From Vitis vinifera (Eukaryota > Streptophyta > Magnoliopsida > Vitales > Vitaceae): a DNA stretch of 64,000 nucleotides. Location of the stretch: positions 23,722,501 through 23,786,500 of the forward strand of contig NC_081810.1 in assembly GCF_030704535.1 (NCBI RefSeq), given 5' to 3'. The position numbers and the translations under genes are program-made. The notes beneath the pieces were generated by a model. That model saw only the letters and a program-made list of their open reading frames with translations. It did not search any database and was not told where the DNA came from. Below, piece by piece: positions 1 through 64,000 of this stretch (the first letter of the stretch is position 1; each line of letters opens with the position of its first letter).

Positions 1-2021
1 GGAGCTAGCCATGGCAGACACCTGGGAAAGGGTAGACTTGATCGAGTAAGGCATGGAGAAAGGCTTAGAGGATCTAATGGTACAGATCTAAGACCTTCGT
101 GATGGGATGCTTGGCTCACAAGTTTAGCCGGTGTCACACAAGGAGTTCATGTCCTTCCAAGACAAGGTCATGAGCATGTTCGCTAGCATAAGTCAAAGGT
201 GGAGGCCTTGGCCACTCGAATGGAGTTCCGAGACAGGAGGTTAGGCAGGAGTTGGCCATCTACAAGGTTGTTGTGTCAGCACGAGTCATGGCCACCTAGG
301 AGGCATCTAGGGTGGAGATGCCGAAGCCACAAGGGTTTAGTGGCAAACGGGATGCCAAGGAGTTGGGCAACTTCTTATGGCATATGAAGCGATACTTCGA
401 GGCTATCGCACTAACTAATGAGGCAGCTACGGTAAGAACTGCAACCCTCCACCTTATTGACACAGCTACTCTATGGTGGCGTCGGAGGTTTGCCAATATA
501 GAGAAAAGAATTTGCACCATAGAGATGTGGGAGGACTTCAAGAGGAAGATCAAGAGGCAGTTCTACCCCGAGGACGTGGCTTACCTGGATAGGAAAAACA
601 TGAAGCGTCTCAAGCACATAGGCTCAATACGCGACTATGTCAAGGAATTCTCTTCGCTTATGCTTGAGATTCCTAACATGACTGAAGAGGAGTTATTATT
701 CAACTTCATGGATAACCTGCAAGGATGGGCCGAGCAGGAATTAAGGCGTCGAGGCATTCAAGACTTAGCCATTGCTATGGAAATAACAGAGTCTTTAATG
801 GATTACAAAAGGGGAGACTCCTCTTAAGTTGATTCTTTGGAGAATAGCCACGCCACGGGTGGGGAAGACGAGGTTTCAAGGGACCACAATGCTCCTAGAA
901 TGGGATTAGGCAAAACGTCTAATGTCCGAGAAGGAAGGGGTAAGGTGGAAAGGAAGGAGTTTACGCCTAAAATCAAATGCTTCCTGTGTGATGGTCCACA
1001 TTCGGCACGGGATTGTCCAAAAAGGAAAGCGCTCAGTGCCATGATCGAAGAGATGAAGCAGGAACATGAAGCACATATGAGCTCGATGCAGCTGCTAGGT
1101 GCCCTCCAAGTCAACCCAAAGCCTAGGACGCCTAAAACCTCCTTACTATCAGGGGTGCAAGTAAAGGAGGCAAAAGATAAGCGAGCTGAGGTAGCTCACA
1201 CACACATTGACAAAGTCACCAAGGGAAAGGTGAACTCGATGGGTAAGAGGAAGCAGCATTCCAAGCATCGAAAGTGCAAGGATCTGCATCCATCCAAGGC
1301 CTCATGGGAAAAAGAGGTGAAAAATATCCTAGCTAAACGGGTTTCCAGGAGACAAGGGGTCCCTCCTATGATAGAGTATCTAGTCCGATGGAAATGACTA
1401 CCCAAGAGGCAGGCAAGCCGGGAACATGCGGATTCCTTGAGAAGGTTCTGGAAACACATCGAGAGGTTTCAAGAAGAGGCAACGACTGGGACGTCGACGG
1501 CATAGGTGGGGGAGAGTGTCACATGCTACTTCAAATGAGCCTCCCCATGGGCTTATATAGAGCCTAGGGAGCTTCTAGAGACTCCTAGAGTCATCTACAC
1601 TAAGTCATTCATGGGAAAAGTGTGGAAGGTTCTAGAGATGCCTAGAGATGTCCACACATCTCTACACTATGGTGGAAGGCATGAGAGGAGTCCAAGGCTT
1701 TCTAGAGAATTCTAGGAATCTCTTGTATATTCTTGTACATAGAATTATGTAAGGTGTTCTAGAATCTTCTTGATTTGTAAGGAACCCTCCAAGGTTCCAA
1801 AAAGTTCCAATGGTGCCTATAAATAGGTGAGGGCCTCATTTGGTAAGGCACCACCCAAAAACCACTCAAGAACCTAACCAACCAAGCAAGGAGTCCCTAA
1901 AGCACTTGTAAAGCTTCCTTTGAGAAATAAAAGCTTCCATTCTTCAAGAGTCGCCTACTATGCTTTCTAAAGCTTCCGAGTCGTGAGCATCTTAACCTAG
2001 CCAGCTAAGCATTGGGGGACA
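1..2021 (+). mobile_element. Ty3/gypsy-type LTR element, 3' part (fossil)
   Basis: The right-hand part of an old LTR retroelement that enters from outside the window. Parts seen in order: a retrotransposon gag domain (about 312-827), a CCHC zinc knuckle (about 980-1020, pattern CFLCDGPHSARDC), a chromodomain-like tail (about 1300-1410, residues EYLVRWK), a polypurine tract (about 1506-1516) and a 3' LTR. The chromodomain tail points to the chromovirus branch of Ty3/gypsy. No reverse transcriptase or integrase core lies between gag and the tail, so this looks like a non-autonomous derivative. It is broken, in several places. The left LTR is outside the window, so age cannot be estimated from LTR divergence. 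Confidence 0.75.
1517..2021 (+). repeat. 3' LTR of the gypsy-type fossil
   Basis: About 505 bp, starting TGTCACATGC directly after a purine-rich tract and ending GGGGGACA. It contains a TATA-like box (CCTATAAATAGG) near 1816-1827 and AATAAA-type polyadenylation signals near 1925. The following DNA changes abruptly to very AT-rich sequence, which supports the right border. Confidence 0.65.
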
Positions 2022-2893
2022 TTACTATATTAAATATATTATAGTTTTAATATTAAAAGAATATTTAAATTAATTAATGAATTCTAATTATTTTATTTTA
2101 AATTTCATTTAATTGATTACCAAAAATATAAAATCACCTTTATAATTTTCTTAATAGTCTTTTTTTATATCATTTATATGATAATTAAATATAAAGAATA
2201 TAAATATTAAAAAAAAATTATATGTGTATCATCATTTATTTTACTTCATTAAATATATTTGAATTAAATAAATTATGGTTTTAATATTAAATATATTTTC
2301 AAGTTATACATACTATTATCAATGTCATAATATTGTTATCGAATAATATTTAATGTAGCTTAATAATGAATGTATACTTACAAAATTCATATGATTATTG
2401 ACGCACATAACATTATTATTAAATTTAATAAATTATATCATACATATATCAATTTTTTAAGTAGAACAATTTCAAAATGACCATTATTACTTTTTCTATC
2501 ATTTTTTATATTTTTCCTAACATTTTCATGAGTTTTCATGATCAATTTTCGTTTAATCGATATTTTTTGTCAAAATATCCACTGATATTTTTCAATATAT
2601 CTATAAAATTGAATTACCGATCTATCCATTAATCCTGATATTTTCATCCTCACTCATTTCTTATACCTTTATTGGTACTATAGATTTAGTGGTACACTTC
2701 AAAAGCCACATTTTCATATATATTAACTCGCATACCAGATATGATTGATACACTTCGAAAATATCATTAACTCGCATGAAAGGAAAGTACATTATGTGAT
2801 ATGATTGATACACTTAAGTTATACCCACTTTACATCATACCAGTATCTCATTTCTAAAGCCTCGTTTCGATTCAGCATATACATGTGTATAAG
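2022..2893. other. AT-rich intergenic stretch
   Basis: Very AT-rich sequence with no supported gene or recognisable element. It separates the gypsy-type fossil from the 3' end of the small secreted protein gene. Confidence 0.5.
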
Positions 2894-4900
2894 CTAGAGA
2901 AGCAAAAATGACGATAATAGTAGAATACCCAAGCGAGTGAAGCCAAGATGGCTGATGGTGCAACCACCAGAATTACGGTGAGATGGTTTGTTGTCGTTGT
3001 TATTGCCATGGTTCATGGCACTGCTGGAACTATAGGTACCTCCGCGAGACCCTCCAGCGCCAGTAGCTCCCCGACGATCCACTGTTATCTCTCCTACCAA
3101 TCTTGTTTTGGTTGAATGATTCTCCCATATCTCTCTGTTTCTAACATTTTGCTCTTCATTCAAAGCTGAAAGAGTCACACTATATTAAAAATATATACCT
3201 TTCTTATGCATACGGGTATCATGCTATTTTTTTTTTTTTTTTACTACCCTTCTTTCTTTTCCACCTTTCTTTGTGATCTTTTTACCCGGTGACTAGCTAG
3301 GCTCTCTCCAAGTTTAAGAAAAAAAAGAAATTGTGCATTAATTCCATACTATAAAGCGGTGCTTTTTTACTAAATAAAAAAAGTTAAAATATTTTGTTTG
3401 TTTTACTTAGTTAAAAATAACTTATTAATATCAATCAATATAAGTAAACTGAACTCATTAATGATAAATTCACTTTAATTATGTCTATTAATATCAGTAA
3501 ATTATTTTTAACTGAATAGAAAAAATCAAATATTTTATATTTTTCTATTTAGTAAAAAAAAACACCACCAAAAATAAATAAATAAAATAATATTCTTTGG
3601 GTTTGACTTTAGTAATAGTATCATCTCGAGAGCTTCTCTAAAATGATAGATGTCAACTATTCTTGAATTCATCATAAAAGTCAACATAGAACATTGGATG
3701 GCCAAGTAAAAAGTGAGACTTATTAAACTTGTCCAAGTTGACCATAATAAGACAATAATATTGTAAATTAGTTATCAAAGATGGGAAATTATATTTATTT
3801 CCTTCTATTTTTAATGGAAAAATGAAAATGAATAAAAATTGTGGTACAAGGTAGAAGGCATGCATGTAGATTACTTTCATGTAAGATTGAAAATATGTTT
3901 TAACTGATTTTCAACCCTTAGAAACTCGTTGTATTACATTTAATATTAAAATGATAATATTTTTTAATATACTTAGAATTTGTTTGGTAATGATTTTCAA
4001 GTACCTAGAAAAATGAGTAGAAACGCTGTCTGAAATCATTACCAAAACAGACTCTTAATAAAGGGTGTTGAAAAATAATGATATATACATTATTATTTTT
4101 TATTTTCTATACCACCTTTTTGAAAATGTCTATAATTTTATTTACAAGTTTAAATTCACTTAAACTTAACAACAACACATAATTTATCAAGATAATCCGA
4201 CATTCCAAAGCACGAATGCAGACATTTTGAGAAATAATAACCGTTAGCTCGAAACTAGAAATTTGTGAGATTTCCATCCATGCTTCTCTATGTTGGATAG
4301 ACACTTGAAAAGATATCAACTTTTTTAGGGCGGCAAGAAAGGTATATGGTGATTGTTCTTTGTCGTTCCTTTTTCTTTATTTTCCTCGGTGTTTATTGGA
4401 ATATGGAATCAATTTCACAATCATAAGAAAAAGAATATTACTCCACAGCATTATTCTGAATTTTAATAATTATATTATAAATAATATTTATCTATAATTA
4501 CAACTCATTTACATAAGTGGCTGATTGTCGACTGTTGATTTATAATATGGGAGAATATAGTATTGATATGAAAAATCAAACAAGCAATTAATTGTTTCAT
4601 AATATTGATTACAAATATGTTTCATGAATTACTTTTTCAAACAAATGTATGCCAAACAAATGTAAACCTATGAGAAATCAAAAGAAATGTTACAAGGAAA
4701 AAAGCAGACAAGGGCATGGAATGATTTGTAGTTCTAATTATTAAGAATATCCGATCAGGAAACAAGAAGAAAAAATCAAAATATGGCAGTTAAGGAATGA
4801 GATTGCACCTACCTGAAGCAAAAAGATATTGCAAAGTATTTGAAGATGAAAGAAGGAAGAAGAAAAGCAGGAGAAGAAATTCCAATCTTCTCGATCCCAT
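2894..4900 (-). CDS. Small secreted, possibly GPI-anchored Gly/Ser/Asn-rich protein (2 exons)
   Basis: Not a family I recognise. Exon 1 is 4813-4900 and exon 2 is 2894-3165, joined by a 1,647-bp intron (donor TTCAG/GTAGGT, acceptor TTTCAG/CTTTG). The two exons give one frame of 119 residues. Residues 1-29 form a strong signal peptide (MGSRRLEF, then a run of Leu/Phe). The middle is hydrophilic and rich in Gly, Ser, Asn and Arg (GATGAGGSRGGTYSSSS), with one Cys. The last 15 or so residues are hydrophobic (RLGILLLSSFLLL), as in GPI-anchor signals. The start at 4900 is preferred because the ATG of a longer competing frame (4945-4947) overlaps the TATA box. Role unknown. A MITE lies in the intron. 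Splicing is inferred from frame and consensus only. Confidence 0.6.
3356..3569. mobile_element. Tourist-like MITE in intron
   Basis: About 214 bp bounded by imperfect inverted ends: GCGGTGCTTTTTTACTAAAT on the left and ATTTAGTAAAAA...CACCACC on the right. It shares end sequence with the cleaner copy at 41253-41532. It lies inside the intron of the small secreted protein gene. Confidence 0.5.
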
Positions 4901-4946
4901 CTCACTCTTTTTGGTTTTCTCATATATGAGGGTTTCTTCACCTTCA

Positions 4947-4954
4947 TTTTTATA
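4947..4954 (-). promoter_or_regulatory. TATA box of the small secreted protein gene
   Basis: On the minus strand the sequence reads TATAAAAA, 46 bp upstream of the chosen ATG. Transcription would start roughly 20 bp before that ATG, giving a very short leader. Confidence 0.5.
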
Positions 4955-7900
4955 CTACTAGGCTATTATATTCTGTCACTTCTGGAAAGGGATTTTGATT
5001 CCCCATTTGCTTTCCTTCATTTGATATTACACCACTTATGGCAAGAGGTTTTGATTCCCCATTTGCTTTGTAACAGACATTAAGAAATTCGTGAAGAGGT
5101 TTATAGAAGGGTTTAAGAATTTCTTCGCATTTAATTCATCTACGCGTTCTTTCAGACTCGCTCAATACCACGTGTGGGAAACATTTGCATTGTTTATTAA
5201 AAATGAGAATAAAGTAAAAAAAAAAGAAAGAAAAAGAGAAAAAAGGAAAAAAAGATTTATTCTTGTCGAAGCAAATGCCTATCCTTACCAAAATTTCAAT
5301 TCATCTTTTTCTCTAACTATTTCTAAAAGGTACCGTGCATGACTCACCTTCACTTTTATTCATATTCCCAAGCATTACACTAAATATGATCAAACATTGA
5401 TGTTAACATGTATTTTTCTTTTTCTTTTTTCATAGCTTTTTTAGAAGTGTCTCGAATTTCTAACTAGTAAAGATTTGTTTATAGAATATTGTCTAAATTA
5501 TATATTATTGTAATATTATATTTTTTTATAAAATAAAGAAAGTTAATAAGAATATCTTTATAAATATTCTAGGTAAGCTAATGGGATAAGAAATGGGTTT
5601 GGAAAGACTGTATCATATGGATGGAGATATGAAAAAAAATAGAAAACATAGGATGGAACAATGAGGCTTATGGTTCAAGATGTGGATACAAGGAGTGAGG
5701 AAACATGAAATGTTTCGAAAACTCAATAATTATATTTAGTTTTGTCATTTTTAATATTTTCTATAATATAATTGAATAATTATCCCTTATCCGTAGATGT
5801 AGACATAATTGACAGAACTACTTGAAAACCATGTGTACATGATTGTTTTATCTTTATATTTATTTAATATTATTTGCATTAAAGCTTTTATTAGCACAGC
5901 AACTTAAAACGGTAGCAACAGGCCAGGTTTTTCTAGACTTCATTTAACTAATCAACAGTCCTCTTGGTTTTGATGCTTGTATGGACAGAATGAATTCCTC
6001 AGCTAGGATAACCGACCATAATTACCAGAAGTCCAAATTCCAGAATCTATAAATAATATCGCAGATTTAGGTTTCAAATTTCAAAGGTGCTAATTATCGA
6101 AATCTTTACCAAGGGAATTTTCCTGGGGTATCATGTGCTCTAAAGATAAAAACCTTTTTCCTCATAAGATGCTAGAGTATTCAAAATAGTTATTGGAGCA
6201 TGTTCTTCCATAAGGCCCTTGGCTGACGATGAAATAACAATACTAGTTAAATTTACTTTCTAAGCTGCATCAAACTTACCAATAAAATTATTAGCTTAAA
6301 TGTTCAAGTGCATGACCATTAATAAAATACAATTATGCATGACTTAACCTAACTTTATTTTCTAAGTTTGATTCTTTGCAATTCTCATATTGACAATTTT
6401 TTTTCAAAATTTTTGTAACAATGTATTCTCTCTTAATTATCTCGTAAAAATATTGCAAATGTATTTGTATAATTAATAGAAGTTTATATAAAGTGTTAAA
6501 AACTTTTCTCCTTCACCCTCTGGATCAAAGTTTTTCTTTTTTTAAATATTTTATTGTATGAAATATTTTTTTATCAGTTTTCTAATATTTTAAATTTTTA
6601 GATTAATATCATTATATAATTTAGAGAATTAAAATAATTGAGAAAATTTTAAAAAAAATACAGAATTGTTGTAATAAAAAGTTAGGTTAAAAGAGAAAAA
6701 GTGAACTAAATTGTTTTAAAGAAAAATATATGTATGAGATTTCTTCTCCTCTATTGAATGATTATAATTCATGTTTTATTAATATAATTAATTTGATGAC
6801 AAAGTAAATTAATAAATTTCCTATCACAAACAAAAAAATAACATTTCTTTAAATATTATCAATAGGGATATTTTTTTTTCATTTTTTTTCAATCATTTGT
6901 CATATAAACAATGGTCTAATGATTGCATAATAATTTTTAATTTTTATATGTTAATTTTTTTATTTCATTTTATATATATATATAAAGTAAAATTACTAGG
7001 TGGTGTATAAGCATTTTTAACTCTTTTTTTTTCATAATTTGTCACTAGGAAAGAAATTCTTTTCACTGATTGAAAGGATGGCACTTTCACAATCTTTTTT
7101 ATATTTGTATGTGGGGAAATTAAACGCATATGGTACATGGAAAAATACAAGATATCATGACCAAAGTCATGCATCTACCAAGTTGTGTACAAGGTATAAG
7201 ACCAAAGTCATGTAGCTATATTACGAAGATTCATGTATCTAGAAGGAAGTGCTCATTTGTAACTCTTGGTGGAAGGTTATTTGAAATGATATAAAAGGGT
7301 TTTTGGTCCCTCTCTCTACTCATCCTAAGTTTGTGAGGATTCTCATCATTTTTTATTTAAGCATCAAGTGTAAGAGAATAAGAAGAGGGAAGATATAAGA
7401 TGTCATTACCGATTCAACAGATACAAGGTATTGCCAAAGTGAATCAATATTGTAAACAATCTACATAAGGTGATTTTTATCACAATGTCACAAGGTGAGT
7501 TTTATATATCTATTTTGGTTCATTAAATTATGATATAAAAAAATTATTATTTTAAATTTTAAAATGATATTTAAATATAAATCTCTAATTTGTTTAAAGA
7601 AATTCTACTTTTACATAAAATTTATTATTATTTTTATTTTTTAAAAACAAAAACTAAAAAATGTATTCAAACAGCACTGGGAACCACTTAAATAAAACAA
7701 TTAATTAACTTATGATAGTACAAAGCTGCAAATTAACTCAACACGATAAGCATGCAATTTCTCAAAATTTGGAAACTATTTGCCTTTTCGCTGGGACTCC
7801 ATTTGAATCATGAAAAGTTTGAGAGGAAATGAGAGTAGGAAATAAAGAAAGAAAATAAGAAAATTATAACAAAAATCGAGAAGGGAAATAAAATCAAATC

Positions 7901-8261
7901 TAAATCTAATAAATTTTCTAAAAATGTCTTGGTTTTGAGTCTCTTCACATTTGACTGGATTGCATAGGCAAGGAGAAGCAGACGCCAGTTGTAAAGGAAT
8001 TGTTCTTACAAGCTCACCAACCCACGTCGATTAGATTGACCCGTCAACTTCCAAAACAGTACGTGGTACCAATAATACCAGTCAAACCTTTCTGATTAAT
8101 TGTTCTTTATTTGAACATGCATGAGTGCACGTTCCTTTACAAAACGAACATTTCAAGACCTACATACGCTTGGAAGTGGCATAGTCGTGCAGAGCATTAA
8201 GCTTGGTATAGACATGGAAGGTGATGTTCATATTTCTCATGTATTCCCTGCATTTCACCCC
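4955..8261. other. Intergenic region with retroelement-like debris
   Basis: AT-rich, with no supported gene. A 20-bp string (TTTTGATTCCCCATTTGCTT) occurs twice, near 4993 and 5049. From about 7130 to 7440 the sequence looks like a decayed LTR or leader (TATAAAAGGG near 7291, then a T/C-rich tract). I cannot place this in a family. Confidence 0.35.
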
Positions 8262-8269
8262 TATAAATA
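8262..8269 (+). promoter_or_regulatory. TATA box of the peroxidase gene
   Basis: TATAAATA in the context CCCCTATAAATAGAGCC, 42 bp upstream of the peroxidase ATG. This is a near-perfect plant TATA consensus. Confidence 0.65.
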
Positions 8270-8310
8270 GAGCCATTCTGTCTTCAATCTCCATCCAACC
8301 CTACAAGAAA

Positions 8311-9743
<1,433 letters not shown>

Positions 9744-10366
9744 TCACCAGTGATTGAGGAGAAATTTTCTACTTGCTTTTCCTTCTCCCTTTATGGTCTG
9801 TGTTTTTTTTTTTTTCCTAGTTTTTCATTCTTTTTCTTTCATTGAAGTTGTGCACCATTGGAGCTTGTCATTTGCTTTGAATTGAACTACTTGTATGGAA
9901 TAATCATCTCTATTATTTTTCAATTCAAGACAATAAGATAAAGTTTCGGATTTGTGCATGTAATGTGGTGTTGCTTTTTATGTAATTCTGACTTGGCTAG
10001 AACTTTGATGGCAAAACAAATTGGTATTGAAGAGATAGAGCAAACAAGTTATGTATGTATATAAACACAAGTTTTTAAGATGGCACATTGATGGAAGAAA
10101 ATTAAATATACTTTAGAATTAAATCACAAACAGTTTTGCACTCAACTTGGTTTTCATATATAAGGGGTACAAAAGAAAAGAGTTCCATTACATCAATACA
10201 CTGATCTTATCGATGCAACATGAAATATCAGTTCTTCTATAGCACCTTTGCTTTAGACTTATTAGTGGTCATCTATTTCAAAGGAAGAAAACATTTTAAA
10301 ATGAAATGAAGGTAATGGTAAAAGGTATGCACTGAATGTAGATGAAGAACGGAGTGCCATTCCAAC
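9744..10366. other. Intergenic region between peroxidase and germin-like gene
   Basis: The 3' flank of the peroxidase (AATAAT-type polyadenylation signals near 9899-9940) converges on the 3' flank of the minus-strand germin-like gene. No other feature is seen. Confidence 0.5.
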
Positions 10367-10993
10367 TTAGGCCTTGCCCCCAAGTCCTGCCTTGATCTTC
10401 TGAATGGTAGCTACATCGGTTTTGAAAGACTTGGCCAGGATTCCATCATCGATGCCAGTAGCGAACACAGAGAGGGGAACTGAAACAGTTCCAGCATTTG
10501 CACTGCCAAAGGCAGAGATAGCGACGGCCGGTTCTTGGGCATTAGCATTGTACTGAAAGTGCACTAGTCCCTTAGGAAACACAAACATGTCCCCGAGTTC
10601 GAGCGTCTGAGTGTAGAGTTTGTTGGTGGTGTCAACAAAACCAACCACAAGGGCACCTTCCACGACAAACAGATGCTCTGCAGAACGGGGGTGGGTGTGA
10701 AGCGGGTTTACACCCTCTGCAGGGTACTGGAGAACAGCGAAAGAGACACTCTGACCATTTAGAGCCGGGAACTCAACCATGCTAGCTTTGGTCACCTTAA
10801 AGTTTGGTGGGACTGGGGAATCAAGCACTCCTCGCATTCCAGTAAAGGTGAAGAAACTGCCATTAATGGCATTAGAATTTGCGGGGAATATGAAGTCGGA
10901 CAAGATATCTGGATCACTTGCTTGGGCAATCCAAGAAGTGGCGAAGACAGCTACAGTGAAGAAAAGAAGGTGTTTGAGCATGGTTGAGGCCAT
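10367..10993 (-). CDS. Germin-like protein, pair 1 minus-strand member
   Basis: An intronless secreted cupin of 208 residues, expected in the apoplast as a metal-binding oligomer. Enzymatic activity (superoxide dismutase or other) cannot be read from sequence. The signal peptide is residues 1 to about 25 (ending in AQASD). Cupin box 1 holds H99, H101 and E106 (HTHPRSAE), and box 2 holds H145 (FPKGLVHFQYN), which are the four metal ligands of germins. There is no cysteine at all, so the N-terminal disulfide of classical germins is absent, as I recall for the GLP9-like subgroup. It is about 89% identical by eye to the gene at 15775-16401. It is divergently paired with 11818-12444. Intact. Confidence 0.92.
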   Translation of the reverse strand: MASTMLKHLLFFTVAVFATSWIAQASDPDILSDFIFPANSNAINGSFFTFTGMRGVLDSPVPPNFKVTKASMVEFPALNGQSVSFAVLQYPAEGVNPLHTHPRSAEHLFVVEGALVVGFVDTTNKLYTQTLELGDMFVFPKGLVHFQYNANAQEPAVAISAFGSANAGTVSVPLSVFATGIDDGILAKSFKTDVATIQKIKAGLGGKA

Positions 10994-11817
10994 CGAGATA
11001 TACTTCAGAGACTATAATGTATGAGAATGTTTGGTTGATGATCATCTTGACTTCCCTTGTCAATTTATAGAGTGTGATTTTTTAACTGTGTTTCTAATAA
11101 GCCAATTTTCTGGTGGTGGCCGGCTGGGGTTAGATGTTCACAAGGCTTGTGCCTCGATTACCCCTCCTTTGACCACTCCAGAATCATGGACAAACATAGG
11201 ATATGCTACATCTGGAACCGGTTGCCAAGTGCCTGTCAGGTATGGGAAACCTAGGGCAAGCTTAGAGCCAGCTAAGAACTCGAGTAACCTCACCAAAATT
11301 TTCCCGTAAAAACTATGATTTAGGCCTTAAGAAACCATATCATTCATATTCTCAATCAGTCTCTTTAGTGAAACCATTGGCCCATTGCAGATAACAGAGC
11401 CACCATTACACTTTAATAATATTGTAGGTTGGGGTTCATAGAATGCACGGCCATATTTCAGTTTTTTCTTTCACTACCAGTTGCATGATGGCTCCATTCT
11501 AGAGAATTAATGGGATTTCTTGTGCATATGCTTTAGTCCAATGAGTGTAAATATTTCAACACAGCTTAGGCATTTTGGATATCTCAAATACATCGTCACT
11601 GTCGACCTGAATGATAAAACCAAGCTGACTCTCAAAACAATGACATTGTGATTGTCATCTCATGTTATTCAGGCCTGCAGACAAGTAGAAACCTCATCAC
11701 TTTTCCTTGTTCCTCCACTATAAATAGTGCTTCCTAGAAGCCCAAACACTTCATTCCAGTTTGAAGTATCATACAAATACCCCACAAGCCACTCTCATAC
11801 ATTTCAAGCTCTCTAAG
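10994..11817. promoter_or_regulatory. Shared divergent promoter of germin-like pair 1
   Basis: The 824 bp between two divergent germin-like genes. The minus-strand gene has TATAAAT at 11063-11069. The plus-strand gene has TATAAATA at 11719-11726, 92 bp before its ATG. Segments here also occur in the second pair's intergenic region, for example GGCCGGCTG, CATTGCAGA.AACAGAGCCAC and AACAATGACATTGT, so the promoter was copied with the genes. Confidence 0.7.
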
Positions 11818-12444
11818 ATGGCCTCCAGGACCTTCAGCTTTTTATTTTCACTGGTGGTAGCGTCATTTGCCCTTGTCCAAATAGCAATGGCAGGAGACCC
11901 AAACATCCTCTCCGACTTCATACTACCAGCCAACCAATCGGTTGTGGATGGTAGCTTCTTCACATTTACTGGTATGCGGGTTCTGATCGGGGCACCTGAA
12001 CCCACAAGCTTCAAGGTTTTGAAAGCAAGCTTGGCCGAATTCCCAGCTCTGAATGGCCAGAGTGTTGCTACTGCTGTGCTTCTATTCCCAGCTGACGCGG
12101 TCAACCCACCTCACACCCATCCTCGCTCTGCTGAGCTCCTGTACCTCGTTTTTGGTTCACTTCAAGTGGGGTTCGTTGACACAACTAACAAGCTCTATAC
12201 CCAGACACTTCAAGCAGGTGATATGTTCGTGTTTCCTAAGGGGCTTGTTCACTTCCAGTACAATATTGATTCAAAGAATTCTGCTGTAGCCGTTTCCGCC
12301 TTTGGCAGTGCAAACGCCGGGACTGTTTCAGTGCCCAACAGTGTATTCACCACCGGCATTGATGACAACATCTTGGCAAAGTCCTTCAAAACAGACGTTG
12401 CCACCATTCAAGCAATCAAGGCTGGTCTTGCACTCAAGCCCTGA
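11818..12444 (+). CDS. Germin-like protein, pair 1 plus-strand member
   Basis: An intronless, 208-residue secreted cupin. The signal peptide is residues 1 to about 25 (ending AMAGD). The metal ligands H99, H101, E106 and H145 are present, and there are no cysteines. The residue before the glycine that closes cupin box 1 is Phe (LVFG), where the three sister genes have Glu or Asp (VVEG, LLDG). It is about 84% identical by eye to its sister at 17125-17751. The ATG at 11818 is chosen rather than the in-frame ATG at 11761, because it begins the conserved MAS signal peptide found in all four copies. Intact. Confidence 0.92.
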   Translation: MASRTFSFLFSLVVASFALVQIAMAGDPNILSDFILPANQSVVDGSFFTFTGMRVLIGAPEPTSFKVLKASLAEFPALNGQSVATAVLLFPADAVNPPHTHPRSAELLYLVFGSLQVGFVDTTNKLYTQTLQAGDMFVFPKGLVHFQYNIDSKNSAVAVSAFGSANAGTVSVPNSVFTTGIDDNILAKSFKTDVATIQAIKAGLALKP

Positions 12445-13179
12445 GAATAGAGTTATTCCATCATTGCTAATTTGTTCTTTGGCATGATCATTTAAATTTT
12501 TTTCCTTTTCCTTCGCACTTGAATAATTACCCTTCTCCCTTTAGAAGGGGTATGTAATGGTTCAGCTTTCCCAATTTTCTTTCCTTTCTACTCACTCAAA
12601 ATTTCACCAACTATATGCTCAGTACAACAATCACTTCTGCAGGTTAGGATAAGAAAATAGCAAGAAAAGAAAAGATGAAGTGCTAGTTTTCCCCACCTCA
12701 CAGGGTGCTTGAGATTCTCCACTGACCGACGGAGATGACTGGATTGATCTGGCAAGATTATGGGCAGAAAACTCTCAGACCAAATAAAGAAAAGAGAAAA
12801 AAAAACTAACTACAAATTCATCACAAAAAAACAATGGTGTTTTCATATCTTGTGCTTTTTATGTCCACTTTGACAAATATTTCTCATTAATTATCAGGGT
12901 GACAAGATCAACAGGATTGGCCTAGGGTCCTCCCGAGCTCAACTTCAATGGGAATCCTAATATCTTAGTCAGTGCTAGTGAGTTAACAAACATCCAGGGG
13001 TGGTGAGGCAATTTAGAGGTTCATATAAGTAAATTGGCTATAGAGGTATGGCCAGATTTTGATACATACCATCCCCAATCCAAAAAAACCTTTATATGTA
13101 TAAGTTCTGGGAAGATTTGAGGAAAATGAGGGGAAGAAAATTTGAATGAAAGAAGAAGTGATGAAGAATAAAAAATAGG
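12445..13179. other. Intergenic region after germin-like pair 1
   Basis: The 3' flank of the germin-like gene, then low-complexity A/G-rich sequence. No gene is supported. Confidence 0.45.
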
Positions 13180-14127
13180 TTAAATGTAATAAATTGTTGT
13201 AATGAACAAAATAGTAATAACCAAAAAATAATGACGAGAATATTGAGAGAGATCGAGAATTAATTGAAATAATACAAATACAAGACGCAAATAATGTATG
13301 TGGTTCAGGAAATCCCCTTCATCCACAGGCAGGATCGCATCACTTATTATTATTAAACCAGAATTGCACAAAGTTTTTCTTCTTCATCACAGTGTTTCAT
13401 AGTGTTTCCTAGAGATTAAAAAACACCAATCCCTCTCAATGTACTAGAAAACTTCGAACCAGAAAAAAGTCTCCCACATTTCTATCGGCTTTTTTTAAAA
13501 AATATATGTGAAACTGCATAACATTAACACTATGACGGACTTGAAGTAACTTCGACACCAGATCTGATTTCCAATCACTTTTGCTCTAGTACTACAACTA
13601 ACTTCCATGTCATCATCTGACTTATTTGACATTATTTCAATCCAATTTCTGACAAAGCTCATATTTGGATCAAATCGTAACATATTGGTCCTGCTCTTCT
13701 TACCCCTTGGCAAGGCTTCTCAATGTTTTGACATTCACCAAATTCAAGCAATGCTTAAACTTGGTTCCAAGTAGCAACTTCGTTAGCATATGTGTAGGGT
13801 TATCTTCTGTGGTCACCTTTTTTTATCTCCATTGACTCTAAGCTATAATATCCTTGATAAAGTGAAGTCTTATGTTAATGGGCTTTGTTCCCTCATAGAA
13901 CATTTGGTTCTTTGAGAGACAGATATCACTTTCGTTGGGATAATAAGTCATACTTATATGTTGGTAATTTTGTTCTTTTTTATGTTTGATCATAAAAGTC
14001 TTTTTAGATAGTGAGAAGATCAAATGCAGTTGTTTGTCCAACCAAGACGTCATAGGTATATGTCTAAAGAGGTTTGGCTTATAGCAAATTAGGCTCTTTT
14101 GAAATATAAAAAGGTTTGGTATCATTT
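13180..14127 (-). mobile_element. Ty1/copia pol fragment and LTR remnant (fossil)
   Basis: On the minus strand, about 13600-14000 resembles the end of a copia RNase H domain. Recognisable words are DICLSKN, FYEGTKPI and LHFIKD, followed by THMLTKLLLGTKFKHCLNL. The DNA beyond it toward 13180 looks like LTR sequence. Broken and old. No complete LTR pair can be seen. Confidence 0.6.
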
Positions 14128-15089
14128 TTAGACTTAAAATGTTTTTAAATGATTTTGCAAAAGAAATAGAGGCCGCTCAAGTGGCTAATCCTACTCAAGC
14201 AATCAGCTCGCTCAAACGTTGTAAGTTCGCTCAAACGATCATGTCAATCCTACCGAGATTAGAAACAGATTTTGGATGAATTTCACTCAAACTCCATTTT
14301 GAAAACTTAAGATACTGAAACTCTTTGTGGTTTTCTCCTATAAATACCTCATTATAACCCCTTGAGGGTTAGAGATCTTAGAAATTAAGAGATCTCACTT
14401 TAGTTGAGAAGGTTTCATTGAGGGGATCCTTCTAGCAATTCCTAGAGAGAAAGTCTAATGTGCCACAACATTCTCACTCTCTCACTCAAAATTTTGATCT
14501 TTGATTATTGGGTTGAAAATCATCTTCCCTTCAAGGTGGCTAAAGGATCTACTAGGGAGCAACAGAAGGTTGTTGTGTTGTAAACGCAAATTAAGTTATA
14601 GGTATTGGAGAGTAAGCCTTTAAGATAAAGCAATTAGGTAAATCTATGTAATTTTGATTTTGAATAATGGATTTAAATTAGTGGTCTTAGACCTTATGGT
14701 TTTTTATCTCCATAGTTAGTATAAAGGTTTTCCACGTAAAAATCTTATGTCCCATCACATATCTTTATTCATGTTTATATTTTGATTGATTATATTGATT
14801 TCCCTTAATTGATTTGTTGGGTTGTTATTGAGTTTGTTATCATGGTTATTTTGGTAGTTATTATTCTCTAACATCTTTTATCCCTAACTAATTAGGATAT
14901 TTCTAAAAGGTAAAAACTTAGTTTTTTATAAATCTAAAGATTTTAGATATAACCCATTAAATTATTTAAGATACCTTTGATATCTATTAGATTAAAAGAA
15001 TTGGGTATAATATAAAAATATTTATTGAAAATATTTTAATCACCTATTCTCTCTCCCCTTCTAGTTGTTCTCTATTGGACTTTCAGTGG
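14128..15089 (+). mobile_element. LTR-like insertion (fossil, family uncertain)
   Basis: A segment with LTR character: a TATA-like box (CCTATAAATACCTC) near 14338, and an end of the form CTCTATTGGACTTTCA at about 15089, followed by a PBS-like GTGGTTTT. It lies between two diverged copies of one roughly 190-bp sequence (13941-14128 and 15116-15320). Borders are approximate. Confidence 0.35.
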
Positions 15090-15115
15090 TTTTTCAACTT
15101 TGACTACCATGTTAG

Positions 15116-15320
15116 GACATTGAGTCCTATTTATATGTTGACAATTCTATTTAAATTAATATTTGGTCATAGAAGTCTTTTTAGATAGTGACATGCTCTT
15201 CATTGAAGATCAATAATTGTTGTTCATCCAACCAAAAGTCACAAGCACATTTAAAAAGGTTTGGCTTGTGGCATATAAAGCTTCTTTGAAGTATAAAAAG
15301 GTTCAGTATCATTAGGAGCC
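15116..15320. repeat. Diverged direct copy of 13941-14128
   Basis: Shared words in the same order: ACTTATATGTTG versus ATTTATATGTTG, AGTCTTTTTAGATAGTGA, CATCCAACCAA versus TGTCCAACCAA, and AAAAGGTTTGGT versus AAAAGGTTCAGT. Both copies belong to the copia debris of this interval. The second marks either a duplication or a second fossil of the same family. Confidence 0.5.
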
Positions 15321-15554
15321 CAAATAAGAAGCTTAGGTAATGGCAATCTGTTCAGATGATAAGCTGGAAGGCTGATGCAATTTCACATGGCACAACGCAA
15401 AGTGACACCTAAGGTGCACGCGTCTTATCAAAACCAAGCAACCACATGGTCATCAACATGCAAGAGCGTAGAATAGATATTGAATGAGATATCAACAAAA
15501 AGAGCTTATGCTCTTAGATTGAATGAATCTAAAGATCTTTATTTGCCACAGAAA

Positions 15555-15558
<4 letters not shown>

Positions 15559-15612
<54 letters not shown>
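15559..15612. repeat. (AT)n microsatellite
   Basis: An uninterrupted AT dinucleotide run of about 54 bp, upstream of the 3' flank of the second germin-like pair. Confidence 0.9.
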
Positions 15613-15615
<3 letters not shown>

Positions 15616-15774
15616 GACATTGGATCATAAAGCAACAAGAAATATCAGTTCTTCCACAGAAGCAGCCTAAAATTAATGTTCAACATCAAATTCAACAGAA
15701 AAGATAACACAAAATGAATTGGAAGTATGGTGAAAGGCATTGAATCTCAATGAAAAACTCGGTGCTACTGCAAC

Positions 15775-16401
15775 CTAAGCCCTACCCCCAAGTCCTGCCT
15801 TGATCTTCTGAATGGTGGCAACATCGGTTTTGAAAGACTTGGCAAGGATTCCATCATCAATGCCAGTAGCAAATACAGAGGGAGGAACCGAGACGGTTCC
15901 AGCATTAGCACTGCCAAAGGCAGAGAGGGCGGTGGCCGGTTCTTTAGCATCAGCGTTGTATTGGAAGTGCACTAGTCCCTTGGGGAACACAAACATGTCC
16001 CCAAGTTGGAGCGTCTGAGTATAGAGTTTGTTGGCGGTATCAATGAAACCAACCACGAGAGTACCTTCCACAACAAACAGATGCTCTGCAGAACGGGGAT
16101 GGGTGTGAGGTGGGTTCACACCCCCTGCGGGATACTGGAGAACAGCGAAAGAGACACTTTGACCATTTAGAGCCGGAAACTCAGCTAGACCAGCTTTTGT
16201 TACCTTAAAGTTTGGTGGGACTGCGGAGTCAAATACCCCACGCATTCCAGTGAAGGTAAAGAAACTGCCATCAATGGCATTAGAATTTGCCGGGACTATG
16301 AAGTCTGACAAGATATCTGGATCGCTTGCTTGGGCAATCCAAGAAGTGGCGAAGACACCTATAGTGAAGAAAAGAACATGTCTGAGCATGGTCGAGGCCA
16401 T
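15775..16401 (-). CDS. Germin-like protein, pair 2 minus-strand member
   Basis: An intronless 208-residue secreted cupin, paralogue of 10367-10993 with about 23 differences by eye (roughly 89% identity). The signal peptide is residues 1 to about 25. Ligands H99, H101, E106 and H145 are intact, and there are no cysteines. It carries the more usual NPPHTHP in box 1 where its sister has NPLHTHP. It is divergently paired with 17125-17751. Intact. Confidence 0.92.
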   Translation of the reverse strand: MASTMLRHVLFFTIGVFATSWIAQASDPDILSDFIVPANSNAIDGSFFTFTGMRGVFDSAVPPNFKVTKAGLAEFPALNGQSVSFAVLQYPAGGVNPPHTHPRSAEHLFVVEGTLVVGFIDTANKLYTQTLQLGDMFVFPKGLVHFQYNADAKEPATALSAFGSANAGTVSVPPSVFATGIDDGILAKSFKTDVATIQKIKAGLGGRA

Positions 16402-17124
16402 TTAGTGATGCTTAGACGACTAGACCGTAAGAGAATATTGGATGACTACTATCTTGCCTTCGACCATCTATTTATATGGTGTGAGGTTTCAGCATTGTAA
16501 TGGCCGGCTGCATTTTATGTTCTCATGCTGCCGCCTCCTCGTTTATCACTCCTTACCAAAAAGCTAAGTTGGAAGAATTATGATTCTGCCGTCTTATAAA
16601 CCAGATCCATTCTCTTGTGAAATCTCTCTTCAACAAAGGCATTGCAGAAAACAGAGCCACGTTCTTATCATAGTGTAGTTTGATTTTATTGAATAGCAAC
16701 TCACTTTTTGTTTACTACCATCAACTATGGTGATGGCTACATTTTTTGTTATATCCCTTCTTTTATGGCCTTGGTTTTCCATATGTGGCAGTCTAATGTA
16801 AAAATGAGAACATGATAGGGCCAGTTTGGTATACCATACATATTGTCCGTCTAACTGGCCATACATAAATTCAGATCACTAATTGTTAGCATATTGTACT
16901 ACCAAATTGATAAAAACCAAGCAACTGCAAAACAATGACATTGTAATTTCCATCTCTAGTTGTCATTAAACCGGCCTGTGGACAAGGACAAGTACAAACC
17001 TTATTGCCTGTCCTCCACTCTCCATAAATAGTGCCCTCCTCCAAGTCCAAACACCTCATTCGGGTTTTTAAGTATCATAGAAATACCCCCACAAGGTACT
17101 CCACTACATTTCAAGCTCTCTACC
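16402..17124. promoter_or_regulatory. Shared divergent promoter of germin-like pair 2
   Basis: 723 bp, alignable by eye with the pair 1 intergenic region. The minus-strand gene has an ATATAAATA box near 16469-16477. The plus-strand gene has CATAAATA (about 17023-17030) where pair 1 has TATAAATA, so the first base of the TATA core differs. The sequence between this box and the ATG is otherwise strongly conserved between the pairs. Confidence 0.65.
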
Positions 17125-17751
17125 ATGGCTTCAAGGATTATCAGCCTTCTTTTTTCACTATTAGTAGCTTCATTTGCCATTGTCCAAATAGCAATTGCAG
17201 GGGATCCAGACATTGTCTCCGACTTCATAATCCCGCCCAACATGAGTGCTGTGGATGGTAACTTCTTCACATTTACTGGCATACGGGCTCTTGTGGGGGC
17301 ACCTGAGCCCACAACCTTCAAGGTTACAAAAGCGAGCCTAGCGGAATTCCCGGCTCTGAATGGCCAGAGTGTATCTACTGCTGTGCTTGAGTTCCCACCT
17401 GGTTCCGTCAATCCACCTCACACCCATCCTCGCTCTGCAGAGCTGCTTTTCCTCCTTGATGGTTCACTGCAAGTGGGGTTTGTGGACACAACCAACAAGC
17501 TCTTCACCCAGACACTTCAAGCAGGGGACATGTTTGCGTTTCCTAAGGGACTTGTTCATTTTCAGTACAATGTCGATGCAAAGAATTCTGCTGTTGCCGT
17601 CTCCGCTTTTGGCAGTGCAAATGCAGGAACCGTTTCACTCCCCAACACTGTGTTTGCCACTGGCATTGATGACAACATCTTGGCTAAGTCCTTCAAAACT
17701 GATGTCGCCACCATTCAAGCTATCAAGGCTGGTCTTGCACCCAAGCCCTGA
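17125..17751 (+). CDS. Germin-like protein, pair 2 plus-strand member
   Basis: An intronless 208-residue secreted cupin. The signal peptide is residues 1 to about 25 (ending AIAGD). Box 1 fits the classic G-x5-HTH pattern (GSVNPPHTHPRSAE) and box 2 is FPKGLVHFQYN, with ligands H99, H101, E106 and H145. No cysteines. About 34 differences from its sister at 11818-12444. One substitution, GDMFAFPKG in place of GDMFVFPKG, is mild. Intact. Confidence 0.92.
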   Translation: MASRIISLLFSLLVASFAIVQIAIAGDPDIVSDFIIPPNMSAVDGNFFTFTGIRALVGAPEPTTFKVTKASLAEFPALNGQSVSTAVLEFPPGSVNPPHTHPRSAELLFLLDGSLQVGFVDTTNKLFTQTLQAGDMFAFPKGLVHFQYNVDAKNSAVAVSAFGSANAGTVSLPNTVFATGIDDNILAKSFKTDVATIQAIKAGLAPKP

Positions 17752-17914
17752 GAATAGAGCTCATTAACACTAGTTACTTTAACATTATCCTCTGTTCTTA
17801 CGAACTTTTTTTTTTTTCAGTTCTTCCCTTCTTTCTATACTGGAATAAATACCCATCTCATTCAAATCAAGCCCTGAGAATAGAAGCTCATTACCACTAG
17901 TTACTTCCACGGTT
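17742..17914 (+). repeat. Short duplication of the germin-like 3' end
   Basis: The last codons and start of the 3' UTR (CAAGCCCTGAGAATAGAGCT to ACTAGTTACTT, 17742-17787) recur about 127 bp downstream at 17869-17914 with few changes. The second copy lies fully in the 3' flank, so the protein is unaffected. Confidence 0.7.
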
Positions 17915-18143
17915 CTCATTTCCTGATTTTTTTTTTTTTTTTTCTTTCTTTACCAAGCATGGTCACCTTTTGTGTTCAAAAAATCAAACTTTATGAGAAA
18001 AAACATTACACCTCATACAAGAATGAAATCAAGTTGCAGGTGAACAAAAGACTTTTTTGAAAGCATGTCAACAATGGATCGTCTCAAATTTATGATTTCT
18101 ATGTTCACTTAATAAAAGTTTCTAATAATCAAGTAAGAAGCTT

Positions 18144-18309
18144 TTAAGGCTGTATTTTGGGCCAGTTGATCTTTAGGTCTCTTTCTTTTTTTTTTTGCCA
18201 TTTTTGGTGGTGGGTGTAGAGGTTTGTATACCGTGCATAGGTTTGTATACCTTGAATCGCTTTTGTGACGTCTCTTTTTAAATGAATTTACTTTACTTAT
18301 CAAAAAAAG
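18144..18309 (+). mobile_element. 5'-truncated LINE-like tail
   Basis: A 166-bp segment ending in a short A run, with the sequence GTTTGTATACC and TTTACTTATCAAAAAAA, which resembles 3' ends of plant L1 elements. It is flanked by an 11-bp direct repeat GTAAGAAGCTT at 18133-18143 and 18310-18320, consistent with target-primed insertion. Only the 3' tail is present. Confidence 0.6.
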
Positions 18310-19146
18310 GTAAGAAGCTTGATACCAATAACCTGAGGTTAATATCCCCAGCCCTGCCAGAAAGGGAAAACAATAAAATTAAATTCAGGCCTGCCCTAAC
18401 AAGCTACATTAGATCACAAGCTTTAAGCTATAGAAGAAACATGATTTCATTTCAATGAGGATAAGCTTACAAATCACTTTATTCCATCCTATAGCATCTT
18501 CTAGATTGATACAAGACTACAATAGCAAACATAGATTTTGTTCACCATCTATCCCATGTTATCTCCCAACTGATGTTTGGTTGATCATCCCAGCAAAATT
18601 GCCACCACAAGACAATCTTTGACAACCAAAAAAAAAAATGAATGAGAAAATCTAATTCCACATTTGATGTTATTACTATCATTACTACCTTCCAATGATC
18701 ATTTAGTGACGATTCTAAAAATCCTCTAGTTTTAAAATGGCACGGCTTCATAACTTTAATCACAGACCTTGGCTACCCTTTACCTTGGAATGTAAATAAA
18801 AAGCACCTCCTCCAAAGTCCATTATGTTCTAAGAATTGAAAACCATTCTGGTGTCTAGTGATGCCTACTTCCCAGAGACTCGTGAAGATACACGTAAAAC
18901 ATCAGAAGTTATAACTTATATTCATACGATTCCATATTGAAAAAGAGGGAAGTAAATGCCCTAGTTAAAGTCAAATGGTTCCATTTCACAAATACTCCAT
19001 ATAAATCTTAAGTCAACCAAGCCATTGTCAAAACTACAAAAATGTTTCAACTAAAAAATCATTTTCCAGCTGAAGCTTCAAGGAACCACCACAGAAAACA
19101 AAACACCCAAATGCAAGGATAGTTTGATGAAATAATAAGAGCCAGC

Positions 19147-22818
<3,672 letters not shown>

Positions 22819-22917
22819 GGCTTCAAGCGGATCAAATTCGGAATGCTCAGAGATTAGGAGGAAGAAGAGAGCAGTGACTTTCGGGATTTTAGTTTCATTT
22901 TTATATCAAGAGAGGTC

Positions 22918-22925
22918 TAGGGTTT
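22918..22925 (-). promoter_or_regulatory. Telo-box upstream of RPS14
   Basis: TAGGGTTT on the plus strand, read as AAACCCTA toward the gene, 100 bp upstream of the ATG. Telo-boxes are typical of plant ribosomal protein promoters and leaders. Confidence 0.6.
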
Positions 22926-23051
22926 TAGGGGGAAGTTTTTCGAATTTACGAAAAGATCCTTGGAATTTACTTAAAATATTTTACTACACCTTGACTTTCT
23001 AGAGCTTTAAAATGGGAGGCTTGGACTTTGGCTGGCAATAGGATGGGTGAC

Positions 23052-23253
23052 GAGGGATGGCAATTTCACAGTTTTTCGAATTACCCACTCTGCTTTTATT
23101 AGGACGGGAATGAAAGTATACTAATTAGGGATGAGCCAGATTTAAGTTTATTTTCTAAAACCCTAATGAGTTTGAGACAAAAATAAAAAATAATTTTATA
23201 TTTTGGGCCGGGAATGAGATAGGATGTCCATCCCAAATCCATTGATTCCCTTT
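23052..23253. mobile_element. hAT-type MITE near the RPS14 promoter
   Basis: A 202-bp element starting GAGGGATGGCAATTTC and ending CATTGATTCCCTTT, flanked by a perfect 8-bp duplication TGGGTGAC (23044-23051 and 23254-23261). Its two ends are recognisably related to the two ends of the large hAT element at 50350-61567, for example ATGGCAATTTC, TTAGGACGGG versus TTGGGACGGG, and GGGAATGAGATAGG versus GGGAATGGAATAGG. It is internally deleted, with no coding capacity. It carries a TGGGCC site (23204-23209) and an AAACCCTAA motif (about 23158-23166). Confidence 0.75.
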
Positions 23254-23556
23254 TGGGTGACTTGGCTTGAGTCTTAGGTTTGGGTTTGTGTGCAGATTAA
23301 TTTTTATCTTATATTATTTTATTATTTACAAAGAGAAGTGGAAGAATTAAAACATCGTAAATTAAGAAAATATTAGTAAATAGATTTTATGAAAATATTA
23401 AAAAATAAAAATAAAAATAAAAATATTAATAAAATTAAAATAGATTAAAACTCATAAAAAAATAATAATATTAGGAATTTGAAAAATAAAGGTTTTAAAT
23501 ACTTAATAATTGGATTCTTCAACAATAGCTTGCTATAGTGTGGTAAAGTTTCGTTC

Positions 23557-23744
23557 TGTTAGGAATAGTGGTTAATGGTTGTTGTCCATGTGTATAGCTT
23601 AGTTAGAATAAAACAGAATTAGTTGGTTGTTTTGTTAGAATAAAACAGAATCAGTTAGCTAACTAAGAAGTGTATTTATATACCTTGTTGTAATCATTCA
23701 TTTTGGGTAATGACAAATTCTTTTCTTTATTGAGTTTTCTCATA
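23557..23744 (+). repeat. 5' LTR of the copia fossil
   Basis: Starts TGTTAGGAATAG and ends TTTCTCATA directly before the primer-binding site. It contains a TATA-like TTATATACC near 23676. Internal duplicated words TTAGAATAAAACAGAAT occur twice within it. Confidence 0.9.
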
Positions 23745-24753
23745 TGATATCAGAGTAAGCTTTCTCCATCGACATCAAGCTTCCTGGAGTTTTCATACCA
23801 CAACTTCCCTTACCAACAATTTCCGACAAATCGGCGTTTAGATTCGAAACTAGAACATGTTCAAAGCTAGGGCAATCTTGATTATGTTTGCTGAAAATTT
23901 CAGAGACTAAAAAGGCATCATTTACTCTGAAATATGGAGTCTTGATCCATAAATACCTTTAATGGAGGCTCCGATTCAAACCATTGCTCAAGATTCATCA
24001 ATGGCAGCTCAAGAACAGTCAAGATTTTTACCTATGAGTTCCACACATTCTTTTTCTGTGAAACTTGATAACAACAATTTTCTCATCTAGAAACAACAAG
24101 TGGTCTATGCAATCAAAGGTTATGGATTACAAAGATTTGTCTTCTTTGAGTTTGCAATTCCTCCATATTTTCTATTGAAAGAAAATGCACAAGCCGAAAA
24201 TGTGAACAAAGCCTTTGTTGAGTGGGAACAACAAGACCAATTGCTTCTTTCATGGTTGCTCTCGTCGATCTCTGAGAAAGTTCTTCCGAGGTTAGTTGGA
24301 TGTGAAACCTCTTTTCAAGTTTGGGTGAAATTAGAGCAATATTTTGCATCTCAAACTAAGACTAAAATTGGATAGTTTAGGGATCAGCTTATGACTACGA
24401 AAAAGAGATCTTTGAATGCTGTTGAATATCTGTCCAAAATCAAGAGTTGTGTTGATTCTTTAGCCTCGGTTGGTCACATACTTACAGATAAGGACCATAT
24501 TGATGTTATTCTAGATGACCTCACTGATGAGTATGATGCTTTCATCACCTCCATCCTTACTAGATCTTAATCCTATACGGTAGAAGAAGTTGAGTCTTTG
24601 ATTATGGCATAAGAAGCTAGAATTGAAAAGAATGCTAAATCTCTTGATTCTGCACAAAGTGCCAATTCTGGCTCGTCTTCTACTAATAATGGTTTTAAAG
24701 GTCGTGGCAGAAGCAATTTCTCTACCAACTTTGGTCCTGGAAGAGGTCGAGGT

Positions 24754-25238
24754 TGTAACGCCCAGGCATTTCTTTTAAGGATAATTTAGGAAATTGTTAT
24801 TAATAATTTAATTAGTTAATTAATTAATTTAATAAAGTGGAAGAGGGGTAAATGTGTAATTTTACGAATAAATACCCTAGGTATAAATTAGAAATTTTAT
24901 TCTTTCCCTTCTTTTCTGAATAGAGTTCCTGTTCGCAAAATTCCAGAGAACGTAAAGTTGGAGTCAGATTTCAGGGTTGAAGAACAAATCTCTATAGGTA
25001 AGATTCTAACCCCTAGTTTAATATTTTAGATTTATTGATTAATTTCAAACACATTAGATATATTTTTTGGAAAACCCCAAATCTAGATTAGGGTTAGATT
25101 ATTTTTTTTTAATTCATTTTAATATCAAATAGTGAAAATTTAATACTTTGATTTTAGTATTGGAATTTGGGAGATCTTAAGTTTTATTAAAAAAAAAAAA
25201 AAAAAATTCCTTGGAATATTTCGATTTTAGGTTAGGGT

Positions 25239-25290
<52 letters not shown>

Positions 25291-25458
25291 AAAAAGAAGA
25301 AGAAGAAGAAGAAGAACGCGTGAGCACTGAAGGAAGGAAGGAAAAAAAATAATAATAATAATAAGAATGGGGGCGTACGCGTACTGGGCTACTGGAAGCA
25401 TGGCAAAAATAAAAAAAAATAAAAACTCCAGGGGGCGTGGCAGTGCTATGGAGGCTTT

Positions 25459-25494
<36 letters not shown>

Positions 25495-26893
25495 TATAGA
25501 TATAATGAACCATTAGGCAAAAAAAAAAAAAAAAAAACAAACAAAAACTTGCTTTTTGGTGTGTACCCGAGATGAGGAATGGTTGGGTGGCTTTTGAATT
25601 GATTAATTAAAATAATAATATTTAGTTTTAGATTTATAATTAAGATAATAGTAATAATAGATTTAGCAATATATATATATATATATATATAGAGTTTTAT
25701 AATAAAATAAAATTGTAATTTAATTAAATTAGTAGTGTGTTATTAGAAATAAATTGGGAATTTATTAGTTTTATTTAAATAAGGATTAGTTAAATTATAA
25801 ATAAATAGTAATAATTGTTTCTCTTATGTTATATTAGGTGAAGAGTAGATTATATTTTTTTCAGAATTATTCTTCTCCCAAGCTTTCAAGGACTTCTTTT
25901 GAGGTAAGGGAAGTTAATGCAATATTTATAAAATTAAATTATTTTATATGTTATTTTGAATTGTGGAAAAGAAAATGATATTTTGTTACCATGCATGGAT
26001 CAAATTGTTTTGCACTAAATATTATGTTGGAATATTTTGTTTTATTTATGACACAAAATATGGAGATATTATGTTGTGTAAATTTGAATACTTGAACAAA
26101 AACATCACTCTGATCTATTTGGCCCTTGTCAACGGGATATAATAGTTGACTATTCGGCCCTGTCAACGGGATATAATAGTTGACCTTTACATTTCATGGT
26201 GGGAATGTAATTGATTTGGACCCCAGCCTCTAGGGGTTTGGTTAGAGGTTACTAGTACTAGTAGTGTTTGGTTCCGTCCACCCGGAACAATTTGAGGCTA
26301 GCCACCCATTTGAAAAGTCCCACCTAACTGGGCATTTGATATTTGATAACCAGAGTAATAAAACTTGAATGAATTTGATTGAATCTTATGTGAAAGTGTT
26401 TGAATTTGATATGAAATTGGTTGGTTGAATTTTGAATATATTGGTATTTTTGGAACTCTGATATTTGATGAGAAAAAAAAAAATTGATATCTCCTATTTG
26501 AAATGAAAATATTTGATCCATGAATTGCATTAATATTCCTTATTGGGCTGTGAGCTCATTCCCAATTGTTGAAAATTTTTCAGGTACTCTTAGTTCGGGT
26601 GAGGAGTGATGGCTAGGCTGAGGAATGGTCATCATTAGGATTTGACTTAGGATTTTATGTTGGATTTTGTTTAACTATTAGTTATGTTATTTTGGATCAT
26701 TTGATATTTGGAAGTTATTTGGAAATTGAATTTTGAGGATTTTAGATTTTGTTTCCGCTACTCTGAGCAGGTATTTGGTAATTGGTAACATCCAGTTACA
26801 ATATGACTGTTTGGGTCAGATTATACTTTAAGCCTTCGGGTTTGAGGTGTGAAATGACCGTCACGCCCTTGGAGTGGGTCTTGGGGCGTGACA
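24754..26893 (+). mobile_element. Solo LTR (about 2.1 kb) nested in the copia gag (fossil)
   Basis: Starts TGTAACGCCC and ends GGGGCGTGACA, so the ends are short inverted repeats of TG...CA type. A perfect 5-bp duplication GAGGT flanks it (24749-24753 and 26894-26898). No coding region is seen. It holds long poly-A, GAA, AAT and AT runs between 25183 and 25690, and a duplicated phrase GTCAACGGGATATAATAGTTGAC. Size, ends and duplication fit a solitary LTR, probably gypsy-type. A foldback DNA element is less likely. Younger than the copia element it interrupts. Confidence 0.7.
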
Positions 26894-29800
26894 GAGGTAT
26901 TGGTCAAGGTAATGGAGGTCGTTTCAATGCTGGAAACTTTGGTAGAGACAGAAATTTTAATGGAGGCAGAGGAAATGGTGGCAAATCTGACTGGAATAAC
27001 AACTGGAATAATACTGGCAAACCTCAATGCCAGCTTTGTCGAAGGTTTGGACATGAAGTTGAGAGGTGTTACTATAGGTTTGATCCAAGTTTTGTTAGTC
27101 CAACCTCCTCTTCTCAAAATAGTGGTGGTCCTCGTGCTTATTTCAGCCAAGCATCTCCTCATTCCTCAACTTTGTTTACAACACCTGAGGTGTTCAATGA
27201 TAACTCTTGGTACCCTGATTTTGGTGCTTCAAATCACTCTAAATGCTAATAATCTTCAACACAACACTGAATTTACTAGTCAAGACGAAGTACACATTGG
27301 TGATGGTTTAGGTTTATCAATTTCACGAGTTGGTCATTCTTCTTTACTTTCCTATCTTACTCCTAAGGTGCTCTCCTTAAATCACATGCTTTTGGTTCCT
27401 TCTATTACAAAGAATCTTCTTAGTGTTTCCAAATTTGCAAAAGGCAATAATGTCTTCTTTGAATTCCATTTTGATGCTTGTTTTGTTAAGGATCAGGATT
27501 CTCAGGTTGTTCTTCTTACCGAGAAAGTTAAAGATGGTCTATACTCATTTGATTCATCAAATTTGTGCCTTGCTCATCCATAAGCTACCTTCAACATTTT
27601 TCAATCATCCTCTGTTGTAAAAAGTTGCAATGTTCAAACCTGTACTGTTTCAAAGCCTTGTGATTCAATAAAGCCAAATGTCTTTGATCTTTGGCATGCT
27701 AGATTAGGTCATCCTTCTGTTAAAGTTGTAAAAACAATTCTTTCACAGTGTAATGTCCGTAATATCAATAAAATAACACCTTCATTTTGTTCATCATGTT
27801 GTTTAAGCAAAATTCATAAATTTCCATTTTCCAGATTTGAAACAATTTATACCGTTCCTCTACAATTGATTCATTCTGATCTATAGGGTCCAACTCCTGT
27901 CCCTTCAAGTAGTGGTTATAGATACTATGTTCATTTTGTGGATGCCTATTCTAAATTCACCTAGTTATATCTTCTTAAAAATAAATCTGATGTCATCCAA
28001 ACCTTTATCAATTTCAAAACTCAAGTTGAGCTTCAACTTGACTCCAAATAAAAGCTTTTCAATCTGATTGGGGTGGTGAATTTAGATCTTTTCAGTCATT
28101 CCTTACTCAACATGGTATCATTCATAGAGTGTCTTGCCCTCATACTCAAGAACAAAATGGAGTGGCTGAAAGAAAACATCGCCACATCGTTGAAAATAGT
28201 TTAGCCTTGTTAGTTAAATCTTCAATTCCTCTCAAATATTGGGATGAAGCTTTCAGAACTGTTGTGTTTCTTCATAACAGACTTCCAACTCCTATCCTGA
28301 AACAAAAATGTCCTTTAGAACTTCTCTTCAAAACCAAAACCAACTATTCCTTTCTAAAAGTGTTTGGTTGTGCATGTTATCCCAACACTCGTCCTTTTAA
28401 CAAACATAAATTGTAATTTAGGAGCACTGTTTGCACTTTTATGGGATACAACTTAAACCACAAGGGATATAAGTGCTTGGATTCAAATGGAAAGCTGTAT
28501 ATTTCTAGAGATGTTATATTTGATGAAACAACATTTCCATTTGCTCAAACTGATTAATCTTCCTATTCTATCCATAATTCCTCTTCATTGTCCAATTCTA
28601 CCCCATCTGCTAGTCCACCTGTTCTCACAGTCCCCTCTCAAACTCATTCTCATCCTATTTCACACTCATGTCCTGTTGTTACTTCCATTGACAGGCCAAT
28701 CAATGAGGTTGATTTACCTTCTGTTCCTAATGTACATTCTATTTCTCCAATAATTGATGTTGTTGTGCATAATATTATTTCTTCTAGTAATACTAATTTG
28801 AATAGAATGACAGGTCAACCAAGAGTTCAAGGGAACACTCATGTCATGACAACAAGGAGCAAAAATGGCATTGCCAAACCTAAAGTGTATATAGTAGCAG
28901 TAAAGGAACCGGAGACAGTTGAGTTGGCATTACAAAAGGATGAGTGGAAACAAGCCATGATATCTGAGTTTGAAGCTTTGCAAAGAAACAACACTTGGTC
29001 TTTAGTACCCTTGCCTGAAGGAAGAATACCTATTGGTTGTAGATGGGTCTATAAGGTCAAAGAAAATTCTGATGGTAGTGTCGGAAAATACAAAGCTAGG
29101 TTAGTAGCTAAGGGCTTCCATCAACAAGCTGGATTTGATTTTAATGAGACTTTTAGCCCAATTGTGAAACCAACAACTATCATGATTGTACTCACCATTA
29201 CCTTATCTAGAGGTTGGAGTGTCAGGCAATTGGATATAAATAATGCCTTTTTGAATGGTATTTTACAAGAGAAAGTGTTTATGTCACAACCTCAAGGCTT
29301 TTTGGATGAGAAACACCACGAATATGTTTGTAGGCAGCATAAAGCTCTCTATGGACTCAAACAGGCACCACGAGCCTGGTTTGAGAGACTTCACAAAGCA
29401 TTTCTGTAGTTTGGATTTGTCTCTTCCAAGGCAGATCAATCTCTCTTTTTCAGGATTACATCAACTCATACCACCTACATTCTTGTCCATGTAGATGATA
29501 TTTTGGTAACTGGAAGCAATACAGAGGTAGTAACTACTCTTATTAAACAATTGGATGTTGAGTTCTCTTTGAAAGATCTAGGAGAAATAACCTATTTTCT
29601 GGGCATTCGGGTTACTCATATAGTGAATGGATTTCATTTCTCTCAATAGAAGTATATAAGGAATCTTTTGGTGAAAACTAAAATGTTGTAGGCCAAGGGT
29701 CTTCCCACTCCCATGACTAGTGGCTTAAAGATTAGTTCACAAGATGGAGTTCCAATTGAAAATGCTCAGCTATACAGAAGTACAAAAGGAGCTTTACAAT

Positions 29801-30452
29801 ATGTTACTGTAACTAGACCTGAAGTGGCATATAGTGTCAATAAAGTTTGTTAATTTATGCAAAGGCCTACAGATGAGCATTGGAAGGTTGTAAAACGCAT
29901 TCTAAGGTACTTAAGAGCAACCATGGATTATGGCATTCATTTAAAGAAAGCTGCTGAGTTGAGTTTAATTGGATTTTCTAATGTTGATTGGGGTTCAGAC
30001 CCTGATGATAGACAATCGGTTTCAGGTTATTATGTCTCTTTTGGCAATAATATTGTGTCTTGGCATTCCAGAAAATAATAAACAATTTCCCGTTCCAATA
30101 CAGAGGCAGAATATAGAAGTTTGGCTAAACTAGTTGCTGAAGTAACCAGGATTCAATCCTTACTATTTGAAATGCAGTGCAAGACACCTAGAATATCGGT
30201 TATGTGGTGTGATAATCTCAGCATAGTGTTGTTATTTGCCAATCCCATTCTTCATGCTCGAACAAAGCACATAGAATTGGATCTTTATTTTGTAAGGGAA
30301 AAAGTTTTGAAGAAAGACATAGATATAAGACATGTACCATCAAATGAACAAGTGACAAATGTTCTAACTAAAGCAATCTCCAGTGGACAATTTAATCAAA
30401 TGAGGAACAAACTCAAAGTGGAAGACCTTACAACTTTGAGTTTGAAGGGAAA

Positions 30453-30640
30453 TGTTAGGAATAGTGGTTAAAGGTTGTTGTCCACGTGTATAGCTTAGTT
30501 AGAATAAAATAGAATTAGTTGGTTGTTTTGTTAGAATAAAACAGAGTCAGTTAGCTGACTAAAAAGTGTATTTATATACCTTGCTCTAATCGTTCATTTT
30601 GGGTAATGAGAAATTCTTTTCTCTATTGAGTTTTCTCATA
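30453..30640 (+). repeat. 3' LTR of the copia fossil
   Basis: 188 bp, TGTTAGGAATAG to TTTCTCATA, about 94% identical by eye to the 5' LTR and followed by the target duplication CGTTC. Confidence 0.9.
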
Positions 30641-33312
30641 CGTTCCACCGTTCCAAATGTTAAGGCTCAAGTTCAAGCCCTGTAGTGCATGTAGAGGCTA
30701 TAATACTATGCCACATGGCATGGAAAAGAAGTCTAATTCTTCCTTCATAGATTCTTTAAGGAAGAATTTGAAATAATCATATAGGATATTATATTATAAA
30801 TATGGAGCATTTTATATTATAAATATGCCTTGGAAATGTAAGGGTCTATTTGGTAATTATTTTCAAAAACAGTTCTTAAACATAATTTTTAAGAGTAGTT
30901 TTTGAAAATTGTTGTCTGATGTTTTATAAAACAAAAATTTATTTGAAAACTTAAAATGTTTTTAATAATTTAAATATATTTTAAAAATAATTTTCATTCC
31001 TAATGTTTTATTTTTAATCATTCTATATATTTGCATAATTAATTTTGGAAATAATCTTAAAAAAAAAATAGAAAACAAATTTTTTTTAATCATCAAACGT
31101 TGTTTTCTTATTTTTTTTTATTCTAAAAAATAGAAATTTGTTCTAAAAAATAATTACTAAATAAACCACAAATCACCAGCAACTTTTTTAGGATTAACTT
31201 TGGATAAGTTAAAAACTTTTTTTTAAACTCAATAAAGTTTTTATTCCTGGTTATGTAATTTTTTTTTTATTCTTTTGTTTAAAGAGTTTATGATTGCAAA
31301 AAAAAATTCCGAATGAGGAAAATCCTGTTTTTTCTATTTTGGTTTATACAATAAATTCTTTCTTGTTTATATAACTTCTATAATATTAATATTGACTTTT
31401 AAATTTTATGAATTTGACTTGAGTGTGTTTGTTTTTTCACTTAATTTTAAATAGAAAATAAAACTAAATATTGCTTAATGGTGTTAAGTATTAGGTTATT
31501 TGTTTTTATAATATTTTATTTTTATTAATCATTAAAAAATCAATATATTACATTTTCCATTTAGAAAAAATCAAATATTTTAAGTAGTGTTTGTTTTTTT
31601 ACTTAATTCTAAATAAAACTTAAAATTAAATAGTATTTAATAATGTTAAGTATTAAATTGTTTGTTTTTATAATATTTTATTTATATTAAACATTAAAAA
31701 AAATGAATATGTTACTTTTTCTATTTAGAAAAAATAAAATATTATAATTTTTTCTATTTAAAAAAAAATTTATAATAAGTCATGAAAAAAAGCAAACAAA
31801 CAAACAACTTAAGTTTAAAAACAAATTACTTTTAGTAAAAAGTTAAAAAAAACAAACACCCTTTAATTTTTTATATTCGATAAAAAATTTATAATAAGTC
31901 CTGAAAATATAGAAAAATAAACATTATAAAGTTTGAAAACAAATTGTTTTTAAGTAAAAAAGTTTAAAAAAACAAACTCCTTCTTAAATTTTAGCTTCTA
32001 GCTAAAGTTAAAATAGAAAACTATCCAAAACAAAGTGGTAAGTCTTGTTTTTGATTTTCTCATATCGATATTTGTTAATTTAAAATTTATTACTTAGATG
32101 ATGTTTATTTTTTTAACTTAACGCTTTTATACTTTAGATATGAACACTAAAAACAACTTTTTGAAACAATCAAAATACAATCTTGACAGCATTCACCTTA
32201 TTAATATTTCATACTTAATAAAAATAAAATAATAAAATAATAAACAACTTAATACTTAACACTATTAAGTTATATTTAGAGTCAAGTTAAATGGAATTCT
32301 ACATAGATTTAAGTTAAAAAAAAAAGTTACTTTAAGTATTAAGGTTGCTTGGTAAAGATAACTTTAAATTTAGTTTAAATCATCAAATTGAGATATTTAC
32401 CCTCATTAATTTTAACTAATATTTTATTCTCATTGACTTTAACTCATATTTATTTTCATTAATTTTAAACATTCATATTTAAAGTATTATAAATATATAA
32501 GATAACTGTTAATTTAACTATTTTAACTTATTACTTAAAGTTAAAAATAACTTTAAGTTGTAATATTCAGTTATTTACTCAACATGTTTTATTTATTTAA
32601 TGACTTAAATTAAGTTATTAAATCATATTAAGTCATTAAGTTAAAAAACACCCTCTTACATAATATTCAATAAAATTTAATACTTATTATTTAATAACAT
32701 AAATTGACTTTAAGTTAAATTATTTTTAAGTTATTACTTATTTTTTTACCTTAATTATTAAAGTTGACTCTAGGTCATACTATTAAGTTATTTTATCAAA
32801 CATATTTAATAACTTAAATTAAGTTATTAAACCACTTTTTAAGTTATTAAGTTGTTTTATCAAACATCCGCTTAATCAAATAATTTTAAAAGTTTTTATT
32901 GAGTTTATTTGGATTATGATAATCTAAGTAAGGTCACATGTCTCATTTGCAATAGATTTTAAGAAATCAAAGCTTCTGAGTAAGAGGTTTTGCACATATT
33001 TTGATATATTTATTAAGGAAAATTTTTTAATTAGAAAAATTTAATATAGAAACTAGAAAAATATTACTTATCATAGGATCCATTTTTCACTTATTCATAA
33101 ATTCATGTTATATTCCATAATATATTTATAATATTTATATTTATCCATTTAAAATTATGATTTTAAAAAGGTTACGATAATTATTTAGATTTAAAGACAA
33201 TAATAAAGTGCATCAAATTTAAATTTCCCGGATTTAAAAGAAATATAAGAGAATGCACTATTCGAAGCATTATTAGAGATAGCAATTACCATAGGCTCTC
33301 TGTACAAGAATT
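30641..33312. other. AT-rich, MITE-rich intergenic stretch
   Basis: No gene is supported. The stretch is built of poly-A/T runs and repeated words such as CTTAATACTTAA and TTAAGTTATTAAG. It includes at least one nested Tourist-like MITE (31424-31983). From about 32100 to 32880 it holds palindromic AACTTAAATTAAGTT-type sequence that looks like one or more further decayed MITEs. Confidence 0.5.
31424..31983. mobile_element. Tourist-like MITE with a second copy inserted in it
   Basis: An outer copy (about 31424-31582 plus 31862-31983) is interrupted by an inner full copy (about 31584-31861). Both start with GTGTTTGTTTTTT.ACTTAATT and end with ...AAAAAACAAAC. The 3' word TTTATAATAAGTC appears in both and in the copy at 41253-41532. 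Borders are approximate because of low complexity. Confidence 0.5.
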
Positions 33313-33325
33313 TGGGCCAGGCCCA
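33313..33325. promoter_or_regulatory. Paired TGGGCC/GGCCCA (site II) upstream of the S40 gene
   Basis: TGGGCC at 33313-33318 and GGCCCA at 33320-33325 form an inverted pair about 245 bp upstream of the S40 start. Site II motifs bind TCP factors in plants. Function here is inferred. Confidence 0.4.
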
Positions 33326-33569
33326 AGAGACAGGGGGCTTCGAGAGAGGATGTAGAGCCCATTTCCGAAATGGCCGACGATCTCGCCAGTCTTCGTGGTG
33401 AATCCAATTCCCATGTTTAAGCCGTTGCACACCTCCCATATCCCCTACACGTTCTGCGCCACGTCACCCTCCTCCAGCCGTCTCACCGTCACTCTCAAGT
33501 CTCAAGTCTCAATGACTCTGTCACTCCCATGGGCGCCCTATCTCTGAAATACTACTACTCCACTTCTAC

Positions 33570-34205
33570 ATGAGCGCCACCGCACCCACCCGTCTTCGCT
33601 ACCGCAGAACTCCTTCCTCCGACAGGTTTCTTGACGTCTTCTCCCATCCCCTACCACGCTCCTCCCTTCCTGGACCTACCAATCCCGAGGCCGGCGACGA
33701 GCTCCACGAAGACGAAATCTTCTGGATCGGAGGCTTTGATGACCCTCCCAACACTGCCCCTGCTCGGAACCCCCTCTCCAGGCGCTGCGGCGCCCAGGGG
33801 ACCTCTGGCATCCTTGCAGCATTGCCGGAATCGGAACGGAGCCTAGGTGCCTATGGCCGTCCGATGTTCAACCAGAAGGCGTCGTCTTCCCGGATGATTC
33901 CGGCGATTCCGAAGCCGACAGTGGAGCGCCATGTGCCAGTATCCGCGAAGTATCACCAGTCAGCGCCAGTGAACGTTCCGGTGCTGTCGAAGGCGGTGCG
34001 AAGGGCGCACGAGATCAACGCTGACGACATCGATGATGGAGCGGAGGGGGAGATGTTGCCGCCGCACGAGATCGTGGCGAGGGGCTCTGAGCACTCGCCA
34101 GGACTGTCCTGCTCGGTTCTTGAAGGCGTGGGGAGGACGTTGAAGGGGAGAGATCTGCGTCAGGTTCGCAATGCGGTGTGGCGGCAAACAGGTTTTCTTG
34201 ATTGA
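33570..34205 (+). CDS. S40 family senescence regulator (DUF584)
   Basis: An intronless gene for a 211-residue protein of the plant-only S40 family (senescence_reg, DUF584), thought to act in the nucleus in leaf senescence and stress responses. The N-terminal third is Pro/Ser/Arg-rich and contains the family word EIFWIGGF (about residues 49-56). The C-terminal block is the family signature: LPPHEIVAR, then SVLEGVGRTLKGRDL, ending RNAVWRQTGFLD. The coding region is GC-rich and stands out sharply from its AT-rich surroundings. No signal peptide or membrane segment. The chosen start is the first ATG of the frame, preceded by CTACATG. A short upstream open frame (33370-33420, MADDLASLRGESNSHV) may lie in the leader. 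Intact. Confidence 0.9.
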   Translation: MSATAPTRLRYRRTPSSDRFLDVFSHPLPRSSLPGPTNPEAGDELHEDEIFWIGGFDDPPNTAPARNPLSRRCGAQGTSGILAALPESERSLGAYGRPMFNQKASSSRMIPAIPKPTVERHVPVSAKYHQSAPVNVPVLSKAVRRAHEINADDIDDGAEGEMLPPHEIVARGSEHSPGLSCSVLEGVGRTLKGRDLRQVRNAVWRQTGFLD

Positions 34206-35357
34206 CGATTTCAATTTCGTTGTTGATTGACTGGAATAGTGTTTCTGGTCATTAGCTTTGTATGTAACTCTTTAAGTATGTGTGTTTAGTTTTTTCAAGC
34301 TTTTAGTGGTAAATTTGAGTACATGCTGATTAGAATGATGCTAATTTCGTTCTCTTTCTCTTTTCTGTTTGGAGTTGAGAAGAAAATTGGGAAAAAGACG
34401 GAAATTCAAAATTTTTGTTGTTTGGGGCTTGACCAAACAAAAACCTGCATTCAACGACAACCGTGCATAATGTGGAATTTTAGTTGAGATAAGAAGAGTT
34501 TTTTATTTTCTTCGTACTGAAAATGCAATAAATTCAAATGGTGACATGGTAATGACGGTAGTTTACATTTTGAGAAAAATTGCTATGCAAGTTTCATGTT
34601 ATGGGGAAGGGTTTGCTTGTTCACCATTGAGATACTATAGCAATTGATATGCCCATTTATATGAGAATTTCTTTGCTATTGGTTTCACATATCATGTGGT
34701 AAGTTTTTGATGTCTATCTGGTTAGATTCTCCGGGGATGCTTTCTCTTTCAATGTCAGAAATGTAGCTTATGGAGGTGCTTCAAAATTGGCAAGGTTTTT
34801 GGGTGTAAATTTAGTAGGTCACGGCTAGCATTTTCCCACTTTTCTTATGCTATTATAAATTGTTTATCTATCTTGAGGCAATTTTAGGAAAGGAGATAAA
34901 AATATATATATATATAATTCTAACAGTTTTTGAAAAGATGAACTGCAGAAAGCATACATCATGAGATGCTTCTAATTACCTTCTCACCTTGCAGATAGCA
35001 ATAGCATTTTTTCTGCAATCTCTTATTGTTTTCCTGTTATTTATGAAATCAAAAAGCTCAGGTATTCCTTTTTTTTTTCTTGGTGGTTTAAACTGGCAAA
35101 TTTTGTAGAATAAGGATTCTTATAGTTTCTACTATTTGAAGTGGTCTAGTCTCGTCGTGTAGTTCCTTCGATTCCGTTCCAGAAGGTATGGAGATGTTTT
35201 TTGTATGATAGATGGGATTTAGAAAAAAAAGCAAGTTGTTGGGATTCTTATGCAATCTAAAGATAAATTTGGCAAAGGTTCCTTACTTTTTAAACTAAAC
35301 TACATTAATTTATATATGGATCCTATGTAAATAGCTTCAAAGAATTTTATTGGCTTG

Positions 35358-35682
35358 CTTTTGGAGATATGTTAATTTTTTGCCTTATTCTATGTGTTAG
35401 AGATTCTTCTGTATTAGCCTTTGACACCTGTGTATGCCCTTGTTACTTCCTTTTCAAGATTTTCCTTCTTTTTGTTCTTTTGGAGATATGTTAATTTAAT
35501 ACCTTTAGTATTAGTTTTTGATATCTGTGTATGCCCTTGTTACCTACCTTTTTAAGATTTTCATTCTTTTTGTTCTTTTAGAGATTAGAGATATGTTAAC
35601 CTTTTGCCTTCTGTATTAGCCTTTGACACCTGTGTATTACTAGCTACCTAGCTGTTAAGATTTGCATTCCTTTTGCTTTGTG
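35358..35682. repeat. Three imperfect tandem units of about 100-120 bp
   Basis: Units start near 35358, 35479 and 35578. Each reads TTTTGGAGATATGTTAA (third unit slightly changed), then a CTGTATTAGCCTTTGACACC-like block, then GTGTATGCCCTTGTTAC, then AAGATTTTC.TTCTTTTTG. The first two units are most alike. Confidence 0.7.
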
Positions 35683-36621
35683 TTACATCATTGATCCTGC
35701 CTGGCCTGTCACCATCATTGCTATATTCTATTCTTCTGGTGTCTCAAATTAACAGTTCTTTAACATGCATATATTGAAGTTACTTGCAGAATCATTAGAA
35801 AGCTTCTAGATGATACCTGTGGATGCTTCCTTACACCCAACTTTATTGGTGATTTTGATGAGACCGGGAAGGTTAATAATTAATTAGGTTTTCCTAATGA
35901 GATTTTGACATGATGGATTTGATTGATCTTCCAATCGGATTAAATGAACTCTTCCATTACCAGTATTATGGTGGTTGAGTGTCATCTTGAATCAATAGGA
36001 ACTTGTCAAGTCTCTCAAGATGAGATCCATTTGTCCACTATTGTGCTGCTGGTGAGACTACATATTCTCTGCTGAATTATTTTTAGAAAAGGATATTTTC
36101 TGAAAATGAAACATTTTTCTCTCAATTTTTTTCATTTTTTTATTTTGGAAAACAAATGAGAATATGCCCTGAAAATAAATAAATAAATAAGCAAAAGCCT
36201 TTTCTTTGTAGTTGAGGATCATCTTAGAAAAAATAAGAGCTCATTGAGTCTCGTTTATTTCTCACCAATTTTGTGTGAGGCTATATTCTCTACAGAAAAT
36301 TTTGGGAAAAGATATTGTGTGAAAATGGTGCGTTTCTGTATGTTTTGGAGTACTTATACAAAAAGATATTTTTCTGAAAATGGAGCATTTTCCTTGGTAA
36401 AAAAGTATGGAATTCATAGTCATCGTCATAAAAAGCAATCCATTACATGATCTTATGTTTGGTTGTCACTAGAGTCTCATAGGCAGGATCAGCTGAGTGG
36501 ACTCAGAGACTTTTATCAATATGATATTTGAGATTTCCAGTAAAATGGAGACCTGGTTGGCTATTTGCTTCTAATTAAGAGTGCAGCAGGTTTCTAAACT
36601 AACATTGTGTGAGGTGCCAAC

Positions 36622-36723
36622 CATGGTTCAAAGTTGCAGTCTTGATACCAAGCCAAGGTGTCCGAGACCAATGTGCCTCAAAACCTTCCATGTCAATGAT
36701 CAAGATTGCAACTTTGAACCATG
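36622..36723. repeat. 102-bp foldback with 25-bp arms
   Basis: The left arm starts CATGGTTCAAAGTTGCAGTC and the right arm is its reverse complement with one mismatch, separated by about 52 bp. It could be a small MITE or a transcribed hairpin. No target duplication was found. Confidence 0.65.
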
Positions 36724-39700
36724 ACATGAGTTATACTTATATCTCAGTCTACTTAGACATAACATCTCATGGGCCCAGATGATATGGACTGCTGAGGGCA
36801 TTACCACCTAACTCAGGTATCTGTGTTTCTATGCTTTGCAATGGTTGTTAATCATGTATGGAAGTTACTAGCTAAATTTTGACTTAAATGCAAACAACCA
36901 AAGTCTTTGTTGTCTGAGCTGATGCAATTGGACTTGGATTAATTATGGAAATAGTGGATCTTTCCCTCTTTATCCTCTTTTGCTAAGTTTATTTTCGATG
37001 ACTTGAACTGTCTATTTATTAATGAGAGATGGTGATAAAATGCACTATTTGCTGTTTGTCCTTAGTTTGATTACCCTTACAGTTTGATTACTGTGATGAT
37101 TTTAAATTCTTTGGAAACTACCATTCTACAATCAAACTTCAAAAATGTTTATAGAACCCATGAAGCTCGTATATAATATTCTTATCATTAGTTAAATTGG
37201 AGAGAACATTGGCCAAGGTTGCACATTTTATCTTTTCAGACTGTAAATATTTGATGCTGACAACTTTGTTGAGCTTTCAAGTAATTTCAATATAGTATAC
37301 AATATAAGTGTGTTCAGTTTGACAGGACTCAGAATTAATCACTAAAATTTCATTGAAGGATTATATGTTGAATGGGTATTGTTGTGATGAAGAACTATAT
37401 TTCAAAATCCATGGAAACCATGGTCTAAGGTGACTAATTAAGTAACCTTCTATCATCCTCCATAATGCTTTCTTTGAGTTATATTAAATATCTAAAAATA
37501 ATACTGATTTTGTGTAATAATGGTAATAATTATCTTGTCTAACATGGTATATATGTGTAATAAAAGTTGTTCTTTGTTAGCATCTTCTTAATCGTCGAGA
37601 TTAGACATTTCCCGTACTCTGCTATTAAGCATTTCCCATAGTTCAATCTGGCATCTGCAATGTGTTATGCTACTTGCATTATAGTGAGGGCTGCTGGTAC
37701 TGTGTGCCTAATTTCACTGCTGGCTGTGGAAACCGGTGGTTAAAGAACATTTACAGCCCCAACTTAGCTTGATCTCTTGCTGCAGTTTGGAATGCTGCCC
37801 GAAGAGGATCCTTTTACTGCTGATTTTGACAGCATTTGCTTGATGGGATTCTAAGATTTAGAAGGCTCTCAGGGAAATTTCAATTTTGGTGCTGGCCACT
37901 TGACCATGTGTCATCTGTTGGATCATAATGGCTGTGCCCATCTACTGCAGTTGTGGAGGGGCTAAGAAGTTTGCTCTCAAACAATGCAAAGGTTAGCTTG
38001 ATGGTATTAAATCATTAATACTCTTTTTAGAAGTAATGACTAAATGTGATGATTTGCTCATGGAAGGTTCATCGGTTATATATATATTGATTGCCAAACC
38101 TAGTTAAGGTTTTGAGGACGAGAGTGGCTTTAGGTGGACTGGGATCGACTCATGACGAGTTTCTCAGTCTGGTCCCTTTTCCGGTTCCTGATTATCACCT
38201 AAACAGTGCCTCATTTGGGCCTAGTTATTTCACGCACAGAAGCTTTTCATTCCTTAAGTGAGAGGAACAGGAGACAGAAGCTCCAGAAAGCGGGGTTTGG
38301 GCATCTGCCTTTCTAGATTGTGCAGTGTGCGACCCCTTTACCTTCTACGTTGTTGGTGGTGGGCCCTAAAGTTCCGTCGATTGGCCCCTTACGTCTAGGT
38401 TGTGAGGTGTTTAAATGGATCTCACATCCATATGTTAGAAATATAAGGATATCTTTGCATTTTTTTTTTAAAAAAAGAATAATACTAATTGCCAATAATA
38501 TTTTATTTAAAATGAATAATGAATAAAGTTTGACTTTTTTTAATATATAAATGAGTCAAGTTTTTTATTATATATGCACACATTTAGTAGTACTCAATTT
38601 TAAACATAATATTCTAGAATGTTTTGATTTAATTTATAATTATTGGATTGGTTTTTTATTGCAAATTATTTGTAAAACTTAAGGAATTTATTAAAAATTT
38701 TGAAGTATTAATCATGTTTTACTTAATTTATAATTTATTTATTTAGTAAATTTTTCTTTAAATAGTTGTGTATAGGATAAATAGTAAAGTCATGACTCAT
38801 GGTATATCGGTTTTCCTCTTCTTTTTTTTTTTTTTTAATGCTTAGATTTATTTTTGAGTTCCAAATTATTTTAAAAAATTATTAAATTCATTAATGAATT
38901 CAATAAAAAATGTCACTTGATTTAAAATTAATTTTTCTAGTGGAAAAATTTGTAAAAGTTTAATTACATGCAAATAAGAAATAACAGTTACTATAAACCA
39001 ATTTTTATTCATAAATTTATTATATTATTTGAGTTTTAAATTACTCATATATAAATTATTAGACTTGTTAAATGAATCTAATACATTAACTCTTATTTAA
39101 TTTAAAGTTCATTTGCCTAGTAAAAAATTTTTTTTAAATAATTTTATATAGAAGAGAAATAATAGAGTTGTTTTAAATTAATTTTTATTCATAAATTTTT
39201 GGTATTAATAAGTTTATTATTTAAGTTTTAAATTATTTTTAAAATTTAATAGATTTGTTAACAAATCTAACGCATTAAATCTTATTTAATTTGAAGTTAA
39301 TTTGCCTAACATAAAAAGAGAAAAATAATGATTATATTTTAGAAGAGAAATAATAAATTATGTGTGTTTTTCTATTGTTTTTAAAAACCGGTGAAAACAA
39401 CTTTTACTTGTTTTTTATTTATTTTACTTTGTTTTTAAAAATTGAAAATAGAGAATAATAACCAAATAGTGTTATGAGTTTTTAAAATTTTTAAAAAACT
39501 ACACCAAACATGATCTTAAAGTCTAACGATTTTAATTATAAATTGAAAACCATTTTTTAGTGAAAAGAATATAAAATATCAAAAAATAAATTATTTTCTT
39601 ATTTCATAATTAATTGATATAAATTAAATTTCAATACAAAATTAAGTTAAGAAAAATAATTATTCAATTTGATATAAAATAATAGTTATCTGTATGATAA

Positions 39701-41252
39701 AAGTTTTATTTATTTATTTGTTATCTGTAAATGGTAAAAAAATTGAAAAAATAAAGAGGTCACATCTACCAAACCCATAAATATAAAAATCGTATCACCG
39801 CATTTTAAGGAAAAATAAAACATTGTTACAAAAGTTCTAAGTGTATAAGAAAATATAAAGTATGGATCAAAATACTCTTCATAAATGATTTCGTATGTTT
39901 TTTAATAAAAGGATAATAAATTGCATATCAATTTGGAAAACACGAAACATCAATTATTTTATCAAAAAAAAAAAATTATATACTTACAATAATAATATGA
40001 CTAAAGCAATAGATATTATTTTTATGTATTGTTAATTAATTTTATTGTAATAATAGTGTGGGCATTTTTTATGTGCACCACAATCACTTTTTTTTATTTA
40101 TGAAAAATTGATTTTTTTTTTTTGAAAAAATTGGAGTTGTTATTTATTTTTAAAAGGGAGGACAAAATAAGAAATGTAACTCCTTATTTGAAAAAAGACA
40201 TATCTGTAAAAAAAAATAAAAAATCTAAGTCTAAATTTGTAGGTTAAGTTACTTATCAGAAAGATACGGTAATAAACTATAACACCTCTTTTAACTTGTA
40301 TATATACGATCTTTATTAAACCAATGGAGGGAATTATAACAATTAATTAATTAATTATTGATACCAAGAATAAGAATCATACAAATGGGTATGTACAAAT
40401 CATGGTAAAAATCCAATTACAAGAACAAACAAAATAAATAAAGAGAGAAATACATGAATTGATTTATTAAGTTAATTAAAAAAAGATTTAATTGTTTCGA
40501 ATGTCACGACGCAATTTAAGAAAATTTGAAAGAATTTATTTCTATAAAAAATTGAGTTAATGATTTCAATTTATTTATTTATGAAAAAAAGTTTCAATTT
40601 ATTTTCAACAAATTATTTGCTTCAATTTATTTCATTTTATTTTCAAAAAAGTTATTTGCACTTATTTTATCAAAAGAAATTATTAAAAAAAAATTCAACT
40701 AGGCAATAAAAATGATTTTTACTTGCATTTATTAGAAAAAGAATGATTTTTTATAACTTTATTTATAAAAGTATTTCAATTTGATTTTATTTAAAAAAAA
40801 GTGTTTTTTACAAACTATTTATTTTAATTTTTTTTTTATAAATGTCTCTATATAAAATATTTCAATTTTATTTTATTTTCAAGCAAACTAGTTTTTATTA
40901 ATTAAAAGACAAGATTTTTAGTTTTTTATTTGCAAAAATATTAAAATTCAATTTAATTTTATTAATGGAAATGATTTTTAAATATTTATATATATATAAG
41001 GAAAAGTGCCCTCACAATATGATCCTTATGGTTGCAACATTAGCTTTTGCAGCCATACAAATTTTAGTTGTAGAAAAATGTGGCTGCAACCATTGATTCA
41101 AAGTATAATCACACAATCAAACTTTGTTGCAGTTACATGATTTCTTTATACCCTGCCATGCTATGGCACTACACATGGTGCACGCCTTTGTATCATATGG
41201 TTACAATTTAATTTGCTTTAAGCTATAGGTCTTGGCTACAACTAAAAACTTA

Positions 41253-41532
41253 GGTGGTGTTTGTTTTTTTACTTAATTCTAAATAGAACTTTAATGCTTA
41301 ATAATATTAAATATTAAGTTGTTTGTTTTTGTAGTATTTTATTTCTATTAAGTATTAAAAAGTAAAGAAAAATCAATATATTATTTTTTCTATTTAAAAA
41401 AAGCTACATATGTTAACTTTTTCAATTTAGTAAAAAGTTTATAATAAGTCATGAAAAAATAGAAAAACAAACAACTTAAATTCTGAAAACAAATTATTTT
41501 CAGCAAAAAATAAAAAAAAAACAAACACCACC
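41253..41532. mobile_element. Tourist-like (PIF/Harbinger-type) MITE
   Basis: 280 bp with inverted ends GGTGGTGTTTGTTTTTTT and AAAAAAACAAACACCACC, flanked by a 3-bp TTA duplication (41250-41252 and 41533-41535). End sequence and the TTA target fit the PIF/Harbinger group. No coding capacity. This is the cleanest of the family members in the window. Confidence 0.75.
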
Positions 41533-44500
41533 TTAGTTTCTTGTCGTGTGTGTCATGGTTAAATTAAAAACATCATTTTTAAACGACAAAATAGGCTATG
41601 CAAGCTCAAAAGTATTCAAAAATAAATTGTCCCTACTTATTAATCTTATAATGCATGTGATTTAACTATAATCATGTTGTAGTTTAAGTAATTTAAGGCC
41701 TAATTGAGAGTAATTGACTTAAAAAGTGCTTTTAGTTTATAAGGTTTTTATCACTAATACTTTTTACGGGGAATTAAGCATAAATAGCTTAAAATGATGA
41801 TCTATAATTGACTTGCAATCGAGAAGAGATACGCAGAAGGAAAAAGATGGAAAAAGGGAAAAATGTGAAGGCAAAGCATTTAATTTGAATTGAAGGGCGC
41901 ATTGATGAGAGTATTCGAGTCCCCCCGCTGGCACACCTACTAAATACGATCAAGAAAGGTGAATAGAGCCCATGCAGCTGGGGCAACCTTGAAGCTGACC
42001 ATGCAAATATGGCACCCATTGGATGCCTTTGCATAAAAGCAATCCCGGCCTATCCACTCCTTGTCCGGTTGTCCCCATCTCAAGTCCTCTCCCCTTCCTC
42101 TTCTTCCCCCTTCATGTTTAATATCATTCAAATATTCATCTTCAACCATACTTTTAGTTTTTTTCTTTTTTTTTTTCGAAAGAAATTACTATAATTTGAT
42201 AGAAAAATTGTAATTTGCAACATAGTTAGATTAATGATGCCTAGCTTTCCCCTTTTTGCAATTGCAATTTCAATTCATAGGTTGTCAAATTTCTTTATTT
42301 TCACTTTGGAGTTTTCGATTAGGATTAACTCTGATACTAAATGTTACGATCTTAATGAAAAGTCTGTTATAAATATTAAAAAATTCCTCTTTGAGTCGAA
42401 TGGAATATGCCTTTTTGCTTTAGGAAAGGTCACAAAACTACACCTTTTAGACCTGCTGTTGAGTCCATTACAGTCGATATACATAGAGTTGCATTGATGG
42501 TGAGATGATGATACAAGAATTCATATTGGTACCATTTTTAATCGTTGTCAACTTCCAGCAGAGACATATATGGCAAATGAGTCTAATGAGAAAGCTATAG
42601 CCCTAGACAGCATTTGATAGAAGCGCCTAAAATTTTGGTTGAGTTAAGAGGTTTAAAGCATTATGAAACAAATGGAATTGGGTCACAGCATCCGGCTGCC
42701 CTCCCAATCCTTGACAAATATGTATAATGGAGTCAAAACTATGGTTGAGCTTCATTCTAATTAATGCCTTCAGTTGTTGTTGTCAACCTCAATCCTAGAG
42801 GATACATGCATGGTGTATTCAATTTAAAGTCTTGAGGTGGTGGGTGTGGTATTATTGAGAAGATAATGCACTTGGTTTGCTGGTAAGATGTTTTTTGTTA
42901 CCTTGAACGGCAACTTCTTCATCCGATGGGCATATTCAAAATGGTTTATCTTTTTGTCATTTAGGATTCAAGTCCACTAAAATCAGGAAAAGAAAAAGAA
43001 GAAAAAGAAGAAGAAGAAGAAGAAGAAATAGAAGAAGAAGAAGAAGAAATTTTGATGCTTTATAGTAAAAATAAAATTGTGTGGAGGCTTAAATGAAAGG
43101 AAAGATGGGGCTCAAGGACTAGTAGTACTGTTCTACTGAACGCATAATCCAATCCTTTACCAAAAACTGACCTGTGGGTATCATCAATGAAAGGAAAGAA
43201 AGAAAGAGGGCCCTCACTCTCCTAGTAAATTTTCCACTGACACCAGCAACAACAAAGCTGTGCCTTCTTTAATTTCCTCCCCCTAGTCTAACGGCCTCAT
43301 TTAATTCCCAACTTCTACCTTCTACTGCCAAGAAGATGATCACTTCTCTCTACTTGATCTAACATAATAATGTAAATCTACTTGGATATATAAAACTTGA
43401 ATTGGAGGAGGCAGATGCATGAAGTACGCAGCTATGATGTTCCCAACATTTTTCACAAATCAAGGACATTAGCTCATTCAAGTCAACAATTCTCTAACTA
43501 GACTAAAGGAGTGATCAATTTTCCAGAAGTTCCTCACAAGTCTTCATCCCTAACTGGACTAAAGGGAAGAGCGTTAGGGTAGGGTATCTTGCTCCATGTT
43601 CTTGGGAGCAAAGGAAGCTCGGACAAATACATGGGTGGACATAAAAGGGACACAAAAGGTGAATAGGAAATTGCAGTGTCCAATGGAAGGTAAAACTGCT
43701 CTTTAAAGGGAAGTAGATGAAATTTTTTGCAAGCTTCAATTGTTATACATAATGAGGAGCGCGCTTCTCTCAACCATGAATGCGTAAACTTAATGTTTTT
43801 TTTCTTTTCTCCTTGTCTTCTTTCATATGTACCAAACAAATTAAAGCCTACTAACTCCTAAGGACCCAATTATTATCCAAATATTTGCAGTGACTCCTCT
43901 TGTTTATTTGTCCTTGTTGCATAGTCAAACTACTCTCTCTGCATGAAACAACTCTAAATGAATTGAACTGGTTAATTTCCAACAAAAGTTGGATGCTTTT
44001 TCTTCCTTCTCTGAGTTGATCAAGAGCATCAAGTACATACAGGTTGTGTATTGAGAAGTATAATTCAGTCAGTGTAGTGTGTATGCATGTAGAAGAGCGG
44101 GAAAATGGAAGAACGATGAATCATTAATGTGGTGGTGCTGCAGGGGTACTTCTGGAGTTACACTACACAGCTTTAATTTCAGAGGCCAGCTGGATCTGTC
44201 ATCAACCACATTTTCAGCAGACAGACCATTACAATTTAGCCTTTGCTGTGAGGGAAGTTGTGTCCGTATATTCTTGGTATTAGTTTTCTCATTTTCATTA
44301 ACTTGATCTGTCTTGAAAAGTAAGTAAAATGGCATAAAAAAAAAAAAAGGACCCTCACCTACCATTCTACGGTGTATTGAATGCCTAAAAGATGTCACAT
44401 ATTGTTCAACCCTATCATCAATGACCCAATTGAAGTGTCTGTGGATTCGTGGTTATCTTCTTTTCTCTTTGAGGCTTCACGTAAGGGGTACCCCATAGAA

Positions 44501-45231
44501 GGCCCCAACATACATTATGGTGATCCTGGGGCAAGAATTAATTATCATTTCTAGAGAGGTTGGTTTTAGGGTAACCATTAAAGTTTTTGTCCCAAGAGAG
44601 GTAGACCATACTGGCACAAAAGTTCGTACAATGTACCATAAGGATGGAAAGTATCAGGATAATTTCACCCAAGAACAAGATCAAATTAGTCCCTTCTGCT
44701 CTATTTTTGATTCATTAGACAACATTACGATAAATCAACTTTATTACTAGGACCATAGGATCAAATTTCTTGGTTTGTTCTCAGTTGTGTAAAAGATAAG
44801 ATACTTAACATGGCAAATTGAAGTTAATTGACGGTGTTGAAGGAGTACTGTTGTTTGTTGATCCATTGACGTCCCACACCAGGAAATGTAAAGAAATTGT
44901 TTTGTATGTGGGGTAAGTGTCTGGTAAATATGTATATATATGTCAGATGTTCCAGAGGATGAAGGCCATTGCGTCAAGTGTCAGAAGGTCTTAGCATGAT
45001 ATTGTTTTTCAAATGAGATTTTGAATTTACATATAGTGCTCTTGGAGCTATACCTTCAATATCATCAACTAAAATTATGTACCTAAGACTCCTTCACTAA
45101 CACCAACTACCAAAATCAGGCTTGGGACCCTTCATTGAATGCGGTATTGTTCATCCTTCATATATTTATGTGCTCCATGTTATACCTTCTTCTCATCCAT
45201 CCTCACACCCTTTGCTAGCTACCCAGCTCCC
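41533..45231. other. Intergenic region without a supported gene
   Basis: Several open stretches of 60-110 codons occur on both strands, but none resembles a known family or shows splice logic. A GAA-rich microsatellite lies at 42988-43048. From about 44940 the sequence is the upstream flank of the Ole e 1-type gene. Confidence 0.5.
42988..43048. repeat. (GAA)n microsatellite
   Basis: An imperfect GAA trinucleotide run of about 60 bp. Confidence 0.85.
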
Positions 45232-45933
45232 ATGGCACTTAATCGTGTGATTGCACCACTCTTCTTTGCACTGGTTCTTGCAACGATTGACCTCTCGACT
45301 TGCCATGTTATGAAGGGCTCCGTCACTTGCCTGGACTGCCACCGCCATCACGACTTCTCAGGTTTGCCCTAACTTAAAAATTTTCCTTGATTTGAAAGGG
45401 TAAAGCCCTTAAAAAAAAAATCAGCCTATTTCATTATACCGTTGGGCTCATTCTTTTTGTTAGGAAGCCTATGCTAATTATATGTTGCTGAAACATTCTG
45501 ACTCCAATAATTCTCACTGCATTTCTCTTAAAATTTTGTTACAGGCATTAAGGTTTTAGTGAAGTGTGACCGGGTGAAAAAGCTGGCTATGGCAACCACA
45601 GAAGCTGATGGCTCCTTTAAGACCAATCTTCCCTCAGACACTCAAACCTCTTCTCCTCCTTTGAACTGCCTTGCTAAACTTCTTGGTGGCCCGAACCAGC
45701 TCTATGCCTTCAGGAAAAACACGGTCTCCAAGATTGTGAAGGCCCGAGACGATAGTTCTTACACGATCTCCACTCCCCTTTCCTTTTCCACCACATGTCC
45801 TTCATCTGTAAAAGGTGCGAAATATGGGGAGTTTGGGTCATCCAAGACCGTTGATCTACCTCTACCGCCGGAGTGGGGACTAGCACCATCTAGCTACTAT
45901 ATTCCTTTCTTCCCCATCATCGGTATACCGTAA
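45232..45933 (+). CDS. Pollen Ole e 1 / extensin-type secreted protein (2 exons)
   Basis: Exon 1 is 45232-45361 and exon 2 is 45545-45933 (donor TCAG/GTTTGC, acceptor TACAG/GCATT), giving 172 residues. The signal peptide is residues 1 to about 24. The mature start (MKGSVTCLDCHRHHDFSGIK) fits the Ole e 1 pattern G-x-V-x-C-x-x-C. Further cysteines at VKCDRV, LNCLAK and TTCPSS fit the family's disulfide set. The tail is Pro-rich (LPLPPEWGLAPSSYY). Such proteins are secreted to the cell wall, and their molecular role is poorly known. The start at 45232 is chosen over the in-frame ATG at 45139 because it gives a clean signal peptide. The single phase-1 intron shortly after the first Cys pair is common in the family. 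Intact. Confidence 0.88.
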
Positions 45934-48290
45934 CTATTGCAGCATAATGAGCAGATCAAGAAGTGATTACTAAAATATATATAAATATAAAAGTCTTGCT
46001 CTATCATGTGATCTTTGTGTGGAAAATGTAGTGAAGTCTAAGTATTTCTTTGTTTCTATATATGTTCTATATATATATATATATATGTATATGAAGTGGT
46101 TGGCTTTTGTACAAGTGGAAGTTAAAACTTAGAAGTGCTACATGTGCTAAGAACGGAAGCATTTTGTATCGTGTGTGCACTCAGAAGTCCAAGGCATAAA
46201 TGCATGTATACTTGGTTAGGATGTCCAACAGTTTTTTAAAGTATCAATTTTGCTTGTTCTTCTTTTGTTACTTTTTCTTTTTTGGGTGATCAATGATAGT
46301 TTATAGTGCTTGTGACTAAATTACTTTGCAAAGACAACATCATACGTAGAATGCCCATGCATCTGTAGAATTTTCACTCTTCCTGTCACTCCGCCCCCAT
46401 CAGTTGAAGCAAATCAATAGCTCTTTAGCCCAAGGGACTTGGTGTTTGCTCCAACACGTTAAAATGTGCCCAAAACATATCTTTTTTTAACTTTTGTCCA
46501 AGAGTAAATTATGGTTGAGGATTGCTACCTTTTCTCCAATGTTTTCATAATCTGATTGGTTATTAAACCGAAAAAATCATCGGTTCACAGTTCACCGATT
46601 GACCCGGTGGTTAAACTGATAACATCATAAATATATAATTTATGTATTATTAAAATTTAAAATATTTATAAGAATTAAATATATATGTATAATTAATTTT
46701 TTTTAATAATATTTTATTTTTATATTTAATATATCAAATTAAATGATAAAAATAAATATAATTTGAAAAAACCCAAATTTTAAACTTATTTATACCCATT
46801 TTAGATAATTCACCTCCATTTTCATACTTAATCTCCACCGTTCATTTAAAAAACAAAACCTAAAACCCTCTCTTCCCCCACCACTACGACCCTTTTCCCT
46901 CCTTTCTCTTTTATTTTCTTTCCCTCTCTCTCACTCATCAACAGCCGTACCATCACCCCCACCCCCCACTCCTCCAAATTTCCCCCCCTTTGTTTTCTTC
47001 TTCTCCATTTCTTCTTCTTCTTCTTCTTCTTCTTTTCCTCCTCCTCTTCTCCCTTTTCTTTTCTTTCTTTCCCTCTCTCACCATACCCATGCCGACCAAC
47101 AATCGTCCCATTCCCATCATCTCTATCTTTCTCTCATGGGGAAAAAAAAAAAAGACATGTTGTGAACCTTTCAATTCACTACAAATCAATTGGCTCACTT
47201 GGTTAGCCGGTCCGACTATCGGTTCTGACGGTTTGAAGCCCATTTTATTGACCCAAAAGGGTGGATTGAACTAAAAGGTCACCGACGGATGATCAGACCA
47301 TTTGATCAGATCCAATTTTTAAAACAATGTTTTTATCATTCAATTCTTAGTTTAAATATTCAAATAAACAGAAAGATCTTAACGAATTGGAACATTTGCA
47401 TACTATATGTTGTCCAAGACTCCTTTTTAGGAATTGAATTGAAAACAACAACCTTATTTTCCCTCTAATTTTAAACACGCAAAAAAAAATATTTAGCAAT
47501 GTTTTCAAATATAATTTTTTTAAAAACATTTTTTGAAAACAATTTTCATAAAACAAATTATTGATTAAAAATTTATATATAAAAATATGTTTTCTCAACT
47601 TATTAATTTTTAAGGTATTGTGCATCATATTTTAAAATGAACCAAAATAATTATGACAATGACAATTTATATCTTGTAGTCCCTAACAATGATTAAAATT
47701 AAATGCGGAGAGTGATAGTAGGCTGTCATTGTTTATGACAAAAATTTGAGCTTCCATTTCAGATAAACCTTATAAAAAGTAGGAATGACAATTAATTGGA
47801 TCAAGGCGCGTAAGGGGGACCAAGCTACCTCACGATTATTCACCCAAACTAAATTGATGTGTAAACTAACAATTTTGTAACCGTTGGAATGTAGACAAGG
47901 CTTGATCCATGTTATGTCCCCTTCACGTTAGGGAAATATCATATCAAAACTCTAGAATAAATAAATAAAATTGATGAAATAAAAATTGAATAAAATTTAT
48001 AAAATATTGAAAAAAAAATCTAAAAAAACATTAAATAAATAATAATTTATAAGTCCAAGTTATCTCTCTCTCTTTATTTATATATATATATAAAGGTCTG
48101 ACTACTATATAGTATAATATATAATAGATAGCTCTTGAAAACACATTTAATTTCAAAATGATACACTATAATTTGGATGTGTTTGAGGATGTACAATATG
48201 ATGATGGATATATAGTTATTTTTATTTAAAATATTTACAATTTTATTTACACAAATATGTTTTTATCAAGTATTGTAAAAACATAAAAAG
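45934..48290. other. Intergenic region with one decayed MITE-like element
   Basis: No gene is supported. A (TA)n run lies near 46071-46086. A segment of about 800 bp (46530-47330) has weakly inverted ends (CAATGTTTTCATAATCTGAT and ...AATTTTTAAAACAATG) and contains CCGGT-rich words near both ends, as in common plant MITEs. It contains a (CTT)n tract at about 47000-47035. Family and borders are uncertain. Confidence 0.4.
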
Positions 48291-50560
48291 TGTTAAAGAT
48301 TTGATTCAAATTATTTATTTTTTATTTTTAAAAAAATAAATATTTATACAATTTATTTATTTTTGGCAAATTACCTTTTTAAGTTTAACTAGGATTATGA
48401 AACTATTGGTTTAGGGGTTAACCCATAAGAATCTATAAATATGTGACTTTATGTAAGATTTTAAGAGAGAAGGAAAAAATTTGTAAATAGTGAAAAGAGG
48501 TAGATAAAGGATATATTGGATTTTGGGTACATAGAACAAGGTTGAGAGAGTTTGAAGTGCGTGTTTTTAAAGTTTATTAATGATCTCCCTTTTCCGTGGA
48601 TGTAGGTAATTACACTAAGCCACATAATTATTTTGTCTTCTCTAATTTATTTTATTTTTTGTGTTGTATTTTAATATTGTGATTTTCCCAATAAGTGGTA
48701 TTAGGGTCGTGATGTGAAGATTGTGGAAAAATTGTTTTGAAGATGATGTTAGATATTGATATAATATTGAGTCATTTGATGGAAAGGAAAAATTTTAGTA
48801 ATTGACAAGGTACTGTTAAGGATGTTTTACTGTTACAAGGACTTCTTAATGCTTTACAAAGCAAGAAACAAGAGAAAATAATAAATAAAGAATGAGAAGA
48901 ATGAAAAGTAAGAGCCATAAGTATCATTTGTTTAAGTCAAACTCTTGAAATAAAGTATAGTGTTTTGAATGAGAAATCTTTTTCTAATTTATAGAAGTTA
49001 GAAAAAAATTATATATCAAAATCCCTAACAAATAGACTATATTTGACGGAGTAACTATTTGAGTTAAATATGGATAAAGGAATGAATATTAGAAATCATA
49101 TAAATAAATTTAATAAGTTCAACCCCCAATTATTGAGTGTAAATGTTAAGATTGATAAGAAAAATCAAAGTATTACTTTGTTGGCATCTCTACCAAAATC
49201 ATATAATACAATGGTGACTATGTTTTTAATTAGAAAGACAACATTTTTTGCGGATGAGGTGTCAACTACTCTTTAAAGACAAAAAAATATTAAGCAACCG
49301 AGTAGTTCATCTTATACTGAAAAACCTCTTATGATAAATTCTTAATCACATCATGGAAGAAGTAAAATGCGAGGAAGATACTATGATAGGAGTGATAACC
49401 AATCTTCATTACACTTCTATAATTATATGGAGTGTTATTATTACCACAAAAAGGACATATTAGAAGATACTATGAATAATTGACAAAGCACCTAAAAATA
49501 AGGAAAATATTAAATCCAATGAGACTTTAGATTTTACGAATATTGTTGATGAAGAGTTTGATGAGAAAGATAATGTTCTTCATGTTGGATTTTAGCTTTT
49601 GGATTCTTGATGTTCTTTTCATATATGCTCATATAGGAAATGGTTTGATACCTACAAGAAATGCGATGCTAGTACTGCTCGAATAAGCAATGATTCAAGC
49701 TCTAAAGCCATTGGGATTGGTAACGTAAAAGTGAAAAATGTTTAGTGGTGTTGTCAAAACATTAACTAGTGTTAAACATGTTCCTAATTAAGTTAAGGAG
49801 TTTAATTTCTATGGGATTTTGGATACTCCAAGTTATGTTTTTTTCTATAAAGAATGATATAATGAATATTAAAAAAAGGTATTTTGATAGTTATGAAATA
49901 GAAAAAAGGTGAAAAAAATTATACACCTTGATTGGACGGAGATGAAGGCGGAACCACACCATGTAAAGTCTTTTGCTAGTGTTAAACATGTTGTCAAAGT
50001 AGATGAATGTGATATCCAAACTCTGTTTTTGATTAAAAGTACTCTTTTGCACAAGGATGAGATTAATCGTAAAAGCAAGGGAGTTTTGAAGAAAACAAAA
50101 ATAGTTTATACAGTCAAGCCCGATGAGAGTTTGCACTTGACAAATGTTTATGTTAACCATACAAGATTGAGATAATTTGAGTCAAAATAGAGATTGTTGG
50201 AATTTGACTCAAAAATTTTATTTTTTATTTTTAGGAAACTCAATATTTATAAAGTTTGTATTTTGGTAAATTACTTTTTTAAGTCTAACTACTATTAGGA
50301 AACTATTGGTTTAGAGTTAACCCATAAAACCCTATAAATATGTGGTTTCTAGGAATGGCAATTTCGCGGGTTTCCCGGGTCACCCGCCCCGACCTGACCC
50401 GCCCCTATTGGGACGGGTATAAGAACATGGCAATCAGGGATGGGCCGGGTTCGGGATTTTTTTAAAAACCCGAATCGGGTTCGGGGCGGGGTCGGGTGTA
50501 GTTATAATTTGCCCCGCCCCGCTCCGCCCCGAATATGAAATTACTATTTTACCCCCCATG

Positions 50561-50568
50561 TATAAATA
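50561..50568 (+). promoter_or_regulatory. TATA box of the hAT transposase gene
   Basis: TATAAATA about 211 bp inside the left end of the hAT element. Downstream comes a T/C-rich leader and a probable non-coding exon ending at 50766 (AAACTG/GTAAGA). An acceptor just before the coding start (ATTAAG/AAAAATG, near 53562) would remove a leader intron of about 2.8 kb. The exon structure is inferred from consensus sites only. Confidence 0.5.
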
Positions 50569-51717
50569 TTAGTTTCCTCTCCTCATTTTAGGTCTTCTTC
50601 TCTCAGTTCTCATTCCTGTCGACGCTAGGGTTTTTCCTCCCACTCAATGGAGAAATCCATCAGATAATCCATTCGAAAATCCATTTCCTCTCGATTCATC
50701 CTTGTTTATCCCATATTCACAAGAAATCAAGAATCACAACTATTATCTTCACGTATCTACAAACTGGTAAGATTTTTTGTTGATTTTTTGGTTGAATGAT
50801 GCCTTGATTTGGTGTTGTATTCCGTTTCTAATTCGGGCAAGAGATACGAGATTTAGGATTTTTCCATTTCCAGTTTCAGATTATTGAAGGATTTTTTTTT
50901 CTATTAGTTTTCGGGTTGCTATTTAGGGTTTTGAATCCGTTTCTTGCGAATCTTAATAGGGGCTAAGCAGTATTTTTTATTGATACGAAACCTTTTTTTT
51001 AATTTTTTATTGATTATATGAACTTGTCAGATTGGATGTTTACTCTTTTTCCCTTTCAACACGAACCATTCTTTTTATTGATTGAATGCTTTCAGATTGG
51101 ACTTTAAAAGAGGATACAATCTTTCGAAGTGGATCATTTGAAGTCTTGACCGAAAACGGTGTGGCACCATTTGATGGATGATTTGAAATATTCATTGAGA
51201 TTGGTGTTATAATTTCATACGTGGAACAAATCATTCCTCTTTTATTCTAAAATATCCATGATTTCAAGGTTGATATGTGGAATTCTCAATTTCTGATAGA
51301 TTGGCATAAGCCCGTTTGGGTAAGTAATTTGGCTTTATAATTTTAATTTAATTAACTGTATACACAGTATGCCTATAATTCCAGAGGAGAAGAAGGAAGA
51401 ACAAAGATTTAATCTTATTTGCTATATCGTGGCATGTTGGGGGAATAATGGCATTAACTCTACTTTATTGTTATTATTATGTTATATATATGTGTGTGAG
51501 AGAAGATATACTTTGAAGTTGGTATTTGATGGCTAGGAATTTGATGCAACTAATATAAACTTTTATGGGTGGATTGGAATAGCTTTGAATAAGCATAGTT
51601 GCCTTGATTGGCAGTAATCTGATCATTTGAACTCTTTGTTAGTAATTAACGTCCCTAGATTTGTCAGTAATTTGTAAAAAAATTTAGGACATACATAGTT
51701 GTATTTTTTTAGCCTCT

Positions 51718-52260
51718 GAATCTGTTGGTGTTTTGTCTAAATTGGTTAACATTGTAGTGCAAGTACATTGTTACTTCCAAGCTTTGCACATTTAACAAAT
51801 GTTATAGTAGGCCACTCAACATACTGATGGCATGCTGCTATGTTGGACGGTAAAGTATTACCTACTGCATGGAAGGTATTGGGAACTTGAAAGGCTTGGG
51901 TTAAAGAATGTTTGATTTATTGAAGAATTTGAGGGAAAATAGGAGGGAACAGAGAACTGGGACACATAGAAATATAGTATATGCTACCAATATGGATAAG
52001 GACTAGAAAACACAAAGTAAATTGAAACCACATTGTGGGCTACATAACAAATTGAGGGACATGTTGTAGGTACCAACGGAAACTTAAACTTACATGACAA
52101 AATCAATGAAAGTGATTCTTAGAGAGAGTTATGTCTGAATCTGTTGGTGTTTTGTCTAAATAATCCTAGTGCAAGTACATTGTTACTTTCAGGCTTTGCA
52201 CATTTAACAAATGTTAATAATAGGCAACTGAACATACTGATGGCATGCTGGTATGGATAA
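51718..52260 (+). repeat. Direct duplication in the hAT leader intron
   Basis: A block of about 125 bp (AATCTGTTGGTGTTTTGTCT to GATGGCATGCTG) occurs at about 51718-51840 and again at about 52136-52250, with few changes. A GGATAAG.ACTAGAAAACA word follows each copy, at about 51994 and 52255. This is an internal duplication of the transposon. Confidence 0.7.
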
Positions 52261-53566
52261 GAACTAGAAAACAAGAAGTAAATTTATAGCAGTCTTTTTG
52301 CGCCCTTCTTTTTTTTTTTTTTTTGTTTTTTTGTTTTTGTTTTTGTGTGTGTTCTTGGTTGGATGGGGGCACACATCTCTGCTGGGTTGGCTTTTATGCG
52401 ACCAAGGGGTGAGTGTTACCTCACATGTATTATATGCTGATGACATCACAACCTTTTTTTTTTCGGTGTAGAGATTGAGTAGCTGGGATAGCTCAGATGT
52501 TTTGTCTTCCCTTTTTAGGCTGCTGCTGGGTTGAAGGTCAAATTAGGAAGGAAAAAAATAAATAAATAATAAAGATGCTGGGAACTTCTAGATAAAGGGA
52601 ACTTCAGTGTATAGTTTATCTTGCATTGTTTTGGATGGTTTGGAGGGAGGGGAATGTGAGAATCTTTTTTTGGATAAATGGAGGACCTTAGAATACATTT
52701 GGTATTTGATAGATTTCTATTCATCCTTCTCCCTCTTCAATTTTTGGGGGTACTCCATTGAATATTTAACTTAATTGGGATATGGTTTGTAGGTCAAAGA
52801 GGGTTGGTTGTAAGACCCTTTTAGTCTCAACTCTACCTTGTTTGGGTTTGATTAAGTTAAATTTCTCTAACTAGTGCTTCTTTTCCCTTTGAACATGTAC
52901 TATGCATTCCATCAATGAACCCATTTCTAGTGCGTATCACACTAAGATACAATCTAATGACACTAATATTCATGTGCTTTTTACTAGTAACTATAACAAA
53001 TGAGTCATTTGCTCTTGTTTAATTTTTATGAAACTGCCACTTTTGCTTCCATGTTAAATCCTATTCAATATTTTTCAGCTGTATGTGTTTTGTGCTAGTG
53101 GTCTCCATATTGTGCCATTCAATATAGAATTATTCTTCCGTAAAATTCTTTTGTCTTTAGAGAATTTGATTTTCAAATTTTGTCCGTTAATAGTTTTGAT
53201 ATTGGTTAAATATTCCTAATTTCAAGGTTTTGTTTTGTTTTCTGGTTATTACTTTTTAGAATATTCTTTGTTTGCTTTTGTTTGCTTTGTTTTCTGTTTT
53301 TTTTTATTTTCTTCTTATTTTCTTCTCACTTGCTGTGGGTTGTCCATATAAACTGCATGTGTCTTTCGGTTGCACTGCCCTCGATGCTTTTCTATTACAT
53401 TTATTTTCCTATTAATGGAAACTATGTTGACATCTTGCAATTCTTGGAGGTTAACCTAAATACAATCTTGCCTTTTAAACCCTTGCTTCAAGCCCTATCC
53501 AAGCTTTAGGTTATTAATTTAGGTTTGAATGTTTTACTTATAGACTTTATTTGTTCATTAAGAAAA

Positions 53567-55731
53567 ATGACATCAGAAGAAGGGGAAAACTTTTCCATGC
53601 CAAGTGCGGGTTCAACTCCAATTACAGGCAGTACTTCAACTACTGATGGAACCTTGGTATCTAAAAGAAGAAAGTTGACTTCGGTTGTTTGGAATGATTT
53701 TGATAAAATCATAGAAGATGGACAAGATTATGCTATTTGTAAGCATTGTAAGGGAAAGCTTAAGGCCGATAGCAAGAATGGGACAAAACACTTACATGTA
53801 CACATAGATAGGTGCATGAAACGAAGAAATGTTGATATTAGGCAACAATTATTGGCAGTAGAGAGAAAAGGTCATGGAAAAGTTCAAATTGGTGGTTTTA
53901 CCTTTGATCAAGAAATGTCAAGAGAGAAGCTTGCACGTGCAATTATATTGCATGAGTACCCACTTTCAATCGTTGACCATGTGGGGTTTAGAGATTTTGC
54001 TACTAGTCTCCAACCCTTGTTTAAGATGGTTTCCCGCAATACGATTAAGGGTGATATAATGAAGATTTATGAGGTTGAGAAAGATAAGATGATTAGCTAC
54101 TTAGAGAAACTTCAAAGTAGAGTTGCTATCACAACTGATATGTGGACATCAAATCAAAAGAAAGGCTACATGACTATCACTATACATTACATTGATGAGT
54201 CTTGGTTACTACACCATCATATTGTAAGGTTAGTTATGTTTTTTTTTTTTAACTTCCAAAGTGTTTTTTTATTTGATCCTTTAATGATATTGTTTGTGTT
54301 AATGATATTTTTTATTCTTAATTTAGGTTTGTTTATGTGCCTCCTCCACACACAAAAGAAGTTCTTTCAGATGTATTAATGGATTTCTTGTTGGATTGGA
54401 ATATGGATAGAAAAGTTTCTACAGTCACTGTGGATAATTGCTCAAGTAATGACGGAATGATCAATATCTTGGTGGAGAAATTATGTTTGAGCGATTCACT
54501 CTTATTGAATGGAAAATTTTTCCACATGCGATGTGCGGCACATGTGTTGAACTTAATTGTTAAGGAAGGTTTGGATGTCATTGAAGTAGAAATTGAAAAA
54601 ATTCGTGAGAGTGTTGCATATTGGTCAGCAACCCCATCAAGAATGGAAAAGTTTGAAGATGCAGCTCGCCAATTGCGTATTCCATGCAATAAGAAGTTAA
54701 GTCTTGATTGTAAGACACGATGGAATTCCACATACTTGATGTTATCAATTGCTATAACATATAAAGATGTGTTCCCACATTTGAAGCAACGTGAAAAATA
54801 CTACATGGTTGTGCCAACAGAGGAAGAATGGAATATGGCAAAGGAAATATGTGGAAGATTGAAATTGTTTTACAACATAACAGAGTTGTTCTCAGGACGA
54901 AATTATCCCACTGCAAATACTTTCTTCATCAAAGTGTGCGAAATCAAAAAGGCATTGTATGATTGGTTGATATGCTCAAATGATGTTGTGAAAACGATGG
55001 CATCAAGTATGTTGCAAAAGTTTGACAAGTATTGGAGTGGGTGTCATATTGTGATGGCAATAGCAGCTATATTTAACCCAAGATACAAGATAAAGATTTT
55101 AGAGTTTTACTTTCCACTAATGTATGGGTCTGAAGCTTCAAATGAGATAGAAAAAATCTGTGGAATGTGTTATGAGTTGCTTTCTGAGTATCAATCAAAG
55201 TCTAATTTGGGGCAAAAAACTTCATCCTATGGCACTTCATCAGGTTCAACTCTTTTGGAGTTAAACTATGATGAACAAGATCCTCTTTCAAAGTTTGACT
55301 TATTTGTTCATAGTACCATTGGAGAAAGTCATACGAAGTCGGAGTTAGATTATTACTTAGAGGAGTCTATTCTGCCAAGGAATTCAAATTTTGATGTTTT
55401 AAGTTGGTGGAAGACAAATGGTATAAAGTATCCGACTTTGCAGATGATTGTTCGTGATATCTATGCTATTCCGGTATCTACAGTTGCATCTGAGTCAGCC
55501 TTTAGCACGGGTGGTAGGGTGGTATCAAAACATCGCAGTAGGCTTCATCCAGATACTTTGGAGGCCTTAATGTGTGCTCAAAGTTGGTTATGGAAGGAAA
55601 AAGAAGGTAACCGATTTACATAATTATCAATTTTATGAATTGTTTTTTATTAAAATATTTAGTAAAGTTTTCTAATAATTTTTTTTGGTGTTTTTTTCTT
55701 ACTAGGTGATTCATCAATTCATGACTCATAG
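53567..55731 (+). CDS. hAT transposase (3 exons)
   Basis: Catalyses cut-and-paste movement by recognising the element's ends. Exons: 53567-54228, 54327-55606, 55706-55731, giving 655 residues in one open frame. An N-terminal BED zinc finger lies at residues 42-88 (C58, C61, H79, C83). The RNase H-like core shows D191 in ITTDMWTS, D257 in TVDNCSSND, C290/H293 in MRCAAHVLN and E610 in VASESAFSTGG, which match the hAT catalytic DDE and CxxH positions. The C-terminal hAT dimerisation region runs from about residue 575 (LSWWKTNG) to 645. A basic patch (SKRRK, 32-36) may be a nuclear signal. The third exon adds only DSSIHDS. Without that last intron the frame would still end soon after, with NRFT. 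No defect is visible. Confidence 0.92.
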
Positions 55732-56414
55732 CCCCAACTCACAATGATGGATGAAAATGATGATTTACTTGTACGTTAGATTTTTTACTTAAGATGATGT
55801 TAGAGACATTTTTTCTTTCTTTTTTGCTAACAATTTCTTTGTAATGTCTTTTTTTTTATTTTTTTTCAATGTTGTTAAGCTTATGGATTTATTTTAATTT
55901 TGGATATTATATTTTGGCATGTCTTCTATGATGTTAATTACCATGGTTGTAACTAAGAACCACATTCTTTACAATCAAGTTCAAGACTTGCAAGGTAGAG
56001 TCCTTGTAAGGAAATGTTATAGATGAGACGCTAGGTTGCAGCCAGTCAGTTCCTTTGGATGATTGCAGCTCAACCCTGATAATCACCCATCTTGGCTGGG
56101 GGTGCAGCTGAGCTATGGTTGATCTTTTGGGGCATTTGGGTGGAGATCTTTCTCTTTGTGGATGGATATATAGTAGGATAGTCTCCTGCTTCATGCTAAG
56201 TAAGCACCATCTCCCTCTCACAAAGATATATAGTAGGTTGTCAAACTGCCCAAGGTAAGCCTATTTTCTTTCTTTCTCCTTTTATTATGGTGAAATTCCT
56301 TCATATTCAGCATGCTAGAAAAAGTTACAAATCTTCTATTTGTTAAATAGAGAAACAATTCTTCTTTCCTTATAAAGGCTTGCAATATTTGGAATGGTTG
56401 TGGTGTGTATACAG

Positions 56415-56609
56415 GGGCTTGACACAATGGTGGGTGAACATGGAACTCAGCTATCTGGGGGACAGAAGCAAAGAATTGCAATTGCAAGAGCCATTTTGAA
56501 GAACCCACGAATCTTTCTTCTTGATGAAGCAACAAGTGCACTGGATGCTAAGTCTGAACGCATCGTCCAAGATGCACTAGTAAATGTGATGGTAAATCGA
56601 ACTACTGGT
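56415..56609 (+). pseudogene. Captured exon of an ABCB (P-glycoprotein) transporter
   Basis: An open exon encoding [20 protein letters not shown] and the Walker B region [20 protein letters not shown], ending at VNRTT. It is the ABC signature to Walker B part of a nucleotide-binding domain of plant ABCB transporters. It starts right after an acceptor (ATACAG). A short piece ending KLPK/GTAAGC at 56254 may be the tail of the preceding exon. The rest of the transporter, about 1,200 residues, is absent, so this is a fragment inside the hAT element and not a working gene. Confidence 0.9.
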
Positions 56610-57569
<960 letters not shown>

Positions 57570-57616
57570 GTAAATTAATTAATATGCTACCTTTTGTATT
57601 TTTGTGGTTTTTGCAG

Positions 57617-58847
57617 GCTCTGGCAAAGCTGGTCGCAGTTTGTGGTCCCTACCATCGAATGACAGCAGGAGCTTATAGCCTCCTTGCTGTAGTTTTGTAT
57701 CATACGGGGGACTTCAATCAGGTCCATTACGAGTCCATTTTGTCTTGGTGTTCATGGAATCTTCTCTGTTATAGAATAATAAATTTGTTGTCTTTCTCAA
57801 TGTTCTGTTAAACTATTTCTAGAACTAGGACTTGATCATCCAGACACGATGAAGAGTTATGGAGATCTTGCTGTGTTCTATTACAGACTTCAACACACTG
57901 AATTGGCTCTCAAGTATGTTGGTCTTGTGTAATGCACTATTGACTTTTCATGTATTATTCATAAACATTTGTGCTTTCTTGCTTGAAATTTCAGCAGTCA
58001 AGTTATATTGTTTTTCCCTTTTTTTGATACTTACCATTTTTTTTGTTCCTACTGGAACTCAAACTTGAAACCTCCCTTCTTTATTGTTGTTGTCATTTAG
58101 TTTTTTTTTTTCACTAAATAAGATGATATTGTCATTTATTACTGAGAGTCTGACATGAATAAAAGGGAAATGGCTATGCCAATTAGTTTTTTTAAACCTT
58201 TATTCTGACACTGTTTGAATGATAATTTTGTTAAATCAAGTCCCAATTATATGCAGTGGAAACAATTGAGGAATTTTATTTGACTAAAGATTATGAAGGA
58301 TGTTGAATCAAAGGTTTCAACATGTGGACTGTACTTTAGAAATAATATATTAGCTTGTCTTCCACATTACTTACCATTAGGATTATAGGAGGAACTATTG
58401 CTTCTATAGTGATTCCATTTTGTTCTATTAGGTTTCAGCAACATGCTTCACTTTTTATATTGTTTGAATGCTAAATCATAGGTTTTTTTTTAATTAACTT
58501 GAAAATAACATCCCGTCTAATCATAACTTTTTCTGTAAGTTATCATGCTTTTGCCAAAATGTTTTAAGCGATGTAAGACGCAGAATTCTATACTAGCCTG
58601 TTTATCCATGGCCTTTTTGCTTCCATTTGATTTTTACCCCTGGCCACATTTTTCATTGATCAGATATGTAAAACGTGCACTATATCTTCTACATCTCACT
58701 TGTGGCCCATCTCATCCAAACACTGCTGCGACATATATCAATGTGGCTATGATGGATGAAGGCCTTGGACATGTGCATGTGGCCCTCAGATATCTTCATA
58801 AAGCTCTAAAGTGTAACCAAAAGTTACTTGGTCCAAATCATATTCAG
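57617..58847 (+). pseudogene. Captured exons of a TSS/REC (CLU-like TPR) protein
   Basis: Three exons in correct order and phase: 57617-57721 ([20 protein letters not shown]), 57829-57913 ([20 protein letters not shown]) and 58664-58847 ([20 protein letters not shown], then [20 protein letters not shown]). They match the tetratricopeptide block of the large plant CLU-like proteins TSS/REC. The family has roughly 1,400-1,900 residues, and only about 125 are here. All three exons stay open with usable splice sites (CAG/GTCC, CTCAA/GTATG, TTCAG/GTTCC). It is downstream of the citrate synthase pieces in the same orientation, so a read-through chimeric transcript is possible but unproven. Confidence 0.9.
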
Positions 58848-60984
58848 GTTCCTCCCTATTTTAGCTTCTTCCTGTCTTTTATTTTTTTGTTTATTTTTTT
58901 TCCATTTATAATATAGTCTTTTGATTTATAGTTGATGATGGAATGAAATATTTTATCTAGTGTGAGTTGGAACATGGATTACTTTGATATATTGAATGGG
59001 AACATGGTGTGTGCTTACTTTGTGGTATGACAAGGGTAGGCTCATTGAACACTCACTTTGAATGTGGTTGGTTTGAAAGTGCTTTTCTTTTTTTCTTTTT
59101 TCCTTTTTTGGTTTTTTTTTAAATGTATCAAGCACTTTTAGTTCATAATTTTCTCAAAGATGCGTGGGAGCCTGTTATTAAATAATGAATTATGTAGAGT
59201 GTAATTGTGTAAGATCAAGTTTAACTATGTGCTCTTATCGTGCTCAAGTTTCTACCTGCCCCTACCCACAACTCTGTTATTGTTGTTGTAATTGTTTTAT
59301 TAGAAGGAAGATAATTCGTTGCATTGAACTTGGTGAGGACAATGAAGGACGAGAAATCCTTCCAAGATTTACAGAACTGATAAAAAAAGAGCCTGGTGTG
59401 CTGTTTTTAATACTATTTTTATTTTTTCAGTTGTTATTAATATAGTAGTACTTTTACTACCATTACACTAATGGACACTGCCTTGATATCTTTTAATGGA
59501 AGTTCTGTTTGTGTTTATTATAACTATGCCAGAGTTTCTTATTTGCTATACCATAGAAGGGGTGTAATTGTAATCTTCCCTGTTTTAGACCCAATAATCT
59601 TATTTGCTATATTATAGGATGTTGAGCTTGTAATGGTTTTTCCCCTCTTCATTTTTTTCCAAAAAGAGCATCTCTTTTATGCTTAACTTAATGGTACTAA
59701 ATGGCTTATTAGCTAGGGGTTTTCTCTTAGGATCTGATTCTCCAGTACAGATTGAAGATATGTATTCTGCACAGTAGGGAATCAATATTGTTTATAAGCA
59801 TAATCTGTGCCATAAGGCTAAAGTTATCCAATGATTCTATTGGGGTTGCTTCTGCTCAACTGTAAGCTTGGGGCTTTGCCTTCTTTCCCAAATACATGTA
59901 ATAGGATAGAAAAGTTCACATGTTACCATGTTGATAATAATATACTGCACCTGCACATAAGGACACAGCTTGCTCTTTTCCTGTCACTCTTTTCATCATG
60001 ATTATTAAGACCAAAAAGTATATCGAATCCCTTTTTGTTTGAATAGAATGTTGTCTTTTGCATCACACCTTCGATTTATCCCATGTAGCCCTTTATTTCA
60101 GTCAAGAATTTCAGCAAATAGCCCCACTGTTTATGGATAAAAAGGACAGGCCAATTCTTTATTATATATCTTATAATTGCATGTTTCTTGTGTATCTTGT
60201 TGGGTTATAGAATTTGTTGTGCTGAGATTGCTTTTTTACTTGATTGGTTCATCAAACTAAAAACCTGGATAGAACCTTCTCAATATGCTATATAAATTAA
60301 GCCTACTTTTCAGTGTTGGCTTGTATTTTTATCCTCAGTTGGATCTACCTATCTGCCTGATTACCACCCTATTACAAGTAACTTCACTTAGATTGCAGTC
60401 TTAGAGACTATAAAGAATTCTGTGTAGATGTGTGCCAACTACTGTTCTTCTGAACTGGGGAATTTGTAATCCTACCATAGGTTGTAAGTTTTGGGTCTGT
60501 AAAACTAATTAGTTTATTACCAAATTATCTATGCATTTTGCTGATGTAAGTCTCATGTTTCTCTTCATGTTTATTATGATTGTTCAAGGTTGTAACAATG
60601 AATTCCTCTTGTTTATATGTAGGACCTCTGAACAAGGCTCTTCTAGTACGTATAACTTGCATTGAAAGCTCTCTTAGATATTCAAAGTTTTTCATCCACC
60701 TATTTCTCACATACTAAAGTAGAGATACTTCATATTGTTCTTCTGAGGTCAATCATTGTTGTGAAAGAATGGAATCATCTGTGTTGCCTTTGGAGTTCAA
60801 TGGGAACACTGATCGGTGCATAATTCAAAGTGCAGTGTCGCAATCTGTCCAAAGCAAAGTTTCTGGAGCTGTGGATGCTTCTGCTTCTGAGGTGTCTATA
60901 CATGAATGTTTTAGGCCCACATCAATGTTTGAGAAACAGGCTAAGGTGGATGCCATACTTATAAATTTTTGTATTATTCCTTGA
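58848..60984 (+). other. Rest of the captured region: two exon-like segments not recognised
   Basis: Within otherwise AT-rich intron-like DNA, two stretches look coding. About 59303-59396 encodes IIRCIELGEDNEGREILPRF and continues to KKEPG, followed by a GTGTGC donor-like site. About 60769-60945 starts at an ATG (MESSVLPLEFNGNTDRC) and runs to SMFEKQAK before a GTGGAT. I do not recognise either. They may be pieces of a fourth captured gene or the hAT element's own DNA. Confidence 0.4.
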
Positions 60985-61810
60985 ACTTGCTTCCAGAAAT
61001 AATCTGGATTTGAATAGCTTGTAATGGGCATTTGGTTTTTTGTTCATCATCATCAAGCCTTTTATTGGCAATTTATCTGTGCTGACAAATACAGAACAAC
61101 TAGTTTTGGTAGTTTGAATTAGTTTGTCTAATTTCTTTAGTTTTGCTTTCCCTTTCTTGTTTTGGATTTGTTTTCTAAGTAGAAACTTGACTGGTTATAT
61201 GGGCTGGATCTGTGGGTGTGATTTCAGATTTTGATTTTTCTGTTTTATGCTGTCATGCTTGGGAAGATTCAGTTGTTTTGATGGACATTGCTCATGTTGG
61301 TTGGATTGTTTATCACAAGGGTGAGGTACAGGGCAGGCATAACAGGCTATGGATTCCAACCCAGCCCCGCCCCCCCCCCCCCCGAAAACACATACCCGGG
61401 TCGGGACAGGCCGGGGATGGGATTTTAATTTTAACCCTATAACGGGGACGGGAATGCCCCGCCCCGCCCCGCCCCAGGTTTGGGACGGGTTGGGAAATAA
61501 CTAAATCTAATTGGGAAGGGAATGGAATAGGGGTGACCCGTCCCAAACCCGCCCGTTGCCATTCCTAGTGGTTTCATATAAGATTTTAGAGAGAAGGATC
61601 AAGGGAACTAAGTGAAAGAAATAGGAAAAAAGTGTATTGAGATTTGAGTAGAGAAAGGTTGAGAAAGTTTGACAGGAGTATTTTTAAATTTTATTAATGA
61701 TTTCATTTTCCTGTGGACACACAAGATTACGTTAAACCAAGTAAATCTTTTATCTTCTCTAATTTGTTCTGTTTTTCATTCTACGTCTAGGTATTGCAAT
61801 TTTCCTAACA

Positions 61811-63044
61811 AAAAGAACTCCTTGACAAGATCATCATGATAGTTTTTACATCTTTAATAACTAGTTTAATAGAATTTGAAAATAAGATATATAAAATTTA
61901 TGTATTTACTAAAGTTTTATTTTTAATATTTCATTTTTTGCATGGACATGAAATTAATGTTGTTGGTTTAGTAAACACAAATTAAGGTGTAAATATTTTA
62001 TATGCACATATATTATAAAGGGGGAATTATGTAAAAATGCACTATTTAGGAATTAAAAAAGAAAATAGAACCCAAAAAAAGCTCTTTCATAGGTATGCAT
62101 TTTTGCCTAAAAAAAATCCTTGTTTGATGCATTGGAGTAGTACCCTCCCCACATTGGCTGAAAATGCCCTTAGGGTGCCTTTTTGGCTACCACCCACACC
62201 AGCCAATAAGGCAATGCCCTAATTACCCAACCATCCTTTTAAATTAAAAGAATAAATGTTAAACCAAACCTCAGCTTAAACATACATAATTCTCCCAACC
62301 TAAATTAAACATACATTAAAATGAAAATTTAAATAAGCAATTAAACCCAACCACTTAGATTTCTCTGGTGAAGCCCTAACCTAGACGAAAGGTTTTCTAT
62401 GGTGGAGCCCTAACCCTAACGTGTTCAAGAGGCAGGCCTACCCATTGCTCCATTTGTGCCTAAGGTTCATTGTAGTGTTGATATCGTGTTGGTGAGAAAG
62501 AAGGAAGTGGGAAACCCTCATTCCTCAAATTCTTGACCATTATTATTGGGATAAATCACAATCTTAATGTTGTTCGGAGTAGAAGGTACCCGTTTTTTGT
62601 TCCTTGTGTCGAGTCTTCCTGTGTTTGCCTTTCTTCAATGTTTAATAAATTGTGTTAGACTCTTCATTCGTTGGGATGAAGCGATTCTGGGTTAGAATGG
62701 ATTTGGTTTGTTGTGGATTTGGATTGGCGTGAATGGATTTAGGTATTATAATGTGAAGCCAATTACTATAGGAGATTGTAATGTTTAGTTGTTTTCAGTT
62801 CTTGGTTAGGACTAGAGAAAAAACTCTTATCACATTTTCTAGTGGTTTGGATATTTTAGAGGTTTAGTGATTTAGATTTAAAGGTAACAAAAGTAACACT
62901 CCTTTAACTGTGGCTACTAGAACCATTTTTTTTTCCTTCTTGTTTCTTTCTTCCTTCTCTATTCATGATTTGGGTAAGCAATTTGGAAGATGTATTGTTG
63001 CAGTCCGGGCCATTATAAGATTTCGTGAAGAAGATGATGCCTGC
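61811..63044. other. Intergenic region after the nested elements
   Basis: No gene is supported. CCCTAACCCTAAC-like words lie near 62410-62420. The stretch around 62330-62620 has the look of a leader region, but no long frame or clear splice structure follows. Confidence 0.4.
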
Positions 63045-64000
63045 TGTCACACCATCGAAAATCACCTTAAATTTTTCACCTAGTGCACGGTGCTAAGGAC
63101 CCCTCCTTAGCCAACCTTCCTTCCCAGTCTTCTCAACACTCACACACAAGCAACAGCAAACCAAAAAGAAACAAGGACACACGAGATTACAGGAATGTCT
63201 TCCCAACTTGTATTAGTTCTCAACCTACAAGATACAAAATTGTTCCCTGAGCCAGAGGATAATGCTTCCAACCCAAGCATTCAGAGATCCTCTTTTTCTC
63301 CTTCCTCTCTCTTCTCTCAAGGCTACAGGAGTCCTATTTAAAAGACTGGCTCTGCAGTTTTTCCCCTGGTGGTGGTGCAATTGCCCAGAACCGCTCTGAA
63401 CTGCTAGTATAACTACCCACCACCCAGATGGTGGCCTGTTGAGAAACCACCCACTTGCATCAGCATCAGTTTTGCCTCAGCCCACTGTCAGTCTATGCAG
63501 CTCCTTGACTTGATCACTAGCTGTCCAAGCTGTATCAGTGTGCCTCCCCCACGCTGATGTGTGAGCCCAAGCCATGTCGAGGTGCCCATGGTCTGGGCCT
63601 GTTGCTTTCCCCCCCTTGTCAGGTTCCGCTTCAACGAGCCATGGCATTGCGCCCATGGCTGTTCCCTCTTGGTGCACAGGGTATTGCGCCCCTGTGCTGT
63701 GCATAGGCGTCCGGGTGCTAATCGACTGTTTGTCTGATGCCCCATCTGGCCATGGCATTACGCCCATGGTCTTCTTGGCTGGCTTGCTTGCACAAGGTTT
63801 AGGCGCCCTCGTGCCGACGCGGGAAGGGGATAGGCCGCATCATGCCCCGTGCTGTTGCAGCCATGGGTTGCATGCCACGCATGTCGTGGAGCCCATGCGT
63901 GCATGCTCAATTGTCATGCATGTCCTAAGCACGCCCAAGGCCTTGCCAGGGTGCCTTCTTGGTGCGGTCAAGGCTCGCCCTTGGTGCTCATCTCCCTTGA
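63045..64000 (-). mobile_element. LTR of an element running off the right edge (fossil, probably gypsy-type)
   Basis: On the minus strand the sequence ends ...GGTGTGACA at 63045. It has a TATA-like TTTAAATAGGAC near 63340, followed by a leader-like A/G-rich tract. It is much more GC-rich than its surroundings and contains repeated words around CATGGCATTGCGCCCATGG (63640-63657 and 63752-63769). Only part is in the window, so family and age are uncertain. Confidence 0.45.

What the first reader, a model, noticed from the sequence alone, without database searches (positions are those of the whole stretch)
50350..61567. An 11.2-kb hAT transposon has captured fragments of at least three unrelated host genes
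The sequence shows exact 8-bp duplications (GTGGTTTC) and inverted ends around a complete-looking transposase. Past it lie exon-intron pieces of an ABCB transporter, a peroxisomal-type citrate synthase and a TSS/REC TPR protein, all in the transposase's orientation. Introns are kept, so capture was at DNA level. Gene capture is well known for Pack-MULEs, Helitrons and CACTA elements. A large, apparently autonomous hAT element with three or more captures is much less usual.
Basis: partly seen in the sequence, partly recalled or inferred. Interest (0 to 1): 0.9.

Follow-up and report, generated by a model that had tools for sequence, protein, structure and literature searches.

The report
Plant transposon layering stolen gene pieces
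An 11.2-kb plant jumping gene with a complete-looking transposase carries copied pieces of at least four other places in its own genome, and sister copies show that such pieces were added one after another, some inside earlier ones; this kind of element is already known, but the layers make the process unusually easy to read.

Summary
A hAT element (50350-61567) has exact 8-bp duplications, exact 12-bp inverted ends and an uninterrupted 652-aa transposase. Downstream lie intron-containing pieces of an ABC transporter, a citrate synthase and a TPR (TSS/REC-like) gene; their donors lie on three other chromosomes (aligned pieces 94.5-98.4% identical). The transposase has 40 scored matches in the genome, 30 at 92% or more; 4 of those 30 were found to carry all three pieces. 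Sister copies imply an order: TPR and ABC pieces first, citrate synthase across their joint, then a PII piece inside the citrate synthase, then an A_thal_3526 piece replacing parts of both. Divergence from the donors mostly falls in that order (2.00, 1.64, 1.47, 0.7-1.0, 0.32%), with overlaps and exceptions. Of 12 joints, 8 show 1-5 bp microhomology and 4 show 1-8 untemplated bases, and no buried inverted end lies in the window element, which fits templated break repair better than fusion of neighbouring elements. All 12 gene pieces recognised downstream of the transposase lie in its sense. The kind is known (grapevine Hatvine-6, Benjak et al. 2008): a new member of a known kind, unusually clearly layered.

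The parts
50342..50349 (+). left target-site duplication GTGGTTTC
   Evidence: read
61568..61575 (+). right target-site duplication GTGGTTTC
   Evidence: read
50350..50361 (+). left terminal inverted repeat TAGGAATGGCAA
   Evidence: 12 of 12 match with the right end
61556..61567 (-). right terminal inverted repeat
50350..50970 (+). 5' region common to the family
   Evidence: about query 1-621, matched in many copies at 86% or more
50982..52137 (.). captured segment from C8:23189702-23190853, gene unknown; shared with copies C3, C1, C16a, not C16b
   Evidence: 21/1152 substitutions
52134..52284 (.). second, more diverged partial match to the same C8 donor (86% and 91%)
53567..54228 (+). transposase exon 1, start codon at 53567 (predicted)
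54327..55623 (+). transposase exon 2 with stop (predicted); 652 aa in all; PF14372 and PF05699
56238..56607 (+). captured ABC transporter piece; donor C10:9574615-9574984, 98.4%
56609..57567 (+). captured citrate synthase piece; donor C12 near 178607-179575 (minus strand), 95.7% with gaps, 14/950 substitutions
57563..59896 (+). captured TPR (TSS/REC-like) gene piece; donor C15 near 20910352-20913701 (minus strand), pieces 94.5-98.0%; three internal deletions at 57821-57824, 58317/58318, 58368-58372
59897..60761 (.). segment shared at least in part with copies near C9:0.90 Mb, C18:10.66 Mb and C16b; donor not found
60759..61075 (.). 3' segment shared with several further family copies
   Evidence: query 1900-2216 in five more places, parts of it in others
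61357..61567 (+). right subterminal GC-rich region and end, shared with sister copies
50202..50341 (+). LTR sequence left of the insertion (extent from the alignment)
   Evidence: aligns with 48299-48659 across the unoccupied site
61576..61776 (+). the same LTR, right of the insertion

Best explanation
This is a potentially autonomous hAT transposon of a multi-copy family whose interior is rewritten by templated break repair. Shown: intact ends, duplications and transposase frame; matching donor genes elsewhere in the genome; sister copies whose captures nest in one consistent order; divergence from donors that broadly falls in that order; joints with microhomology or short untemplated bases. 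Inferred: after excision or breakage the gap is copied back from a sister or homologous template, the copying strand leaves that template inside the element, copies a stretch of an unrelated gene, and is rejoined, often deleting part of an earlier capture. Because ends and transposase survive, the altered copy jumps again and later repairs add further layers.
For: Copy C16b has ABC (donor 2116-2724) joined directly to TPR (donor 1530-5648), with no match to the citrate synthase donor; the window, C3, C1 and C16a have citrate synthase across that joint with both neighbours trimmed. C3 has a PII piece filling a gap in the citrate synthase; C1 and C16a also have an A_thal_3526 piece in place of the rest. 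Substitutions: TPR 66/3308 (2.00%), ABC 10/609 (1.64%), citrate synthase 14/950 (1.47%), PII 21/2056 (1.02%, C3) and 9/1240 (0.73%, C1), A_thal_3526 9/2837 (0.32%). Twelve joints (7 between captures, 5 at deletions): 8 have 1-5 bp microhomology, 4 have 1-8 untemplated bases (for citrate synthase|TPR I take the exact 5 bp, because one search's rule tripped on a nearby indel). Overlap of 4 bp or more: 5 of 12, or 3 of 12 by exact matching only; random joins of the donors give 2.1%, so binomial P is about 3e-6 or 0.002. No inverted end within two mismatches lies inside the window element. Transposase frame uninterrupted in 7 of 8 copies read, the window included.
Against: Neighbouring divergence steps overlap within their errors; the clear steps are TPR against PII and PII against A_thal_3526. 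Exceptions: the right half of the citrate synthase in C3 is at 0.63% (2/315); the TPR stretch 1-1368 in C9 is at 1.32% (18/1368) and its first 468 bases in C10 at 0.43% (2/468) against 1.28% in C9, lower than one old shared capture predicts. Two-mismatch end-like 12-mers occur in sister copies at about the chance rate (0.8 per 11.2 kb), one of them, C16b 2416, about 30 bases from an upstream border, and C3 has a one-mismatch one inside its PII piece. Nothing shows directly that excision started the repairs. C1 lacks the right end and C3's left end has one change.
Confidence: 0.76

Rival explanations
1. Fusion of neighbouring insertions (macrotransposon): two elements inserted on either side of a gene segment, the outer ends were used together, and the segment was carried off.
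For: Proposed for Pack-TYPE elements, with hAT examples in maize (PMC8903248, passages). C3 has an end-like 12-mer with one mismatch inside its PII piece.
Against: No inverted end within two mismatches inside the window element. The C3 12-mer has no GC-rich subterminal sequence beside it and lies next to PII coding sequence. Donors are on other chromosomes; in the four donor stretches scanned (TPR, citrate synthase, ABC, C8) the best end-like matches have two mismatches; the PII and A_thal_3526 donors were not scanned. Captures sit inside earlier captures and abut to within a few bases.
Confidence: 0.08
2. Replication-fork template switching (FoSTeST-like), or end-joining of loose DNA fragments at breaks, not linked to excision.
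For: Gives the same joint signature; FoSTeST was proposed for multicopy animal Pack-TIRs (PMC8277862, passages).
Against: Nothing here separates it from excision-linked repair; repeated capture in a transposase-bearing family makes excision breaks the more economical source.
Confidence: 0.14
3. The captures are ordinary later insertions or segmental duplications, or an assembly artefact.
For: Copy C10 does hold a later high-copy insertion of about 1.67 kb, probably an LTR.
Against: The same mosaics recur in several copies with their own 8-bp duplications, and pieces end inside the element at defined joints.
Confidence: 0.02

Closest known systems
Hatvine-6 / hAT-6_VV of grapevine (Benjak et al. 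2008, PMC2528002; abstract, outline, passages)
   Same: hAT; copies share transposase and ends while the rest is unique or shared by few; the variable part matches genic introns and exons and non-genic DNA; variable length.
   Different: Printed as 13-bp ends and 9-bp duplication against 12 and 8 here; its sequence is not held here, so identity was not tested; no order of captures in the passages seen.
Maize Ds2 and Ds-l4 elements with gene fragments (PMC3260210; passages)
   Same: hAT ends; filler DNA with introns from genes on other chromosomes.
   Different: Ds elements depend on Ac; gene capture described there as rare for hAT.
Pack-hAT / Pack-TYPE elements of maize and rice (PMC8903248; passages)
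   Same: Captured coding DNA inside TIR elements.
   Different: Defined as non-autonomous; proposed there to acquire DNA through neighbouring insertions, which the joints here do not suggest.
Maize Helitrons (PMC3288121; passages)
   Same: Stepwise capture inferred from related copies.
   Different: Helitrons, a different transposon class (no inverted ends or duplications: recalled).
Animal Pack-TIRs (PMC8277862; passages)
   Same: Gap filling with microhomology at breakpoints; hAT the largest class (208 of 370).
   Different: Animals; the gap-filling model applies there mostly to single-copy cases.

Membership tests
hAT superfamily | 8-bp target-site duplication | tested here: met
   window and copies C16a, C3, C16b, C7; C1 could not show it, its right end being lost
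hAT superfamily | short terminal inverted repeats | tested here: met
   12 of 12 bp
hAT superfamily | transposase with hAT RNase-H-like and C-terminal dimerisation domains | tested here: met
   PF14372 E 3.3e-29, PF05699 E 1.2e-31
hAT superfamily | BED zinc finger | tested here: inconclusive
   no Pfam hit at 0.001; a Cys/His pattern is visible by eye near the N-terminus
Hatvine-6 | shared transposase and ends, variable interior with genic introns and exons | tested here: met
Hatvine-6 | 13-bp ends and 9-bp duplication as printed | tested here: not met
   12 and 8 bp here; printed figures. So not filed as Hatvine-6
Hatvine-6 | sequence identity to hAT-6_VV in Repbase | not testable with these tools
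   Repbase is not held; supplement look-ups are capped at 0
Pack-TYPE (Pack-hAT) | captured coding DNA between TIRs | tested here: met
Pack-TYPE (Pack-hAT) | non-autonomous, no functional transposase | tested here: not met
   uninterrupted 652-aa transposase frame; function not tested

The most novel reading that the evidence does not exclude
An autonomous hAT lineage works as a recorder: each round of break repair writes a new host-gene piece into or across earlier ones, downstream of the transposase and only in its sense direction, while transposase and ends stay intact, so that layer order and divergence date successive repairs. The sense-only pattern (12 of 12 gene pieces recognised in the window and eight sister copies, some read in part) would point to selection against antisense captures or to copying from transcribed templates.
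Probability: 0.3. Interest if true: 0.7.

Novelty: new member of a known kind. Interest (0 to 1): 0.47.

Why it matters
How cut-and-paste transposons pick up host genes is unsettled: fusion of neighbouring elements, or copying during break repair. Nested layers with identified donors and clean joints make that testable, and here they favour repair. The case also shows that an element can keep an open transposase frame while several kilobases of captured genes turn over, and it raises a simple, checkable rule about capture direction.

Tried and rejected
Fusion of neighbouring insertions was tested by scanning for buried ends and set aside as the main route. Capture from mRNA was rejected because introns match the donors. 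I first took the TPR pieces in C10 and C5 as an independent second capture; C9 links them to the C16b type, so one ancestral capture is preferred, with the low divergence of C10 left unexplained. Rfam gave 0 matches. The upstream C8 piece could not be tied to a gene. The donor search for C10's kinase piece was swamped by a high-copy insertion. Two antisense frames upstream of the transposase in C7 (233 residues with the joining XX) matched only CREPT, below its cut-off; they look like a coiled-coil NET-type protein (recalled, no call).

Limits of the sense count. Minus-strand frames downstream of the transposase were scanned with Pfam at 0.001: frames of 45 aa or more for C10 (1030 of 1030 residues), C5 and C7 (all of 1263 and 1255, in two calls), the window (all of 1373), the PII piece (460 of 508), the A_thal_3526 piece (659 of 843); for C9, frames of 42 aa or more, 451 of 1441; frames of 32-44 aa for C10, C5, C7, the PII and A_thal_3526 pieces (all) and the window (655 of 1223). 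None gave a family. A minus-strand set of C16b (659 residues) was printed but not scanned. On the plus side I chose frames partly by eye, some shorter than these limits (Ras-like 34 aa; PII pieces 31-38 aa; two TPR pieces), so the search was not fully symmetrical. P-II and KIP1 scored below their cut-offs; P-II is also borne out by its 99% match to a single other place, though that place's gene name rests on the same pieces. 12 of 12 has chance 1 in 4096 one-sided if captures are independent and equally detectable; some may not be.
Full report
What is there. The window is G000:C6:23722501-23786500 of a 495.6-Mb assembly in 21 contigs. No call names the organism; size, contigs numbered up to C19 in the hits and the fit to a published family suggest grapevine (inference). 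The element at 50350-61567 has GTGGTTTC on both sides, exact 12-bp inverted ends and a predicted two-exon, 652-aa transposase with hAT RNase-H and dimerisation domains. It sits in an LTR: the flanks, joined in a script, align across the junction with a 77.6% relative at 48299-48659 that has one 8-mer position there.

The family. The transposase DNA has 40 scored matches, out of 78 candidates, the window included: 30 at 92% identity or more and 10 at 84-86%; counts are lower bounds. ABC-piece DNA next to a transposase was found in five copies (window, C3:8.79 Mb, C1:12.98 Mb, C16a at C16:20.86 Mb, C16b at C16:21.69 Mb), citrate-synthase DNA in four of them, not C16b (one search scored 40 of 43 candidates). 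So 4 of the 30 were found to carry all three. TPR-gene DNA also occurs beside the copies at C14:18.86, C14:29.22 and C4:16.77 Mb, and its upstream part in C9, C10 and C5.

Donors. ABC: C10:9574615-9574984 (98%); citrate synthase: C12 around 178607-179575; TPR gene: C15 around 20.91 Mb; upstream piece: C8:23189702-23190853; PII: C7:4839862-4841368; A_thal_3526: C15:21303549-21305049. At the ABC|citrate-synthase and citrate-synthase|TPR joints the donor sequence runs on differently from the element.

Order of capture. In C16b the ABC piece (donor positions 2116-2724) is joined straight to the TPR piece (1530-5648). In the window, C3, C1 and C16a the ABC piece stops at 2485, a citrate synthase piece follows from 1425 (to 2393 in the window and, interrupted, in C3; only to 1745 in C1 and C16a), and the TPR piece starts at 2299 or 2313 with three shared deletions. 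In C3 the citrate synthase is interrupted at 1815/2079 by a PII piece that fills the gap. In C1 and C16a part of the PII piece is followed by an A_thal_3526 piece in place of the rest of PII, the right part of the citrate synthase and the edge of the TPR piece. Substitutions against donors: TPR 66/3308 (2.00%), ABC 10/609 (1.64%), citrate synthase 14/950 (1.47%), PII 21/2056 (1.02%) in C3 and 9/1240 (0.73%) in C1, A_thal_3526 9/2837 (0.32%) in C1. The C8 piece is at 1.82% (21/1152). Neighbouring steps overlap in error, and there are exceptions: 0.63% for the right part of C3's citrate synthase, and 1.32% for TPR positions 1-1368 in C9 and 0.43% for 1-468 in C10. C9 holds TPR positions 1-1368 and 1885-2329, which links the C10/C5 type with the C16b type; one old TPR capture, later overwritten in different ways, is the simplest reading, but C10's low divergence speaks against it.

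Joints. Twelve were read, 7 between captures and 5 at deletions: microhomology of 5 (citrate synthase|TPR), 5, 5, 5, 4, 2, 1 and 1 bp, and 1, 3, 3 and 8 untemplated bases. Two of the 5-bp cases need a tolerated mismatch. Random joins between donors give 4 bp or more in 2.1%; 5 of 12, or 3 of 12 by exact matching, have P about 3e-6 or 0.002. No inverted end within two mismatches lies inside the window element; sister copies have a few at about the chance rate, and C3 one with a single mismatch inside the PII piece.

Other copies. C7:3.61 Mb carries an L7Ae/S12e-family, a kinesin and a GATase_2 (glutamate-synthase-like) piece. Other genome places match these and neighbouring stretches at 96-100%; the kinesin piece is 100% over 811 bp to C19:21528527-21529337, and the GATase_2 stretch matches C12 and C16 about equally. 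So capture is recent. C10 has a protein-kinase piece whose DNA is shared with C5; APEH is found in C10 and C9, Ras-like and KIP1 in C5. The transposase frame has no stop or indel in six of the seven sister copies read; C10 has one stop. C9's transposase was not read.

Direction. The 12 distinct pieces recognised downstream of the transposase (ABC, citrate synthase, TPR, PII, A_thal_3526, L7Ae/S12e, kinesin, GATase_2, kinase, APEH, Ras, KIP1) are all in its sense; the minus-strand frames scanned gave no family (limits in Tried and rejected). A zinc-knuckle match in C9, also sense, was just under its cut-off and is not counted. Upstream of the transposase the rule may fail: C7 has long antisense frames there.

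Literature. Benjak et al. 2008 (PMC2528002; abstract, outline and passages) already report gene transduplication in hAT family Hatvine-6. The printed end and duplication lengths (13, 9) differ from those here, so I do not file this element as Hatvine-6, though it behaves alike. Gene fragments in maize hAT elements (PMC3260210, PMC8903248) and models of capture (PMC8903248, PMC8277862) were seen as passages; stepwise capture is published for Helitrons (PMC3288121, passages). In the listings and passages of my searches I saw no paper that describes nested, ordered captures with a sense-only rule in an autonomous hAT; only open-licence PubMed Central papers were searched, and most listed papers were not opened.

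Noticed in passing
window 51715-51842 and 52134-52255: Two stretches 87-89% alike inside the element, both matching the C8 donor at different divergence: perhaps two captures from one locus or from its paralogue near C8:23.2155 Mb.
   Followed up: partly
window 10370-17748: Three cupin-domain frames, in both orientations, within repeats 72-85% alike.
   Followed up: no
window 9264-9740: Peroxidase-domain frame near the cupin frames.
   Followed up: no
window 33570-34202: Senescence-regulator frame, profile PF04520 matched from position 2 to its end.
   Followed up: no
window 312-824 and 28588-29406: Gag-like and reverse-transcriptase frames of LTR retrotransposons.
   Followed up: no
G000:C1:12978972-12991217: Sister copy C1 stops matching at the equivalent of window 61325 and lacks the right end, although 99.5% alike to C16a up to there.
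   Followed up: partly
L081 (C10:15231108-15236800): A high-copy insertion of about 1.67 kb, probably an LTR, within the captured region of copy C10.
   Followed up: partly
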